Assembly (NCBI RefSeq): GCF_023028105.1
Contig: NZ_CP095491.1
Span: 1,984,001-2,048,000 of the forward strand
Origin: Halosolutus gelatinilyticus
GTDB taxonomy: Archaea; Halobacteriota; Halobacteria; Halobacteriales; Natrialbaceae
Length of the DNA stretch: 64,000 bases
Direction: 5' to 3'
The notes under the pieces are model-generated. The model made no database searches, was not told the origin of the DNA, and saw only the letters and a list, made by a program, of their open reading frames with translations. Of the stretch, positions 1 through 64,000 are shown piece after piece. Position numbers and translations under genes: made by a program. Position 1 is the stretch's first letter. Every line of letters starts with the position of its first letter.

Positions 1-157
1 TCTCTTTCTTGCGCTAGTGGTAGGGGCTTGAGACCATGTTTCCTGAGAACATTCGATACTGTATGTGGCGGTGACGTCAACGGCTACCTCAACTGGGTTC
101 GGCTGGCTTAAACCCGAAATCCCGGCTTTCAGGACTAGCGGGCACTGTTTTTGGGAC

Positions 158-370
158 TTACTTTGCCAGCCCTTTTTCCTGGAGAGTACGCAGACATTGT
201 ACCGCCTTGTCGACGTCACATGTGAACCGGTTCTTCTCTTCGTCGCCGACCTTCAGTATTACTTCGCAGCTTTGGTCTCCATCCTCATGAGATTCGTTGA
301 GCAGATCCATCTCGAATTTCTCTACCGCATTAATCGTAAGCTGGAAAGTTGGCTCCGAGTCTTCACTCAT
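158..370 (-). CDS. Small acidic hypothetical protein (70 aa)
   Basis: Unrecognised small protein with haloarchaeal acidic composition (many D/E) and no membrane segment or signal peptide. The ATG at 370 is preferred over a GTG four codons upstream. It lies 60 bp downstream of the coiled-coil/zinc protein on the same strand, so the two may be co-transcribed. It has two cysteines that do not form a zinc motif. The reading frame looks coding but no function can be assigned. Confidence 0.5.
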   Translation of the reverse strand: MSEDSEPTFQLTINAVEKFEMDLLNESHEDGDQSCEVILKVGDEEKNRFTCDVDKAVQCLRTLQEKGLAK

Positions 371-430
371 ATCGTCACCCACTGTGGTGGTTCGGTTAAA
401 TGCAGGCGTAATAAGATCGACCGGTCGCGC

Positions 431-742
431 TTAGCTATCTTGGAACGGTGACTCATCGCATTCCGGATTGATGCAGCAATACTCCAACCCGAGCTTCCCG
501 CAGCTTTCGCACGTAGCCCAATTCTCCTCGGCAAACTGGAACGCTTCTGCAATTCGTTCCCTCTCTTCCTGCTCCTCCAGTTGTTGCTGCTGCCATTCGA
601 GGTTGGCAGCATCTTCAAGAAGCTGTTCTTCACGCCGCATTAATTCATCTTCCGCCTCTAACCGCGTCAATTCATCCTGTCTCAGGTCACCTCGCACGTT
701 CATGAGTTCAGCATCACAAGCCCCAGTAAATCGATTTCCCAT
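431..742 (-). CDS. Coiled-coil protein with C-terminal zinc ribbon (103 aa)
   Basis: The middle (about residues 25-65) is a highly charged E/Q/R-rich segment typical of a long helix or coiled coil. The C-terminus has a CxxC (CESC) followed by a C-C pair and another Cys (CC..PEC), consistent with a small zinc ribbon. Such proteins usually bind nucleic acid or a protein partner, but the family is not recognised. The start is an ATG. It may share a transcript with the small gene that follows. Confidence 0.6.
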   Translation of the reverse strand: MGNRFTGACDAELMNVRGDLRQDELTRLEAEDELMRREEQLLEDAANLEWQQQQLEEQEERERIAEAFQFAEENWATCESCGKLGLEYCCINPECDESPFQDS

Positions 743-827
743 GCTATATTATAGCACACAAGAGGCAATAAATCTAGGCTAAAGTGGTATCCAAGAGTGA
801 ACCAAGATCTGGATACATTCGGAGGGT

Positions 828-1271
828 TCAATCGTTGAGGTGTTTGCCAACGAACCTGAAGAACTCCTCAGTGTCAGCGTAGTCACTGTATCTGCCGATG
901 TTCTGGCGGTAATAACCAAAGTTGGGAGCCGTCACAAATGTCAGTTCTTCCTTCACTTCGAATGCTCCAGCATCATTCCCGGTTTGAGTCGACAAGGAAA
1001 GCCCGAACTCATCGTTGAAATACTGGATAGGCTTTGAACCGCAGATCAGCACGACCTCTGGTTCCAAGTATTCGATCTCGCCTCAGAGATATTCCATACA
1101 GCGTTGACGTGCCTCAGCCTCGGCACCCTCGAAAGGATCGTTTCCCACGTTAGAGCACTTCTTCTGGTTTGTGAGATAGATCTCTTCGGATTGGACATTG
1201 CCGTATTCGATCAATTCGTCGATGAACCCGCTGATCGTCCAGTTGTGACTCAAAGCCTTGCTCCCGGTCAT
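828..1271 (-). pseudogene. Uracil-DNA-glycosylase-like gene broken by an in-frame TGA
   Basis: Two ORFs (1083-1271 and 828-1067) lie in the same reading frame, separated only by a TGA at 1085-1083 followed by five sense codons. Read through, the product resembles a shortened UDG-superfamily protein: a YLTNQKKC stretch like the 'YxTNxxKC' segment of family 4/5-type glycosylases, then a helix with conserved Arg/Cys, then PEVVLICGSK like the 'PkvvvalG' strand. The usual N-terminal GExPG motif is not present, so the N-terminus also seems lost. The family call is moderate; the shared frame and the in-frame stop are seen directly. Confidence 0.5.
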
Positions 1272-1392
1272 ACCATCACTAATCAGAAGCGAACAATATC
1301 AATCTGAGCCATCAACAAACGCATCCAGTCCCCAGCTGTAATACCAATACAGAAATATCTATTCCACTGCAGTATGAAGCGGGCTCTATCTC

Positions 1393-2490
1393 ATGAGCGG
1401 TATTTCATCTGAATTCGAGAACCAGCTCTCTAAGGTTCAAAGTCTATGCGAGGAACACAATGTCCCCGTAAGAAATCTTCGCAGATACGAATTTGTACCT
1501 GATGAGTTAGAGGAGGAGCATCAGATTCTGAAGGAGTTAGCTGAGAAGGACGAAGAAGTACACCATATCTTGGGGAACGAAATAGTGAGAGGGGTTTCAC
1601 TTGACCCAGACCGGGTACAGAAATTTTACCGTTGGGATATAGCGGTCGAACGCAGAGACGATATAGTTCCCGAGACATATCCAGAGGTGCTCGAAGAAGA
1701 GGACCAGAACCTAATCGAAGTACCTTCTAATGCTAATTTCAATAAGGATGGCTTTGAATACCAAGACCACTACCTGATCTTCGCTGCACCGATCGTCTCG
1801 AATTTTCACTTTACAACTTATCTTTTGAACAACAATCACGAAGACGTACAGCTGAAAATGCTGTTCTCTTTGGACCAGCTTGGGTTACCAGAAACGACTC
1901 GGCAAATGCTTCTCTTCGAACATTGGGATGGTCCAGAGTCGCTTCAAAGAATAAGAGAATCCGATGGGATAACCCATGTTTCATCGCACGGCGGTCAGAC
2001 CTATGGGGACGGTTTCTACGACAAGACCGAGTTCCTTTTCGAACAGAGAGATGATCAATGGATTCTGCATATCGAAGAAACACTGCCGATCAAAGGCACG
2101 ATGCTGGATCTGAGTACCTCGTATCGGGGGCGGAATATCGACTACTACACTCGGTACCTCCACGCGATTACCAATGAAGACCTCACTGAGTGCTATCATC
2201 TGGATGGCGCGATCCGGGAATACCCGAGTAGAGATGCGTTTCTAGAGCGTCACAGACAGCAATTCACTGAAGATAATATCTTCAAGGATCTCTGTGACCG
2301 GTATAAGGTATTCAAGCTAGATTCTGAGTCCGGTGCTATCCCGGATTATCAGAGGGTTGCAGGTTTGTTTTTCAAGTATAACCCATATGTCATCGAGTTC
2401 TTTGATGGAGAGTCTGACTGGACACGAGAGGTAGAGGAATTTAGAAACAGGCATTTCGAAATCGGTTTTGACGTCCACGACGACATCTGA
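1393..2490 (+). CDS. Hypothetical protein (365 aa)
   Basis: A single long acidic frame opening with ATG after an AT-rich upstream region. No signal peptide, membrane segment, nucleotide-binding loop or metal cluster can be seen. The N-terminal ~80 residues look helical; the remainder is mixed with many aromatic residues (YYTRYLH, FFKYNPYVIEFFDG). Neighbours on either side are decayed genes on the other strand, so this is probably an accessory gene. No function assigned. Confidence 0.6.
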   Translation: MSGISSEFENQLSKVQSLCEEHNVPVRNLRRYEFVPDELEEEHQILKELAEKDEEVHHILGNEIVRGVSLDPDRVQKFYRWDIAVERRDDIVPETYPEVLEEEDQNLIEVPSNANFNKDGFEYQDHYLIFAAPIVSNFHFTTYLLNNNHEDVQLKMLFSLDQLGLPETTRQMLLFEHWDGPESLQRIRESDGITHVSSHGGQTYGDGFYDKTEFLFEQRDDQWILHIEETLPIKGTMLDLSTSYRGRNIDYYTRYLHAITNEDLTECYHLDGAIREYPSRDAFLERHRQQFTEDNIFKDLCDRYKVFKLDSESGAIPDYQRVAGLFFKYNPYVIEFFDGESDWTREVEEFRNRHFEIGFDVHDDI

Positions 2491-2537
2491 AAGATAGATT
2501 TAAGCAAGCGACTATCTACACAGATAAGACTGAGAAT

Positions 2538-2933
2538 TCAATGCTGCCGGTGAACCTCGTCGACCTTTCGAGCACCAACACCGACTTGGCAGATCGACCT
2601 TAGGACACCAAGACTCCAATCGGTTTTCCGTTCTTGCGCCGCCGTCGCGGCTTCATAATTATCCGCATAGACGGCGTCCCTCACTGGAACAGGGAATACG
2701 CTAGAGTGCCGGTTCGGGCTGAGTTTCTCTCGGGCTACATCGTCGCAGGGTCGTTTCGCGTTCGAATCTTCCTTGAGCCCAATCGGGATGTCGATCAAAA
2801 TCGTCTCCGCGGATTCGCCGTGATTATCCCAGAATTCTTCGATGTCCGCGTACAGGCGTGTCTCAGTATACCCCTCGTTATCATAGCAAACCGTGACCCA
2901 CCCGACCACATAGCCGTCAACTCCGATGTATAT
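2538..2933 (-). pseudogene. Truncated DUF429 (RNase H-like fold) gene
   Basis: The frame encodes a DUF429 N-terminal half: IGVDGY..GWV near the start, ILIDIPIGL, a basic RPCDDVAREKL segment, SSVFPVPVR and TDWSLG. Family members are usually well over 200 residues; this frame stops after about 130, and the part after TDWSLG looks divergent. A Shine-Dalgarno-like AGGAGG stands 5-10 bases before an ATA codon (2933-2931), exactly where an ATG would be expected; the first usable start in frame is a GTG at 2909, inside the domain. Together this suggests a lost start codon and a lost 3' half. Confidence 0.55.
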
Positions 2934-3037
2934 CGTTGCTCCTCCTTGGCATATCTACATTGTACACCGGTAAATGGATAGGGAAGTGATCGGTGAACCT
3001 AATACACGACCAGACGCACAACCGGGATCGATGAATC

Positions 3038-3619
3038 TTATTCTTGCGTAAGATTCTGGGCAATATCGTTGAGCCTGCGCGTCTGATCCGACATCCGATT
3101 TTGCCAATCACCGGAGTCATCCAGTCCAGGACTGAAGTCAGAGTCTTTGCTCTCAGAATCAGCGGGTGGGAACAGGTAGTCGACCGAGTTTTTGTAGCGA
3201 TTGACTCGTTTGTCTTCGAGATAAATGCCGACCGGGTAGTCCCCATTCCTATCCCGGTTCGTCGTCACCCGGTAGTACGTCAAGGTCAAGGGGTAGAAGT
3301 CGTCCAGCGATGGGTCGAAATCGAACGGAGAATGTAGATCAAGTACGACAGAATACGCATTCTGGAACTCGGAAACATCCGCGTTGACCTCATCGTTGAC
3401 CTTGAACTTGAACGGTGAATGCTGGTGGACACTCGCCCGAGTCCTGACAGCAACAAATGGCCGCTCATAGAGAACACGGTTGTATCGGTCAAGTTCTGGG
3501 TCGTACCCTCGCTTCCGAGCCTCCTCTTGCAGCCACTCCATAAACGAAATCTTGGCTGGGACGTAGTTACTCGAACTGCTGGTAAAATCGCCGGGTCCAG
3601 GCATACCGGGACTACTCAT
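3038..3619 (-). CDS. Hypothetical protein paired with AbrB-like gene (193 aa)
   Basis: Start codon overlaps the end of the upstream AbrB-like gene by 8 bp, so the two are translationally coupled. The body has YVPAKISFMEWLQEEARKRG, then a beta-rich centre (NAYSVVLDLHSPFDFDPSL, YYRVTTNRDRNGDYPVGIYL) and an acidic, polar tail. No known catalytic motif was recognised. The arrangement recalls a two-gene toxin-antitoxin-like module with the DNA-binding gene first, but that is inference from layout only. Confidence 0.6.
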   Translation of the reverse strand: MSSPGMPGPGDFTSSSSNYVPAKISFMEWLQEEARKRGYDPELDRYNRVLYERPFVAVRTRASVHQHSPFKFKVNDEVNADVSEFQNAYSVVLDLHSPFDFDPSLDDFYPLTLTYYRVTTNRDRNGDYPVGIYLEDKRVNRYKNSVDYLFPPADSESKDSDFSPGLDDSGDWQNRMSDQTRRLNDIAQNLTQE

Positions 3620-4052
3620 CGCTGTTTTCCTCTTCCGAATCGTTGTCGGATGACCCGGCGGGGTAAGCGATGACCTGCAATACTTCTCCCGGCGTCAAGC
3701 CTAAAGCTGTCCGCTCGGCTTCAGGGATAGTGATCGTGTAGTCATCCTCAAGGATTTGCTTGAATACTGCCTGCCGGTCGGGATCAACCACCGATAACTG
3801 GGAGACTAGGGAGGCCTGCTGTTGCACACGGTTCCGCCTGGAGGAGTCAGCGTTATTGCCTCCTAAGACCCGTTCGAAGGCTTTTCCAGCGTACTTTCCA
3901 GGATACCACCCGTCTTCTCCAAGGCCCTGATCAGCCATCTGGACAACAGTTTTCAATGCTTCCTCGAAACTACTGGACCTTGTTCCGGTTTCCTCCCTGT
4001 GGATCTCCTCGACGACCTGAGTGAGATCGTCCGATATCTGTGGGCGGGACAT
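3612..4052 (-). CDS. AbrB/SpoVT-like DNA-binding domain protein (146 aa)
   Basis: The C-terminal part reads DDYTITIPEAERTALGLTPG followed by EVLQVIAYP, the swapped-hairpin AbrB pattern ('..ItIP..vr..Lgl..Gd.l.v'), then a very acidic tail. The N-terminal ~90 residues are helical and not recognised. ATG at 4052 is preferred to an in-frame GTG four codons upstream. A TGTAC...GTACA inverted repeat (4054-4071) sits directly before the start and may be its own operator. It heads an operon with the overlapping 193-aa gene and is a plausible antitoxin or autoregulator. Confidence 0.65.
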   Translation of the reverse strand: MSRPQISDDLTQVVEEIHREETGTRSSSFEEALKTVVQMADQGLGEDGWYPGKYAGKAFERVLGGNNADSSRRNRVQQQASLVSQLSVVDPDRQAVFKQILEDDYTITIPEAERTALGLTPGEVLQVIAYPAGSSDNDSEEENSDE

Positions 4053-4053
4053 A

Positions 4054-4071
4054 TGTACGTGCACAAGTACA
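4054..4071. promoter_or_regulatory. Inverted repeat upstream of AbrB-like gene
   Basis: TGTAC, 8 bases, GTACA: a 5-bp perfect inverted repeat immediately upstream of the chosen ATG of the AbrB-like gene. Candidate autoregulatory operator; arms this short also occur by chance. Confidence 0.3.
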
Positions 4072-4209
4072 CAAAGATATTAACCCTTTCGGTCGCGCTA
4101 ACCCGGCCCCTCTAGAGCAGCCAAGGGACTGCGTTGTGTCACTCTAGACAGGGGATTAGGTAACCGTGGTTTCATTATCTCGGCAACTGATTAGTCACGT
4201 ATTGTGAAT

Positions 4210-5001
4210 ATGTTCCCCGAATTCGCCGATCAATCTGATTATGACACTCAGCAGGATCTGGTGGGGCTGGCAGTCTACTGGATTTCAGCCTGCAACGGTT
4301 ATGGCGCTGTACCGATATCAGAGGTACACGATATCCTGACCTTGTATGACTTCAATCTCAGTGACCAAACGGTAGCGACTCGAATGCAACAGCTCAAAGA
4401 TGAGGGACTAGTCTATTATAGGGAGAGGTCAGGAACCTATTCTGGATTTCAACTTACTATACCAGGATTTGAGCGATACGATGAAATGTCCGGTGGCTGC
4501 CCGGGAATGAACGAAAGAGGTAGCGGCGAACCCGAGGAGACAGTGGAGGGCCAAGAGAGCCGGGATAATGTCGGCAATGAATCAGCGGAAAATTCCTACG
4601 ATGTGTTTATCTCTCACGCTGGCGAGGACAAGGATCCAGTCGCCCGGCCCCTCGCTAATGAACTGCGTGACCGGGGATTCGATGTTTGGTTCGACGAGTT
4701 TGAACTCCAGATCGGGAATCGGTTACGGCGGTCGATCGATGACGGATTGGCTAACTCAAACCACGGAATAATCATCTTGTCAGAGGCGTATTTCGGTAAA
4801 CAGTGGCCTGAGGAGGAACTGGAAGGGTTGATGTCGCGCGAAAACGATAACACAGATATCATCTTGCCGCTCTGGTACGGAGTTGGCGAGCAAGAAGTAA
4901 CAGAGTACAGTCCAATGTTATCCGGACGGGTAGCCGGAGTAATCGACGAAGACAACGTTGACCGAATTGCTGAATCCCTTTCTGAGATTCTACGTGACTG
5001 A
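4210..5001 (+). CDS. Winged-helix / TIR-domain protein (263 aa)
   Basis: The N-terminal ~90 residues look like a winged-helix domain (VPISEVHDILTLY, VATRMQQLKDEGLVYYRERS, LTIPG). A polar acidic linker follows, then a TIR domain from about residue 129: YDVFISHAGEDKD, LRDRGFDVWFDEFELQIG, RSIDDGLANSNHGIIILS and W-PEEELEGL, whose glutamates fall where the catalytic Glu of NAD-cleaving TIR proteins lies. Prokaryotic TIR proteins of this kind are commonly NADase effectors in anti-phage defence or TIR scaffolds. It stands alone with its own upstream region. ATG at 4210 is preferred over GTG at 4204. Confidence 0.8.
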   Translation: MFPEFADQSDYDTQQDLVGLAVYWISACNGYGAVPISEVHDILTLYDFNLSDQTVATRMQQLKDEGLVYYRERSGTYSGFQLTIPGFERYDEMSGGCPGMNERGSGEPEETVEGQESRDNVGNESAENSYDVFISHAGEDKDPVARPLANELRDRGFDVWFDEFELQIGNRLRRSIDDGLANSNHGIIILSEAYFGKQWPEEELEGLMSRENDNTDIILPLWYGVGEQEVTEYSPMLSGRVAGVIDEDNVDRIAESLSEILRD

Positions 5002-5093
5002 AACCTCTGATTCCGAGTTTCTTCTCCCATGAAAACAGGATTTCCCGGAGATTCGACATCCCGAAACCCACCGACCAGACCACCCCTCACATT

Positions 5094-6266
5094 TCACCGG
5101 TCTTCTCGCAACAACCACGGCTTCGCATCTGGGTCGTACTCACTGATCTTCCCACTGTGACTGCGTGTTTTCGCGTCGAGCACGCCGATATGCTTGAGCT
5201 GCTGCACGAAATTGAATAGCACGTTCGTTCGAATAATGTCCTTCCAGACAGCCTCCTCCTCGTAGATTCGGGGTGTTTGGCCTGCCTCGATTAACTCTCG
5301 GGCTCGCGTTCGGCCAGTTTGTGTGCAGAACGTGTTCAGGAAGACGTTCGGGTACTCGTGAACCAAACGACGAACTAAGCCAGGGAAATGAATCCGCGGG
5401 CCCTCCTTCCGCAGCGCGTCGAGCATCAACCGGAATTCGGGGTGTCGCTCGTAGCAGTTCCGAAGTAGAATGGCGAGCGGCTGGTGCTCCGCGGCGACCG
5501 TCGATCGCCCGACATCACTCTTGACGGCATCGAGTTCTTCGAGTGTCGAAATTCCGCAGCCGTGAAGCACTGTCGCTGCGAGTTCACCCTGGTCAGTTAG
5601 CGTGAATCGATCAGTACCCTCCAACAGTCCGAGTGACAGCGCACTCCGCGTTGCCTGGGTACCTGCGCCGAAGCCGTACTCGGCTTCGATCATATCCGCT
5701 AACTCATCGCCAGCCAACGGGCCGTGCTGATCGACTGCGACGACAGGCGCGAGATAATTCAGTGGTTGGGCAAGCGAGAGACTCGCAATATCACCGGCGA
5801 TGTCACTGCGACGCAGTCGAACCGACAGTTGCCCCTCAATATCCACGACGTGCTCGTGTGACTCCGAGGTCGGCGGACTCGACCACCGCGTCACTCCGTC
5901 GTCCGTCGCGCCAATCACACCAACACCCTTCGATCGGAGTAAATCAGTGTGTTGCTCAACAGTGTCGGCAGCCGCCGCGAGGTACGAGACGTGCGCCCCC
6001 TGCTGGTACGTGAGCGCCTGCCCGATCCCGCGGAGTAACCCGCTCGACCCCTTCACCTCAACAGCGAACACGCGATCAGCATGCGTGAACCCCAGCACAT
6101 CCGGGTACCGCCCACCAATCGTGATCTGGTGAGTTTCGCACCGATCCAAGACATCCGCGTACGTATCTTGATGCGAGCCAGGCACGTGGACAAGTGGCTG
6201 GTAATCACGGGTTTCGAGTTCATCGATTGAGAGGGCAAATACAGCTGCCTTTTTATAGAGAACCAT
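5094..6266 (-). CDS. PD-(D/E)XK nuclease-like protein (390 aa)
   Basis: The frame runs further upstream, but that part is AT-rich and non-coding in character; the ATG giving MVLYKKAAVFAL is chosen. Residues ~20-100 contain GGRYPDVLGFTHADRVFAVEVKG followed by GQALTYQQGAHVSYLAA, the D...ExK core plus the Q-containing helix of the PD-(D/E)XK nuclease fold. The rest is mostly helical; a segment near residue 190 (LTDQGELAATVL) may be a winged helix. It is probably a restriction- or repair-type nuclease standing alone; no methyltransferase is nearby. Confidence 0.65.
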   Translation of the reverse strand: MVLYKKAAVFALSIDELETRDYQPLVHVPGSHQDTYADVLDRCETHQITIGGRYPDVLGFTHADRVFAVEVKGSSGLLRGIGQALTYQQGAHVSYLAAAADTVEQHTDLLRSKGVGVIGATDDGVTRWSSPPTSESHEHVVDIEGQLSVRLRRSDIAGDIASLSLAQPLNYLAPVVAVDQHGPLAGDELADMIEAEYGFGAGTQATRSALSLGLLEGTDRFTLTDQGELAATVLHGCGISTLEELDAVKSDVGRSTVAAEHQPLAILLRNCYERHPEFRLMLDALRKEGPRIHFPGLVRRLVHEYPNVFLNTFCTQTGRTRARELIEAGQTPRIYEEEAVWKDIIRTNVLFNFVQQLKHIGVLDAKTRSHSGKISEYDPDAKPWLLREDR

Positions 6267-6789
6267 CCACCACTGGACAAGATAACCGAGTAATACCTGT
6301 TTTCTTATAGTTATATTGGATGGGAGGGGTTGACAGCTCAAGCTACACATATAATATCTGCCATAATTGGCAGTAGCCTTGCTATATACTACCGAGGACG
6401 AATGGAGAGAAAAATTTTCCAGCGAGTTTCTAAGGTTACCCCCTAATCGAATCAACCGCAAAAATGCCTCGTGGACCCTCTACTAACCCTAAATTCACAC
6501 TCAGATCAAATCTGATTTGAAATAGTAATTGATATTGGCGCCACTATTAGCCAGGCACCAGATATAATTTCGCATCTTTTTAGTCCGTACTAACTACCGA
6601 CAATTTTCAAATAGTAATAGAAGTATCATCTCCAAAGTTCGGATGCGGTAGGCTCAGCAACTATTGGCAGAATCTAATATACAATTTTATTTTGTCATTA
6701 TCGGATAATCACTCCGACAAAACCACTCGATTATATACGTACCACTGCAGACCAATTCCTCTGAAATCGGGCATCTCATAGCTTCTAAA
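6267..6789. other. AT-rich intergenic stretch
   Basis: No credible reading frame. Much more AT-rich than its surroundings, with several TATA-like runs (for example near 6675-6690 and 6729-6740). It contains a perfect 7-bp inverted repeat TCAAATC-T-GATTTGA (6506-6520). It probably holds the promoter of the PD-(D/E)XK gene and a promoter for the GC-rich block that follows. Confidence 0.5.
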
Positions 6790-7700
6790 GCAATAATCTC
6801 GGGGCGAACTTTTTTATGCCCTCGCCTCTACGGTTGAGGTACAACGGAGGTGACACTACTCGGAAAGTTATGACGCGCCCGCCCATACTGGCCCTGGCAG
6901 GAAGGATGGACGGGCTGACAAGCCAGCACGATGGCACCACCGTAGTGCCTTGCTGTGGTTTAGACAAGGCGTCCTACAGGTAAATAGCCTTCGCCATCCG
7001 CTGCTTCTTGGAATAAATGTGACTGCGATGGCATGACCAAAAATTTTGGTCCTGTGCTATAGGGGGCCTGCGTTCGCACCGCATCGCGTGTTGAATCGGT
7101 TCGCGCTCGAACCGTGTGCCGCGTGAATGAACACGCTCGCTCGTCCCAGCCCACAGGACTCTGGTACGCCCCTTCCCGTGGCGATAGCTCGCTACGAGCA
7201 GCTGACATCTGCTCGGCAGGCCCGGGATCGTGAGGGACACCTCTGCGCAATTGAAGAGGGGTACCTCTGCGAGTCCATTACCTCAGCGAGATTCACCGTC
7301 ACGAACCGCCATCAGTTCTGGTAGGGAACTTCTGGTGACCTACTAGTGCTTGGTGGCGACCCGCAGCAGCCACAAAATCGTGGTCTGTCCCGTCCGCGGG
7401 GTGAACAAGCCTCGTATTGGTGCTAACCATTTGGACGGCCGCACAAAGTTGCTGGCCGGGCCCCAGCCGGTGGACCCCCTTCATCGTGGTAATCCGTCTG
7501 GGACGACGAGGATGGCAACTCGTCAGTGTACCGCTTTCTGATCACTCGGGGACTGTCAGCACTTCGAGTCGGCTGCAGGCCGTGAGCACCGCTGACAACA
7601 CATCACGATCGTGATTGATAGAAAATTCACTAATACGACGATTAACAGGAGAGACGAACAGGCATTTGACCAGCACGTTTCAACCGCGCTCCGCTTGAGA
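6790..7700. ncRNA. Candidate structured non-coding RNA region (strand likely +)
   Basis: About 0.9 kb without a frame that looks like a protein. After an AT-rich stretch and a TTTTTTA box (6810-6816) the base composition jumps to GC-rich. The block has many short complementary arms, for example GCGTG-N6-CACGC near 7121-7136, GAGCAG...CTGCTC near 7195-7213, CGGTTCGCGCTCGAACCG near 7098 and CCGGGCCCCAGCCGG near 7457-7471. RNase P RNA, SRP RNA, rRNA and tRNA hallmarks were looked for and not found. It precedes the nuclease-helicase pair on the same strand. The RNA call is inference; decayed DNA is the main alternative. Confidence 0.25.
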
Positions 7701-7741
7701 ACTAACGATTGCCCCCGCGAATGTGTGCGCGAAAACGACAC

Positions 7742-10717
7742 ATGACTCGGGGAAAATCCCCTTCACTGCCGTCGATTACTTCGCCGCGGAATCCCATCAG
7801 TGCGGGATTCATTGCGAAATACTTCGGGGTGGAGCAGTGTGCACCTTACGCGAACCTAGAGGAGAATCCCAAGGGACAGCGTATTGCCGGGAAGACGTAC
7901 AGCAAGCCGCTGACTAACCCGCTGTACCTGGCAGTCGGACGAGAGTTCGAGCAAGAACAGCTCTCGATGATCGGCAGCACCGCAGACCGGGTATACGGGC
8001 CGACCACCGATCATGGGATTCCCACCGATGGCCCGTCTACCGATGGCTCCTGGGCTGACGACTACGCAGACGCCACCGTCGAATTCGCAGAACTGGTTCA
8101 GGAAGTGGCGGCCGACGATCCCACTGCCCGGCCGACCGTCGCCTGGCAAGCGAAACTGCTCGGAGAGATCGGCGACTGGCCCGTAATAGGAAAAGCCGAT
8201 CTCATCGTACTTGTTCCCGGTGAGCCCAACGATCCCTACGATATCCAAATCTACATCCTGGAGGCCAAATCGTCGGTGACTAAGCGGACCGAACACCGTG
8301 TACAGGCGACGGTATACGCGCAACTCATCCAACAGGCGGTCGATAGCCTCTCGGTTGATGTGGACCTCACTGGTGCAATCCTCAACCCGGAGCAGTCGCT
8401 GACGACCACGGCCCTAGCAGACCTCGAAACCTTCGAGTTCGGCACTATGAGTGCAACGCTCGATGCGGCGTTAGCGTCGGATGGCCGGCTGACGGAGGCA
8501 ATCGACGGTAACTATGACAAGATGCAGCGCCGCCTCGGCCCGCGCTGTGCCGCGTGCCAGCACGAGCAAGTGTGCCTTACCCACGAACTTGAGACCGATG
8601 GGCTTGGTCTGGGGCTGCTCCAGCTCGACGAGGGTCTTCAGGAGGCACTCATAGATATCGGAGTCGAAAACCTGTCCGACCTCGCTGCGCTGATCAATCT
8701 CTCGGACGTGTGGCGCTACGGCGAGGTTGATGAGTGGGAAGACATCTCGTTCGCTGACGGCACCCTACACGGACGGCCGATTGTGGACATTGTGGAGGAA
8801 ATTCGGGAACGGACCAACATCAACAATCTTAGGCAGCTCTGTGTCGGTGCGGCGCGGTTCGTTGACGAAGTCGATCCAACCAATAATGACTACTGGCCAG
8901 CTGCCATTCAGGGCTCGGGCTACGGCCTCCCGGCCGATGATCCCACCCACGTCGGCGATGAGCAATACCCGGCGGATTCGCTGATCAAGGTCTTCCTCAT
9001 CGTCGTTCCCGATCCGGTCCGAGACTGCGTCGCGGCGCTGGCAGCCTACGTCACAAGTAGTGAGGGTGAGGACTCGGTTGTCGCATATCCAAATCGGCTC
9101 CCTCGGGACGAGCAGCCAAAGGAGATTCACGAACAGTCGCTGCTTCACCGGTTCTTCAAGCAGTTGGGGAGAACCATTGAGCAGTTAGCGCCGGATATTA
9201 GCGGCGAGACAGATACGGATGGAAACGCCTACGACCCATATGATGGGTTCCCGCACCTGTACTTCTACGATGAGCGCCAGCGTCAGGCCCTTATGGATGC
9301 GGTTCGACGCCATGAGAGCCTTCGTGAGGCAACGGCGGTGCGCTCCCTGCTCGGGCTTCGTGGTGCAATTTCCGGGCGCGACACGACCGACGTTCCGGAC
9401 CAGGAAATGGTCTCAGTTCTCTCGCGCGACCTTCGCCAGCGATTCGCTATGCGAGCGATTGGACTGGGGTTGGTGCAGACGGTCGCACAATTCTACGACG
9501 GCAATGGCTGGTTCGGCTGGGACATCTCCCCGTACGGACAGCACGGCTCCGAACCGTCGCTAACTGAGATCTTCGCGGCCGACTTTTTCGAGGTCGCGGT
9601 AGACTACTCGACAGTAGGCAGCTCAGTCTCGATCAATCATGGAGGCAGTCCCGATACGGTCAGCGGTAGGGCCGAGAATCAGTTCGGGGGATCGTACCCA
9701 CTGGCGAACCGTCATCCGACGACGCTCCCAGCGGCGTACATCTGGGCCGAACACAACAAACTAACACCGCACTGGGCTACTTCACCAGAAGAAGAGCGAG
9801 CAATCCGTCGATACCAGTACCGGACGGAGGCCCAGCAGGAGCGGGTTCGACAGAAGGACATCGAGACACTCCTGCAACGTATGGCAGCGGCGCTTGCTCA
9901 CATCGAACGGGGAATCGAGGTGCCAGCGGCGGACAGTCGGTACGACGATACCGGCAAGGATGCCAAAGTTCCGAAGGCACCTTTAGACGTTTCCCAGCTC
10001 ACCGACATCGGCCGACAGGAAGGATCTCTGGCCACGACCGTCCAGGAGTACGCCCTGCTGGAGCACGACACCGGTATCGACGCAGCCGTGTACCAATATC
10101 GGCGACCGCTTGACGAGCGCGTCGAATCAGGACGGTCGCTGGTGTTCGAGGCAACCTCCGCATGGGAGGAAAGCGTCGATGGCTATCCGGACTTCATCAC
10201 CAACTCTTTCCTCGCTGGCGAGGTGATCGATCCGACGACCATCGGTATCGGGGACGGGTCAGGTCGGACGATACCGCAGTCCGTCGAACAGGGTGACTGG
10301 ATGGTCCTTAGCGAAGTGGACCTCAGTCAATCACCGCCGCGCATCCGACCGTTCTCAGACGGTGACCGGGCGCGTCTAATTCACTCAACAGTGGTGAAAA
10401 TCGAGGAGTTCGACAAGGAAGCGGGCACGGTCGAACTCCAAGAAATCGGCGATTGGCTGAGCAAAGACGATCCCTGTGTCACCTGGCATCGGTCCCCCGA
10501 GGTGCTTGATGGGATAGCGAGCGGGCCGGCTCCGAATCCGACGCCTGACAACGTGACGACCTACTTCCAGGCCGGCCGGGTGTATGTCCTCGACACCTTT
10601 GCTGATTCCCTGGATAAGATGCGAGCCTTCACGGCTCTAGAGCGTGCTGCCGAGGCCCAGCCGGGTCAGTCGGGGAACAGCCTGTACGAGCACATCGCGG
10701 ATCTCTACAACCGATAA
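7742..10717 (+). CDS. Cas4/RecB-like Fe-S nuclease, multi-domain (991 aa)
   Basis: The N-terminal ~290 residues form a RecB/Cas4-type nuclease. An isolated Cys near residue 33 (FGVEQCAPY) and a C-x2-C-x5-C cluster at about 269-278 (CAACQHEQVC) would hold a 4Fe-4S cluster, with GKADLIVLV and YILEAKSS giving the D...ExK site and Q (VQATVYAQLIQ) following. A helix-hairpin-helix-like segment (QEALIDIGVENLSDLAAL) comes next, as in 'TM0106-family' RecB-like proteins, then ~650 residues of unclear fold. The helicase gene starts 2 bp downstream. The two look like a split version of nuclease-helicase fusions (Dna2-like) that process DNA ends. ATG 7742 is preferred to TTG 7709 and ATG 7721. Confidence 0.75.
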   Translation: MTRGKSPSLPSITSPRNPISAGFIAKYFGVEQCAPYANLEENPKGQRIAGKTYSKPLTNPLYLAVGREFEQEQLSMIGSTADRVYGPTTDHGIPTDGPSTDGSWADDYADATVEFAELVQEVAADDPTARPTVAWQAKLLGEIGDWPVIGKADLIVLVPGEPNDPYDIQIYILEAKSSVTKRTEHRVQATVYAQLIQQAVDSLSVDVDLTGAILNPEQSLTTTALADLETFEFGTMSATLDAALASDGRLTEAIDGNYDKMQRRLGPRCAACQHEQVCLTHELETDGLGLGLLQLDEGLQEALIDIGVENLSDLAALINLSDVWRYGEVDEWEDISFADGTLHGRPIVDIVEEIRERTNINNLRQLCVGAARFVDEVDPTNNDYWPAAIQGSGYGLPADDPTHVGDEQYPADSLIKVFLIVVPDPVRDCVAALAAYVTSSEGEDSVVAYPNRLPRDEQPKEIHEQSLLHRFFKQLGRTIEQLAPDISGETDTDGNAYDPYDGFPHLYFYDERQRQALMDAVRRHESLREATAVRSLLGLRGAISGRDTTDVPDQEMVSVLSRDLRQRFAMRAIGLGLVQTVAQFYDGNGWFGWDISPYGQHGSEPSLTEIFAADFFEVAVDYSTVGSSVSINHGGSPDTVSGRAENQFGGSYPLANRHPTTLPAAYIWAEHNKLTPHWATSPEEERAIRRYQYRTEAQQERVRQKDIETLLQRMAAALAHIERGIEVPAADSRYDDTGKDAKVPKAPLDVSQLTDIGRQEGSLATTVQEYALLEHDTGIDAAVYQYRRPLDERVESGRSLVFEATSAWEESVDGYPDFITNSFLAGEVIDPTTIGIGDGSGRTIPQSVEQGDWMVLSEVDLSQSPPRIRPFSDGDRARLIHSTVVKIEEFDKEAGTVELQEIGDWLSKDDPCVTWHRSPEVLDGIASGPAPNPTPDNVTTYFQAGRVYVLDTFADSLDKMRAFTALERAAEAQPGQSGNSLYEHIADLYNR

Positions 10718-10719
10718 CC

Positions 10720-12426
10720 ATGCAACGACACCACTATACCCCTCCGTACGACGGCACAAGCCTCGGAAACATCATCGATGACATTGACACCCACTGGAAA
10801 AATGGGTTCAATACGGAAACCGAGCCCTACCGTGGACAGGACGGCTTCGTGCGCGACACTAACCAGAAACTGACCGGTCTACAGGGCCCGCCAGGCACCG
10901 GGAAGACATACACAGTCGCCCCGGCAGCCGTCGCACGAGCGCTTAGCTACAGCGGCGATGACGCCTTCACCGGCGTCGTCTCGGCCCACGCTCACGACGC
11001 CGTCGATGAGGTGCTGGACGATGTAAACGACGTGCTTGAAACTCTCGATGATGTAGGCTCGCTGTCACAGTCGGTCCGACTGCTGCGGTTGCACCCTGGT
11101 AGTGACCCCAGCGGGAGCGAATACGTCGAGGGAGAGTTCATCAGTCACTACAGTTACAGTAACGATAGAGAGACTCTCGCTGACCTGTTCGAGGAGCATC
11201 TCGAAGGCAACGACGGGCCAATGCTCGTGTTCGGTCCACCCATGACGATCCGGGGCTTTGTGGATAAAATGGCCAAGGAAGGCGCTATTGACGGCGAGGG
11301 AGCGGACCAACTCATCGAGAACGGTAACGCGGCGCTGTTCCAGTACGCCCTCGTCGATGAAGCCTCAATGATGGACCTGCCGTTGCTGTTCCTCCTGGGA
11401 TCCTTCGTTACCAAGATGGGGCAAGTGCAACTCGCCGGCGACCATCGTCAGCTGCCACCGATCCAGCAGCATGACTGGCCCAAGGAGGACCGCCGGACGG
11501 TCGAAAATCACACGCCAGCGTTGTCGGCGCTCGACATCGTTCGGTTCCTCAGGGACGAACTTGAGGACGTCAGCTACCTTGCACGTGATCCGCCGAACAT
11601 CGCGCAGGTTGACGACGAGGTACCGCTTCACCGGCTGCTGAAGACTTACCGACTGCCAGAATCGATCGCAAACCTACTGTCGCGGCTCATCTACTACCCT
11701 GGCGACGGGATTATCCTAGAGGGGCGTCCCGAGAGCCAAGTCTCGCGTCTTCCCCGGGTAACCCAAAGTAATGTCATCAGCCAGGATACCACAACTGATT
11801 CAGACGGCCAGATCGGGGTTCCATACGCGTTAGACCCCTCAAGTCGGCTGTCAGTGATTGTCCACCACGACGACCAGGCCACCGATATCAACCCTGTCGA
11901 GCAGGCACTCGTGGGCGCAATGACGGACGAGGTGGCCGTCAAGGAGGAGTCAGAGGCCGATGACGATGACCTCACTGGCGGAGTTGTCGTGCCCTATCGT
12001 CGCCAGCGAGCCGCGCTCCAGAACCGCGTTGACGACGGCTATCTGGTGAATACTGTCGAGAAATTCCAGGGCGGTGAGCGAGACCTGATGTTCGTTTCGA
12101 TGACAGCGAGCGATCCAGGGGCGATCTACCGTGGTGCAGACTTCCTGCTCGATCCCCGGCGGTTCAACGTCGCCCTCTCACGGATGAAACGGAAGGCTGT
12201 CCTCGTTGCCTCGGAAGCGATGTTCCAGACGGTCCCGACTGACCTTGAGGCGTTCGAAGATCAGTCTATCTGGCTTCGCCTCTACAACGAGATGGACATC
12301 CCCTCGCGGACACCCGACTGGGAAGGGTCTGTCGAGACGTTTGTCGGCGAAGACGTGCTCAACCGGCCCGAAGCCGTCGATGTCGAGATCTACAACAGCA
12401 CCGGATTCAGTAAGCCGAACCCGTAG
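10720..12426 (+). CDS. SF1B helicase, Dna2/UPF1-like (568 aa)
   Basis: All main SF1 motifs are visible: Walker A GPPGTGKT near residue 56, DEASMMD (motif II), GDHRQLPPI (motif III), VPYRRQRAAL, VEKFQGGERDLMFVSM (motif V) and RFNVALSRMK (motif VI). These are characteristic of the Dna2/NAM7/UPF1 branch, which moves 5'-3' on DNA or RNA. It is immediately downstream of the Fe-S nuclease gene (2-bp gap) and is probably its motor. A small role in the neighbouring restriction operon is possible. C-terminal ~60 residues show no extra domain. Confidence 0.85.
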   Translation: MQRHHYTPPYDGTSLGNIIDDIDTHWKNGFNTETEPYRGQDGFVRDTNQKLTGLQGPPGTGKTYTVAPAAVARALSYSGDDAFTGVVSAHAHDAVDEVLDDVNDVLETLDDVGSLSQSVRLLRLHPGSDPSGSEYVEGEFISHYSYSNDRETLADLFEEHLEGNDGPMLVFGPPMTIRGFVDKMAKEGAIDGEGADQLIENGNAALFQYALVDEASMMDLPLLFLLGSFVTKMGQVQLAGDHRQLPPIQQHDWPKEDRRTVENHTPALSALDIVRFLRDELEDVSYLARDPPNIAQVDDEVPLHRLLKTYRLPESIANLLSRLIYYPGDGIILEGRPESQVSRLPRVTQSNVISQDTTTDSDGQIGVPYALDPSSRLSVIVHHDDQATDINPVEQALVGAMTDEVAVKEESEADDDDLTGGVVVPYRRQRAALQNRVDDGYLVNTVEKFQGGERDLMFVSMTASDPGAIYRGADFLLDPRRFNVALSRMKRKAVLVASEAMFQTVPTDLEAFEDQSIWLRLYNEMDIPSRTPDWEGSVETFVGEDVLNRPEAVDVEIYNSTGFSKPNP

Positions 12427-12488
12427 TCGTCACCAGCCATCGCGGTTCAGTGACTGAGGATTCGGCTGCGTCCGTCGTCGGATAGCAG

Positions 12489-12495
12489 TTTTATG
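12489..12495 (+). promoter_or_regulatory. TATA-like box of the large helicase operon
   Basis: TTTTATG about 45 bases before the ATG of the 1578-residue helicase, in an otherwise unoccupied 112-bp gap. It is followed by a C/A-rich leader (CCAACC repeats). This spacing would give a short leader. Sequence-based guess only. Confidence 0.35.
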
Positions 12496-12538
12496 TCCCG
12501 CCAATAAACCAACCAGACAACCAACCAACGCCTCACAA

Positions 12539-15500
12539 ATGCAAACGCCTCAAGATACGCTTGCGAACGCGAAAGACCGAGCTGCAGAAATCACCTGGTG
12601 GAACCGCCGGATGACGAAATTAAACCAGGTGAACGGAATCACGAATGCCCAGTCGTTCGTCGAGAACGACCTGATCGAACAGAAGGGTCCATACGTCGAG
12701 TTCGTCGATGCTCCGGAGTTCCACGATCAGCCGGCGTCGGAGTTTCTTAAGGGCCTCGGCTACCGTGACGAAATAATCGATGCTGTCAACGAGGAACTCT
12801 TCGGTGGCAAAGAGGGGTCACTGTATCAGCATCAGGCCGAAATGATCGAGCAGATCGAGACAACGGACCGCGACAACGTCCTCGCCGTACCGACGGCTAC
12901 CGGGAAGACGGAAGCCTTCTTCTTCCCTATTCTAAATCACTGCCTCTCGACCCAGGAGGACGGGCTGAAGTCGATCATTCTCTATCCGATGAAAACCCTG
13001 GGCGTGGATCAATTAAATCGATTCATCGCCTATCTCGACCAAATCAATCGCTATCGAAACTCCGACGAACGGATCACAATCGGTATCTGGGACGGCGACA
13101 CGCCTACCCGCGTCGGTACACGAGACCACGAAGTCGAACCGGGGTCCTACATCCGTGGGCTTGAGGATCCACGGAACCCGGATGACAAACTCCGAGTGCT
13201 GGGCGAAACGAACGTGGGGACGGACGATAACCAGTACCCCTGGATACGGGTTACCCGCGATAGCATCCGGCGCGGTGTTGATATTCTGCTGACCGTCCCG
13301 GAGGCACTCGACTATATGTTCATCAGTGACAACGATGAAACCCGGGATGTACTCGGAAATACGCCCGGAGAACATCCCGTTGAACACATCGTCTTCGACG
13401 AGGCCCACGTTTGGAGCGGGATCCAAGGTGCGGCAGTTTCCCTTCTCTCCCGGCGTCTCAAGCACTTCTACGACGACCGGGATCCCCAGATCTCGATGGT
13501 CTCCGCCACAGTGGATAACCCGCGAGAGCTGGCGAGTTCGTTGACTGGGACGGACGAAGACGAAATTAACACAATTGGGTTCACAGGAAGAGACTTTCCG
13601 ACTCTTGGTGAACCTGATTTCGGACGGTTTTCTCCCTGTGACATCGCCGATCTTGTTCACGTACTGGCACTCGCAGTCGGGGACATCGATGATCCGACGA
13701 GCCATCTTAGAGAATACGACCTCGAAGATGCGCTCTCAACGGCGCGTGAAGTCGGCCTTGTAGCAGACGAGAAAATTGAAATCGAGACCAATATCGGTGG
13801 GTGGGCAACTGACGCTATCGAAACGAGACTCCTATCACTGGCTAGAACGGAATTTGATGACATCGAGTCAGTACTCAACTCCGTCAAGGGACGGAACGAA
13901 CTCGTCGAGGCCGTTATCGACGAGAGCGGAACCAACAGTGGCTGGTACGAATATGTACTGACAAACGTCCCTGAAGTCGCTGCGTTTGCTACGTGGTTCG
14001 AGACTGACACCACTGGCGTCGTTGGCTTCAAATCCTACAACCAGTTGCTGACTCGCGCTCGGAACCAAGGCGTCGAAGACCCTGAAGGGGTTATTGAGAC
14101 GGTTATGGCATTCGGGCGTCTCGCGGGCGTCGTGACCGAGAAATATCACGTCTTCCTAAAACCTCCTTACAAGGTGTACTGGTGCCGAGAGTGCGAGAAA
14201 GTGTTCCGCGACAGCCGTTGCCCCGAATGTAACCGTCGTCTCCCTGAAGTGCAGTTTTGCCGGCGTTGTCATGAACCATATGTTGAGATTGATCCCGGAA
14301 ACGGTGACGAGGAGTTCGCGCCCATCAGTGTAGGATCTCCTGTTGAATCTTGCCCTGGTTGCGAAAAATGGGTGAATCTCACAGATGCGGGTGTTCCGAC
14401 ATCGTCTCTGCTCTCGTACATGCTAACGGAGGTCTGCCGGCACACGCCATCGAAAAAGACCCTCGTGTTCTCTGACTCACATAGCTCCGCTGAGAGCGTC
14501 GGTGATCGGATCATCGATACAGAGTACGGACTGATGGCTGAAACGCTGTATCTGCAGGAGTTAATCAAAGCTGGCGGAAAGCAAGACAACTACGAACTCT
14601 TCAATACCGTCTCGACTCGGCTTCGAGAGGAATACTGGGAACCACTCATTCAGAACGAGATCGACGAGGACGGAACGGCGTATAATTTCCTCCGCTCGTT
14701 GCTCGACGACATCGAGTCCCACGCGATGCTGCACAACTGTGAGAGCTTGTTGGATGGTGCTCTAGTCACAGCCGATGTCGTCGCTGACCTCGACGATCCG
14801 GAGGAGTTAGTTCTCGCACACGAGATATACAAGCTATTCACACTCGGCCAAGGAGCCAGCTTCACCTACAAGAAGGTCTCAATCGATGGCCTGACACGAG
14901 AGAAGCTAATCGACAGGCTGGAATCTCGGACCCGATTCACCGAGGACTGGATCGACGAACGGCTGAATCGTCTATTAAGTAGCTTCTTGGAAGACGGTAT
15001 CATAACCGAGCAGCCACTTGATGAAGTGAAAACCGCGGTCAGAAACGCGAACCTCGATGACGGTCCGCGCAAACAGGTACAGGAGTACATCGAAACCGCG
15101 CGTGAGCAAATCGAATCGGCGGGTATTATGTCTGAACCTCCCGAAAGCGGTGTGTTCACCCGCATCCCGCGTATAGACAGTTCTTCACTGGAACTTGTCG
15201 AGACTGCAGCGTTCTGTGCTGACTGCTATAGTGCGTATCCAGCCGCGAGTGATGGGAGAAGTGTCGAAGTATGTCACAACTGCGGTGCGAGCCTGGAAAC
15301 CTATAGACGGTTCACCCGGGGTTCCGACGGCGAACTAACTGCCGATCCCGGCTACGCACAGGTTGAGTCTGGCTGGGACTACGCTATTGACCACTGGGCC
15401 CACGACGTGACACGCCCGCTTACGAACGGAGGCGAACCAGAGTTCATCACTGTCGGAATTCACAAAAGTAACATCCCCCACACCCTCCGCGGCGCTATCG

Positions 15501-17275
15501 AGGAAGGGTTCCGCAAAGACGATCCGGATGTCAACATCGTGAGTGCGACGCCCACGATGGAGCTGGGGGTCGATATTGGTACACTCGATACGGTTGCGCA
15601 GGTCGGAATCCCGCCGACTTTGACGAACTACGTGCAGCGAAGTGGGCGGACGGGGCGATCCCGAGGTAGCTCTTCACTCGTTATGACCGTTATCCGGGGG
15701 AATCATCCCGTTGATGGTCACTACTACGCAAATCTCGATAGCTTCCTCAACGATTTCGAACCCGTACGGGTACCTGATCCGGAGGACTTCGACGAACTAC
15801 TTGCCGGGCATGTCGTGACTGAGGTTTTTGCCTATTTAGCCAGGAATCCGCACGAGTCCGGTGTCTTCGAGCGGATGTACGCACTCTCGGAGCCGAAACA
15901 CGAGAATATGGGGAGTTTCGTTAGTGCTGTCGAAAAGAACCTCGACATTCTCCAGAGATTCATCCGTGATGAGATGTGGGATACGCTGAGCTCCTATATT
16001 CGAGATATCTTCGGACAACGAGGCGTCGAAATTCTCGATGAGGTCTTTAATTCAGATGGCCCGCTCTCGATGGATCGTCGGACGGAACAAACGTTCTCGC
16101 GGCTTACCGCTGCGTCAGGGTCGTCAGACACGAACAAGAACATCACGGAACAGAACGGACGGCTTGATCGCTGGCTGGATCGATTGGGCTATCTAGCGAA
16201 CTACCGGAACTTCGGTCAAGACTTCCCCGTCAAATTCACTGGCCGGCGTGAGAGTATCGAGTTCGAGGCATCTGGGAGGTTATACGATCTGTTCCCGGGT
16301 GAGGAGAACGATCACGGTGCAGTGACCACACTCCATGGAACGAAATATCTCGTCAACGACGTTCGTGGATCTTCGACGCCCCTCACCGAGATCTCGGTAT
16401 GCAACAACGAGGAATGTGACCGCCCCTTCCAGAGTTATCCACCGGGCGAGACTGAATGCCCCCACTGCGGAACTGAACTTGAGGAAACGAAGGTTCACGG
16501 AATCAGTAGTGTAGAGTGCAAAACGGCGATGGGCGGGCAGCGAGGCTATAGCACCCGTGCTCTTATGTCAACATACGTCTCGGAGACCGACGCTTCTCAG
16601 AAGACTGAGGACGTCGAGCTATTCGGACTGCCAGCAGAAGTTAATTATGGTCAGCAGGAGGTCACGGACTTCGTATATGCCTTCGAGCGCCGCCACACGA
16701 ACAGTCCTGACAAAACTATCCTTCGCTCTGAGGCTCTAATCGAACGCGAGTCGAGTTCTTCCACGGAGGACCAGAGCTGGGAGGAGATGCTGGAAGACGT
16801 AGAAGAGGAAGTCTATCGACCCGTCGGTCAGCAGTATCACACTCAGGGTGTAACGGTCCAATTTGAGCGGGACGCGTTCGAAGAGCGCTACGAACGGACG
16901 ACCCACGAAACGAAATCTTGGCCACAGGCGCTCGTCAGTCTTCAACAAGCATTGGAAAAAGCGATTGCAATAGTCGCAGAGTGTGACCGCTCCGACTTCC
17001 GGGTCAAGGCGATGCGCACGGCGAACACGGTTGACGTCCATATCGTGGACAGCCGCCAAGGAGGAAACGGGGTCACGTGGCAGGTTCTGCAGAGCCTGTC
17101 TGATTTGGAAGCCAGGGTCGTTGAGGTCGCCGATTGTGACCGTTGCGTGGATTACTGCGATGAGTGTCTCCTACTGGCTCGTACTCCTGCGTACTACCTC
17201 GAAAAAAATCTCTTGGATCGCCGGATGCTCGCAGCGACCGTCGGGAAAGACGAAGCAGAGGTGGAGAGCATATGA
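12539..17275 (+). CDS. Giant DEAD/DEAH helicase with DUF1998 domain (1578 aa)
   Basis: Walker A VPTATGKTEAFF near residue 118, IVFDEAHVW (motif II, ~285), MVSATVDN (III), a split insertion with two zinc-binding clusters (CRECEKVF..CPECNRR..CRRCHEPY; CPGCEKW), SATPTMELGVDIG (V) and YVQRSGRTGRS (VI). After ~1270 there is another Cys4 (CNNEECDRP..CPHCGTEL). The C-terminal ~130 residues are DUF1998-like, with SRQGGNGVTW and CDRC.DYCDECLL. This is the YprA/MrfA type, also used in DISARM and Dpd systems. It opens a seven-gene operon and overlaps the next gene by 4 bp (ATGA). It occupies the place of the DpdE/F helicases of bacterial islands, but is not a clear orthologue. Confidence 0.8.
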   Translation: MQTPQDTLANAKDRAAEITWWNRRMTKLNQVNGITNAQSFVENDLIEQKGPYVEFVDAPEFHDQPASEFLKGLGYRDEIIDAVNEELFGGKEGSLYQHQAEMIEQIETTDRDNVLAVPTATGKTEAFFFPILNHCLSTQEDGLKSIILYPMKTLGVDQLNRFIAYLDQINRYRNSDERITIGIWDGDTPTRVGTRDHEVEPGSYIRGLEDPRNPDDKLRVLGETNVGTDDNQYPWIRVTRDSIRRGVDILLTVPEALDYMFISDNDETRDVLGNTPGEHPVEHIVFDEAHVWSGIQGAAVSLLSRRLKHFYDDRDPQISMVSATVDNPRELASSLTGTDEDEINTIGFTGRDFPTLGEPDFGRFSPCDIADLVHVLALAVGDIDDPTSHLREYDLEDALSTAREVGLVADEKIEIETNIGGWATDAIETRLLSLARTEFDDIESVLNSVKGRNELVEAVIDESGTNSGWYEYVLTNVPEVAAFATWFETDTTGVVGFKSYNQLLTRARNQGVEDPEGVIETVMAFGRLAGVVTEKYHVFLKPPYKVYWCRECEKVFRDSRCPECNRRLPEVQFCRRCHEPYVEIDPGNGDEEFAPISVGSPVESCPGCEKWVNLTDAGVPTSSLLSYMLTEVCRHTPSKKTLVFSDSHSSAESVGDRIIDTEYGLMAETLYLQELIKAGGKQDNYELFNTVSTRLREEYWEPLIQNEIDEDGTAYNFLRSLLDDIESHAMLHNCESLLDGALVTADVVADLDDPEELVLAHEIYKLFTLGQGASFTYKKVSIDGLTREKLIDRLESRTRFTEDWIDERLNRLLSSFLEDGIITEQPLDEVKTAVRNANLDDGPRKQVQEYIETAREQIESAGIMSEPPESGVFTRIPRIDSSSLELVETAAFCADCYSAYPAASDGRSVEVCHNCGASLETYRRFTRGSDGELTADPGYAQVESGWDYAIDHWAHDVTRPLTNGGEPEFITVGIHKSNIPHTLRGAIEEGFRKDDPDVNIVSATPTMELGVDIGTLDTVAQVGIPPTLTNYVQRSGRTGRSRGSSSLVMTVIRGNHPVDGHYYANLDSFLNDFEPVRVPDPEDFDELLAGHVVTEVFAYLARNPHESGVFERMYALSEPKHENMGSFVSAVEKNLDILQRFIRDEMWDTLSSYIRDIFGQRGVEILDEVFNSDGPLSMDRRTEQTFSRLTAASGSSDTNKNITEQNGRLDRWLDRLGYLANYRNFGQDFPVKFTGRRESIEFEASGRLYDLFPGEENDHGAVTTLHGTKYLVNDVRGSSTPLTEISVCNNEECDRPFQSYPPGETECPHCGTELEETKVHGISSVECKTAMGGQRGYSTRALMSTYVSETDASQKTEDVELFGLPAEVNYGQQEVTDFVYAFERRHTNSPDKTILRSEALIERESSSSTEDQSWEEMLEDVEEEVYRPVGQQYHTQGVTVQFERDAFEERYERTTHETKSWPQALVSLQQALEKAIAIVAECDRSDFRVKAMRTANTVDVHIVDSRQGGNGVTWQVLQSLSDLEARVVEVADCDRCVDYCDECLLLARTPAYYLEKNLLDRRMLAATVGKDEAEVESI

Positions 17276-18186
17276 AACCGGAAGCGCTCTTGGACAAATT
17301 GACTCGTAATCAGGTCGCGTTCGCTCACGAGCCCGTCAGCAACTCACGCTGGTGGATGCTCCGAACTCTCCCTGCATTACAGTATCTCGGGATCGATCAC
17401 TTCACATTCCCCACATCGTGGCGTCAGCTCGCACAGGGAGGGTCGCAGTACGACTACCTCGATTACGAATACCACGTCACTGGTAATATGGAATTGCCGG
17501 ACGGCGCAGACCTTTGTGTCATCACAAATGAACACTACGAAACTGAGACATCGTACTCCATCGAACATTTAGTCAATAGGTTCACCTCAAGAGAGGGCAC
17601 ACTCGTAGTGATCGCAGATTCTCCACAATTCACGCCCATCGGCGGACAGCGTCCACTGTACCAGGAGCAGTTCACGGAACGAATTGGTAGCGTCGAATCG
17701 TTCTACGAGGCATTCAAACAACAGTATCGGAGGTATGATTGGGGCATGCCTCTGATAGATACTAAGAACGTGTTCATTCAGGACAATGCAAATCTCTACG
17801 AGCTTGTGGCAGGAGACTCTATTAGCCGCGCAGAACAGTTGTTTGACGTCCTTCCCGATGCTCCTTACCTGCCCCTATATAGTGTTTTCAGCGACATCTT
17901 TGCACGGCCGGATGAATACGGAAGCGTACCACTGAATACGGAAGACGAGGTTCCTGGATTGGGACGATGGCTTCGGCGGCGTATTGAGTGGGATCGACAG
18001 ACGAGTACCTCAATCGCTCGTGAGTTGAACCGGGCCGTCTCACGGGACGGTAGTGTGTTCGACCCATCCTATGCCCGGCGGAGCCCTGCGATGCAGAAAG
18101 CGAGAGATAGCACGAGCAAACTTGACCCCCAAGACAATCCTATCGACGCCAGATACCAGGACTTTCTCACGACGGAGGCACTATGA
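17272..18186 (+). CDS. Conserved-context hypothetical protein of the Dpd-like operon (304 aa)
   Basis: No family recognised. The ATG overlaps the stop of the giant helicase (ATGA) and its own stop overlaps the next ATG, so it is tightly coupled in the operon; the frame extends upstream but inside the helicase. The centre alternates strands and helices (DGADLCVITNEHYE, GTLVVIADSPQF, YDWGMPLIDTKNVFIQD), reminiscent of a degenerate PLD or nuclease-like alpha/beta fold without visible HxK or D-ExK residues. Probably a structural subunit that works with the adjacent helicase. Confidence 0.65.
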   Translation: MKPEALLDKLTRNQVAFAHEPVSNSRWWMLRTLPALQYLGIDHFTFPTSWRQLAQGGSQYDYLDYEYHVTGNMELPDGADLCVITNEHYETETSYSIEHLVNRFTSREGTLVVIADSPQFTPIGGQRPLYQEQFTERIGSVESFYEAFKQQYRRYDWGMPLIDTKNVFIQDNANLYELVAGDSISRAEQLFDVLPDAPYLPLYSVFSDIFARPDEYGSVPLNTEDEVPGLGRWLRRRIEWDRQTSTSIARELNRAVSRDGSVFDPSYARRSPAMQKARDSTSKLDPQDNPIDARYQDFLTTEAL

Positions 18187-19004
18187 CAGAAGGATACATT
18201 CTCAACACGGTTCAGACTCCAGGCCCACTACGGACGGTCTATGACTCAATAGACCGGGGTAATACGACTGAAGAAGAGATCGCTGACGACACTGATCTTC
18301 CAGAAGACCTGCGCAGCCAGGGAGTTCGGGGGCTTCAGGAGTTGGGTATGATCGGGAGGCGGGAACCCGACTATTATACGGCTGAATTTGCCTGGGAAAC
18401 GGGTAATCGAGATCTTGACTTCCGAATGACTGCACTCCACAACTTGGCGATAGAAGCGACACCGGGTGAGTGGGGGAAGCAATCGGTCGTTCTGCTCAAC
18501 TACCAGTACCTCTTACAGGAGGACATTCAACACCTCCATGCGAGTGACCAAGTTCTGTATGAGGCTATAGACAAATGGGAACACGAACAGCGCGAATACC
18601 GACCTCGGTCCCAACAAGGCCCCATCACACTCAACGAGCCCAAGTTCGTCAACTGGACCCGACTAGCTGATTTCCTCGGATTAATCGAGAAAGCCACCGG
18701 CCGCGAATACGTCGTATATCCCGACCCTGAGATGATTTTAGAATCCCTTCGAATCGCCACTGGTGACGAGAGACGGATCGCCATCCAAGAGTACATAGAC
18801 TGGCTTCGGGAGAACCTTCTACTGATCAATCTTACTGGTGAGCGGGACGTCCCCGCACCCTTCGCCCGTACACTCTACAACTTGATTCGGGAGGAGAAAA
18901 TCAAGCTGGTCGAATATGGTGATGCTGGCGTAGTTCGGCTAGATCGCTCCCCACGACGGTCCGGCATGGAGAAAGACGCGAATTCAATCGAGGTGATCGC
19001 ATGA
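18183..19004 (+). CDS. DpdG-like protein, winged-helix N-terminus (273 aa)
   Basis: Residues ~15-65 resemble a winged helix (TTEEEIADDTDLPEDLRSQG, LQELGMIGRREPDYYTAEF). The rest is helical and includes FVNWTRLADFLGLIEKATGREYVVYPDP, which looks like a second winged helix. Coupled by 4-bp overlaps to the genes on both sides. In bacterial Dpd islands a protein of about this size, DpdG, directly precedes the ATPase DpdH; the same order holds here. DpdG identity is from order and size, not a checked alignment. Confidence 0.6.
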   Translation: MTEGYILNTVQTPGPLRTVYDSIDRGNTTEEEIADDTDLPEDLRSQGVRGLQELGMIGRREPDYYTAEFAWETGNRDLDFRMTALHNLAIEATPGEWGKQSVVLLNYQYLLQEDIQHLHASDQVLYEAIDKWEHEQREYRPRSQQGPITLNEPKFVNWTRLADFLGLIEKATGREYVVYPDPEMILESLRIATGDERRIAIQEYIDWLRENLLLINLTGERDVPAPFARTLYNLIREEKIKLVEYGDAGVVRLDRSPRRSGMEKDANSIEVIA

Positions 19005-21910
19005 GTTCTTCTGAAGAGATACCGGGAGGGCCACTGTGGTGTCCACATTTCCAGAAGATCGATGAACGAACCCTGAGACAACTCTTCAGTAAGGTCGCAG
19101 CAGTACGATCCGAAAACCGAGAGCTCTTCGATTTCACTCACCGTAGAATCGAAGTTTTCCGTGGGACGAGCACAGAAGACACTGAGAAGTGGGGTGAAGA
19201 GAGGGTCTATCAGCTCTTTTCCGAGGACGAACTCGGAAACTTCGTTGTCGTCATCGAAGGTGAAGTAGGGACGGGTAAATCCGAACTGTGTGCGTATCTC
19301 TCCCACCAGTTGAACGACGACGGTCGTCCCATCCTCCACATCGACAAGGACGACGATCTCATGTCTATTCTCTCGGAACGTATTCCGGAGTTCTATCAGG
19401 AGCACTTTGAGGAACCTCTCCCAGGAGCGTCTGAATTCAAACAGCTCAGGGACGATATCACGAACAACCCCCAGACTGTCGCTAACAACGCTACTTCAGG
19501 TGCACTACTGAACCTGGGTAGACAGGGCTACGAGACTACCCATACAAGGGAAGACGAGGAGGCCATTCGGGATTTCATCCAGGAAAAGCTACAGCTCCTC
19601 GTTGAACGCGGGGAGTACGCTCGTGAGATCAAATTCATTACTGAGGGCGAGTACAAACAACAAGAGGAACTCCGCGTCTTCCCCGATCACGTCGCTGCTG
19701 ATGAGGCGGTCGAATCCTTTAATAAGGAGTTGTGGCGCGAGATCCGCGACAGGTACGACACCGCGTCGTTAGATGACGTGCTCGAATACGTCGGCAGTCA
19801 GTTCGAGGATACCCGGCCAGTAATCGTTTTCGAGGACTTCGCTATAGCCTCTATGGAGGCCGAGCGGCTCCGTAACTACATGGAGCGAGATAAACCAGAT
19901 GACAACTGGGACTTCGTCGTCGCGGGAACGCGAGACTCGACGGAAGTGCTCCATACGCGAACGGCCGAGGATCGATTCGAATTCTTCCAAACAAACAAGG
20001 GACACTCGAAGAACGTTCTATTCCTCGACGAGTCGTCTGCTGTTGACTTCGCCCGTCCATATCTCGGCTACATCAAAGCCCACGACGATAGCGTTCGATA
20101 CGATAGAGAGAATGGCGACTTCGAACTGCTGCCCGCACCGGACGGATCTCTCTGTGCAGAGTGTGGCTTCTGCGACGAAGCGTTCCGTGACCTGTTCCCG
20201 TTTAACCAGGCCTTCCTTCGCCGAATCTACACGGGCTTAGACGAAAGTCAGCAGTCACCGCGGGAGTATATTATGGAGATCTTCGAAGTTCTGGAAGAGT
20301 GGTATGAGGGTCATGCCAAAGCACCCTCAAGCGCAAGCTCCCTCCGACGGCTTCGGAATACCGTATCCGCGGCAGACGAAGTGTACGAAGAGGCCGAAGA
20401 GTTTGCGGACTTAGCGAAATGGTACGGTAGCGTTGAAGATGATCAAATCACGGTTGATCGGCGCTTTGCGGAAGCGTTCCACCTTCTAGAAGACGGGGCC
20501 CCTGCCGTTGTCGATGTAACCGATGACGGTATCATCATTCCCAGTGCGGGGGTTTCCCCCTCTGAGCCGGAAATACAGAGCGCACAGACGGAAGAAGACG
20601 ACGAGGAGTCGTCTAGTACCGACCAAACAACGACACCGGAGAAGAGTCGTGTCGAGAAGCTAATCGAGAAACACAACGGCTTAGTGGATTCTTGGCTCGA
20701 AAATCCAGAAGAATACGCTAAGACAAACCGCTTCATCCGACAGGGGCTCAGGGATGCTATCGAACATCTCACCGACGGGTTCAAACTTTACGAAGGGACC
20801 AAACTCGAATATCGACTTAGCAGTCAGAAGGATCCGTTCGTCTACGTTGAGAGTGATGACTCACCAGAAATAGATCAGATTCTGCTTGACAGACGTGACT
20901 TCAGAAGATCTGACCTCCGGAAGATACTCAAATACGGAATCCGCCGGGTAGAGGAACCGCGGAGTGCTGACGTTGATTCGCTTCTCACAGAGTGCGGGAC
21001 TCAGTTGATGTACTACGCCCTACAGTGGCGTCAAATGCTGATTGAGGAATATCTTAACGGGGAGAAGGTGTTCTACAAAGGGAGTGCAGATTATGACTTC
21101 ACGGACTTCGTCTTAGCTACATACGTTCATCTGGTGATGCTTGACTCTCCGTGGCGCAACATCGATGCGACCGTGATTAATGAACGCTTCAGTGAGGACG
21201 ACGCTTTCTCGGTTGATCTGCATCTCGAAGAACAGATTACTGAGATCCTCTCGCAGGAAGAGTACGATCACATCAAGACAGCGATGGACTCCGCCGATCA
21301 CATCGAAGCTATGGTGGGAAAACTACTGGGCGTCTCCGGGGGGAGTCTAGACGTTCCGAAGATCCGGAGACGGCTGGGTCGGAACCCGTCGTACGAGGTT
21401 CTCGACATGCTCGGTCGGCAATACATCGCAGAGATAGATAGCCGCGTTCGATTCGGACAGGAGGCTTATGTCCGGTCGATTGCGGATACGATGTACGACG
21501 TACGCCAAGCTCTCGAAGAGGTAGCGGACCACGGCTACGACCGTGAACTGATAGAGGAAATCAACTCGGAATTCTCCACGCTCAATATGACCCGAGTTTC
21601 CGAACTCGTGTCTAATCTCAGAACCTATGATAACGTGAATCCAGATCTCCAACAGGAGCTGGCGAAGTTTGTTGATTTCTCTCAGGCAGACATCGATATG
21701 GCTGTTGAGGCCGCTGATACTGCTGATACTCTCCGTATGGAAAACACCCAAGATCAGATTCAGGCAGCACTGATCTCTCTGAAGTTGGCAGCTACACCAG
21801 TCGTGAAACGGTTCCGTTCTGTTCCGATCGATGGTGCGAGCAGTAACGGTGGACACAGGGGAGGTCTCGGTGAGCGGTTCAAGGAGGTGAGCGATCACTA
21901 TGTCAGCTAA
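19001..21910 (+). CDS. dpdH: Large P-loop ATPase, DpdH-like (969 aa)
   Basis: Walker A GEVGTGKSE near residue 87 and a Walker B-like strand PVIVFEDF at about 270; a Cys cluster CAECGFCDEAF (~385) may bind zinc. After an acidic disordered linker (~525-550) the C-terminal 400 residues are helical. This fits the large ATPase DpdH, part of the restriction arm of bacterial Dpd islands. Start ATG overlaps the preceding stop (ATGA); its 3' end overlaps the next gene by 11 bp. Its likely job is ATP-driven assembly or movement on unmodified DNA, inferred from Dpd genetics. Confidence 0.65.
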   Translation: MSSSEEIPGGPLWCPHFQKIDERTLRQLFSKVAAVRSENRELFDFTHRRIEVFRGTSTEDTEKWGEERVYQLFSEDELGNFVVVIEGEVGTGKSELCAYLSHQLNDDGRPILHIDKDDDLMSILSERIPEFYQEHFEEPLPGASEFKQLRDDITNNPQTVANNATSGALLNLGRQGYETTHTREDEEAIRDFIQEKLQLLVERGEYAREIKFITEGEYKQQEELRVFPDHVAADEAVESFNKELWREIRDRYDTASLDDVLEYVGSQFEDTRPVIVFEDFAIASMEAERLRNYMERDKPDDNWDFVVAGTRDSTEVLHTRTAEDRFEFFQTNKGHSKNVLFLDESSAVDFARPYLGYIKAHDDSVRYDRENGDFELLPAPDGSLCAECGFCDEAFRDLFPFNQAFLRRIYTGLDESQQSPREYIMEIFEVLEEWYEGHAKAPSSASSLRRLRNTVSAADEVYEEAEEFADLAKWYGSVEDDQITVDRRFAEAFHLLEDGAPAVVDVTDDGIIIPSAGVSPSEPEIQSAQTEEDDEESSSTDQTTTPEKSRVEKLIEKHNGLVDSWLENPEEYAKTNRFIRQGLRDAIEHLTDGFKLYEGTKLEYRLSSQKDPFVYVESDDSPEIDQILLDRRDFRRSDLRKILKYGIRRVEEPRSADVDSLLTECGTQLMYYALQWRQMLIEEYLNGEKVFYKGSADYDFTDFVLATYVHLVMLDSPWRNIDATVINERFSEDDAFSVDLHLEEQITEILSQEEYDHIKTAMDSADHIEAMVGKLLGVSGGSLDVPKIRRRLGRNPSYEVLDMLGRQYIAEIDSRVRFGQEAYVRSIADTMYDVRQALEEVADHGYDRELIEEINSEFSTLNMTRVSELVSNLRTYDNVNPDLQQELAKFVDFSQADIDMAVEAADTADTLRMENTQDQIQAALISLKLAATPVVKRFRSVPIDGASSNGGHRGGLGERFKEVSDHYVS

Positions 21911-22574
21911 TTCCAGTACGTTTCAGGAACAGCTAAAGACGATTTACGAACAGCACCGGCGACAAGGCCTGGAATCAGAACTAGACGAGCTCGCAGAAAC
22001 GATGGAGGAAACAATTCTCGAACGAGTTCTTGCTGAAGCCTTCTTCCGGACTGAAGTTAAGATAGACTCTGAGGCGAAACACGCGGTCGAAGAGGCTCGA
22101 TCTCTGTTAGAACAGGACGATTACGATGCTCTCGCAGAACAACTTCCCGAGACCCGCGAAGCTGTCGAAGCTCAACGGAGGGAGGTCAACAACTTCGTTC
22201 ACCAAGCGAGAATCGACGTCCACAACACTGTCCGAGGCATGATTCGGTTGAACCAGCGGGTTGAGCGGGTAGACCAAGACAAGTTAGATGCGCTCGATAC
22301 CCTCCTCGATAACTGGAACTGGGAGGCACAGATTGAGGGGGGTCAAATCAACCAGCGGAAAGAGGAGGCCAGAGAGTACGGTCACTTCATGCGTCAATCA
22401 CTAGAGGAGGCAAAGGACGCTCTGTTTGGCCCATACCGGGATACACCGCTTGATGATCTCGTTGACCGGTTATTAGACGACGAACGGCTAACGTTGGCAG
22501 CGCTCTCGGAAGAGGAGCTCACTCGTCTCTATGAGTCGGATCTCGCAGAATATCTCGAAGTGACTCTCTCGTAA
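21900..22574 (+). CDS. Coiled-coil protein, DpdI-like by position (224 aa)
   Basis: Almost entirely helical and strongly acidic, with heptad-like runs (ELDELAETMEETILERVLAE, AVEAQRREVNNFVHQAR). No catalytic motif. It starts inside the end of the ATPase gene (11-bp overlap) and precedes the DpdJ-like helicase, the place taken by DpdI in bacterial islands. A bridging or assembly subunit between ATPase and helicase is the likely role. Family identity not established from sequence. Confidence 0.6.
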   Translation: MSANSSTFQEQLKTIYEQHRRQGLESELDELAETMEETILERVLAEAFFRTEVKIDSEAKHAVEEARSLLEQDDYDALAEQLPETREAVEAQRREVNNFVHQARIDVHNTVRGMIRLNQRVERVDQDKLDALDTLLDNWNWEAQIEGGQINQRKEEAREYGHFMRQSLEEAKDALFGPYRDTPLDDLVDRLLDDERLTLAALSEEELTRLYESDLAEYLEVTLS

Positions 22575-22632
22575 TCGCCTCTTGTGGAAAGATTGATTGC
22601 GGCATCGTGTCCATCTCCAACAAATCGACTAC

Positions 22633-25600
22633 ATGAAGTACTTTGATCGGAACTCGAATGCCTCACGAATCCCTGGTGATATCCGACCACTGATTCGCGG
22701 TTTTCTCTCAAACACCCAGATATTTGATGCTGATCAAGACAATCCTCCCCACATCACGGATGCTGTCAAGTACACACAGAGGCCACAGGATCGACGAGCC
22801 ACGAGTAAATACACTGGTGACGATCAGTTCGTTGCTGATATCATCGAACTCTTCGATTTCAAGCCACTCGACTTTCAGGTCGAAAGCTGGCAGCTGATCC
22901 GCGACCTCGATGCGGATCGACGGTCATCCAACAACTCTCGTGGCGCGATCTTCTCGGCACCCACTGGCTTTGGAAAGACAGAAGCGTTCCTCGGCCCACT
23001 CTATCAGCTATTAGCAGAGGATCAACAGGACTTGGCAATCGTCGTCTATCCGAGTCGGGCACTCTTACAGGACCAACTCGGACGGATTCTAGAACATCTG
23101 TACAAACTTAGAACGGAGCACGATACTAGCCTTTCTGTTGGGGTCTGGACCGGTAACACGCCGTATACGTCATCAGAGGTTGAAAGAGAAGGCGCGTTTT
23201 TCGCTAATCAGCATGGTACGCGTCGATTCAAGCTCGCAGATTGCTGGTGCGGAGACGACGGAACTCACTCATTCACCTACCAAGGAGGAAGTTCAACTTA
23301 CCGACTGGTTTGCGAGAACAATGATGCACACTCCTTCTCTGACCGGGAGATCCTGCTTAATCGGACTGATATCAAAAATCAGCCTGGACCTGACATTCTT
23401 CTGACGACGTTAGAATCCCTGGAGCTGTTCTCACTCAAACCGAACTACAACATCATTGATCGGGCCGATACGATTGTATTCGACGAAGTACACCTGTACA
23501 CCGGGCTCAGAGGAGCACATACCGCAAATATAGCACAAAATATCGAGGCGATAACAGACCATTCGCTGCTCTGGCTAGGCTCAAGCGCGACGGTCGATGA
23601 TCCACAGCGGTTCGCTACTGATCTCTTTCCCGTTCCAAGTGGACGAGTTGAATCAGTTGCACCACCTGACTCAGATTTCCGAACGGACCACGAGGACAAG
23701 GAGCACTACTACTTCCTCAAAACGTCGGAGGAAGGCCCTGGAGTCTCATCGATGGCCATCCAGCAGTTGATGTTGCTTGGACATAGCCTCTTGAACAGCG
23801 AGACCGGTGAGCGCGGGAAAATCCTCTCATTCATCGACAGTATAAGCCAAGTGAACCAAAAGAGGGCGCAACTGGAGGACGCTGATCGAGCAAACGAACT
23901 CTGGCGGTACCACAGAACTGGAAGAGATTACTCTAACTGGGATCGGGTAGCTAAAGAGATGGACTGCGAGTTCATCGAATCTTCACTCCACTTCGAATCT
24001 GTCTACTCAGACGCTGGATTCGACGCGGCTGCTACAGCCGAGAGCGACCTGCTGCTCTCGACGAGCTTCCTTGAAGTTGGGATCGACGTCGGTGAAATCA
24101 CTATCGTCACGCAGTATCGGACGCCGTGGGATCTGTCGTCATTCATTCAGCGTGCGGGACGAGCAGCACGGAAGGAAGACACCGACTCACACATTGTCGT
24201 GTTCCTCTCGGATCTCACTCAGGACGCGAATATGTTCTATCGTGCCGACCGTTTCCTCGGGTCTGAAATTCGAACGCCATTGAAGACGGACAATCACGTG
24301 ATTGCCTGGATCCACGACCAGTTCGAGAAGTTCTACGAAACATCAACAGCTGTCTCGAAAGAGTGGTTCTCTGGGTCAATTGACCGGAAGGAAGAATTCC
24401 TCGAACGATTCCTCTGTTCAGAGCTGGGCTACAAACAGTACTACGAGTTCATCACGGAACCTGCAGCGGTATTGCGCCGAGAGTTCGGAATTGACGTGGC
24501 TGAGAGTCAGCTCCCTGCATTACATGGAGAGGAGCCAGTTGAGACTGTAGATCAGCTTCTGTCCGAGCTTCGGGAGGACGTGACACAGCCCGAGATCTCG
24601 GATCTCATCGAGGATCAGGTTGGGCAGGCCATGCAAAGAGAAGACTTGGCCCGGTCTCTAGTTTCAGAGATTAGGACCGATTTCTTGGAATTCTGTAGCC
24701 AGCGACAAGCGCTAATCGACGAGATCGAAGATTCCGATGTCACTACCGAAGAGAAGGTCAAATCACAGCTCGATGCCTTGGAATCAACCTTAGAAGAGCT
24801 CCGAACCTCTGTCACAGATCTCGCTGAAACTCCGCCTACTGAACAAATCGAGGCATTAGACGATCTTATCCCTGATCTCTACGGGATAACGAGTGACGTC
24901 GAGAGACTCCGGCGTGTCGTTGACCGAGAACACGAGTCTGTCACCCTTCCAGAACTGCCGACCTCCGTTGATCAGATGGTTGACCGCGTTGATACAGCCA
25001 GCCGCGCGATTAAAAGCGAGGAGCTCGACAAGACGGCAACGAAGCGTAAACAGATCTACTATCTCAGACAGACGCTGACTCAGCTCGACGAATACAACTC
25101 TATTGAACAGAACGATAAGAGCCTGTACTACGTCAAGCATCTCCTTCGAGGGTCGTATTATTATGACCGGTTCCTGAAAGTTGACGGACGTTCGCTTGAA
25201 GGCACCGTCTGGTACGTTCCCCCGAACTACTTCCAAGACGCTGGGAAGTACTTCACGGTGTTCTATGGGGAGGACGATGAGAGTGGCGACGAACAGTCTA
25301 TAGACAAACTCGTTCAGACATATGCTCCGTACCGTAGCGAGTATCAACAAGAGGCAGGTCATTTACAAGCCTACCTACCCGAAACCATTACTGATGATGA
25401 CGGGGTCAGATTCTCCTTTGAGGACGTCCCCGGTGACCGCCGCGACGGTATGATTACTCCGGACTCTATCACTCTTGACGATATAGAAGATCTCAGCGGC
25501 GGTCGCGCTCTGAATATCGTCAGGTACTGTCCCGAGTGTTTCCGGATTCTAAAAGAGGATCGGTGCTTACGACATAACGATAGAGCGTTCGGAAAAATTC

Positions 25601-26709
25601 ATTCTAATCCGGAAGTTGAGACTAAACTTGAAGGGCGTCAAGAGGAAGCGACACGGGGGAGAGCAAGCCTCGCTGACATTACCGGTAAAGTGACTCTCAC
25701 GGGAGTATCTCTCGAAATCACACCGGCACGACCCGTTGGTGAAGAAAACGAGTTCATATTTACCGGCGAGGATCGGATTTCTCAGGAGATTACGACCGGA
25801 AATCGGCCCTTGGGTTTCTCGCTCGATACCCGAGGGTTGATTTTCGACCTAAGCAACTTCGTGTCCGACATTGACGAAGAGACTAAGAAACGAGTACGTC
25901 GCTACAAGTCGCTGAATGAGTTATCACTCAACGAGGTGGCTCGGCATACAGCGGCACACTGTTTCACTCAGTTAGTCGCCGATATTGGCGGAGTCAATCC
26001 AAGTATGCTCTTCTACGGGATTGATCACGAAGCCGACGAGGTATATGTGTTTGAGCGGTCTCAGGGTGGCCAAGGTATCGTTGATTTGGTTTACGAAGAC
26101 CTCCAGACCGATCCGGGTACGGCACTAAATGCGCTGACCCATATCTGCTATAATCCACAGGTCATCAACGAGAGGCTTTGGGCGTCGGAGGATTTCGTGG
26201 AACGAATACCGGAAGACCCAGATGAACACACTGTTCGAGAAGTCGTCCGTGGTATGGATGAAACTCCGATCTTCCCCGATATCGTCGATCTGATCGTGGA
26301 TGAAGTACTCTCCTCGATTGATCGAGCTAGGCAGCTTTCGAGTGAGGAAGGCATCTCGACCCAAACGGCATACCTAATCAAACAGACCGTCTCAAAAGAG
26401 CAGGTAGCGGGCAACAATGAATTCCCTGCTGATGCGGTCAGAAAAATGCCACACGACATTGGAGACTTTGATCGGGTGAAATCCCTGTTTTTCTCTCCGG
26501 ATATTGACGGTTGTGTCGAGAATCTACACTTAGCGGAGTGCATATCGGCACACGACCAGTCGGAGAGCTTGAGCTACGTCTTGCTTGAACGTCTCCGAGA
26601 GATGCTGATCGAAAGAGTTCCCTCCGAAGATGCCGCGTCGCAAATGATCGAGCGAGAGATGCTTCCAGGAGGTGAGATCGATGGTACGAGCGTTTTCTTT
26701 ACCCTCTAG
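22633..26709 (+). CDS. dpdJ: Giant helicase with DUF1998-like C-terminus, DpdJ-like (1358 aa)
   Basis: Walker A APTGFGKTEAFLGP near residue 110, IVFDEVHLYTG (DEVH, ~282), WLGSSATVDD, LLSTSFLEVGIDVG and FIQRAGRAARKEDT (motifs V/VI). A long helical insertion (~670-830) follows, then a zinc knuckle (CPECFRILKEDRC) and a DUF1998-like end (HTAAHCFTQLVADIGG, ERSQGGQGIVDLVYEDL). Size, architecture and position between a coiled-coil gene and a PLD gene match DpdJ of bacterial 7-deazaguanine islands. The ATG at 22633 is preferred to TTG 22597. Expected to act in the restriction arm. Confidence 0.75.
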   Translation: MKYFDRNSNASRIPGDIRPLIRGFLSNTQIFDADQDNPPHITDAVKYTQRPQDRRATSKYTGDDQFVADIIELFDFKPLDFQVESWQLIRDLDADRRSSNNSRGAIFSAPTGFGKTEAFLGPLYQLLAEDQQDLAIVVYPSRALLQDQLGRILEHLYKLRTEHDTSLSVGVWTGNTPYTSSEVEREGAFFANQHGTRRFKLADCWCGDDGTHSFTYQGGSSTYRLVCENNDAHSFSDREILLNRTDIKNQPGPDILLTTLESLELFSLKPNYNIIDRADTIVFDEVHLYTGLRGAHTANIAQNIEAITDHSLLWLGSSATVDDPQRFATDLFPVPSGRVESVAPPDSDFRTDHEDKEHYYFLKTSEEGPGVSSMAIQQLMLLGHSLLNSETGERGKILSFIDSISQVNQKRAQLEDADRANELWRYHRTGRDYSNWDRVAKEMDCEFIESSLHFESVYSDAGFDAAATAESDLLLSTSFLEVGIDVGEITIVTQYRTPWDLSSFIQRAGRAARKEDTDSHIVVFLSDLTQDANMFYRADRFLGSEIRTPLKTDNHVIAWIHDQFEKFYETSTAVSKEWFSGSIDRKEEFLERFLCSELGYKQYYEFITEPAAVLRREFGIDVAESQLPALHGEEPVETVDQLLSELREDVTQPEISDLIEDQVGQAMQREDLARSLVSEIRTDFLEFCSQRQALIDEIEDSDVTTEEKVKSQLDALESTLEELRTSVTDLAETPPTEQIEALDDLIPDLYGITSDVERLRRVVDREHESVTLPELPTSVDQMVDRVDTASRAIKSEELDKTATKRKQIYYLRQTLTQLDEYNSIEQNDKSLYYVKHLLRGSYYYDRFLKVDGRSLEGTVWYVPPNYFQDAGKYFTVFYGEDDESGDEQSIDKLVQTYAPYRSEYQQEAGHLQAYLPETITDDDGVRFSFEDVPGDRRDGMITPDSITLDDIEDLSGGRALNIVRYCPECFRILKEDRCLRHNDRAFGKIHSNPEVETKLEGRQEEATRGRASLADITGKVTLTGVSLEITPARPVGEENEFIFTGEDRISQEITTGNRPLGFSLDTRGLIFDLSNFVSDIDEETKKRVRRYKSLNELSLNEVARHTAAHCFTQLVADIGGVNPSMLFYGIDHEADEVYVFERSQGGQGIVDLVYEDLQTDPGTALNALTHICYNPQVINERLWASEDFVERIPEDPDEHTVREVVRGMDETPIFPDIVDLIVDEVLSSIDRARQLSSEEGISTQTAYLIKQTVSKEQVAGNNEFPADAVRKMPHDIGDFDRVKSLFFSPDIDGCVENLHLAECISAHDQSESLSYVLLERLREMLIERVPSEDAASQMIEREMLPGGEIDGTSVFFTL

Positions 26710-27121
26710 TGGGCTATCGTACTTTATCGGGTACTCTCTCGTTCACGCCCAACGTGTGGCGATATGTTCGCCATGGCTCAGCGATGTGGAACTGCGCTTT
26801 CCACTCACCGATGAATTGTCGAGCCGCCGACTTTCCCTGTCCGCGGCGATTAGAGAGTTGAAGACGGATGTTGATTTCTACGTTCGCACTGGCGAACAAC
26901 ACAACGACTACATGCGCTCTCTCGTCTCCCGTATGGGAAATACCTCAATGACTACCGTAGATGATCTACATGCGAAAGCCGTCGTGGGTCCCGAACTAGT
27001 GTACGTAGGATCTGCAAATATCACTCACAGTGGTCTGACGGTCAACCGGGAGCTCTGTGAAATCATGGAGAATGAGTACGGAAGCGTTAGCGCATACTTA
27101 GATACAGAGCTAGGACTTTGA
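26681..27121 (+). CDS. dpdK: Single-HKD PLD-like protein, DpdK-like (146 aa)
   Basis: Contains one phospholipase-D motif at about residue 96: LHAKAVVG, with VGSANITHSGLTVN and the downstream Glu (NRELCEIMEN). One HxK-N motif per chain implies a dimeric active site, as in PLD-type nucleases (Nuc, BfiI). Start ATG at 26681, 8 bases after AGGAGG, lies inside the end of the helicase gene. It closes the operon as DpdK closes bacterial islands, and DISARM DrmC is similar. Likely the nuclease, or one of the nucleases, that cuts DNA lacking the modification. Confidence 0.75.
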   Translation: MVRAFSLPSSGLSYFIGYSLVHAQRVAICSPWLSDVELRFPLTDELSSRRLSLSAAIRELKTDVDFYVRTGEQHNDYMRSLVSRMGNTSMTTVDDLHAKAVVGPELVYVGSANITHSGLTVNRELCEIMENEYGSVSAYLDTELGL

Positions 27122-27164
27122 AACCCCGGAGAACAGCGACAACGGTGAAGAGAATACCTGTAGA

Positions 27165-27638
27165 TCAAGGGTGGTCAATTACGGATGCGAGCTTCTCAGC
27201 TGTCGAATCTGTGACGTCTTCCCATTGCGGAGGTCGATCTTCTCCTGATTTAGGCGGATCTATTTCAAAATCAATTGGGTGGTAGGTGAGATGCTCCAGT
27301 AACTCCGCTGCAGTTTCTCCTACGAACTCCGCGTTCTTTCGCTTGGACGAGATACCGCCAGAGCTGAGATTGTAATGGTTGGTAAATAACTGCAAAATTC
27401 TAACTTGGTCAGCTGCGATCTCTCTCGTACTGAGGTGGCGAAAAATCTTCGCGGCATTGTCCGCCGGGTCAGCTCGACGCCATTCGAGTTCGATTAAAAC
27501 GTATCGATCACCATCGATTCCTGCTATGTCAATCGGTGTTTGTGCAATAGGGTACTCCGTTTCCCAAGCATAAGATGAGCAGAACTGTTCTAAGTGGTCC
27601 TTCAACCGATGAACGACTTCGTCCGCAAACTCGCCCAT
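27165..27638 (-). CDS. Small PD-(D/E)XK nuclease-like protein (157 aa)
   Basis: Core pattern TPIDIAGIDGDRYVLIELEW followed by a helix (DPADNAAKIFRHL) fits the PD-(D/E)XK fold with ExE in place of ExK. An in-frame ATG at 27638 is preferred to an upstream start. The gene lies between dpdK (convergent) and queC on the same strand, 61 bp beyond queC's stop. It might be an extra restriction nuclease or a degenerate, non-catalytic DNA-binding relative. It has no recognised counterpart in bacterial Dpd islands. Confidence 0.55.
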   Translation of the reverse strand: MGEFADEVVHRLKDHLEQFCSSYAWETEYPIAQTPIDIAGIDGDRYVLIELEWRRADPADNAAKIFRHLSTREIAADQVRILQLFTNHYNLSSGGISSKRKNAEFVGETAAELLEHLTYHPIDFEIDPPKSGEDRPPQWEDVTDSTAEKLASVIDHP

Positions 27639-27699
27639 AATGTGAGTATTAGGACACACCAACAAGAATCGTTTGTCCCTCTATTGGCCCCACGTCTTA

Positions 27700-28410
27700 T
27701 CAGTCACTGTAGCTAGGGCGCTCTCGATATCTAATCGGATCCTTCATTCCTACGTCTTGGAATGCTTTGAGTCGGTAGGCACATGCATCGCAAGTACCAC
27801 AGGCTGGTTCCTCATTGCGGTAACAGCTCCACGTAAGCTCGTACGGAACATCGAGATCTAGACCACGCTCCGCAATCTCTGTTTTCGTCCAATCCACGAA
27901 CGGTGCCACCAAATCGATTGACGTCTCTGGCTTCGTCCCGATATCTATGACCTGTTGGAACGCATCAAAGAATTCCGGGCGGCAATCCGGGTAACCAGAG
28001 TAGTCCTCGCTGTGTGCACCAATAAAGATGGCCCCACAGTCGTTTGCTTCAGCGTACGACGTGGCCATTGATAGCAGGTTCGAGTTCCGGAACGGAACGT
28101 AGCTTGACGGTATCTCATCGCTATCGAGATCGACTTCTTCCACATCGATGTTCTCGTCAGTAAGGCTGGAAGCACCGATCCGAGCTAAGTGGTCTGTTTC
28201 GATGTGAAGGAAGTCCGCGACATCCATATAGTCGGCCAATGCTCGGGCGCACTCTGACTCTTTGTCCGCTGTTTGTTGGCCGTAGGTCGTGTGGAGGAAG
28301 TACAAGTCATATCCCCTGTGCTTCGCCTCAAAAGCTGCAGTCGCACTATCCATCCCGCCCGATACAAGGACAACCGCGCTATCCGTGTTATCTGCTTGAG
28401 TAGTCGTCAT
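27700..28410 (-). CDS. queC: 7-cyano-7-deazaguanine synthase QueC (236 aa)
   Basis: PP-loop VVLVSGGMDSATAAFEA at the N-terminus, the SYVPFRNSNLLSMATSYAE segment, GAHSEDYSGYPDCRPEF, and a C-terminal zinc site CYRNEEPACGTCDAC: the full QueC signature. It converts 7-carboxy-7-deazaguanine to preQ0 with ATP and ammonia. It is last in a queD-queE-queC operon (17-bp gap to queE) transcribed away from the TGT-like genes. preQ0 is the base inserted by TGT/DpdA enzymes, so this operon supplies the modification module, beyond any tRNA archaeosine needs. Confidence 0.93.
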   Translation of the reverse strand: MTTTQADNTDSAVVLVSGGMDSATAAFEAKHRGYDLYFLHTTYGQQTADKESECARALADYMDVADFLHIETDHLARIGASSLTDENIDVEEVDLDSDEIPSSYVPFRNSNLLSMATSYAEANDCGAIFIGAHSEDYSGYPDCRPEFFDAFQQVIDIGTKPETSIDLVAPFVDWTKTEIAERGLDLDVPYELTWSCYRNEEPACGTCDACAYRLKAFQDVGMKDPIRYRERPSYSD

Positions 28411-28427
28411 GGCTGTATAACTTGATG

Positions 28428-29210
28428 CTATGTTTCGGGTGCGTCGTTCCAGAGGTCAACGTGAAGTCGGGGCGTGTATTGATATCCGTGCTCCAACGCT
28501 ACCTCCGCAGCCAGTTCACGGGTTTTCGACAGTCGTTCACGTGTCGAACCCTCCGGCATCAACAAAATATCTGAATCTCGGATCACCGCATCTGCAGCGT
28601 CCCGGAGCCGGTCAACTAACCGGTTGATCTCGGGTATATCTTCTCTATCTGTAACTACAAATTTTAGCTGGAAATCATAGGCCTCCACCAACTTGCAGAG
28701 AGTGTCTATGTCGATCCGTCGATCATCGTGTCGGGCGGCCCATTCCCCATTTCCCTGCGGGTCCTTTGCTGCAGTCGGAGTACTGCTCGCCAGTTTGGGG
28801 CTGATACTCACTAGATCGATAGAAGTATCGTGATAGATTGTACCGTTGGTTTCGACGGTAGTATGGTAGCCAGCATCGCTAAGGCGGTCTAACAGATTGG
28901 TCGTCTCGTCGTGGAGCAATGGTTCACCGCCGGTCACGACGACGTGGTTTGCTTTCTTATAATCGGTGACACGGTCGATGACAGCATCGACATCGAGCCA
29001 GGCGTGGGTCGGCTCCCAGCTGGTGTGGAACGAGTCACAGAACCAGCACCGGAGATTGCAACCACTCGTCCGGACAAACACGCTCGGCATTCCGGCGATC
29101 TTCCCTTCCCCTTGTAACGAGTAAAACAGTTCATTCACTGGTAGTCCGTCCTTCGTCTCTGCGCCAAGAGAACCCTTCTCAACCGTTGGAACATCTGAAT
29201 TCACCGGCAT
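28428..29210 (-). CDS. queE: 7-carboxy-7-deazaguanine synthase QueE, radical SAM (260 aa)
   Basis: LFYSLQGEGKIAGMPSVFVR followed by CNLRCWFC, the radical-SAM CxxxCxxC of QueE, then HVVVTGGEPLLH and VETNGT. It turns CPH4 into CDG with SAM and Mg2+. ATG at 29210, 4 bp after the queD stop, is chosen; the frame extends upstream into queD. The Cys-containing GCNLRCWFCDSFHTSWEP stretch is intact, so the enzyme should be active. Coupled to queD and queC. Confidence 0.92.
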   Translation of the reverse strand: MPVNSDVPTVEKGSLGAETKDGLPVNELFYSLQGEGKIAGMPSVFVRTSGCNLRCWFCDSFHTSWEPTHAWLDVDAVIDRVTDYKKANHVVVTGGEPLLHDETTNLLDRLSDAGYHTTVETNGTIYHDTSIDLVSISPKLASSTPTAAKDPQGNGEWAARHDDRRIDIDTLCKLVEAYDFQLKFVVTDREDIPEINRLVDRLRDAADAVIRDSDILLMPEGSTRERLSKTRELAAEVALEHGYQYTPRLHVDLWNDAPET

Positions 29211-29214
29211 TGCT

Positions 29215-29682
29215 CTATAGAGCTCCTCCGGCAGCGAGCTCACCGGTCTCTCGAACCTCAACTTCAACATTACTGACCGTTTCCGGCAATGTTTCCTTCA
29301 GCCGTCGTTCAAGAACGATCCCCATCACTTCGGCTGTCGGGGGCTGGTTGAGCACGATTAGGGCATCGCCGTCGCCGCTGGCCTCAAAAGCCTCAATCAG
29401 TGGATCGCCCTTCTCCACGAGAAATCGGTGATCCCACTCGGATAATACAGAAGTGACGTCTCCCTTATCGATGACCCACCCTTCGCTGGTCAGGGTGCCA
29501 GTTATCGAGACGCTGATTTTGTAGTTATGCCCATGGGGACGGCTGCACTTGCCGTCATGGTGTAGAATCCGGTGCCCTGTACTCAAACGAATCGGCCGGT
29601 CACGTCCGACGTGTAAGGTTCTCTCAGCCTCGGAGATATCCTCTGATGTGGGGGAATACTCTCCAGATAGGTTTTGAGCCAT
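29215..29682 (-). CDS. queD: 6-carboxy-tetrahydropterin synthase QueD (155 aa)
   Basis: PTPS-family zinc and catalytic residues: STGHRILHHDGKCSRPHGHN (His, catalytic Cys, HGH) and WDHRFLVEKGDP, PPTAEVMG. It makes CPH4 from 7,8-dihydroneopterin triphosphate. The ~25-residue N-terminal extension before the fold is unusual but keeps an ATG start. First gene of queD-queE-queC, with a 143-bp divergent region shared with the TGT-ArcS gene. No GTP cyclohydrolase lies in the window; it is presumably elsewhere. Confidence 0.9.
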   Translation of the reverse strand: MAQNLSGEYSPTSEDISEAERTLHVGRDRPIRLSTGHRILHHDGKCSRPHGHNYKISVSITGTLTSEGWVIDKGDVTSVLSEWDHRFLVEKGDPLIEAFEASGDGDALIVLNQPPTAEVMGIVLERRLKETLPETVSNVEVEVRETGELAAGGAL

Positions 29683-29825
29683 ACTGTGGTATTATTTGTG
29701 GCATACTTAACTTTGAACCACTCGCCGAAAGTTATAGTGACTCCGGGAATGGGTTGGAGATATGATGATTTTGAGAACGAGAAGTTAATTGAGGGCAACG
29801 ATAGAGTTACTACACAGGTCATTTG
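29683..29825. promoter_or_regulatory. Divergent promoter region between queD and the TGT-ArcS operon
   Basis: AT-rich 143-bp gap between two divergent operons of one pathway, with several TATA-like stretches (for example ATTATTTG near 29691-29698). It likely allows joint control of precursor synthesis and base insertion. No perfect inverted repeat of 8 bp or more was noticed. Confidence 0.45.
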
Positions 29826-31721
29826 ATGTCGGCATTCAGGACTCTTGGAAAGGCTTCATACGGCCGCCGAGGCGAAATAGACACGCCCGCCGGCTATATC
29901 CAGACGCCCGAGCTTCTACCTGTAGTAAATTTGATCGGAGGGACGACAACAGAATCCGGTGGTATCTGGCGGTATACCCGTCGCCACCTCTTCGAGAGCG
30001 ACAGCGTCCAGGGGATTATGTTTCAAGCGATGTCGTTTCTCGACTACAATCTCACCCCCGAGAATTTGGAGGAGTGGCGTGAGAAGCCGCTCAAACAGCA
30101 TTTCGAGGAGAGTGACGTTGAACCCGGGTTTGATCAGCCGCTATTCATCGACTCGGGCGGATTTAAGCTGATGAACTCGACGAAGTTCGGACAAACGCCT
30201 GGCGAAGGCGGTAGTGAGAACGACTGGGATATCTACACGAATCCAGAGAGCATCTTGGACTTGCAGCTTGACTACGGCGCGGATATCATTGCCACGTTGG
30301 ACTTTCCGATTCCACAGAACCTGAATAAGGAAGAAACCACTGAACGGATGGAGAAGAGTATCGATAACGCGGTTGAAACTCTCCGGTTGCTCGACGAACG
30401 CGAGCTGGAGGAGACGCCGTCTATGTATGTGGCCATACACGGCCACAACTACGAGGATGTCAACTGGTATGTCAGTCAATTTCTGGACCGCGCCGATGAA
30501 CTTGATGAGGCCTTCGAGGGGTTCGCCCTGGGTTCACTTGTTCCCCTCAGCAGCTCTCCAGATACCTTGGTCGATATCGTTCAAGGGGCAAGAGACGCGA
30601 TACCCGAGGACCGTTACGACGAAATCGCATTCCACGTCTTCGGCATAAGTGGAAGGCTCTGTCCTCTACTATCTCTCCTCGGGGTAGATACGTTCGATTC
30701 GAGAAGCTATCAGTACGCAGCCCGGAACAAGAAGTTCATCCACCCCAACACCTGGCAACGGATTAGTCTTGATCAGATTGATGACTGGGATGATTGGCCC
30801 TGTGACTGTCAGGCCTGTCAGAACATCCACTTAGACGATATGCGGCACGCCTTGCTAGAATCCGAGGTCAGTAACAAGCCCATCGAAGGCGAACACGGGA
30901 CTCATTTCAAGAGCGAATACTACGCACAGATAGCTCATCACAACTTCGAACTGTACAGCCGCCAGATGCAACAAGTTCGTGATGCCATTGACGAGGGGCA
31001 TTTACTCGAACGTGTTGCTAACTTCGCACAGGGAAAGAATATCGTAGAGAAAGCGCTGAAGCGGGCTCAGCTACACAACCCAGAACTCCGCGAACAACTT
31101 GCAGACATCGGTTACGAAGGGTTAGTTGCCGGACCGGATGACGAGACGTTCCAGACCAAGCTATCTAGCTTCCTCGAAGGAGTCGAGGACACGACACGGA
31201 AGAAACGGACCATCTCGTTGAAGCACGGGCCAAACGACTTCGATATCCTCCAGCGCGACGAGTATCAGCCGCCGAGCGAGGCAGATGTACTACTGATTCT
31301 ACCCTGTAGTCAGGAGAAGCCGTATTCGAAGTCACGGACACATCAGGCTGTCCTCTCCCGTCTTGAGGACTACCGTGAGCGATATCATAAGGTGTCCATC
31401 TCAGGGCTATACGGGCCGGTACCTGAGGACTTCGAAGAGGCTAACCCGGTGATGAGCTACGAGTATGTATTGACGACTGCCGATGACGACCAAGTTGAAC
31501 TTGTTGCGAACCGACTTGCTCGTTACCTGAACCGGTACGGTGAGCAATTTGACCAAATTATAGCCTACACCACGAACAAAGCCTACCGACGTGCTATCGA
31601 TACGGCGTTCAACCGGTATGGCCGCGGTGAAATATACCCATCTGATCCGCGAGCTCTTCAGTTGACCGAGCATTTCCGCAGTGAAAATATCGACGAGCTC
31701 GTTGGTCGGTTTACCAGTTGA
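29826..31721 (+). CDS. TGT-like (DpdA-type) protein carrying an ArcS signature (631 aa)
   Basis: Residues ~1-400 are TGT-like: LFIDSGGFKLM, IIATLDFPIP, FALGSLVPLSS, FHVFGISG, the nucleophile region GVDTFDSRSYQYAARNK (~286-302) and a zinc site CxCxxC at 326/328/331 with HH downstream. The C-terminal domain has PCSQEKPYSKSRTH (~493-506), matching the published archaeosine-synthase motif PC-X3-KPY-X2-S-X2-H. No PUA tail is evident. ArcS itself is a TGT paralogue, so this may be a DNA-directed ArcS that inserts preQ0 and/or converts it to archaeosine. It heads the modification operon. ATG 29826 is preferred to TTG 29823. DNA rather than tRNA as substrate is inferred from the Dpd-like neighbours. 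Confidence 0.8.
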   Translation: MSAFRTLGKASYGRRGEIDTPAGYIQTPELLPVVNLIGGTTTESGGIWRYTRRHLFESDSVQGIMFQAMSFLDYNLTPENLEEWREKPLKQHFEESDVEPGFDQPLFIDSGGFKLMNSTKFGQTPGEGGSENDWDIYTNPESILDLQLDYGADIIATLDFPIPQNLNKEETTERMEKSIDNAVETLRLLDERELEETPSMYVAIHGHNYEDVNWYVSQFLDRADELDEAFEGFALGSLVPLSSSPDTLVDIVQGARDAIPEDRYDEIAFHVFGISGRLCPLLSLLGVDTFDSRSYQYAARNKKFIHPNTWQRISLDQIDDWDDWPCDCQACQNIHLDDMRHALLESEVSNKPIEGEHGTHFKSEYYAQIAHHNFELYSRQMQQVRDAIDEGHLLERVANFAQGKNIVEKALKRAQLHNPELREQLADIGYEGLVAGPDDETFQTKLSSFLEGVEDTTRKKRTISLKHGPNDFDILQRDEYQPPSEADVLLILPCSQEKPYSKSRTHQAVLSRLEDYRERYHKVSISGLYGPVPEDFEEANPVMSYEYVLTTADDDQVELVANRLARYLNRYGEQFDQIIAYTTNKAYRRAIDTAFNRYGRGEIYPSDPRALQLTEHFRSENIDELVGRFTS

Positions 31722-31786
31722 CGGTAACGCGTAACCAGCCAGCCTTCAGACATCTAGTGGTTATCCCCAAGAACTAAGGTCTCCTC

Positions 31787-32266
31787 ATGCGATCAGCAGA
31801 GTATATGACGTCGTTATTAGTCCAATCGTGTTCTGCAACGAAGGAACAGGTGGATACACCGGTTCCTGCTCTCGATTTGTACGATGGATACTTCTTCAGG
31901 ATTATAAAGAAGGCATTGCGCACGGGTCGATTTCAGTCTGGAATTGACATTATGATTATATCTGCGGAACACGGAGTTGTAGAACCTGATCAGGAAATCG
32001 AATATTATGACCGTCGGATGGACACAGAACGTGCTGACAAATTGAATGACCAAGTCGTCAGCGCTATTGCTAGGAAAGTCACTACTAACGGGTATGACAA
32101 GGTATGGATCAATCTTGGAAAGGACTATCTTCCCGCTATTGATGGGGTTGAATCTGCCGTTGATGTACCCGTTGACTATATCGAAGGTACCGGTATCGGA
32201 ATGAAGGGAAAGCGGCTGAAGCACTTGGTTTCCAGCGGCCGTTCCATTCCAGTGCACGGTGACTGA
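31787..32266 (+). CDS. DUF6884-like protein (159 aa)
   Basis: LLVQSCSATKEQ, then VPALDLYDGYFFRIIKKALR and IMIISAEHGVVEPDQEIEYYD: the DUF6884 pattern (SC..TK...A.DLY.s.lFr; lSA.HGl..p...i..Yd). The Cys-Ser-x-x-Lys resembles the PCSxxKP of ArcS, so the fold may be related. DUF6884 domains occur near 7-deazaguanine DNA-modification genes in phages. It is 65 bp after the TGT-ArcS gene and overlaps or abuts the second TGT gene. It may supply the base-modifying or nucleotide-binding function. ATG 31787; 31805 possible. Confidence 0.7.
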   Translation: MRSAEYMTSLLVQSCSATKEQVDTPVPALDLYDGYFFRIIKKALRTGRFQSGIDIMIISAEHGVVEPDQEIEYYDRRMDTERADKLNDQVVSAIARKVTTNGYDKVWINLGKDYLPAIDGVESAVDVPVDYIEGTGIGMKGKRLKHLVSSGRSIPVHGD

Positions 32267-32270
32267 CAGT

Positions 32271-33518
32271 ATGGTCTCATTCGATGTTGTTGCGGAGGCA
32301 GGCGAGGCACGACGTGGTCAGCTCCAGATTAACGACCGTACTCTGGAAACCCCGCACCTGTTCCCGGTGATCAACTTCTACGGCGGTGGTAACGAGGGCG
32401 CACTATTTGGTGGCGGTGTCCACCGTACGATCAAGGAGTTCCTTGCCCACGACAACGAAGTAACCGGTGGTGAAGACTATAGCGACCTCTTCAACGGTGT
32501 GATGACTTCGATTTCCTCCCTAGCAGACTACGGCATTCGGGAAAAGAAGCTGGAATGGTATCTCGACAACGAGATCCGCGAGTGGGAATGTTTCAGCGAC
32601 TATGACGGGATGATCTTCGCAGACTCCGGCGGCTACAAAATCCTGAAGCAAGGTGGCCTAGAAGGTGAGGACTTCGAGAAGGACATCGACCAGGATAAGG
32701 CGCTAGACATCCAGTTAGATCTTGGACCAGACATCGTGGTCAACCTGGACCACCCAATCCATCCGGATGACGAGTTCGAGGAGCGGATCGAGAAGATGGA
32801 GCAGACCGCCGTCAACGCTGCCCGATTCGCGGAGCGTCGTGACGAAGTCGACGGTGCCTGCTACCTCACAGTACATGGCTACTATGAAGCGATGCTCGAA
32901 CGATCCTTCGACCTCATTGAAGACGAACTCGCAGAACCAGTCCCTGAAGCTTTCGACGGAATCGCGCTCGGTAGCCTCGTCCCACGGAAAGATAACGTCG
33001 AAGTTCTCGTCGAAGCAGTATCTGACTGTAAACGGGAGATGCAACAGCGAGGTTATGAAGATCTCCCTCTACACGTATTAGGGATCTCAGGGAACGCAAT
33101 GCCGTTGCTCGTCGCTGTTGGGGCTGATACCTTCGATTCTGCCTCCTATCTGCACCAAGCGATCAACGGGAAGTATTGCGTCAACCTGTTTGAGACAGTT
33201 CCGATTGATGATGCGAACTTCGATGCCTGTGAATGCCGCGTCTGTAACGACGATTTCCACCGAGCACGGATGCGAAACGAGATGGACGACCTATATCAGA
33301 AGGATATCCTCGGCTCGGTGGCTGCGCACAATCTTGCGGTTCAACAACGGGAACTTCGCAAATTCCGTCAATTGATCGCCGAAGGCGACAAGGAACGGGT
33401 CGCGGAGTACTTGGAGGAGGCTGTGAAGGACCAGAAAGGTTTCCGCAAGTTCGCTTACCAGCTAATCAACGAACGGATTAACCCGTACTTCGAGGAAACA
33501 GACACAACCTATGCATAA
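32271..33518 (+). CDS. Second TGT/DpdA-like transglycosylase (415 aa)
   Basis: Starts like its operon paralogue and keeps the TGT elements: MIFADSGGYKIL, DIVVNLDHPIHPDD, GIALGSLVPRKDN, LHVLGISGNAMP, GADTFDSASYLHQAING (catalytic Asp region, ~286-290), and a zinc site CECRVC (~320-325) with a downstream His (VAAHNLAVQ). No PUA or ArcS domain. DpdA proteins exchange guanine in DNA for preQ0; two paralogues in one operon suggest a heterodimer or one catalytic and one modifying partner. ATG at 32271 aligns with the paralogue's start; a GTG at 32259 overlaps the previous gene. Overlaps the ATPase gene by 8 bp. Confidence 0.82.
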   Translation: MVSFDVVAEAGEARRGQLQINDRTLETPHLFPVINFYGGGNEGALFGGGVHRTIKEFLAHDNEVTGGEDYSDLFNGVMTSISSLADYGIREKKLEWYLDNEIREWECFSDYDGMIFADSGGYKILKQGGLEGEDFEKDIDQDKALDIQLDLGPDIVVNLDHPIHPDDEFEERIEKMEQTAVNAARFAERRDEVDGACYLTVHGYYEAMLERSFDLIEDELAEPVPEAFDGIALGSLVPRKDNVEVLVEAVSDCKREMQQRGYEDLPLHVLGISGNAMPLLVAVGADTFDSASYLHQAINGKYCVNLFETVPIDDANFDACECRVCNDDFHRARMRNEMDDLYQKDILGSVAAHNLAVQQRELRKFRQLIAEGDKERVAEYLEEAVKDQKGFRKFAYQLINERINPYFEETDTTYA

Positions 33519-35040
33519 GACACCACAAGTCAACGAAGTCAACGAGTTCATCGAGATAGCGAGCGACTTCGAGGACCCGTTGGAAGTTATCAGAGAAGCA
33601 CTATCCAATTCCTACGACGCAGGCGCGACGCAGGTCGATATCAGTATCGAGCAGGATGCCGAGGGACGGAACACTCTCATCATCAAGGATGATGGCCATG
33701 GAATGGATGAAGACGACCTGTCGTCGTTCTTTGACCTCGGGAACTCCAACAAGGACGACGCAATCGGATACAAGGGCCACGGTACCAAGATCTACTACAA
33801 AAGCGACAAGATTCGGGTTGAGACAGTCACAGATGGGACGCGGATTGAGTCGGTGATGGACCAGCCGTGGGCGAAACTGAACAACCGTGAACTACCCACG
33901 TACTCCATCGAAGAGACGGAGAGCGACGAACCGTCCCGAACCCGAATCGAAGTACATGGGTTCCGTGCTGGTCAGGGTTTCGACCCACGACAGCTTACCT
34001 ACAACAAGATTGAGCACTACATCAAATGGAAGACGATCGGCGGCTCCACCGCGTGGCACTTCGGCGACGACTTCCACGAGATGGACATCAACGTTGAGTT
34101 GTCGCCGACAATCGACGATACCCAGGATCAGATTGAGACCGACAACCGCCTACAGTTCCCGCCCGAAAACCGGCATCCAGAGGGCGAGTTCGTTGCGGAA
34201 GAAATGTGCAAGCATTACCCGCCCCGTGAGCTGACCGTCACCCTTGACGATGGCCGCGAATTAACGATCGAAGTCGTGGGGATGGTCGGTGGAAAGGAAG
34301 CACGGAATAAGCTGCCGACCTATGGTAAGCACTCAGCACAGTTCGGTATCTGGCTGGCGAAAGATCACATCAAGGTCGAACGCTACAACGATGCGATCGG
34401 AGCAGACAACGAGTTCTTCCACTTCTTCTTCATCGCAAACTGCCAAGACCTCGAACTCTCTGCCAACCGGGAGAAGATTCGAAACAAGTCCGGCGACGTC
34501 TACCAGGCCATCACTGATGAACTGAACCGATACATGACCAAAGTGTGCCAAGATTCCTGGTACCGGAACTATATCGAACGTCGCAAGCTGGAGAACAAGC
34601 AACGCAGCATCCAGTCGCAGGGAAGCTCACTCGAAGAACGCCTCCAGCATACCAAAGACCAAGGTGGACTCTCCCCGTCGAATCCGGCAGAGGTCATCGC
34701 AGCATTAGAACGGTACAGCGCTAATGGATCACCAGAGACCCTTGAGATAGCGGACTTCCGATTGGACGAAGAGGTTAATGCTATCGTTGACACCGATGAG
34801 GGATACAAGAACGCAGCACTACAGGCCAAGCTCAGTGATTTCTTCGAAAATGAGACTCCGCTGACTCACATCGACCGGTTCATATGCTGGAAGCTCGGCG
34901 ATCGGGACGCTTTGACCAAAATTGAGCGGACCTCCTATCTCGGTAAACCCATCCGCTTTGATTTCAGCAATAACGAGGTGACGTATGGGGATGAGAATAA
35001 GAAAACGATCCCTGTTCTCGAATTAGCAGACAAAGTGTAA
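33511..35040 (+). CDS. GHKL (Hsp90/MORC-like) ATPase (509 aa)
   Basis: Bergerat-fold motifs: EALSNSYDAGATQVDI (N box), IKDDGHGMDEDDL (G1) and IGYKGHGTKIYY (G2), all in the first ~100 residues, followed by a transducer-like domain and a helical C-terminus. Such ATPases (MutL, topo VI B, MORC) clamp onto DNA. It overlaps the second TGT gene by 8 bp and closes the operon. Bacterial DpdA needs the ATPase DpdB; no DpdB-like gene is seen here, so this protein may play that part. This substitution is a hypothesis. Confidence 0.8.
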   Translation: MHKTPQVNEVNEFIEIASDFEDPLEVIREALSNSYDAGATQVDISIEQDAEGRNTLIIKDDGHGMDEDDLSSFFDLGNSNKDDAIGYKGHGTKIYYKSDKIRVETVTDGTRIESVMDQPWAKLNNRELPTYSIEETESDEPSRTRIEVHGFRAGQGFDPRQLTYNKIEHYIKWKTIGGSTAWHFGDDFHEMDINVELSPTIDDTQDQIETDNRLQFPPENRHPEGEFVAEEMCKHYPPRELTVTLDDGRELTIEVVGMVGGKEARNKLPTYGKHSAQFGIWLAKDHIKVERYNDAIGADNEFFHFFFIANCQDLELSANREKIRNKSGDVYQAITDELNRYMTKVCQDSWYRNYIERRKLENKQRSIQSQGSSLEERLQHTKDQGGLSPSNPAEVIAALERYSANGSPETLEIADFRLDEEVNAIVDTDEGYKNAALQAKLSDFFENETPLTHIDRFICWKLGDRDALTKIERTSYLGKPIRFDFSNNEVTYGDENKKTIPVLELADKV

Positions 35041-35222
35041 CTATCGTGTGCAGGGTGCCATAGAACACAGCAAAGCCTGTACTTTAAATAATAAAGTGTG
35101 AACTTTACAGAAATGAGGGCTGGGAGGGGTGAATGAGTCGTATGACTCCTTCGAACATTCGATGCGATGATAGAGGCATTATCGAATAGATAGAGGACTT
35201 ATTTTTGAAAACAGATAAGGGA
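35041..35222. terminator. Convergent gap with hairpins (possible terminator)
   Basis: Two perfect inverted repeats: ACTTTA-N5-TAAAGT (35081-35097) and GAGTC-N4-GACTC (35135-35148), between the end of the ATPase operon and the end of the opposing regulator gene. Probably transcription-end structures. Confidence 0.3.
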
Positions 35223-35456
35223 TCAATCATCTTCGAGACGTGTCCACAGGAGAGTGTTCCCTACTTTTCGTGACGAAACTAATCCATCTTTTTCCATCTG
35301 CTGGAGTCGCTTATATGCTGTGTCATGGGCACAACCTACATAATCGGCAATATCGCCCGTCCCTGCCATCCCTTCTTTGTCACTGATGGCATTAAGAAAA
35401 TCTTCAGTAGAGTACTCGCCGGTATACCGGCCAGAATCTTCGTCGCGGTCGGGCAT
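35223..35456 (-). CDS. Small winged-helix regulator beside HRAMP operon (77 aa)
   Basis: EDFLNAISDKEGMAGTGDIADYVGCAHDTAYKRLQQMEKDGLVSSRKVGNTLLWT is a clear ArsR/MarR-like winged helix with its wing (RKVGNTLLW). Divergent from the HRAMP operon with 183 bp between, holding two perfect inverted repeats. It is probably the repressor of that operon and of itself. Confidence 0.8.
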   Translation of the reverse strand: MPDRDEDSGRYTGEYSTEDFLNAISDKEGMAGTGDIADYVGCAHDTAYKRLQQMEKDGLVSSRKVGNTLLWTRLEDD

Positions 35457-35477
35457 TACTCAACCGTTCAGTTCCAT

Positions 35478-35505
35478 TCTGATTAGTCCTAACGGTCTAA
35501 TCAGA
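35478..35505. promoter_or_regulatory. Perfect inverted repeat (operator candidate 1)
   Basis: TCTGATTAG, 10 bases, CTAATCAGA: 9-bp perfect arms, 22-50 bases upstream of the regulator start. Size and location fit a dimeric winged-helix repressor site. Confidence 0.5.
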
Positions 35506-35507
35506 GA

Positions 35508-35557
35508 CCATTATGAGACCTCCGAAAGGTATTTACCAATAGGATAACTCATAATGG
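35508..35557. promoter_or_regulatory. Perfect inverted repeat flanking a TATA-like region (operator candidate 2)
   Basis: CCATTATGAG, 30 bases, CTCATAATGG: 10-bp perfect arms. The spacer contains GGTATTTACC, which itself has complementary ends and may include the TATA box. Two protein dimers bound at the arms could loop or mask the promoter. Confidence 0.5.
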
Positions 35558-35566
35558 ATGTGGACA

Positions 35567-35639
35567 CCGGCCCCTCGGGGCGTTAAGATCATCAGGAATG
35601 CCTGGGTGCTGAGACACCCGGGCCGGGTTCCCCACAGAC
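35567..35639 (+). ncRNA. Hairpin-rich leader of the HRAMP operon
   Basis: GCCCCTCGGGGC (35570-35581) and CCTGGGTGctgagaCACCCGGG (35601-35622) form strong local hairpins. CCGGCCC (35567-35573) can alternatively pair with GGGCCGG (35620-35626). This is a 5' leader or a separate small RNA just before the first HRAMP gene. HRAMP loci have no CRISPR array, so any RNA here merits notice, but a guide role is speculation. Confidence 0.3.
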
Positions 35640-36251
35640 GTGAGCGAACCCATGAGAGAATCAAAGCTACCTGCTCAAGAAGCTATCGACCAAGGATTAA
35701 TTGAAGATGTAAAACAACTGAATAAAATTGTGCTCGGGGAAGGGGCCGCGGTTTGTGAAGCCTGCGGTGAGGAACTGCAGGAAGGCGCACCGGTCGTCGT
35801 GTTCGCCTTCCGGCCGGTCGATCAACCGGCCTTCGAGATTGGGCACGTGAAATGTACTGAGTGTCGGGATGAGCCGTCGGAGTTCTTTACGCTTGGTGTG
35901 CGCGAGATCGTGCTGGAGGGTCGTGTCGGTACGTGTACTGATCCGACGACCCAGTCGTCGTGGCCTGTTCTGCTGGCCCCGAAGCCGCGCGCTGTGAGTA
36001 CGGCAGATGCAACCTCGGTACAACCCCTACCGGGTGTGGCGTGGTTCCGCCGCCCGGTTGCGCGTAGTGAGACATTCGTTGCTGCGGATTGTGAGTCGGC
36101 GTGTAAGCCGTGGCAGCGTGCGGTGGTGCGGGCTGACGGATCGAACCGCGATGGCGCGTCTGATCGGGAAGCTGGTTCGACGAGTGATGACGCGATTGAA
36201 GCGACTGCTCCACACACTGCTGACGGCGGGCGTCAGGGAGGAGCTCGGTGA
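35640..36251 (+). CDS. HRAMP operon zinc-finger protein, Csf1-like in layout (203 aa)
   Basis: Residues ~34-77 hold a CEACGEEL...CTEC treble-clef-like zinc finger (CxxC, 36 residues, CxxC). The C-terminal ~110 residues are Ala/Arg/Asp-rich and low in structure, ending in a DGGRQGGAR tail. A zinc-finger protein before a Cas7-like gene recalls Csf1 of type IV systems; orthology is not shown. GTG at 35640, with ATG at 35652 as alternative. Its stop overlaps the next start (GTGA). Confidence 0.6.
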   Translation: MSEPMRESKLPAQEAIDQGLIEDVKQLNKIVLGEGAAVCEACGEELQEGAPVVVFAFRPVDQPAFEIGHVKCTECRDEPSEFFTLGVREIVLEGRVGTCTDPTTQSSWPVLLAPKPRAVSTADATSVQPLPGVAWFRRPVARSETFVAADCESACKPWQRAVVRADGSNRDGASDREAGSTSDDAIEATAPHTADGGRQGGAR

Positions 36252-37234
36252 CGATGCGCCGGGATCAAGATACGCCGGCCTTCGACGAGTCGCACCTCGA
36301 CATTGATTTCGACCTCCCGCGTCCCGTCGACGAGACGGCGTTCCCGGATCTGTACGTCGGCCTCGACATCAACTTACTCGCATCAGGCGATGGGATCGTC
36401 ACGGACCGACACCACGCATCAGCTGACCGGTACGAGGCGGATGACCCGCAGAATCAGATTGCCGGTCAGATTTCGCCGTTCACGTTGTCGGGCTGGCTCC
36501 GTCACGGCTGTGAACGAGTGGTGCAGGCGGCGGGCGCGACGGCGTGCCATCCCGGTGAGTCGAACGCGGACTACATGTTGCAAGATGTGTACGATCGTGA
36601 TCTCGATGCGGGGTATCACGAGAAAGGCAGCTGTGTCGATGGCGACAATGATGACAACGCGGGCTGTGTCATTCACGACTTGTTCGGTGGGTTCGGTGAC
36701 CGCGCGGGCCGCGTGATTCGCCACCCGATCCGGTTTTCGCCCATCCGAAGGCAGGTAGACGTCACGAAGGGCGAAGCCGAAGCCCATTACCGCCAACTCA
36801 ACACGCAGGTGCGCTCGCGGAACGCTGAGGATGAGGGACAGCCGTTACGGCAGGTGACACGGGATGTCGTTGGGAATTTGGTGGGGACGTGGCGGCTCAC
36901 ACTCCGTGAGCTGAAGCCTGAATATGTGGGCTTGCTCGTCGAGGCGATCGCGTACTTGGATGCCCATAGTGATGAGTACGAGATGCAGCTTGGCGGGGCG
37001 CGGAATTTCGGGGCTGGTATCGTCGATGCTGAAGTGGTCAATCCACTGTACTCGGATGGTGAGCTCCGGCGGGTGTATAATCGGGCGCAGGATGCGACGA
37101 GTGGGATGCAGACGAAGGACGATATTTGGCGTAACCAGTGTCGTGATGAGTTCGTTCGCGCGTTGCAGGCCCGGACAGCGGCTAGTGATGGGGATCTCCC
37201 GATGCCGACGAGCGAGGGGGGCGACGGAGCGTGA
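36248..37234 (+). CDS. Cas7-like RAMP protein (HRAMP) (328 aa)
   Basis: RAMP/Cas7 pattern: LYVGLDINLLASGDGI strand, ISPFTLSGWLRHG (the 'iPgssLkGalR' helix), then CVIHDLFGGFGDRAGRVIRHP (the 'C..C.LFG' segment with the following strand) and the glycine-rich loop LGGARNFGAGIV near 255. Cas7 proteins form the RNA-binding backbone of class 1 effectors. Diverged Cas7 and Cas5 homologues with assorted nucleases and no array define the haloarchaeal HRAMP system. Coupled by GTGA overlaps at both ends. Confidence 0.78.
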   Translation: MTMRRDQDTPAFDESHLDIDFDLPRPVDETAFPDLYVGLDINLLASGDGIVTDRHHASADRYEADDPQNQIAGQISPFTLSGWLRHGCERVVQAAGATACHPGESNADYMLQDVYDRDLDAGYHEKGSCVDGDNDDNAGCVIHDLFGGFGDRAGRVIRHPIRFSPIRRQVDVTKGEAEAHYRQLNTQVRSRNAEDEGQPLRQVTRDVVGNLVGTWRLTLRELKPEYVGLLVEAIAYLDAHSDEYEMQLGGARNFGAGIVDAEVVNPLYSDGELRRVYNRAQDATSGMQTKDDIWRNQCRDEFVRALQARTAASDGDLPMPTSEGGDGA

Positions 37235-37455
37235 GTCGAGAAGCTGACCGGGGTCCAAACCCGAATTCAGACCTGCCGGATTCAACTTTCAATTCGATTC
37301 GGGTGCGGGACCGAGAGCGAGTTGTGGGGCTGACGCCTGGCGCTACGCCTCGGATCGGGCTGGCGGTACGAGCACACGGTGTGCAGGGGCAGAACCCGCT
37401 TGAGTGTCGAGACGGCGGGGGCGTCGAGTCGGACGTGGGTGGTCGGCATGGTTGA
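37231..37455 (+). CDS. Small coupled ORF in HRAMP operon (74 aa)
   Basis: GTG start overlaps the stop of the Cas7-like gene (GTGA), and its stop overlaps the next ATG (8-bp overlap). Third codon positions are GC-rich as in the neighbours. The sequence (RVRDRERVVGLTPGATPRIGL) suggests a short beta structure and no known domain. It could be an independent small subunit or an N-terminal piece of the following protein split by a frameshift. Confidence 0.45.
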   Translation: MSREADRGPNPNSDLPDSTFNSIRVRDRERVVGLTPGATPRIGLAVRAHGVQGQNPLECRDGGGVESDVGGRHG

Positions 37456-38326
37456 CCAACCGTCGGCCGTCGGGGTTGATACACGCCGAGTGGACGCCAC
37501 GGAGGCAGCCTCGATGGTGGCGGTGTACCGTCATGATGTCCATAAGTTGCGGGCCAAGCCGCACGCGGCGGCGGCCGAGGAGTACGCTGGCGTCACGGTG
37601 AACGAGACGGTGCCACTGCATGCGGATCGGGATGCGGCGTTGTTGAGTCGGCCGGAGGGTGAGCCTGAACAAACGGTTGCGAACCATCGGTCGCCGTACC
37701 GGCTGTCGTTGCTGACTGGTGAGACGGCCGTCGAGACTGACCGAATTCAGGCGGCAGCTAGTGGAGGGTACCGTGAACTCATCGCACCAGCCGATCCTAA
37801 GCGGCTGCATGCGCGGTGGTTGACGAGCCAGGTTGCGGGGGCGTACAGCGAAGCCGTCCATTATCCGTATTCGTCGTTGCAGTATCACACGCTGTTGACG
37901 GCGGCGCTCCTTGACGCCTACCGGGCCGGGTACGCGTTTGAGGATCTGTGGTTGGTGGCGACGGGTCCGGATCTGGACGACACCGTGAATAAGGACATGG
38001 TCACGACGCGTGATTCGGAGGCGGCGCTGACGGCCGACGAGGTCGAGCCCCACCGAACAGTCCTTTGGACGCCTGACCTCGCACTTCAAGTGACGGCCAC
38101 ACCGGGCGATCGACCGGCGGCGCGGCTCGGAGATGTGCCAGCACGCTCCTTTGCGGATGTCTGGTCTCGCCTCCCCGCGCACCCGATTGATACGGATGGC
38201 GGGCGGTGCTGGCGGCTGCTGGATGCGCAACTGCGTCGGATCCGGTCGTGGTCGACGGCACTCGTGTTCATCGATGAATTCATTGAATTGCATGGGTCGG
38301 GGGCCAGGCGGGGTGATGGGGCGTGA
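37448..38326 (+). CDS. Conserved uncharacterised HRAMP protein (292 aa)
   Basis: No motif identifies it. It is mixed alpha/beta with YPYSSLQYHTLLTAALLDAYRAGYAFEDLWLVATG in the middle and DSEAALTADEVEPHRTVLWTPDLALQV after. HRAMP loci are described as having Cas5- and Cas7-like proteins plus one uncharacterised conserved protein; this is the best candidate. ATG at 37448 is chosen; the frame opens earlier (GTG 37379), overlapping the small ORF. Confidence 0.6.
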   Translation: MVDQPSAVGVDTRRVDATEAASMVAVYRHDVHKLRAKPHAAAAEEYAGVTVNETVPLHADRDAALLSRPEGEPEQTVANHRSPYRLSLLTGETAVETDRIQAAASGGYRELIAPADPKRLHARWLTSQVAGAYSEAVHYPYSSLQYHTLLTAALLDAYRAGYAFEDLWLVATGPDLDDTVNKDMVTTRDSEAALTADEVEPHRTVLWTPDLALQVTATPGDRPAARLGDVPARSFADVWSRLPAHPIDTDGGRCWRLLDAQLRRIRSWSTALVFIDEFIELHGSGARRGDGA

Positions 38327-38370
38327 TTTCCCTCACGAACTGGAGTCGAAACGAGGGGGTGCGTGAGTGA
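38323..38370 (+). other. 15-codon bridging micro-ORF
   Basis: GTG overlaps the preceding stop (GTGA) and its TGA overlaps the ATG of the Cas5-like gene (TGATG). It may serve only to carry ribosomes across the gap (translational reinitiation). Could be chance in GC-rich DNA. Confidence 0.3.
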
Positions 38371-39311
38371 TGACTACGATTCAGCAGGTGTTGTTCGAGA
38401 TGGAGTCCGACTACCTCGGCCACCCGTATTTCGTGACGGGGCACGCGTTGTTCAACGCGCTTGCCCGCCGTGTGGATGCGCGGACGCGCCGAGCGCTGAA
38501 CGTCAGTCACGGGGTGTTCGTGCCTGGCGAGTACGGGGCATATCCGGAGTCACATTCACACGATGGGTACGCAGGGAAGCTTGGGATGTCGCTACCACCG
38601 GTCGAGGCCTACGAGGATTTGTTCGTGTTTCGGGATGCAGCGCATCGGTGGTTGCTGGACTCACGGCCACGGGATGCGCACAACACGCACGACATCCAGA
38701 GTCATGGCGGCCGACTAGCGTTTTCGCCGGTGACTCACTTCGGACGACCGCCTGAGCATCGGAACAGCAAGCGGACGATGCACTGGTACGTCCACTGCTA
38801 CCTGTACGCCGATGGGGGTGACGAGGCCGTCCTCCCGCTCTCCGAGGATGTATTGGACGGGCTGCGTGTCGGCGGCGCTCGAAACTATGGGCTCGGTGAA
38901 CTGTCGCTCGCTGAGACGCAGGTCATTGATCTGACTGGCCTCGATTACTCGCGGGTTCGAGAGGCGTCGTCGCTTCAGATCGAACTGTTGTCACCGTACG
39001 TCCTCGCCAGCGATTATCCAGAAGCTGATAGCCAGTCGGTGCCGTGGTGGTGGGAGTCCGACGAGCAGTTGCGTCGGCGGACGACTCGACTGGTTGCTGG
39101 TGATGATGTACATGCGATGGCGACGGTCGATCACGGACAGGTTGTTGCGTACGCTGGTGACCGACCGGTTGAGACGGCGAAGAATGGCATACGACGCGTC
39201 GGGACGCACGCGAAATACGGGTTCGGCGAACTCAGACTGCGACCGGCCGACGCGGGCCGGGTGCCAGAGCGGGCGCAGGCGAGCGAAGAACGGACGGCAG
39301 GTGAGTCGTGA
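38370..39311 (+). CDS. Cas5-like RAMP protein (HRAMP) (313 aa)
   Basis: Two RAMP glycine-rich loops: LRVGGARNYGLGELSL (~170) and VGTHAKYGFGELRL (~275), plus YFVTGHALFNALARRVD at the N-terminus and SLQIELLSPYVLAS opening the second half. This tandem ferredoxin-like layout fits Cas5/Csf3 or a Cas6 relative. It would cap the 5' end of an RNA held by the Cas7-like backbone. Several His residues leave RNA cleavage possible. ATG 38370, with GTG 38367 one codon before. Stop overlaps the exonuclease ATG (TGATG). Confidence 0.75.
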   Translation: MTTIQQVLFEMESDYLGHPYFVTGHALFNALARRVDARTRRALNVSHGVFVPGEYGAYPESHSHDGYAGKLGMSLPPVEAYEDLFVFRDAAHRWLLDSRPRDAHNTHDIQSHGGRLAFSPVTHFGRPPEHRNSKRTMHWYVHCYLYADGGDEAVLPLSEDVLDGLRVGGARNYGLGELSLAETQVIDLTGLDYSRVREASSLQIELLSPYVLASDYPEADSQSVPWWWESDEQLRRRTTRLVAGDDVHAMATVDHGQVVAYAGDRPVETAKNGIRRVGTHAKYGFGELRLRPADAGRVPERAQASEERTAGES

Positions 39312-39991
39312 TGGCCGACACCCTGGCGCACGTGGCAATTGATATTGAGACGACCGGGTTGGACGCGGCAGATGAAGTGACTGTGGTCGGGTTCGAGTTG
39401 GAACTCGGCTGCCGGGTGTTCTACCAGACGGGCGGTCGAGATACCGACTCCAATGATGTCGAGACGGCAGTCCAGAACCGGACAGGGACATACGTCGAGG
39501 TGTCGGCCCACCGGTCAGAGCAGGCGCTGCTGGAGGCAGTGTCGGCGTTCGTGGCGACGCGACTCCGGTCGGCTGACGTCCTGCTCGTCGGGTACAATGC
39601 TGAGACGTGGCGTGGCGGGTTCGATCTCCCGTTCTTGCGGACTCGGTACGCAGCGTGTGACGTGGCCTGGCCGTTCCAGACGCTGCCGTACGCCGATTTA
39701 CTGCCGGTCGTTCGGGACTTGTTCAACACGGTGGTCGATGGGGAGGAATCAGCGGATCTTGAAACCGCCTACGAGGTGTTGTGTCTCGGTGAAACGGCCA
39801 CGGTGGATCCGTTCGACGACAGCGTCGAAGCTGTCGCAGCATTCGAGGACGGGCGGTTTGAAGCCGTGGTCCTGCACAACGTAGCGGATATTCGTCGTAC
39901 CGGCCAGTTGAGCAGTCTTGCCCAACGATATTGCAGCAAATCGGATTTCGACCTGAAGTCGCTGACACCGACGGTGGAGAGCGAGTACTGA
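39311..39991 (+). CDS. DEDD-family 3'-5' exonuclease (HRAMP nuclease) (226 aa)
   Basis: HVAIDIETTGLD (Exo I, D and E), LLVGYNAETWRGGFDLPFLRTR (Exo II, Asp) and LHNVADIRRT (Exo III, H-x3-D) give a complete DEDD active site, most like the YprB/DNA polymerase B exonuclease group. Located between the Cas5-like protein and the HNH nuclease in a coupled operon, so probably one of the 'alternative nucleases' of HRAMP. It could trim guide RNA or degrade target DNA. ATG 39311 overlaps the previous stop. Confidence 0.8.
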   Translation: MADTLAHVAIDIETTGLDAADEVTVVGFELELGCRVFYQTGGRDTDSNDVETAVQNRTGTYVEVSAHRSEQALLEAVSAFVATRLRSADVLLVGYNAETWRGGFDLPFLRTRYAACDVAWPFQTLPYADLLPVVRDLFNTVVDGEESADLETAYEVLCLGETATVDPFDDSVEAVAAFEDGRFEAVVLHNVADIRRTGQLSSLAQRYCSKSDFDLKSLTPTVESEY

Positions 39992-39999
39992 GCGGGGAC

Positions 40000-40104
40000 G
40001 TGGTTGCGAGCGGGATTGAAGCGATACACCACGCCACTGACGCTGACGACAGCGCGACGCGGACGGATCAGCAGGCAAGCGGTACATTCAGAGACCACAG
40101 ATGA
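40000..40104 (+). other. Micro-ORF between exonuclease and HNH genes (34 codons)
   Basis: GTG start 8 bases after the exonuclease stop; acidic product ending FRDHR. Its TGA overlaps the ATG of the next micro-ORF (ATGA). May be a real peptide, a coupling device, or a leftover of a decayed gene. Confidence 0.3.
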
Positions 40105-40181
40105 TCGGACTGAACACGATTGAGGCGACGATTGGGGATCATGCAGCAACTAGACCGGCGGGCACGGAGGACCGCGAATGA
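40101..40181 (+). other. Micro-ORF coupled to HNH gene (26 codons)
   Basis: ATG overlaps the previous TGA, and its own TGA overlaps the ATG of the HNH gene (ATGA). With the upstream 34-codon ORF it forms an unbroken coupling chain from exonuclease to HNH. Confidence 0.3.
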
Positions 40182-41170
40182 CCGGGCACGAACGCTGCCA
40201 CGAGACGGTGAATCCGGCGACGCGAGAGGAGCGGTTGGAAGCGTACGGACACCGGTGTCAGGGCTGCGGGCGGTGTAGCCCCGAAGCTGGTGGACTCGCT
40301 ACGCTGCATGTCCATCACCTTACCCGGGATCCCGAAGGAATGGACGAACACGACCCGGCAAACCTGACTGTCTTATGCCGGTCGTGTCACAGTTGGCAGC
40401 ACCAGCAGGCGAGCGAGGCGGATGTGCCGGTTGAGATTACGGACGAGGATTTGACTGTCCTGTTACCGCAGGATATCGAGATCCTACAGATCTTGGCTGG
40501 ATCTGGGCCAGCGACCACGGGTGATGTCGCCGGGGCGCTCTCGACTGATCTCACGGTAACGGCTGTGCGAGAACGGTTATGGGTGTTAATGGGACTTGAT
40601 AATCTCGTTACGTCGCGCGATCGGCAGGTCATTGATCAGGATGTGGATACCGGTGAGTGGGGGTTGGCGGGACAGATTGAGCACTCATCGCGTGGTCGGA
40701 TCCCAAGTGATCCGCAGATGTTGTGGCAACGTATCGAGGACGAACTTGTCCGGCAGGCTTTGGACCGTGGCTGTGACCGAACTGCTGTTACTGACATATT
40801 GGACATGTCGCGCCGCTCCACGTTCTACAAGGAGAAACGGGGACGGGCCTATGATTTCCCGTTGGATGCGATCCATCGGCGCGGTGGGCGGCCGGCAGCA
40901 GATGCTGATGCGGATGAACAGGGTGGTGTGTCGCGTGCTAGTGACGAGGCAGAGTCATCTAGTGGGGCACAACAGCGATTCGATACTGGTGGGGACAGGC
41001 AACAGCGGACAGCAACCGATGGTGGTGACGACGGTGAGGGCGACGAGGCTGCGGATAGTGACGGGCGTGGTGTCCCTGTGAGTGTCACCCCGGAGGGCGA
41101 GTGGACTGAAACACAGGAATGTGTTCAACAGGCGATCGCGGCGTTGAAGCAGGTAGATGAGACGCTCTAA
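40178..41170 (+). CDS. HNH endonuclease with helical/winged-helix and acidic tail (HRAMP nuclease) (330 aa)
   Basis: HNH domain at residues ~18-72: C-x2-C (CQGCGRC), LHVHHLTRDP, NLTVLCRSCHSWQHQ; zinc cysteines and the catalytic His are intact. Residues ~90-150 look like a winged helix (GPATTGDVAGALSTDLTVTAVRERL). Residues ~175-215 contain a helix-turn-helix (CDRTAVTDILDMSRRSTFY). A long acidic low-complexity tail follows. Probably the DNA-cutting partner of the Cas7/Cas5-like complex. Last gene of the HRAMP operon. Confidence 0.8.
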   Translation: MTGHERCHETVNPATREERLEAYGHRCQGCGRCSPEAGGLATLHVHHLTRDPEGMDEHDPANLTVLCRSCHSWQHQQASEADVPVEITDEDLTVLLPQDIEILQILAGSGPATTGDVAGALSTDLTVTAVRERLWVLMGLDNLVTSRDRQVIDQDVDTGEWGLAGQIEHSSRGRIPSDPQMLWQRIEDELVRQALDRGCDRTAVTDILDMSRRSTFYKEKRGRAYDFPLDAIHRRGGRPAADADADEQGGVSRASDEAESSSGAQQRFDTGGDRQQRTATDGGDDGEGDEAADSDGRGVPVSVTPEGEWTETQECVQQAIAALKQVDETL

Positions 41171-41327
41171 TCGAACCTGACTGCGTTGAGCGCGGTATCT
41201 CTCATTGAGTGCTGCGGCTCTGTTGAAACCCTCTGAAATCGATGTGTTTTGACTACTGACGGTCCATACAGATGAACGACTACGCGCTAATCTCGGGGAA
41301 GCACTTGCACCTATCTCCGTAGAGAAT

Positions 41328-41732
41328 TCACTCCAGATTCATTTCAGCTTCTAACTGAGCTAGTTCGACCTCAAGTTCGGATTCATCGATGTGTTTTACA
41401 GGGGATCCTTCTATGTCGGTGTGTTCTTCGTCCTTGTCCATGCTTTCGAACATCTTCTCTAGTTGGTCAAGGCTGGCGACGTATCGGTGAAGGGTTTCGC
41501 GGTGTTCGAGCCCGTGATAGTGACTGTCGGAGGTTTTTCCGATGAGTCCCTGGTCGTGGAGTCGCGTGAGGGTTGTGGTGACAGTTGTGTGTGGGATGTC
41601 AAGGTGGTCTTCGATTTCTTTGGGTTTGAATCCGAGTTCTGTGTTGCTGTAGAGGAACGCGATGATGTCGGATTTCGCGGTTCCTGGCTTCAGATCGAGA
41701 GTAGGATCGTGTTCGTCGAGTCGGATGGGCAT
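41328..41732 (-). CDS. Winged-helix transcriptional regulator (134 aa)
   Basis: GTAKSDIIAFLYSNTELGFKPKEIEDHLDIPHTTVTTTLTRLHDQGLIGKTSDSHYHG is a textbook MarR/TrmB-type winged helix. The C-terminal ~50 residues are acidic and coiled-coil-like. Lone gene between the HRAMP operon (convergent) and a split gene. Similar small regulators occur often in haloarchaeal mobile regions. Confidence 0.78.
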   Translation of the reverse strand: MPIRLDEHDPTLDLKPGTAKSDIIAFLYSNTELGFKPKEIEDHLDIPHTTVTTTLTRLHDQGLIGKTSDSHYHGLEHRETLHRYVASLDQLEKMFESMDKDEEHTDIEGSPVKHIDESELEVELAQLEAEMNLE

Positions 41733-42010
41733 TGTCTGTGATTAGTTGAAGTCGCTCGTGGGGTATTGTAGTTTTGTCCTGCATTGACAACTCGTCGCCG
41801 GGATCCACCTATTGATAAGTGTGTGTGAAGGACGAGCGATCGAGAGTGGGGCGGGTCGGCTGGACGACACGGGGGTAGTGGGGAGGTGGGTGGTGACTTT
41901 CTTTGTCTGATAACCGTGAGTGATCGTGTGAGCCGGCTATGAAATACTCGATTGAGGAGTGAATCGAATGTGCGAGTGTGGCTAGTTGTTGGTGACTGTC
42001 TGCAGGATAG
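41733..42010. other. Intergenic stretch
   Basis: No convincing gene on either strand. Presumed promoter of the winged-helix regulator and 3' region of the split gene. Confidence 0.4.
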
Positions 42011-42988
42011 TTATGTGGTGTCTTGTGGTGGAGGACTGCATTCAGCTATTGTTTTTCCCTTCGCACTGCTAAATTTGCCGAGAAGTTCTGCTTCGGTTTG
42101 GTCTGCCCATTGTTCTGGAGAGAGATACCGGAGGAGTGGGTACATCGACTCACTTTGATTCGCAATGAGTGCTTCGTCTACAACTTGTATCGAGACTGCG
42201 TCCATCTCCTCACAGTATCGCTGGAAGTCAACGCGGTAGTCGCCGTCAATGACCTCGTAGAAATCACCGCGGTCAACAGCGATCGGGTAGCAGATACGAG
42301 TCTCGTTAGTGACCGAAACAGCAGAACGGCGGTACGGTGTTTTGATCCATTCACGGACCTCTTCGAATGAGTGAGATTCGTACTCAACGTTTGAGAGGGC
42401 GACGTCTTAGACAATCGACATGTCATCGTTCGCGCGCATGCGAGCGCCCATACCGCTGAACCGATCAATTTGCTCAACTGGATAATCCAGTTTCTTTGCG
42501 AGGTCTAAGCGGCGTTCGAAGCCGTTCGTCTCCCAATGACCGGGTGGCTTCTCGTTTCTCCGTCGTTCTTCGACAAGGTCGATGAGCATTGCTCTCACTT
42601 CGTGCCAATCAACTTGCTCTACGTCGAAGAGCTCGCAGGTCATGTCAGCCTCGCTCTGTAGTGTCTCGAAGATCTGAATGATACTGCTCCAATTCTCCGA
42701 GGTGTGAGAAGGTGCGTCAGCAAAATACCCTAACAGCCAGGTTAAGAATCCGACGTTTTCCTCAGTATCCCTGTCATTCCAAATTTCTTGGTCAAGAAAC
42801 ATCTGGATGTTATCGTCGCCATCGGTTCCGACGAACCCAATTGAATGGGCTGAGAATAGGAAGTGTACGTCTTCGGGTGCGAGGTCCGTCGTGGTGTCGC
42901 CATTGACTTCCCAATCGGGATGGGCTCGGTTGAATAATTCAACGAAGATTCGGGTCGTCTGCTCTCGGTGTGTAGTGTCTGCGACCAT
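42011..42988 (-). pseudogene. Hypothetical gene split by an in-frame TAA
   Basis: A 193-codon ORF (42407-42988) ends at a TAA (42409-42407). The same frame stays open for a further ~130 codons (DVALSNVEYESH..., FYEVIDGDYRVDFQRYCEEMD, YLSPEQWADQTEAELLGKFS) that look fully coding and have no start codon until an ATG at 42205. So the original product was probably about 325 residues and lost its last 40% by a nonsense change, or the stop is read through. No family recognised. Confidence 0.5.
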
Positions 42989-43446
42989 GTGGTTTCACTC
43001 TTGTTGTGCGGGTCAAACAACGAGATGACGGTCGTCCTGTGGAGCGGGGCTCCGGGATTCGTGTATATGTGGCTGTGTCGCGGTGACAGTGAGTCCAGTT
43101 CGTTATGTCTGACCAGCAGACACGATTATGAGCGTGATTGACTTATAGCTCTGTATTTCTAAACTTCGAAAGTGCTGCTTTCGGCACTCATAATACTTCT
43201 ACTCCATCATCTGTGTTTAAAGATCGGCGCACCGTATCCGTTTTTCACATGTTTCATTGTTGGATTACATTGTAGAGCGATTACGTCTCCCGACACCATA
43301 TTGGGATCCACTGCGCGCGCCAGCAGATCTCCGGATGCGCAGGAACAATGAATGCTCTGGAATCACCGGACTACTCCTGGTTCGGTGTCCAGAGTACAGC
43401 GCAGACGGCCCACACTCTCACGATGTTGCCACGTACTGTTGTCGGA
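42989..43446. other. Gap between split gene and integrase
   Basis: No supported gene in about 460 bases. It includes CGAAAG-N5-CTTTCG (43167-43183) and an AT-rich part that may hold the promoter of the split gene and the integrase terminator. An attachment site is possible but no duplicate was recognised. Confidence 0.35.
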
Positions 43447-44064
43447 TCAAACCTTCAGCAGATGATCATAGATGCGTTCGGTCGTCTGGATACTCCGGTG
43501 GCGTAACCGATTGCGGACATCATATAGCGTGTTCTCCTCTTCTTCGTTCATCATCCGGTAGGCAACACCATGTCGGAGCGCGTGCGGCGTCACGTCACCA
43601 GCATCGCCGCGACTGCCGTCAATCTTGTATGGGTGCACTTCTGCTGCTTCAGCAATTTTGTGAAGCATATTCCGCACGCCCTGCTCAGAGATTCTGTCCG
43701 AGGAACGAGAGGGGAACAACGCCGGTGAGTCCTTCCATCGGTTGGTGAGATAGGCCGATAACAACCGGGCGGTGTCGTCTGCGAGTTCGAGCGTTACTGG
43801 CGGTGGCGTGTTCTCATTGGGGTAGTCCTTCTGGATCTCTGTTGGCAGGTAGAGTTCAGAGTTGTTGCTCCGGAGCAACGAGACATCAACCTGGACGAGT
43901 TCTCCCACTCGAAGTCCGGTACCATATGTGAACGCAATGATAGCCTCATTACGCTGCTGAAGATATTCTGCGCCGATCGTGTAACAGGCGGATCGGAGCG
44001 CTTCGACTTGGCTGGGTGTCACCCATACTTTCGCACGAACTTTGGAATCTGCAGAATTGCTCAT
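43447..44064 (-). CDS. Short tyrosine recombinase (205 aa)
   Basis: Catalytic domain only: GTGLRVGELVQVDV (Arg I), HALRHGVAYRMM (HxxR), LRHRSIQTTERIYDHL (His and Tyr nucleophile). The N-terminal core-binding (SAM-like) domain of full-length integrases is missing, as is usual for the small haloarchaeal recombinases. Probably integrates or inverts a local element. TATA-like TTTATATACT upstream (44079-44088). Confidence 0.82.
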   Translation of the reverse strand: MSNSADSKVRAKVWVTPSQVEALRSACYTIGAEYLQQRNEAIIAFTYGTGLRVGELVQVDVSLLRSNNSELYLPTEIQKDYPNENTPPPVTLELADDTARLLSAYLTNRWKDSPALFPSRSSDRISEQGVRNMLHKIAEAAEVHPYKIDGSRGDAGDVTPHALRHGVAYRMMNEEEENTLYDVRNRLRHRSIQTTERIYDHLLKV

Positions 44065-44109
44065 TACAACGAATCCTCTTTATATACTACCAGGAGGTCA
44101 AGGTACTTG

Positions 44110-44141
44110 AACTTTGGATTCTACAAACAGACTCCAAAGTT
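44110..44141. repeat. Perfect inverted repeat upstream of short recombinase
   Basis: AACTTTGGA, 14 bases, TCCAAAGTT: 9-bp perfect arms, about 45-80 bases upstream of the recombinase ATG. Could be a recombinase core site or an operator. Confidence 0.4.
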
Positions 44142-44335
44142 GACAAGCCGATATTTTCGAACACGCCTCTGTCACTGTTCACAGAGCAGACGTTTGCTCT
44201 CCGATGAAATTTCAGCGAGACACTACAGGCGGTACCCATCTTCTCTGAACGTTGTTGCTTGTCCGTGAGTTCTCTATCTTCGGGGAAGACAATGTATTCA
44301 ACAGCGTTATCCAAGGTCTGTTTGATTATCGGGCT

Positions 44336-44698
44336 ATGGCGGAACAACTCTCGTTGAAGCAACTTTACCAGTACACCTTCGCAACCAACGAACGACTCGC
44401 TAAAATGGGATCTGGGACAGAACTTGAGGAGGAGCCAACGGAGTTTACTGCGTTCTATCATCGTGACCGCGGTGGCGTCGAAGAAGACCTTCTGGTACGG
44501 GATGTGAACGAGATAATCGAGGAATCGAAATGGAGTCCGCTGCTGGACGAAGGATTTGAGCGGATTGCGTACCTGCTTGAGGGGGCGAATACCATCCCGG
44601 TCGGAGAAAAAGAGAACGGCGACCTCTATGAACTCACCTACGCTAACGGCGAACCAGCAGTCGGGGATAAAGTACAGATCCAGCTGCGACTGGAGTAA
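44336..44698 (+). CDS. Hypothetical protein (120 aa)
   Basis: Unrecognised acidic protein; ATG at 44336 (MAEQLSLKQLYQYTF) preferred over an upstream TTG. Ends with a beta-rich part (GDLYELTYANGEPAVGDKVQ). Convergent with the following gene, 7 bp apart. Confidence 0.5.
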   Translation: MAEQLSLKQLYQYTFATNERLAKMGSGTELEEEPTEFTAFYHRDRGGVEEDLLVRDVNEIIEESKWSPLLDEGFERIAYLLEGANTIPVGEKENGDLYELTYANGEPAVGDKVQIQLRLE

Positions 44699-44705
44699 GT
44701 AAAGG

Positions 44706-45389
44706 TCAGAAAGTACGGCTGGAGCGCTCTTTGTCTGTGAGAGTCGGATAGAATGCGTGGAGATCGATATCCTGGTACAGCCGTTCATCCAAGTCATCGA
44801 CCACTGTGATACATCTCTCCGACATTTTTACCAGGTCTTCCCAATCAGAGATGTATAGAATCTGCAGAGGAGAATGGAGGAAGTCGTGGCGGTGAGACCT
44901 TACCCGCTTCACTTTATCGTGACTTAACAACCCGGTCTCATCCATCAACCGGGCCATGTCGGTGATAGAGGACCTCCGACTATTCAACCACTGCATGATC
45001 TGTGTTCCGTACGGCTCTTCACTGTCCTCGTCGAGAGCACGGTCTCGGTTCTCTTCCATCCACTCCAGAATTTGGTACCCTTCTTCCGTCTCATTTCGGA
45101 AGTGGTGGAAGCATAGAATCGGAACTCCTGCCTCGAAATAACTCACTGTCAAGCTATGGAGTTCGTACGTCTTCAACCCGACACCGCCGAAACTGAACTC
45201 CATGGGAAGATCATCATCCTCTGCCTCTTCCCATTCCTGCTGTAGTTCTTCATGTAGCCGGTGAACTTCATTGTGGAACCCGTCCAGGAATGCCAACGAC
45301 AATGCGTTCTTGACATCATCCGGCATATCGCTTGTATGCCAGTCACTGGACTTTCCGTCCTCATCACCGACTATCTCAGAAAATTCCAT
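44706..45389 (-). CDS. Hypothetical protein (227 aa)
   Basis: Unrecognised. ATG at 45389 chosen (MEFSEIVGDEDG). Contains a central beta segment (MEFSFGGVGLKTYELHSLTV) and RSHRHDFLHSPLQILYISDW near the end, where the R/H residues could be HEPN-like (RxxxxH: RVRSHRHDFLH), but that is weak. Its upstream region abuts the triple repeat of the divergent ATPase gene. Confidence 0.5.
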   Translation of the reverse strand: MEFSEIVGDEDGKSSDWHTSDMPDDVKNALSLAFLDGFHNEVHRLHEELQQEWEEAEDDDLPMEFSFGGVGLKTYELHSLTVSYFEAGVPILCFHHFRNETEEGYQILEWMEENRDRALDEDSEEPYGTQIMQWLNSRRSSITDMARLMDETGLLSHDKVKRVRSHRHDFLHSPLQILYISDWEDLVKMSERCITVVDDLDERLYQDIDLHAFYPTLTDKERSSRTF

Positions 45390-45481
45390 AGAAGCACAGA
45401 CAGAACCGGGCATCAAAAATCCCCCTCAGCAAACTGGTTCAATGTCAGTCTCAAATCCAGTGACCATATACTATACCAGAA

Positions 45482-45526
45482 TAGCCAATTCTTAGTTAGC
45501 CTATTCTGAATTAGGCTATTCGAGAG
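45482..45526 (+). repeat. Three tandem 15-bp direct repeats
   Basis: TAGCCAATTCTTAGT, TAGCCTATTCTGAAT and TAGGCTATTCGAGAG lie head to tail just before TTTTATTTGG (TATA-like, 45527-45536) and 31 bp before the ATPase ATG. The layout suggests repeated regulator sites adjoining the promoter. Confidence 0.5.
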
Positions 45527-45556
45527 TTTTATTTGGTTGGATGTCAGTCAGAGGGT

Positions 45557-46948
45557 ATGGAGCGATTCGTGGATCGGGAGGATGAACTCAGTCGGCTTCA
45601 AGGTTGTTACGAGTCGGACGAAGCTGACATGGTCGTGATTTTCGGTCGTCGCCGCCTCGGGAAGACCGAACTCGTCCGAGAGTCGCTGGAAGACCGCGAT
45701 GACGCCGTTCTGTACCAAGCGACTGAAACAACCCGGCAGATCCAACTGGACGCATTCGTGGACGTGGCAGCAGAGTCATTTCCGGGAATCGATCGGATTG
45801 AGGGCGAATGGGAATCGTTGCTCGGGTATCTCGCTGACCAGGATGCAGTCATCGTGCTGGACGAATTCCCGTATCTGATTGACGCTGACGAGAGTCTCCC
45901 GTCGGAGATTCAGCGACTGTGGGATCAGGAGTTGCGTGACACCGGTGTGACGCTCATACTCGTGGGGTCCTCGATCAGTATGATGGAGGAGGCGACGCTT
46001 CTCGGGAATAGTCCGCTGTACGGCCGGTTCACCGAGAAGATTGATCTGCGCCAGCTTGATTTTGCTGCTGCACGCACGTTCTTCCCCGAGAGCTATACCG
46101 CCGAACAACTGTTCCTCGCGTGGGGTGTGTTTGGGGGGACGCCGTACTATTTGGACGGCGTTGATCTGGACAACGATCTCGGAACAGTCATCCGGCAGGC
46201 GCTCCTGTCACGGCAAGGGTTTCTGCATGATGAGCCGGAGTACGTGCTTCGCACTGAATTGACCGAGCCGAACCGGTACTTTGCTATCTTGAAGGCGATT
46301 GCGGCCGGGAACACGACATCGAATGAGATCGCGCAAACGGTCGGGATCGATGGCAAGCAGATTTCAACGTACACGCAGAAGCTGGAGCGGCTACGGTTGG
46401 TCGAACGGGAGGTGCCGGTGACGGAGGACAAGACGAAGTCACGCCGGGGTCGGTACCGGATTCTCGATCCGTTGTTCCGGTTTTGGTTCCGGTTCGTCTA
46501 TGGGAACGAAGACCGCTACGAGCGGTTGGGTGCCGACGCCTACGAGACGGTCATCGAACCGGAGCTGGCGGACTTCGTGAGCGGGGCATTCGAAACGCGC
46601 TGTCAGGACATCCTGCCTGAACTCTATCCCGATATGATGTTCACCGACATCGGCCGCTGGTGGTACAACGAGTACGAGGTGGATGTCGTCGGGCTCGCCG
46701 CAGACGGGACGATGGTGACGGGCGAGTGCAAGTTCACGTCTGCACCGCTCGATTACAGCGCGCTTGCCTCACTCGAAGCCCACACAGACGAGATTCGATG
46801 GTCGCCTGATGGTAGCGAAGTCGCGCACAAGTATGCGCTGTTCGCCCGAAACGGGTTCACGGAATCTGTTCGTGAGGCGGCCGCTGACCGTGACGATCTG
46901 CAGTTGTTCGACCTCGAACGGATCGTTGACCCGGGAGCATCGCAGTAG
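45557..46948 (+). CDS. Archaeal-type ATPase with C-terminal DUF234/nuclease-like domain (463 aa)
   Basis: Starts MERFVDREDELSRL, typical of the archaeal STAND-like ATPase family; Walker A GRRRLGKTEL (~29-38), Walker B AVIVLDEFPYL, LILVGSSISMM, YGRFTEKIDLRQL, a winged helix (TTSNEIAQTVGIDGKQISTY) and a C-terminal DUF234 (PD-(D/E)XK-like) domain with YEVDVVGLAADGTMVTGECKF (D...ExK). These proteins are common and poorly understood in archaea; defence or DNA repair is suspected. Own promoter with three repeats. Confidence 0.85.
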   Translation: MERFVDREDELSRLQGCYESDEADMVVIFGRRRLGKTELVRESLEDRDDAVLYQATETTRQIQLDAFVDVAAESFPGIDRIEGEWESLLGYLADQDAVIVLDEFPYLIDADESLPSEIQRLWDQELRDTGVTLILVGSSISMMEEATLLGNSPLYGRFTEKIDLRQLDFAAARTFFPESYTAEQLFLAWGVFGGTPYYLDGVDLDNDLGTVIRQALLSRQGFLHDEPEYVLRTELTEPNRYFAILKAIAAGNTTSNEIAQTVGIDGKQISTYTQKLERLRLVEREVPVTEDKTKSRRGRYRILDPLFRFWFRFVYGNEDRYERLGADAYETVIEPELADFVSGAFETRCQDILPELYPDMMFTDIGRWWYNEYEVDVVGLAADGTMVTGECKFTSAPLDYSALASLEAHTDEIRWSPDGSEVAHKYALFARNGFTESVREAAADRDDLQLFDLERIVDPGASQ

Positions 46949-46993
46949 GAGTGTTGGAATCTGTGAAATTGGCCGACGGCAAAGAGTAGTGAA

Positions 46994-47539
46994 TTATGGC
47001 TCTGAGTCAGCTGTCTGGATCTTGTCTCTGAAATTCGCAATGGCGTCTGCGTGCTGTTCGTTTGCTTGTCGTAGCTGTTCGGTGGTTTGACTAATGTTCT
47101 CGTCTTCTGCGATCACAGCGAGGTGCTGTGCGTCAGGCACCAGTTCGTACAGTTTGATTTTGCCGCCGTCGTCAGGGTAGGTCATAAACTCACGCCAGAG
47201 GCCGAGTTTGGCCCCGTCGGTGAGACGGGTGGCGATCGTGCCGTGACTCACCACAAGTGCTTCGTCAATCTCGCTGAATCGTTTGGAGCCGTCGGCGAGT
47301 TGGGCGAGGATTTCGACTGCGCCTTTCTTTTCAAAGAAGTCTCTGACCTTCACTGTATTGAGGTCAGCTCCGGTATTGCCGTCTGGTTCTGCGTAGGATC
47401 CGACGTGTGTGTCTGCCCCATCTTCGTCAGGCATCCCGTCAGTTACATCCGGCTGTTCCTCTGCCGAATTACTACTTCGCTCTAAATTCCCGACCGTCTC
47501 GTTGTTGTCGTCAGATGTGTCCGAAGAGTCGTTTGGCAT
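46994..47539 (-). CDS. Winged-helix regulator with acidic N-terminus (181 aa)
   Basis: The first ~65 residues are acidic and disordered. Residues ~66-135 are an HxlR/MarR-like winged helix (ILAQLADGSKRFSEIDEALVVSHGTIATRL, GKIKLYELVPDA). The C-terminus is helical. Divergent from the small gene and recombinase at 47664-49186, so it may control that element. Confidence 0.75.
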   Translation of the reverse strand: MPNDSSDTSDDNNETVGNLERSSNSAEEQPDVTDGMPDEDGADTHVGSYAEPDGNTGADLNTVKVRDFFEKKGAVEILAQLADGSKRFSEIDEALVVSHGTIATRLTDGAKLGLWREFMTYPDDGGKIKLYELVPDAQHLAVIAEDENISQTTEQLRQANEQHADAIANFRDKIQTADSEP

Positions 47540-47663
47540 ATTCGTATCTCCTACTTGGACGCCAAGGCTTTAAACTATAGTGGGTAAAATCGCTATCTAC
47601 TAAAAATTAGAATGGCTATAAATTTGAACAACATCGATCGAATGGTGGCAAGGAGGTGCCGAT

Positions 47664-47831
47664 ATGAGCTCTGAAGCCTCCGATACCCGTCAGTCGGCCA
47701 TCGAGACCGCAGAAGAACTGCGGGACGATCTGGAAGCACTAGCAGCGAGTGACCTTCCCTTCGCGTATGACGCTGAACGCATCTTAGAAGATCTGGAGCA
47801 GGCACAGAAAGAGGAAACCGCAGGCCAATGA
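47664..47831 (+). CDS. Small acidic helical protein coupled to recombinase (55 aa)
   Basis: ATG preceded by AGGAGGTG (47651-47658). The product is fully helical and acidic (IETAEELRDDLEALA, AERILEDLEQAQKEE). Its TGA overlaps the ATG of the recombinase (ATGA). Candidate directionality factor or partner of the integrase by position. Confidence 0.6.
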   Translation: MSSEASDTRQSAIETAEELRDDLEALAASDLPFAYDAERILEDLEQAQKEETAGQ

Positions 47832-49186
47832 CTAGGGAACGTATCGGGCGGAAAACGCTTGAAGAGCAACTACCAGTAATTCTCCGCGAACAGTTTCAAC
47901 TGGATAGTTTGCCGCAAGATCACGAACCGTCGTGGGAGTATATCACCGCGAATACACGGTACTCCGCCCAAGGACTGAATAACAAGTCCAAGGAGCTCTA
48001 CGGGCAGACCATTCTTGAATTTCTTCGAGAACAGGGATTTGGCGTCCGCAGTACCGGGAAATGGCCGACAGACGATGAAGAAACCATCCGGTCACTGAAG
48101 TATTACATTGAGAGTGCCGAACAGCGGAAAGAGTGGAGCGAGAACACCATTGATTCCGTCGAGTCAGTGATCAACAAAGTGTACGAAGCGATTCGAGAGG
48201 AAGGGCTCGACATCGAGATGCTTGATATCGGCCACTATGACTCGGAAAAGGACCGTGTGGAGAATATCCAACACGCTATCACAATCATCGAATACATGGA
48301 TCGTGACCTGGCCGACAGCACGATGGGAAACTACCCTCGATATTTCGAGGAGTATTATAACATCGTGAAGAACAAGCACCAGATCAATATCAATCCAGTC
48401 GAAGAAGCACTCGATGAATTCGAGTGGTACCGGAGCGATGGTGACTCACAGCCAGTCACTGAAGCACAACTGAACGATATCTGGAACGCGTTAGATGTCC
48501 TTGACGAGTGTCCTGTGGACGGCTATGACCTGGAGCAGTGGCGATTGTGGATGAAAATACTCATCGTCTTCTTGATTGCTGTTGGCCCTCGATCGAATGA
48601 GGTCGAACGATTGGATGTCAGAAAACAACTCCATTTCGGTGACGACCCGCACGTTCATTTCGTTGAACGAAAGAATATGCGACGAGATGAAGGACCGGTG
48701 AAAGTCCCGATAATGATGGGTGCCACCTTCCTTCGAGCGTATCGTGAGTATATCGACGCGATCGACGGGAACGGGAAATTGGTACCGAGTGACCAATCGA
48801 AGTCTGGATGCCGAACTCCAAGCACGCTGAACGAGTGGCTGGAGCGACTGTGCAAGATTGCTGGCGTTCGACTCGATGACGGCAGGTTCCCGACGATTCA
48901 GAATTTTCGCCAGTTTTGGAAGACACTGTATAAGAGGGCACTCGCAGAAAACCGAGAGCAGATCAAATTCGTCTCTGAAGAAGACGGCAAGAAGGATTAC
49001 GAGAGTGATGAGCGAGACTACATTGACGATGTAGTGAACCGACAGCATATTCGAGGTCTTGGCCGGGAATACTTCGATGACGTGCTGGACCTCGGTGAAT
49101 TACCTGAATTACTTCGGGAAGAGTTGGACCAAGATCAGCATGGCGAGCGACAGACCAGAATCACCGATCATGGCTTTGACACCTGA
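47828..49186 (+). CDS. Full-length tyrosine recombinase/integrase (452 aa)
   Basis: N-terminal DNA-binding region with a core-binding domain (~90-190). The catalytic part has AVGPRSNEVERLDV (Arg I), HFVERKNMRRDEG (Lys on the beta hairpin), IQNFRQFWKTLYKRAL (second Arg box, Asn in place of the first His), NRQHIRGLGREYFDDVLDL (His and Tyr). Motifs are diverged, as in haloarchaeal plasmid and provirus integrases. Coupled to the 55-residue gene. Confidence 0.72.
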   Translation: MTRERIGRKTLEEQLPVILREQFQLDSLPQDHEPSWEYITANTRYSAQGLNNKSKELYGQTILEFLREQGFGVRSTGKWPTDDEETIRSLKYYIESAEQRKEWSENTIDSVESVINKVYEAIREEGLDIEMLDIGHYDSEKDRVENIQHAITIIEYMDRDLADSTMGNYPRYFEEYYNIVKNKHQININPVEEALDEFEWYRSDGDSQPVTEAQLNDIWNALDVLDECPVDGYDLEQWRLWMKILIVFLIAVGPRSNEVERLDVRKQLHFGDDPHVHFVERKNMRRDEGPVKVPIMMGATFLRAYREYIDAIDGNGKLVPSDQSKSGCRTPSTLNEWLERLCKIAGVRLDDGRFPTIQNFRQFWKTLYKRALAENREQIKFVSEEDGKKDYESDERDYIDDVVNRQHIRGLGREYFDDVLDLGELPELLREELDQDQHGERQTRITDHGFDT

Positions 49187-49593
49187 GCGTCTGTAGTGGA
49201 TGGATGAGGTAGTGAAGCTCATCCGGGAGGGTGCTAGTGGCACACGGCGTTATCCTCAGACAATATAGGAGCCTTCACAGATTCTGAGCTTCGCTGGTCG
49301 GTAATCAGGCCATTTTTCGGCGACGTAGTCTTCAGTCATACCTCCCGAATATCAATTCTCTGACTGTCAAACTTTGGTGGCTTGTGTGCCTTCAGAAAAT
49401 ATAACAGGCGTTACAGTCTGGTGAACTTGGTTGAGTGAATAAACCGTCGAAGAACTACGATATGGCAACCCGACCCCGTACAGCGAATCAAATCTAATGG
49501 GAGTTGGTTCGGTTGTGACAGGATACAAATCACAAACAAACAATCACCGACTCATATTTGGTTTCTGCCAAGTTATCTCAGGCCTCTTCCAGA
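49187..49593. other. Gap between two integrases
   Basis: About 400 bp. The only candidate is a 27-codon minus-strand ORF at 49256-49339 (MTEDYVAEKWPDYRP...) with GGGAGG just upstream, which is too short to call. The stretch may hold attachment or terminator sequences. Confidence 0.35.
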
Positions 49594-50853
49594 TTAGACA
49601 TCCAGCCCTAACGCTCGGAGCTCTTCAAGTTCGCTCTGGACGCTCTTGAGTCGATCTTTCATATCCTCCTCTGCCTCAAGTGCGGAGTCGAACAGTCGTT
49701 CCCGCCGCTCTTCGATCTTCTCGACACCTTTGGGACTCAGCGCCTGTCCACACCACATACACTGGACCTTGTCTCGCGGCGTTTCGCGCTGACATCGGGG
49801 ACATTCAACCGGGCCGATATCAGAGATTTCGTCCGCTGAAACGTCCATACCGTGAGCACGAGCAACCTCGCGGGCGGTGTCTTCCGCGAAGACGATGATG
49901 TATCGCCGTGCTTCGTCGCTGTTCTCGACCCACCCGTGATGGCGCTCTAAGTGATGTTGAGACACGTTCTTGCGAGCCAGATAACTCGCGGAGGATTTTC
50001 GCATCCGGGTGAAGCCCATCTTCGACGGCTTCTGCAGATCCCCGTTCTTAACTGCTCGCTCAACAGGCTTTCGGAGCATTTTCTGCTTCATTTTGTAACT
50101 CACGTCCCTTCCATTATCCAGATCGCACCAGAGCGGTGCTTCTGGATCGTCCGCTTTTGGGTGAACCTCCAACCAGCGTTGGAGATACGGGACGGATGTG
50201 ATGAGGGTGACTGACCGTTGTCCCTGCCGACCGTTGACTGTGATTTCTTTCCCGTACTTATGGTCACCGACGTCACCGACTTTCATCGACCGGAATTCGC
50301 CCGAGCGAGCACCAGAGTCCCAATCAACTGCGACCGCCGCCTTGTTTCTGGCATACTTCGCGTTATTTAGCACCGGGAGAATGTGTTCGTCCCACCACCA
50401 CATTTTCGTCTTGTCCGGAATCGGATCGTAGTCTGACGGGAGATCAGCCGAGATCCATTCAACACTGTATGGTTTCTCGTCCTCAGGATCTCCGCGAGTA
50501 ACATGCCCACCGAACATCCGGAGTGCGACTCGATGATCCCGTTTTGACTCCTCGCTATCGTAGTTCCCGTTGATCCAGCTGACGTACCGTTTCGCCTTCT
50601 TTTTCTCCGTCTCCGTGTCGCCAAGTATATCGACGAGATCAGGTTCGGGAAGCTGATCCGGACTGTATTTCTCCGAATCACCTGCCATCATCGTACAGTG
50701 CTGTAAGAGCTTCACCCGCCTGCCCGTTGAATAGTTATGAGCACCGAGTTCGGATGAGAACTGCATCAGCGCGTCTTTGTCATCCTGTATGAGGTCTTCT
50801 GATTCTTCAATCCGAATGTGGAGGGCTTCGACCTTAGGCGGCAAGCTTGTCAT
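49594..50853 (-). CDS. Tyrosine recombinase with C-terminal zinc ribbon (419 aa)
   Basis: Core-binding domain (~20-115), then catalytic residues: DSGARSGEFRSMKVGDV (Arg I), FTRMRKSSASYLARK (second Arg), HHLERHHGWVENSDEARRYIIV (His, Tyr). C-terminal CPRCQRETPRDKVQCMWCG zinc ribbon and a coiled coil. This architecture is frequent in haloarchaeal integrases. ATG 50853 gives MTSLPPK. It lies at the change from island to core-like DNA, so it may be the integrase that brought in the island or its last layer. Confidence 0.85.
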   Translation of the reverse strand: MTSLPPKVEALHIRIEESEDLIQDDKDALMQFSSELGAHNYSTGRRVKLLQHCTMMAGDSEKYSPDQLPEPDLVDILGDTETEKKKAKRYVSWINGNYDSEESKRDHRVALRMFGGHVTRGDPEDEKPYSVEWISADLPSDYDPIPDKTKMWWWDEHILPVLNNAKYARNKAAVAVDWDSGARSGEFRSMKVGDVGDHKYGKEITVNGRQGQRSVTLITSVPYLQRWLEVHPKADDPEAPLWCDLDNGRDVSYKMKQKMLRKPVERAVKNGDLQKPSKMGFTRMRKSSASYLARKNVSQHHLERHHGWVENSDEARRYIIVFAEDTAREVARAHGMDVSADEISDIGPVECPRCQRETPRDKVQCMWCGQALSPKGVEKIEERRERLFDSALEAEEDMKDRLKSVQSELEELRALGLDV

Positions 50854-50980
50854 AACTAAATGAAACAATCATAGGCATTTGAACCTCTGGTTCAATGCTG
50901 GGAGGCGGCATTTCTGCTCCGATCGCGACGACGAGCAGCGCACTCGAATTACGATCGCGAACGCGATTCCGATCGTGCGC

Positions 50981-51280
50981 CTACGCGGCCGACTCGTCCA
51001 ACTCGACGAGGATGCCGCGATTTCCGTACAGATCTTCGAAGTGAACGTAGGTGCTCGAGGCGTCGGAATCCGGTTCGCTCGTAACGGTGGCCCCGTGGTC
51101 TACTAGCGTCTCGTACGTCTCGAGGAGATCGTCGGTGTAGAAGACGAAACTTGGCCGGTTACCCGTCTGTCGGCCGATCAGTTCGCGTTCGGCGTCTCCC
51201 TGTGCCTTGATGAGCCAGAGGCCAACTGGTTCTTGTCCGAGAAAATCCACGTGTAGCGCGCGGAACGGAGATTCTTTGTG
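50981..51280 (-). pseudogene. Truncated glyoxalase/VOC-family gene
   Basis: The reading frame begins abruptly: PFRALHVDFLGQEPVGLWL, then RPSFVFYTDDLLETYETLVDHGATV and YVHFEDLYGNRGILVEL, i.e. the second half of a VOC fold with its final metal Glu. The first ~40 residues are missing and replaced by AT-rich DNA with a stop. The usable GTG at 51250 would give only 89 residues. A 5'-deleted remnant beside the island edge. Confidence 0.6.
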
Positions 51281-51387
51281 TCAAATTTACTAGATAAATT
51301 CCACAAATATCGAAGCAATCTTATCGATACTATCGATTGTAATTTTCTGCGCCTAAACGGTGCCGGCTACTGCGGCAGACCGCGAGT

Positions 51388-52131
51388 TCAGATGCCGGAA
51401 TAGTCTTTCGGAATCTTGGTGCCTGCCGTGACGGTTTCGCCGTCGGAGCCGGGAATCGAGAGGTGGTTGCCGTTCCGTTCGATAGTGAAGTGCAGGTGAG
51501 GGCCGGTCGAGTTGCCGGTGTTACCCATGCCGCCGATTTTCTGGCCGCGTGCGACGCTCTCGCCCTGCACCACGTCGAAGCTGTTCAGGTGGCAGTACAT
51601 CGTCTGGTAGCCGTTTCCGTGACCGAGTTTGAGGTAGTTGCCGCAGCCACCCGATTCGTAGCTTCGGATGTCCACGACACCGTCGTGAGCCGCGTAAATC
51701 GGTTCGCCGATGTTGCCGTTAGCGCCGATGTCCACCGCGTAGTGACCGGGGCGAGCGCCGTACGGAGACGTAATGTAACCCGTAATCGGCCAGTCGAAGT
51801 CCGAACCGTCGCCGGACGTGGACTGGAGGTACCGCTCGACCGACCAGCCCCACACGTTCCGATCGAGCCAATGGACGCCCCACCATCTGTAGCCGTCCTT
51901 GTCGGTCGGTCCGTTCATGATCTCGCCGACCTCACCGTTGTTCAGCGTGGCGACGATGGGCGATTCAGTGCCGGGCTGTTCCCGCGTGTTCAGTGCGCTT
52001 GCGGTAACTTCGACGCGCTCGCCGTCGCTAAACGCGCTCGCCGAACCGCTCAGTGCTGCGGTTCCGGTGATTCCCGTCGCGGTGATTCCGAGTGATTTGA
52101 CGACCGATCGTCTGCTGAATTTTCGTGGCAT
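51388..52131 (-). CDS. Tat-exported M23-family peptidase with SH3 domain (247 aa)
   Basis: MPRKFSRRSVVKSLGITATG is a twin-arginine signal. An SH3-like domain (EVTASALNTREQPG...VWGWSVERYL) follows, then an LytM/M23 domain with GHYAVDIG (HxxxD), HDGVVD, YCHL and GPHLHF, so all zinc ligands are present. M23 enzymes cut glycine-rich or peptidoglycan peptides. Haloarchaea lack murein, so the substrate may be a competitor's wall or a surface protein. ATG 52131. Confidence 0.85.
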   Translation of the reverse strand: MPRKFSRRSVVKSLGITATGITGTAALSGSASAFSDGERVEVTASALNTREQPGTESPIVATLNNGEVGEIMNGPTDKDGYRWWGVHWLDRNVWGWSVERYLQSTSGDGSDFDWPITGYITSPYGARPGHYAVDIGANGNIGEPIYAAHDGVVDIRSYESGGCGNYLKLGHGNGYQTMYCHLNSFDVVQGESVARGQKIGGMGNTGNSTGPHLHFTIERNGNHLSIPGSDGETVTAGTKIPKDYSGI

Positions 52132-52454
52132 AGCCAAATACAAAATACATTCATAAACGATTAAAAGTTACTATTCTCATCATATGGATTATGAAAATTC
52201 TTTGCCGGGATGAAGTCAACTATCGAACAGGTCCTGGATTCGACTGACATGAACTCCTAGAAGGGGTTAACTATACAGTGCCGGTCAAACTCTACCGTCA
52301 TCGCCGTCGTACCCGTTCCGACTGAATATACGTGAGCCAAGCGGGGAGCGAAACTGAATAGGCGTGCGGGTCGTCACGCGACGTCCACCACCTCGGTCCA
52401 AGAACGGGTCGGACGGTGGGCGATCCGAGATGGACATCGCGGAGTTACCGACCC
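52132..52454. other. Non-coding stretch upstream of M23 gene
   Basis: AT-rich promoter region near 52140-52200 for the peptidase, then GC-rich sequence with no supported gene. Confidence 0.4.
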
Positions 52455-52635
52455 ACCCGGGCGGCGTACCATCCGGCAGTCTTCGATGGTCATCTCTTCG
52501 AGGCGGCCTTCCGTCCGAGGGCTCCCGCGTCGAGCGCTGCACGTCGAGACCGCCGAACCGTTCGACGGTTCGATCGACCACGGCTTCGACCACACCGGAA
52601 TCGGTTATCCCGGTGGGGACGACGGTCGGGGCCCG
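52455..52635 (-). pseudogene. Short-chain dehydrogenase remnant with frameshift
   Basis: One frame reads VVEAVVDRTVERFGGLDVQ, typical of the SDR helix before 'vLVNNAG'. About 20 codons later a second frame reads EGRLEEMTIEDCRMV, like the SDR 'l.e.s.edw..v' segment. A deletion or frameshift joins them and both ends are lost. Confidence 0.5.
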
Positions 52636-52660
52636 CGGCTCGGACGAGAGTGGTAGAATT

Positions 52661-52680
52661 CCAAATATATATTATTCGGT
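52661..52680 (+). promoter_or_regulatory. TATA-like box of small acidic gene
   Basis: AAATATATATTATT about 28 bases before the ATG at 52698, a spacing that would give a leaderless transcript, which is common in haloarchaea. Confidence 0.45.
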
Positions 52681-52697
52681 AATACAGTGCGGTTAGC

Positions 52698-52817
52698 ATG
52701 GCGATAGTCAAGATACTCGTGGAGATGATCGAGGGGTACGTATCCGGCGGAACCGAAGAGGCGCTCGCCGAGGGTGCCGAGGAGGCGGTAGAGGAGGCGA
52801 CGGGGAACGACCTGTAG
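52698..52817 (+). CDS. Small acidic protein (39 aa)
   Basis: MAIVKILVEMIEGYV followed by a Gly/Ala/Glu-rich helix (EEALAEGAEEAVEEATG). A strong AT-rich promoter sits just upstream and the frame is clean. It could be a soluble amphipathic peptide; a halocin-like or membrane role is open. Confidence 0.55.
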   Translation: MAIVKILVEMIEGYVSGGTEEALAEGAEEAVEEATGNDL

Positions 52818-52848
52818 ACGATCGCAGTCGCTTTTCGCGTCGATCCAG

Positions 52849-52970
52849 TCACGCGGCGTCGAGACGAAAGAGCCCGCCACCGTCGGCGCCGGTGTCGAGC
52901 GCGTAGACCTCGCCGTCCCCGTCGCGGTCGAACGCGAGGATTCGCGCGAGTTTCCCCTCATCGTCGATCT
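52849..52970 (-). pseudogene. 3' remnant of a PQQ-dependent sugar-dehydrogenase-like gene
   Basis: The frame LARILAFDRDGDGEVYALDTG, then GGGLFRLDAA and a stop, corresponds to the last beta-propeller blade of soluble glucose/sorbosone dehydrogenases. The rest of the gene is absent. Confidence 0.55.
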
Positions 52971-53061
52971 ACGCCTACTCGAGCGGCGATGACCGGTCCG
53001 TCGACCGACGGATTCGGCGGCCGACCGACGGCGCGCGGTTGGCCTTTCGGGACGGCGCGAA

Positions 53062-53352
53062 TCACAGGGGTTCGACGCACTGACGGCAGTACGAGAACGA
53101 CGGATCGTTCTCCGCGCCGCATCGTCGACAGAGCAGGCGCGTCCGTCCGTCCGAATTCTTCGCGAGCGTCTCGGACGAAATCCGATCGTACTCCTCGTCT
53201 TCGGTGTACCGCTCGATCTCTTCCGCCCGCCACTTGCGGCGCCGCTCGAGACCGTCCAGCGCGATCCGCTTCAGAACGCGGATTCCGACCCCTAACGCAA
53301 CGAACAACAGCAGCACGACGATCGCCACGTAGACCTGGCCCGGAGTGACCAC
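53062..53352 (-). CDS. Membrane-anchored zinc-ribbon protein (96 aa)
   Basis: One N-terminal transmembrane segment (VYVAIVVLLLFVALGVGI), a charged juxtamembrane helix, and a C-terminal CRRCGAEND...YCRQC ribbon. Haloarchaea carry many such small proteins of unknown role. Confidence 0.75.
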   Translation of the reverse strand: MVTPGQVYVAIVVLLLFVALGVGIRVLKRIALDGLERRRKWRAEEIERYTEDEEYDRISSETLAKNSDGRTRLLCRRCGAENDPSFSYCRQCVEPL

Positions 53353-53537
53353 GCCATACCTACGCTCGCCGATCGGTTAGGTATTGTCCCAAGTTAACAC
53401 GCAACGTGTTGTACGGGTCGTCAGCCCTCGATCGATTGACGGACTCGCGTTCGTTGACGCGCGAGAGGCTACGAAGTGACGTACATGTAGGTATAGTGAG
53501 GGACATACTCAAAAGCACCGATATTGACACTGTACGT

Positions 53538-54611
53538 ATGGCGGACATCGTCGCGAAGGTAAACCACGCAGTTAGCGATCCGTCGGTCGTCCAGCCCTGG
53601 TTCGAAACCAATCGGCGCAAAGTCGGGCGCTGGCTCCGCCGACGGGAGGTCGGCCCCCTGCTCGGCGGGCTCACGGGCGGACTCACAGACTGGAACGCCT
53701 ACACGAGCTATCTCGCCTGGCGGGGTGACGAACGGGCCGTGGTGCGCGAAATCAACGGCAGCGAAATGGTTCTCGATCCGACAATGGCCGGCATCTCCCA
53801 GGAGCTGTTGATGTACGGCGGCCGCGAGGAGCTGTCGGCCAGCATCTTCGAGCGGGAACTCACCCAGCTTGCTCAGCAAGTCGACTCGCCCGTCACCGTA
53901 CTGGAGATCGGCGCCAACATCGGCTACTACGCGCTGCTCGAGGCGCGTGTTCTCGGGGACGACACCCGCGTACTGGCGTTCGAACCCGACCCGAGAAACG
54001 TCGACCTCCTCTCACGATCGATCGAGCGCAACGGCTACGGCGATCGGATCGACGTCGAACGGGTCGCGGTCGGCGACAGCGACGGCACGATCACCTTCAA
54101 CATCCTACCGCTGAGTAACAAATCGCACGTCGCCGAGGAGTCGTTCACCCGGGCACACGACGTCGAGCGGCAGATCGACGTCCCGCAGAAGACCGTCTCG
54201 ACCATCCTCGACGAGCGCGACGTCGCGGCCGACGAGATCAACGTCGTGCGGATGGACGTCGAGGGGTACGAGGCGCAGGTGTTTCAGGGGATGTCCGACG
54301 TGCTCGACTCGGAGCAGCCGCTGGTGCTCTTCTTCGAACTCCACCGCTCCAGGTTGGACGACGATCGGTTCGAGTGGATGCTCGATACGCTGGCGGAGTC
54401 CGGCCTCGAGATCGTCGCCGTGACGGATCTCGTCGGGCCGATGTGGTACGAAACCCAGCTCCCCTGGTCCTCGTTCGACGAGTTGCGCGAGATCGACGAG
54501 GACCACTCGATTCACCTGATCCTCAGGCGAACTCCCAACGAGGAGTCGACCGACTCCCGGCGACTGACCGCTCAACGGTTATCAGCCGTTCGCGAGACGC
54601 TATTCCCGTGA
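53538..54611 (+). CDS. FkbM-family methyltransferase (357 aa)
   Basis: SAM-binding TVLEIGANIGYYALLEA, VLAFEPDPRNVDLLSRSI, VRMDVEGYEAQVFQGM and PLVLFFELH make a clear FkbM domain, with a ~120-residue N-terminal part. Such enzymes methylate sugars in glycans or glycolipids; a role in haloarchaeal surface glycosylation is plausible. ATG 53538 is preferred over an upstream TTG. The stop overlaps the GTG of the next gene (GTGA). Confidence 0.85.
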   Translation: MADIVAKVNHAVSDPSVVQPWFETNRRKVGRWLRRREVGPLLGGLTGGLTDWNAYTSYLAWRGDERAVVREINGSEMVLDPTMAGISQELLMYGGREELSASIFERELTQLAQQVDSPVTVLEIGANIGYYALLEARVLGDDTRVLAFEPDPRNVDLLSRSIERNGYGDRIDVERVAVGDSDGTITFNILPLSNKSHVAEESFTRAHDVERQIDVPQKTVSTILDERDVAADEINVVRMDVEGYEAQVFQGMSDVLDSEQPLVLFFELHRSRLDDDRFEWMLDTLAESGLEIVAVTDLVGPMWYETQLPWSSFDELREIDEDHSIHLILRRTPNEESTDSRRLTAQRLSAVRETLFP

Positions 54612-55468
54612 GCAACGACTCGATCGCAAACGAAAGCGACACGTTCGAACTCGGTGGAACGACGGTTCACCGGCTCGGTTTCGGCGCGATGCGGCTCTGC
54701 GGCGAGGGGATAATCGGCCCGCCCGAGGACGAGGTACAGGCTCGCGAGGTCCTCGAAACGGCCGTCGATCTCGGAATCGACCTGATCGACACCGCCGACT
54801 CCTACGGACCCGGCGTGAGCGAACGGCTCATCGGTCAGACGCTCGGCGATCGCGACGACGTGCTCGTTGCGACCAAGGCGGGGCTCCTCCGAAATCGCGA
54901 CGGTGACTGGCTCTCCCATGGCGACCCGGACTACATTCGCAATCAGGTCCTCGTCTCCCTCGATCGATTGCGGACCGACACGATCGACCTCTATCAGTTC
55001 CACCGGCCGGATCCCGACACGCCGTACGAGGACTCCATCGCGACGTTCGCCAAACTCCAAGACGAGGGGTTCGTTCGCGAGGTCGGCGTGAGCAACGTCT
55101 CGGTCGAGCAACTCGAGACAGCCCGCGAGCACGTCGATGTCGCCACCGTTCAGAACCGATACAACGTGAACGATCGCTCCAGCGCCGACGTGCTTACGGT
55201 CTGCGAAGAGAACGGGATCGGCTTCATCCCCTGGGCGCCGATCGACGGCGACGATCTCGCGGCGCACGCGGAGCCGCTGGACGAAATCGCCGACGAGCAC
55301 GACGCCACCCGCAGACAGGTCGCGCTGGCGTGGTTGCTCGACCGATCGGACGTCGTCCTCCCCATCCCGGGGACGTCGGACCCCGACCATCTCGAGGCGA
55401 ACGTCGCCGCGTCGCGGCTCTCGCTCGACGACGCGGAGGTACGACGGCTCACCGAGCTGGCGAACTGA
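54608..55468 (+). CDS. Aldo/keto reductase (286 aa)
   Basis: VHRLGFGAMRLCG, LIDTADSYGPG (Asp, Tyr), VLVATKAGLLR (Lys), YQFHRPD (His), VGVSNVSVEQL and VVLPIPGTSDPDHL are the standard AKR motifs. NADP-linked carbonyl reduction; substrate unknown. GTG start overlaps the methyltransferase stop. Confidence 0.9.
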   Translation: MSNDSIANESDTFELGGTTVHRLGFGAMRLCGEGIIGPPEDEVQAREVLETAVDLGIDLIDTADSYGPGVSERLIGQTLGDRDDVLVATKAGLLRNRDGDWLSHGDPDYIRNQVLVSLDRLRTDTIDLYQFHRPDPDTPYEDSIATFAKLQDEGFVREVGVSNVSVEQLETAREHVDVATVQNRYNVNDRSSADVLTVCEENGIGFIPWAPIDGDDLAAHAEPLDEIADEHDATRRQVALAWLLDRSDVVLPIPGTSDPDHLEANVAASRLSLDDAEVRRLTELAN

Positions 55469-55502
55469 TCCTCGCCGCGGGCGGCCCCCTTCGGCCGCCC
55501 CC

Positions 55503-56807
55503 TCACCCGTCGAACCGATCGGCGATGCGGTGCGTGAGATCGGTGAGATAGATCGATCCCCAGATCGCAGCGACCGCGGCGCCGACGACGTCGTAGACGA
55601 GGTCGACGATCGTATCCGAGAGCCCGTGCTGGGCGACGATCGCTCCCATTCCGAGTCGCCGGGCGCTCTGATCGATGCCGAACTCCAGCAGTTCCCAGAG
55701 GACGCCGAACGCCAGCACGAACACGAGGATGACGGCGACCAGCATCGGGGTCGGGAAGTACACCTCGTCGGTATGAAGGTCGATCGCCCGGACGACGGTG
55801 TACCCCGCCGCGGCGACGACCGTCGCGGAGATCGTGTGCGTTAGACTGTCCCACGGACCGATGAACCCGTACAGGCCGGCCGATCCGAGGGCGTGCAGAA
55901 AGACGGCCGCCGTCAGCCAGAACACCAGTTCGGGTTCGAGCGGCAGTCGGTAGTCGCGCTCTAAGATCGCCGGGAAAAACGTGATGGCGAGGGCGATCGC
56001 GGCGTTCGCGATCGTCGTGGGATCGCGGTTGACGAGGCCGTACCCGAGTATCACCGCGAGGGCGACTTGCATGATCCGCGAGAGCCGTCTGACGGTCCGT
56101 TCAGAGACGTCGAGTCGATCGCGGACCAGCGACGGCACCGGGTCCGGCTCCGAGTCGGACGCGGACGGCTGGGATCCGGCGTCGGGCGCGGATCGCTGCG
56201 GTCCGGACGGTTGATCGGCGATCACCGCCACGCCGGAGCGGACGTACCGATCGAAGACGACGCCGGCGACCAGCCCGGCGACCGCGGCGTAGGCGAAGTC
56301 GAACATCATCGCGCGGTTGGCCGCGTCCTGGGATCGATCGCCGAGGATGTACGCCGTCCCGAACGCGACATCCGAGACCCACAACGCGACGTTCCACGCG
56401 CCGGCGACGGCCAACGTCGCGAGCACGACGAACGCGATCGCGAACGCGTGGTTCATTCGGACCGCGGTGAAGCGATCAATCTCGACGGCGACGAGGAGCG
56501 CGATCGTCGCGACGGCGACGTAGACGGTGACGCTCGTTAGCACCGACTTGCCGAGGACCGTGGCGTCGACGATCGGCACCAGGACCAACAGCAGGAGCTC
56601 CCAGGGCGGCATCGCGATCGGGTCCCTGAAGGCGACGACCGGAGCCAGCACGATCGCGATCGCGAACCCGGTGAAGACGAACCAGCGGTACGACCCCGAC
56701 AGGGCGTGCGCGATCGCGAGCGTGGCGAGGAGTGCCGTCACGAGCCAGGCTAGCGCCGCGTTTCGCCGCGGATCGTCGACCAGTCCGCCGAGTCGGGCGT
56801 CCGCCAT
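55503..56807 (-). CDS. Polytopic membrane protein, YjdF/DUF2238-like (434 aa)
   Basis: About ten or more hydrophobic segments with a long polar Pro/Ser/Asp loop near the middle. The C-terminal half has GPWDSLTHTISATVVAAAGY, FGVLWELLEFGID and DTIVDLVYDVVGA, matching the conserved pattern of YjdF-type membrane proteins. Function unknown. Confidence 0.75.
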   Translation of the reverse strand: MADARLGGLVDDPRRNAALAWLVTALLATLAIAHALSGSYRWFVFTGFAIAIVLAPVVAFRDPIAMPPWELLLLVLVPIVDATVLGKSVLTSVTVYVAVATIALLVAVEIDRFTAVRMNHAFAIAFVVLATLAVAGAWNVALWVSDVAFGTAYILGDRSQDAANRAMMFDFAYAAVAGLVAGVVFDRYVRSGVAVIADQPSGPQRSAPDAGSQPSASDSEPDPVPSLVRDRLDVSERTVRRLSRIMQVALAVILGYGLVNRDPTTIANAAIALAITFFPAILERDYRLPLEPELVFWLTAAVFLHALGSAGLYGFIGPWDSLTHTISATVVAAAGYTVVRAIDLHTDEVYFPTPMLVAVILVFVLAFGVLWELLEFGIDQSARRLGMGAIVAQHGLSDTIVDLVYDVVGAAVAAIWGSIYLTDLTHRIADRFDG

Positions 56808-56900
56808 ACGCACCGCTTCGGTCCGGAGCGCCTAAACGCGGGGCCTTGTGTATTAGGGGCGGTGAAGCGAATCGTCCGAGCTTCACGGTGCCCGAGTCCG

Positions 56901-57038
56901 TCACTCGCCGACGAAAACCGTCTTCAGACGAACTCCGCAGTTCGGAGAGCAGAGCGTCTGCCACTTCGTCGGATCGAGTCCGCCGATCGTCTTCGTTCGC
57001 CGGGTGCCCTCGAAGGCGATCGCGGTCCGGTCGACCAC
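56901..57038 (-). CDS. Possible small protein (45 aa)
   Basis: Frame VVDRTAIAFEGTRRTKTIGGLDPTKWQTLCSPNCGVRLKTVFVGE reads like real protein and contains CSPNC. The frame is open further upstream without a start. The GTG start is a guess. It may be a genuine small gene or a gene remnant. Confidence 0.35.
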   Translation of the reverse strand: MVDRTAIAFEGTRRTKTIGGLDPTKWQTLCSPNCGVRLKTVFVGE

Positions 57039-57085
57039 GCGCTTGCACGCCGCCCGCTGAATACCGTCGAGGCGGACGATAGAGT

Positions 57086-57259
57086 ATGGATGACACTACC
57101 GGTATCAACGATCCGGAAGTCCTCTGCGATACGATCGCGGAACTGATCGACGCGCTCGAGGAGGGCGGCCTCCTCACCGAGGATCGGGCGTCCGAGTTGC
57201 AGTCGGACGTCTATCAGTCGATCGACCTCGGCGACCTGCCGATGGAAGAACGGGAGTAG
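57086..57259 (+). CDS. Small acidic helical protein (57 aa)
   Basis: A clean ATG frame that is helix-rich (VLCDTIAELIDALEEGGLL, RASELQSDVYQSIDLGDL). Composition is strongly haloarchaeal. Unrecognised; probably a soluble small protein. Confidence 0.55.
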   Translation: MDDTTGINDPEVLCDTIAELIDALEEGGLLTEDRASELQSDVYQSIDLGDLPMEERE

Positions 57260-57335
57260 CGCCGACGCTCGACCGATCGCCGCGACCGATTTCCGGTTCG
57301 ATCTCATTTTTACTGATGAGCGATAACGCTCGCGC

Positions 57336-57680
57336 ATGGGCTACGACACCGCGACGAAGACTGATGTCGACTCGGTCGCCCCGGAGGAGTGGGGCGGACT
57401 GTGGTTCCTGAAAGGCGCCCTCGGCGCAGATCGACTCGGACTGTCGGTGCTCGAACTCGAACCCGGCCGCAAAGGCAAGGAACACGACGAAACGAAGACC
57501 GGTCAGGAGGAGATCTACTACGTCGTGGAGGGCGCCGTCGAGGTCGACCTGACCGATCGATCGGAGACGATCGCGCTCGAGGCCGATGAGGTGATCCGAC
57601 TCGACCCCGACGAATCGCGACAGATCCACAACCGGGGCGACGAGCGGGCGAAACTCGTGCTGGTCGGCGCACCGCTGTAG
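57336..57680 (+). CDS. Cupin-domain protein (114 aa)
   Basis: Single cupin: HDETKTGQEEIYYVVEGAVEV (metal-binding region with His and Glu) and LDPDESRQIHNRGDERAKLVLVG (second motif with His). Small-molecule or metal-dependent function unknown. Confidence 0.88.
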   Translation: MGYDTATKTDVDSVAPEEWGGLWFLKGALGADRLGLSVLELEPGRKGKEHDETKTGQEEIYYVVEGAVEVDLTDRSETIALEADEVIRLDPDESRQIHNRGDERAKLVLVGAPL

Positions 57681-58178
57681 CGGCCGGCGCGTCTCGATCG
57701 CCACGAATCGATAGTAGGTGTCTGCGTTCGCGCGAATGTGTCCGGCCGTAGTCACGGGCTGTGAGCCGCGGTCACGGGCGTCGGCGGGCGTCGACTGATC
57801 CACGTTGTATCGATCGTCCTTCGGCTGCGTTTACCGGAGACCTGTCGGTCACGCTCTTCTTTCGGCTCGAGGCGCCACATCGAATGCGACGAGACGGGTG
57901 CCTTCGCTCCCCATGAAAGCACCGAGTACGCGTTCTAGACCGATCGGCGCGTCGAGGTTCCGCCGCAAGTCAGTACTACCGACACTCAATTACGAGCTAC
58001 TATCTCGATTATTGAATCAAACTGAGAACAGAAAATTAATATCGGTTAGTCCATCTTTACCCCAGTATTCGCCGATGAAAGCCGAGATACCACTCCACGG
58101 TTGTCCGGTGACGGAACGCCTCGGACGGCTGCACCCTCACATCCCGACCGCCCGCGGGGATCGCCCCTTCAGATAACC
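57681..58178. other. Intergenic stretch upstream of PLD-family gene
   Basis: No supported gene in about 500 bases. An AT-rich part (57990-58060) is a likely promoter for the downstream exported protein. Confidence 0.4.
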
Positions 58179-59375
58179 GTGAAGCGACGAACGATTCTCA
58201 AACTGCTCGGTGCGACGAGTGCGGCCGGAACGATGGCCTCCCTGTCACCGGCAACCGACGTGGTACCTGACGTCGAAACCGGCTCCCCCGTCGAGACTGC
58301 GTTCAGTTATCCGACGCTCAGAGGAGAGCCGGACGACGTCCACGAAGAGACGGTAGCTACGCTATTGTCCCGTGCGGCACCGGGATCGACCGTTCACCTC
58401 TCCACCTTTACGTTCACGCGAACGAACCTGGCGAGGACGTGCATCGAAGCCGCCGAGCGGGGCGTCGACCTGAACATACTGATCGACGAGCACTTCGCTC
58501 ACACGGCCGCAACGCGACTGTTACTCGACGAGCTGGACGATTCGGTATCGATCACCGTCGATGGAGCGATCGGAGACAATATCAATCACAACAAATTTCT
58601 CCTCCTGGACACGTTACGAAACGGCGAGACGGAGGTCGTCTGGCAGTCGTCGGCTAATTTCACGAACAGTCAACGCCACCTGCACAACACGTCGATCGTG
58701 TTCCGCGGGGACGCCGACCTGTACGACGCCTATCGAAGTTACTGGAACGACATGATGACCGGCGAGACGAATTATCACTATAACCGAACCGTCGAAACCG
58801 ACACCGCCACCGTCTTCTTCTCTCCCCGATCCGACTTCGACCCCCTCCTTACGGCGCTCGAAAACGTTTCACCGTCCTCGGACGCGGCGATTCGGTTCAT
58901 GTACTTCATCTGGGATACGGGCCGCCTCGAAGTGATCGACCGAATCGCGGAGCTCGTCGACGGCGGGTGCTCCGTCGGCGTGATCCTCAACCAAGGGGCC
59001 AGCAACGTCGCCGATCATCTCCGAAACGCGGGAGCCGAAGTGCTCGAATATCCGAGCTACACCCCACGAAAGGGATTGACGCCCGATCGGTCCCCGAACG
59101 TTCATTCAAAGAATATGTTGATAGACGCGGATTTCGACGTCGACGGCGACGCGGAGCGCCGGAAACTCGTCTACACGGGCTCGCAGAATTTGAGCGGATT
59201 CGGGTTGACCAACAACGACGAAACGCTCCTTCGGATCGAAGATGACGACGTGTACTGTCGGTTTCTTCGGGACTGGAACCGCGTTCGTAGTCAAGGGCTC
59301 GTAAAAAGCGGGATGAGAGACGGGGTGACCCGCTACCGACGGGCGGCCCGCTACCAAGGATCGACCCGCTGTTGA
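58179..59375 (+). CDS. Tat-exported phospholipase-D-family protein (398 aa)
   Basis: GTG start gives MKRRTILKLLGATSAAGTMA, a twin-arginine signal. Two HKD motifs follow: INHNKFLLLD with SSANFTN, and NVHSKNMLID with GSQNLSG. That is the full two-motif PLD layout of about 400 residues, acting outside the cell on DNA or phospholipid. The frame runs upstream but without coding character. Confidence 0.85.
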   Translation: MKRRTILKLLGATSAAGTMASLSPATDVVPDVETGSPVETAFSYPTLRGEPDDVHEETVATLLSRAAPGSTVHLSTFTFTRTNLARTCIEAAERGVDLNILIDEHFAHTAATRLLLDELDDSVSITVDGAIGDNINHNKFLLLDTLRNGETEVVWQSSANFTNSQRHLHNTSIVFRGDADLYDAYRSYWNDMMTGETNYHYNRTVETDTATVFFSPRSDFDPLLTALENVSPSSDAAIRFMYFIWDTGRLEVIDRIAELVDGGCSVGVILNQGASNVADHLRNAGAEVLEYPSYTPRKGLTPDRSPNVHSKNMLIDADFDVDGDAERRKLVYTGSQNLSGFGLTNNDETLLRIEDDDVYCRFLRDWNRVRSQGLVKSGMRDGVTRYRRAARYQGSTRC

Positions 59376-59476
59376 CGCACGCATCGGTCGGCTCGCCGAT
59401 CTGCCGCCCGCGAACGGCACCTAAATAAGACGGCGAACGGCTTAATCGCCTCCGTCTGCTACTGTACAGTGGCCGT

Positions 59477-60283
59477 ATGGCGTTCGGGAGCATAACTATC
59501 CTCATCGTCCTCGTGGTTACCGCGCTGGTCGCAGTGATGAGCAAACTCAGCGGCATCGATCCGTTCGCGCTGACCGTCGATGAGATACAAGCGCGGTCAC
59601 GGGCGATCGCGCCGTACGCCGGCGTATTGATCCTCGTGTACCTGTTCAACCGAGCGTCGCACACGACCACGGGACAGCGGCTCTCGACAGCCTTGGGCGT
59701 CAACATCACCGACGAACTGTACGCTCTCGAGGGCGATTTCGTCGCGGCCCTTCAGTCGCTCATCCCGCTCGAATTGACCGGATTTTTTTCGTCCGTCTAC
59801 CTGTTCGGATTCGGATTTATCCTCTGCTTTTCGGTGATCGCGTATCTGTTCTTACCGACGCACCGGCATCTGAAGGAGCTCTTCGTCGCCTACAGCGCTA
59901 ACTACGGCATCGGCGCGCTCTGTTACCTCCTGTTTATCGCACGCGGCCCGCGGAAGGTGATCGACACCGTTCGAGAGCCGATGTTCGAGCAGTATCCGCA
60001 GGTGATGACGTTCACCGCGGAGATCAACTCGAGCGCGAACGTCTTTCCGTCGCTTCACGTCTCGTTCGCGGTAACCGTGGCGATACTGGCGTGGCGAACG
60101 CGCGACGACTACCCGCTGTGGTCGTGGGTCGCGACCGTCCTCGCCGCGGCCATCATCGTCTCGACGATGTTCCTCGGCATTCACTGGTTGATCGACGTGA
60201 TCGCCGGGATCGGCGTCGCCGTCGTCAGCGTGGCGATCGCGTTGTACGCCGTCGATCGTCGCACATCCGAGCCGTACTCGTAA
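59477..60283 (+). CDS. PAP2-superfamily membrane phosphatase (268 aa)
   Basis: Six or so hydrophobic segments. Motifs RGPRKVIDTVREP, FPSLHVSFAVTVA and TMFLGIHWLIDVIAG correspond to PAP2 C1-C3, with the catalytic His in SLHVS and HxxxD. Probably acts on phospholipid or polyprenyl phosphates, like archaeal and IPC-synthase-type enzymes. Confidence 0.85.
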   Translation: MAFGSITILIVLVVTALVAVMSKLSGIDPFALTVDEIQARSRAIAPYAGVLILVYLFNRASHTTTGQRLSTALGVNITDELYALEGDFVAALQSLIPLELTGFFSSVYLFGFGFILCFSVIAYLFLPTHRHLKELFVAYSANYGIGALCYLLFIARGPRKVIDTVREPMFEQYPQVMTFTAEINSSANVFPSLHVSFAVTVAILAWRTRDDYPLWSWVATVLAAAIIVSTMFLGIHWLIDVIAGIGVAVVSVAIALYAVDRRTSEPYS

Positions 60284-60378
60284 CTCAGACCGCGTCGCAG
60301 ACTGCCGCTCACGGACCGCCCACGCGGTCGATTGCCACGAGGCCAAGACATACCCGATCCGGCGATCATCGATCGGGC

Positions 60379-61368
60379 ATGAACCATCGACGACTCGGTT
60401 CGACCGGACGCGACGTCTCGGAAGTCGGCCTCGGCACGTGGAACATCGGCGGCAGCTGGGGCGACGTCTCCGACGAGACCGGCCGCGACGTCGTCCGCGC
60501 CGCTCTCGATTCGGGTATCGACTTCGTCGACACCGCGGACGTCTACGGCGACGGTCGCAGCGAGCGACACGTCGGCCGCGTCCTCGACGAGCGCGACGCT
60601 CACGACGACGTCTTCGTTGCGACGAAAGCCGGTCGACGGCTCGATCCCCACGAAGCGGGCCGCTACACCTACGAGAACATCTCCGAGTTCGTCGACCGGA
60701 GCCGCGAGAACCTCGGCGAGGAGACGCTCGACCTCGTCCAGTTGCACTGCCCGCCGACCGAGGCGTACTACCAGCCGTCGACGTTCGAGGCCCTCGAACG
60801 GCTCACAGACGAGGGCACGATCGCCCACGCCGGCGTCAGCGTCGAGAAGGTCGAGGAGGCGACCAAGGCGATCGAGTACGACGTCGTGGAGACGGTCCAG
60901 ATCATCTTCAACCCGTTTCGTCAGCGCCCGAAGGAGCTGTTCTTCGAGCAAGCCAGAAAGAAGGATATCGGCGTGATCGTCCGCGTCCCGTACGCCTCGG
61001 GGCTGCTGACGGGTGCGCTCGATCGCGAGCAGTCGTTCCCCGAGAACGACCACCGCAACTTCAACCGCGAGGGCGAGGCGTTCGACGTCGGGGAGACGTT
61101 CGCGGGCGTCCCCTACGAGACGGGTCACGATGCCGTCGAGGCGCTCGACCCCCACGTTCCCGAGGATCTCTCGCTGGCCGCGTTCACGCTCCGCTGGATC
61201 CTCGACCACGAGGCGGTGTCGACGGTCATTCCGGGGACCACGTCGCCGAAGCACGTCCGATCGAACGCCGCCGCATCCGATCTCGAACCGCTATCCAACC
61301 GGGCCCACGGCGCGACGCGAGACGTCTACGAGGAGTACGTCGCCGAACACGTACACCACCGCTGGTGA
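60379..61368 (+). CDS. Aldo/keto reductase (329 aa)
   Basis: MNHRRLGSTGRDVSEVGLG, FVDTADVYGDG (Asp, Tyr), VFVATKAGRRL (Lys), LVQLHCPPTE (His) and STVIPGTTSPKHV are AKR family motifs (YhdN/Tas-like). The ATG at 60379 is chosen; the frame extends far upstream only as an overlap with the PAP2 gene. Confidence 0.9.
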   Translation: MNHRRLGSTGRDVSEVGLGTWNIGGSWGDVSDETGRDVVRAALDSGIDFVDTADVYGDGRSERHVGRVLDERDAHDDVFVATKAGRRLDPHEAGRYTYENISEFVDRSRENLGEETLDLVQLHCPPTEAYYQPSTFEALERLTDEGTIAHAGVSVEKVEEATKAIEYDVVETVQIIFNPFRQRPKELFFEQARKKDIGVIVRVPYASGLLTGALDREQSFPENDHRNFNREGEAFDVGETFAGVPYETGHDAVEALDPHVPEDLSLAAFTLRWILDHEAVSTVIPGTTSPKHVRSNAAASDLEPLSNRAHGATRDVYEEYVAEHVHHRW

Positions 61369-61409
61369 GTCAATTCTCGATCGGACTCCCGTAGAATCGT
61401 CGCGAAAAC

Positions 61410-61431
61410 GTCCGGGTGCGAGAATCGAACC
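61410..61431. repeat. 22-bp duplicate of the tRNA-His 3' end (att-like)
   Basis: GTCCGGGTGCGAGAATCGAA plus CC, identical to 61529-61550 at the 3' end of tRNA-His, 119 bp away. A duplicate of a tRNA 3' end is the usual mark of tyrosine-integrase insertion. GGTTCGATTCTC near 61478 is complementary to it and can form a hairpin. Confidence 0.6.
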
Positions 61432-61528
61432 GAAGGAAGACGGTCGCCTCGCTCCGCTCGGCGCTGCGACTTCCAGGGTTCGATTCTCCGCGGATTTCTG
61501 TGGCTCACGGAGTTGTTCGCCGCAGAAA

Positions 61529-61601
61529 GTCCGGGTGCGAGAATCGAACCCGCGTCTCAGCCTCCACAAGGCTGAAGGATAACCACTACCCCAACCCGGA
61601 C
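61529..61601 (-). tRNA. tRNA-His(GTG)
   Basis: The reverse strand reads GTCCGGGT acceptor, an anticodon stem CAGCC with loop TTGTGGA (anticodon GTG) closed by GGCTG, and the T arm GCGGGTTCGATTCTCGC. The extra 5' G (G-1) pairs with the last base, as expected for tRNA-His. Confidence 0.93.
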
Positions 61602-61873
61602 GCGCTTACACTTCTCTCTACAGGTGGTTGGACTGAAATACGTTACGACTCGGGGACGGGAGTGTGCGACTCCGTACCGCAGGATTTCGATCGCACGCTC
61701 CCGCTCGCGGCTTCGCCGCTCGCTTCATCGCAATTCTCATCCGCTTCGCTCGTGGGTCGCTTTGCTCCCCGCTCGCATTCCGCGTTTCTCACTCCGTTCG
61801 TTTCCAATCGCGCTCACTCCGAGCCGCACAACCGGGACGTTTTTCGGCCCGACACCCGTAGCACCGCCAACGC
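61602..61873. other. Gap between tRNA-His and DUF5814-like gene
   Basis: No supported gene. The sequence has short repeats of CGCTTCGC/CGCTCGC type, common in GC-rich haloarchaeal spacers, and is low in AT. Confidence 0.35.
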
Positions 61874-62329
61874 GTGGCCATCACCGACAAGATCTACATC
61901 AAGAACCATCGGCAGCTCAGCTCCCAGCTCGAGACGAACATTCCCAAAGGCGCGTTCAAGGGGGCGACCCTGGACCTGCTCTTTCGCGGGGACGGCCTCG
62001 ACAAACTCGACGACACGACCCGCGATCGGGTGCTGGACTTCGCCGAGGACTTTCTCGACTGCGACTGCGACGACAACCCCTACTGCGGCTGCCCGGAGCA
62101 GAAGTTCATCCGGTACCTGCTCGAACTCCGCGCGCAGGGGCTCGGTCCGGGCGCGATCGTCGACGTGATGTCCGACGACTACATGGTCTACGCCTACGCC
62201 GGCGACGTCCTTTCGTTCCTCGACGACGGCGTCCGCACGCTCGAAGCGGCCGAAGCCCTCGCCCGGGTCGACGGCGCCGGGGAGAAAGAAGACGAGATTC
62301 GCCGGGCAAAGCGGGACCTCACGAGATAA
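61874..62329 (+). CDS. DUF5814-like haloarchaeal protein (151 aa)
   Basis: MAITDKIYIKNHRQLSSQLE, then CDCDDNPYCGCPEQKFI and LLELRAQGLGPGAIVDVM. The Cys cluster (CDC....CGC) may bind metal. I recall this as a conserved haloarchaeal DUF also found at the end of some archaeal helicases. GTG start. Role unknown, with a link to RNA or DNA unwinding possible. Confidence 0.65.
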   Translation: MAITDKIYIKNHRQLSSQLETNIPKGAFKGATLDLLFRGDGLDKLDDTTRDRVLDFAEDFLDCDCDDNPYCGCPEQKFIRYLLELRAQGLGPGAIVDVMSDDYMVYAYAGDVLSFLDDGVRTLEAAEALARVDGAGEKEDEIRRAKRDLTR

Positions 62330-62379
62330 TCCGGAACGAATCGCCGATCGCGGTTTTCACGCCGTCAGCGCTCGCGTCC

Positions 62380-62790
62380 CTAGCGGAGCTGCGACGGACC
62401 GTCGGCCTCGTCGAGGTCGTCGAGCAGGAGTACCTCGTTGTTCTCGTCCTCGAGGCGGTCCTGGAGGTCGGTGACGTAGGATTTGTACTCGTCGAGTTGC
62501 TCGCGGAGGTGGTCGGCTTCGAGTTCGAGCCGTTCGTGCTCCCGGATGAAGCTCTTCGGCACCTCCACGGTCGGAGGGAACTGGAGGTCCCCTTCTCCCT
62601 CGGCAGTCCCCGCGGCTCGGAGGTCGGACTCCGGCACGACCGCGACCTGTCCGTCGTGTTCGACGAGTTGATCGACGTAGTCCCGGAAAACGGCGGACAA
62701 CGAGATGTCGCGCTCCTCGGCGATGTCCTGTAACGCCTCGAACGCGTCCTCGTTCACGCGAAACGAGATCGTCTTGTTCTTGTTGCCCAT
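62380..62790 (-). CDS. Ribbon-helix-helix protein with coiled coil (136 aa)
   Basis: NKTISFRVNEDAFEALQDIAEERDISLSAVFRDYVDQLVEH is a ribbon-helix-helix DNA-binding domain. The C-terminal half (REHERLELEADHLREQLDEY) is a coiled coil. Likely a conserved haloarchaeal regulator or chromosome-binding protein. ATG 62790. Confidence 0.85.
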   Translation of the reverse strand: MGNKNKTISFRVNEDAFEALQDIAEERDISLSAVFRDYVDQLVEHDGQVAVVPESDLRAAGTAEGEGDLQFPPTVEVPKSFIREHERLELEADHLREQLDEYKSYVTDLQDRLEDENNEVLLLDDLDEADGPSQLR

Positions 62791-62953
62791 TGTAGGGATA
62801 GTCGACCGTCGTCGCACTTAACACTTTGTCAGACGATCGCACAACGAGACCGAAGAGCCGCCGTGGGGCGTCGACAACTGCCGTCGCTCGCGTCTGGCGT
62901 CGATCGCGAAAAGAACCGCGGGTGTGTCGTCGGTGGTGTGTCGGTCGCTGCGA

Positions 62954-63586
62954 TCAGGCCGTCGCGTCCGCTTCGATCTCTTCTAAGCTCTCGAGCGCTT
63001 GGATCACGTCGCGGCGGTAGTTCTCGACCGGCGAGTCGTACCGCTCACGGGCCATCTGGGCGTACTCGTTCGTCGGCGCCGTCGAGCCGCTCTCGGGCGC
63101 CTCCTGCTCGGCTTCCCACTCGCGGAAGGCTTCGATCCGATCGAGCGTGCGCTCGGCGGTTTCGACGACCCAGCGATCGCGAGTGGCGTCGTCGACGATC
63201 GCGATGGACTCGGGGCGGACTGAGACGTTGACGGTGCCGTCGTCGGTTTCGAAGGTTCGCGGTTTACCGACGATCGCGACGTACGCCGGCGGCTCGGCAT
63301 CCCGCAGGACCGAGGCGGCCTCGGGCTGATACTGGCCGGCGTAGACGAAGAACGTCCCCGTCGGGTCGACGACGCGGCCGCGCCAGTACTCGCTGTCCTC
63401 GCCGACGTCCTCGGTCTCGGTGAGGGTGCCGACGATGAACACGCGGTTCGCGCGATCGCCCGTCGGGAGCAGCGCGTAGTTGGGCGCGCGCTCGTCGTCG
63501 CTCTCTTTGAAGGTATACGTCGAATCGTTGAATTCGGAGGCGAAGACGCGGCGGGCGACTTCGCGGGTGAGTTCTGCCTGGCTCAT
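62954..63586 (-). CDS. RPA-associated protein (210 aa)
   Basis: REVARRVFASEFNDSTYTFKESDDERAPNYALLPTGDRANRVFIVGTLTE and an OB-like core (WRGRVVDPTGTFFVYAGQY) match the haloarchaeal RPA-associated proteins that pair with RPA. It follows the RPA gene with a 1-bp gap, forming the known rpa-rpap operon. It assists single-strand DNA binding in replication and repair. Confidence 0.85.
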   Translation of the reverse strand: MSQAELTREVARRVFASEFNDSTYTFKESDDERAPNYALLPTGDRANRVFIVGTLTETEDVGEDSEYWRGRVVDPTGTFFVYAGQYQPEAASVLRDAEPPAYVAIVGKPRTFETDDGTVNVSVRPESIAIVDDATRDRWVVETAERTLDRIEAFREWEAEQEAPESGSTAPTNEYAQMARERYDSPVENYRRDVIQALESLEEIEADATA

Positions 63587-63587
63587 G

Positions 63588-64000
63588 TCACATCGACCTC
63601 GCTTTGATCAGCAGTTCCTCGGCATTCGCCGGCCCGTCGAGTTCCTCGACGTCGTCGGCCAGGACGTAGCGGCCGAAGGTCGGTCCCTCGATGCGGTAGT
63701 AGGTGCCGACGATCTGATCGCGAATCTCGTCGGCGACGACGGTGGTGTCGAGCGCGTCCATCGCCATGTCTTTCGCCTCTTCTAAGCTGATGTCCGTCAG
63801 GTCCTCCGTGGCGTCCTTGTCGAAGATGACCTCGTGGGCGTCGATCCCGTCGTCGACGACGGCCTTGATCCGGAGGTCGAATTCACCTTCGACCTCGCCG
63901 TGCTCGCTGCAGCGGCCGTTCTGGAGCACTCGAGTGCAGTCGTCGTGCGGGCAGCGCTTGATGAGGCCGCTGCCGCTTTGCATGTCCACGAGGGCGCCCT
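63588..64000 (-). CDS. Replication protein A, C-terminal part (partial)
   Basis: The frame enters from beyond the window edge. It shows a zinc finger (CPHDDCTRVLQNGRCSEHGE) within an OB fold (LRIKAVVDDGIDAHEVIFDK, DQIVGTYYRIEGPTFGRYVL), typical of the C-terminal half of haloarchaeal RPA. At least 137 residues are present. Binds single-stranded DNA, with the downstream partner in the same operon. Confidence 0.85.
   Translation of the reverse strand, partial: GALVDMQSGSGLIKRCPHDDCTRVLQNGRCSEHGEVEGEFDLRIKAVVDDGIDAHEVIFDKDATEDLTDISLEEAKDMAMDALDTTVVADEIRDQIVGTYYRIEGPTFGRYVLADDVEELDGPANAEELLIKARSM

Follow-up and report, generated by a model that had tools for sequence, protein, structure and literature searches.

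A TGT-ArcS fusion in a Dpd-like island of Halosolutus gelatinilyticus: a candidate modification enzyme for cellular DNA

Does a protein that joins a TGT domain to the core of ArcS, and whose gene lies among Dpd-like genes, act on tRNA or on the DNA of its own cell? In the literature archaeosine in DNA is reported from viruses, and the bases described for host islands are dPreQ0 and dADG. A protein fusing TGT to ArcS, encoded in a host defence island, is a candidate for the use of 2'-deoxyarchaeosine (dG+) as a cellular self-mark. Such a fusion is encoded in the 64,000-nucleotide stretch of Halosolutus gelatinilyticus DNA analysed here (the window). On balance we lean slightly towards the view that it is the DNA-modifying enzyme in a defence island of Dpd-like (BRIGADE type I) kind, by which self DNA would receive dG+ or its lysine precursor.

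Domain make-up and separation from the tRNA enzymes

Based on Pfam, the TGT domain occupies residues 14-403 of the fusion (E 5.9e-30) and DUF5591, the ArcS core, residues 479-604 (E 6.9e-20), the ArcS part extending over about 479-632. The DUF5591 domain contains the complete motif PC-x3-KPY-x2-S-x2-H as PCSQEKPYSKSRTH at residues 494-507 of the 632-aa reading; this is the motif that the sequence-only reading had placed at 493-506, counted from the ATG. Its remarks that the TGT zinc and nucleophile regions are intact and that a PUA domain is missing also agreed with our results. The residues concerned are conserved in the fusion alignments and, in an alignment that includes E. coli Tgt, every fusion and TGT2 sequence retains the two catalytic Asp, the Asp that recognises the base and the zinc ligands (for TGT2 see Table 1). 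At E<=0.1 neither PUA nor TGT_C2 was detected in the fusion. The fusion thus keeps both active sites, whereas tRNA ArcS has lost two of the three TGT-type Asp (catalytic/base-recognising), and the cell's own ArcS contains DUF5591, TGT_C2 and PUA. At the position of the Gln of tRNA TGTs (Z. mobilis Q203), a His is found in the fusion, in TGT2 and in certain further archaeal TGTs. Residues D110, D289, D292, H373, P494, C495, S496, K499, P500, Y501 and S504 are invariant in 18 aligned orthologues, and the final H of the ArcS motif occurs in 25/28.

The AF2 model of the fusion (pLDDT 81) has two confident domains joined by a low-confidence linker at about 439-467. The whole-model fold search covers residues 1-436 well, and the P. 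horikoshii ArcTGT was the fold match of residues 2-436 (Z 35). For the ArcS domain the fold is based on the profile match (tRNA ArcS profile, 99.7% probability), on the sequence match of this half to AF0587 (2q07; E 4e-9) and on the match of the DUF6884 model to 2q07 and YaaA.

Copy numbers were taken from family searches of the genome. Exactly four TGT matches were identified, namely TgtA, ArcS and two in the island, and two DUF5591 matches, ArcS and the fusion. The count of arcS and tgtA copies that had been proposed therefore revealed a separate TgtA and a PUA-bearing ArcS elsewhere in the genome; a RaSEA gene is also present, outside the island. In the TGT tree, built by a quick method and with some long branches, the fusion groups with TGT2 (support 99), separately from TgtA (99) and tRNA ArcS (100). 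In the DUF5591 tree, which leaves out the wrong-strand ORF solo_L208, the fusions form one clade (97/92) and tRNA ArcS another (100/99). The outcome set beforehand as refuting, a firm grouping of the fusion with the only tRNA ArcS of the cell, was seen in neither domain tree, and the AU test rejected a union of the window's fusion and the ArcS of the same cell (p 5e-100). The fusion scored 127 bits with the tRNA ArcS model NF040592 (curated cut-off 440 bits) and 113 bits with the tRNA TgtA model TIGR00432 (cut-off 350 bits), falling below both, and 107.6 bits with the TGT superfamily model TIGR00449, over its cut-off of 47.6, with the catalytic Asp and CxCxxC...H present. By these sequence comparisons the fusion is distinct from the cell's tRNA enzyme.

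The surrounding island

Downstream of the fusion the DUF6884, TGT2 and GHKL genes follow with gaps within 66 nt or with overlaps, the DUF6884 gene starting 65 nt after the fusion and having intact motifs. The genes for QueD, QueE and QueC lie upstream and are divergent (Table 1).

Table 1. Coordinates in the window of the fusion and of the genes assigned to its island
Feature	Position	Strand	Basis or remark
DruE/BrxH-like helicase with MrfA zinc-binding domain, second YprA-type	12539..17275	+	profile matches (MZB)
Conserved island protein, no family	17164..18186	+	15/28 neighbourhoods
Conserved island protein, no family	18183..19004	+	15/28 neighbourhoods
P-loop ATPase	19001..21910	+	weak DpdH match, E 7e-4
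Conserved island protein, no family	21900..22574	+	15/28 neighbourhoods
DpdJ-like helicase, YprA family, Dpd branch	22597..26709	+	profile matches
DpdK-like phospholipase D-type nuclease	26672..27121	+	profile matches
QueC, preQ0 synthase	27700..28410	-	second QueC elsewhere in genome
QueE homologue, preQ0 supply	28428..29270	-	profile match
QueD homologue, preQ0 supply	29215..29682	-	profile matches
TGT-ArcS fusion ORF	29823-31721	+	632 aa from TTG, 631 from ATG at 29826
DUF6884 protein, DpdC/YaaA superfamily	31787..32266	+	CS-x2-K, SA-x2-G invariant
TGT2, second TGT, DpdA-like, 419 aa	32259..33518	+	catalytic and zinc residues invariant; tree
GHKL (HATPase_c_3) ATPase	33511..35040	+	Pfam

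The Dpd-like neighbourhood reported from the sequence was supported, with DpdJ- and DpdK-like proteins, the DpdA-like TGT2, DUF6884 and preQ0 genes. The DpdJ and DpdK homologues matched at E 1e-53 and 3e-11, both below the NCBIfam cut-offs, and with the DpdA model NF041059 (cut-off 200 bits) TGT2 scored 26 bits, the fusion not being among the matches. The bacterial Dpd island (DpdA-K) shares with this one a TGT, a DUF6884/DpdC-family protein and preQ0 genes, and its DpdJ and DpdK have putative counterparts here. This island differs in having two TGTs, one of them ArcS-fused, a GHKL ATPase and a DruE-like helicase, and in having no recognisable DpdB: among the scanned window proteins none matched DpdB (PADLOC/NCBIfam). 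The GHKL ATPase is possibly a functional stand-in for the ATP-using DpdB.

In the main text of the preprint by Bell et al. (2025; PMC12458937), BRIGADE type I is a Dpd-like class exclusive to halophilic archaea, with ARMADA-like and Dpd-branch YprA helicases, a PLD nuclease and a predicted 7-deazaguanine cluster. By profile the window has candidates for both helicases, one DruE-like with MZB for the ARMADA/Druantia-like type and one DpdJ-like for the Dpd branch, together with the PLD nuclease and the 7-deazaguanine cluster, in a halophilic archaeon. By its gene content the island probably belongs to BRIGADE type I as described there. That main text contains no TGT-ArcS fusion, ArcS, archaeosine, GHKL ATPase or assigned base, does not mention cyanobacterial relatives of the fusion, and reports no anti-virus activity of BRIGADE. 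The fusion is thus a candidate tailoring enzyme absent from the main-text description; priority for the fusion and its ArcS signature is uncertain.

Distribution and relatives

Full-length orthologues of the fusion were identified in 28 of 293 order-level haloarchaeal genomes, at 48-98% identity; as the motif residues are invariant, a chance origin of motif or domain is excluded. The fusion and TGT2 occur together in 27 of the 293 genomes, the fusion alone in one and TGT2 alone in two (Fisher 1e-34, relatedness ignored); TGT2 was not detected in the fusion genome G141. DUF6884 is present in 25/28 fusion neighbourhoods, and the DUF6884, TGT2 and GHKL genes lie on one strand, in fixed order and with gaps <100 nt (25/25). 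Restriction-type genes were found in 13-17 and a DpdK-like gene in 7 of the 28 neighbourhoods. Apart from the QueE gene, no radical SAM gene, RaSEA type included, is conserved in the 28 neighbourhoods. In the two TGT2-only genomes (L091:7390-8777 and L092:6942-8329) the fusion's place upstream is taken by a 310-aa protein without known family and a second DUF6884, and ArcS chemistry is therefore not obligatory. A single island on a Haladaptatus plasmid (L213:20001-24700) has two TGT-ArcS fusions that are paralogues. At three other haloarchaeal loci (L095, L096, L216) a TGT of 344-346 aa adjoins a protein of 967-969 aa, one segment of which is DUF6884-like, and QueD/QueE are present as well.

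Outside haloarchaea, full-length fusions with about 36% identity were found in cyanobacteria (Planktothrix and an Oscillatoriales MAG; 3/194 sampled genomes). A GmrSD/DUF262 gene (PADLOC NsnA, PD-T4-2_A) and a HEPN gene adjoin the cyanobacterial fusion at three of four loci, and at the fourth the contig edge falls inside the GmrSD gene. At L224:9655-13668 the fusion and the GmrSD/HEPN pair are separated by a gene of 1338 aa. A search of two fusion-bearing cyanobacterial genomes gave no RaSEA, and a role in tRNA archaeosine is therefore hard to reconcile with these fusions.

In two Firmicutes MAGs (L145:890-2780, L146:8583-10474) a divergent TGT gene lies beside a lone DUF5591 gene. In Sulfolobus virus STSV2 (L217:4007-5417) the TGT-like ORF15 directly precedes a DUF5591 ORF, ORF16; both are annotated as hypothetical, and the sequence of the pair suggests viral deazaguanine DNA modification. 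With the cyanobacterial, Firmicutes and STSV2 cases, the pairing of TGT and ArcS core is recurrent outside tRNA modification. A viral origin of the fusion was considered and rejected, there being no relative in IMG/VR and no phage match of the whole fusion.

Proposed reaction and competing products

In the mechanism that we propose, QueD, QueE and QueC would supply preQ0, and the TGT domain, with or beside TGT2 and helped by the GHKL ATPase, would exchange selected guanines of self DNA for it. C495 of the ArcS domain would attack the preQ0 nitrile, and nitrogen transfer from ammonia, or from lysine that RaSEA of the cell would release afterwards, would give the amidine. The host DNA would then be marked by dG+ or its lysine precursor, and the YprA-type helicases and PLD nuclease would attack DNA without the mark. 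These predicted steps start from what was established directly: domain make-up, intact residues, separation from the tRNA enzymes, a conserved association with defence genes, and occurrence in RaSEA-less bacteria. From these we infer that DNA is the substrate; the Cys chemistry, the exact product, the division of labour with DUF6884 and the restriction itself are predicted in turn.

The proposal of archaeosine in DNA therefore stood in part: the ArcS-type domain is present and a DNA target is well supported, while the exact base is a prediction. With an ArcS-type catalytic domain, Dpd-like linkage and a non-tRNA status, the foremost prediction is a DNA mark of dG+ type. As to the single product, dG+ is held tentatively, at somewhat less than even weight, dADG is rather unlikely and a lysine adduct unlikely, the rest going to other products. 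The estimates are divided because ArcS enzymes differ in nitrogen donor: those characterised mostly transfer lysine, RaSEA then completing G+, whereas that of M. jannaschii is reported to form G+ directly from ammonia, Asn or Gln (PMC11298593). The T. kodakarensis ArcS is active on preQ0 nucleoside derivatives, and tRNA structure is therefore not required; it needs a complex with RaSEA for activity (PMC11298593). This dependence weakens the reading as dG+ or its lysine precursor, and the lack of a conserved RaSEA-type gene in the islands does so too. So do the neighbouring DUF6884, which could make dADG, the two TGT2-only genomes, the absence of a detected TGT2 from G141, and the trace amount in Vibrio phage nt-1, an ArcS-bearing phage of measured DNA in which dG+ is 0.02% of G (PMC6884629).

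Like the fusion, the systems of phage 9g (Gat-QueC) and of nt-1 (DpdA2 and ArcS) combine a TGT homologue with an amidotransferase, there on viral DNA. These phage systems differ in serving virus self-protection and in using separate proteins, Gat-QueC in 9g and a set giving only trace dG+ in nt-1 (PMC6884629). The tRNA pathway of ArcS, ArcTGT and RaSEA has the same two catalytic domains on two proteins. Haloviruses had been cited as carrying dG+ together with a viral ArcS, which does not hold for HVTV-1: its DNA has about 30% dPreQ1 and trace dG+, and the virus has no ArcS, encoding QueF-L and no DpdA; EMA11768 of H. vallismortis is a host DpdA (PMC6884629).

DUF6884 is the domain of DpdC (PMC11888242) and is related to YaaA (PMC11701544). 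In hhalign DUF6884 and the ArcS core aligned end to end, with probabilities of 88-94% in three comparisons and 39% in one, and have C-S-x2-K and S-x3-G in common. The AF2 model of DUF6884 (pLDDT 90) matched YaaA (Z 11.1) and, among DUF5591 proteins, AF0587 (Z 9.3), the next match being at 6.8. By these profile and model comparisons ArcS, DpdC and YaaA prove to be one superfamily joined by a shared Cys/Lys motif, in which the ArcS core and DUF6884 may be interchangeable nitrile-tailoring modules. The suggestion that ArcS simply replaces DpdC is unsupported, because DUF6884 adjoins the fusion and belongs to the same superfamily as its ArcS core. In the DpdA of Picosynechococcus (L214) and Paenibacillus (L144) a TGT is likewise fused to a CS-x2-K member; they differ from the fusion in an N-terminal DUF6884 in place of DUF5591, in domain order and in TGT clade.

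This kinship bears on the reading in which island and DNA target are the same and the final mark is dADG, an amide, both ArcS and DUF6884 hydrating the Cys-bound nitrile as DpdC does and the ArcS motif being phylogenetic heritage. To this we give a minor share of our confidence. It is favoured by the homology of DUF6884, YaaA and DUF5591, by the frequent DpdC-like neighbour with its intact motif (25/28), and by the SG-x-YGPVP of the fusion, which departs from its tRNA ArcS counterpart TSPLGVVPRELE. Hutinet et al. note that phage ArcS may double as an amidohydrolase (PMC6884629), and a Coleofasciculus MAG (L135:363-1960) has a related, fusion-type TGT whose C-terminus is of DUF6884 instead of DUF5591 type, in a broken frame. 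However, the full ArcS-characteristic PC-x3-KPY-x2-S is invariant in the orthologues, the domain resembles ArcS (99.7%) far more closely than DUF6884 (39-90%), and a second hydrolase within the same operon would be superfluous.

A broader conjecture, to which we attach a low probability, is that haloarchaea and a few cyanobacteria mark their own cellular DNA with a base conjugated to an amino acid, dPreQ0-Lys, or with dG+ made from it, that one enzyme with two active sites writes this mark, and that interchange of ArcS and DUF6884 sets the mark of each island. That the stable adduct dPreQ0-Lys is itself the mark, the ArcS domain transferring lysine with no radical SAM step after it, is still less probable. 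Lysine transfer by most characterised ArcS enzymes, with RaSEA as finisher (PMC11298593), agrees with it, as does the missing RaSEA in the two cyanobacterial genomes and its lack of conservation in the islands; but the M. jannaschii enzyme is reported to work with ammonia, Asn or Gln, the haloarchaeal cell has RaSEA, and lysine binding by the fusion is putative. Very improbable is a spare or specialised TgtA/ArcS pair making archaeosine in tRNA or other RNA: both domains come from tRNA-modifying families and ArcS tolerates varied RNA substrates (PMC11298593), but trees, the missing PUA and C2 and the genomic context (defence-island linkage, a full tRNA set elsewhere) led us to reject a tRNA role, and the patchy spread (28/293) and cyanobacterial occurrence argue likewise.

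A lone DUF5591 protein of 220-250 aa with PCA-x2-KPY is widespread in methanogens (L208, L209 and other loci), and the same genomes have a normal ArcS.
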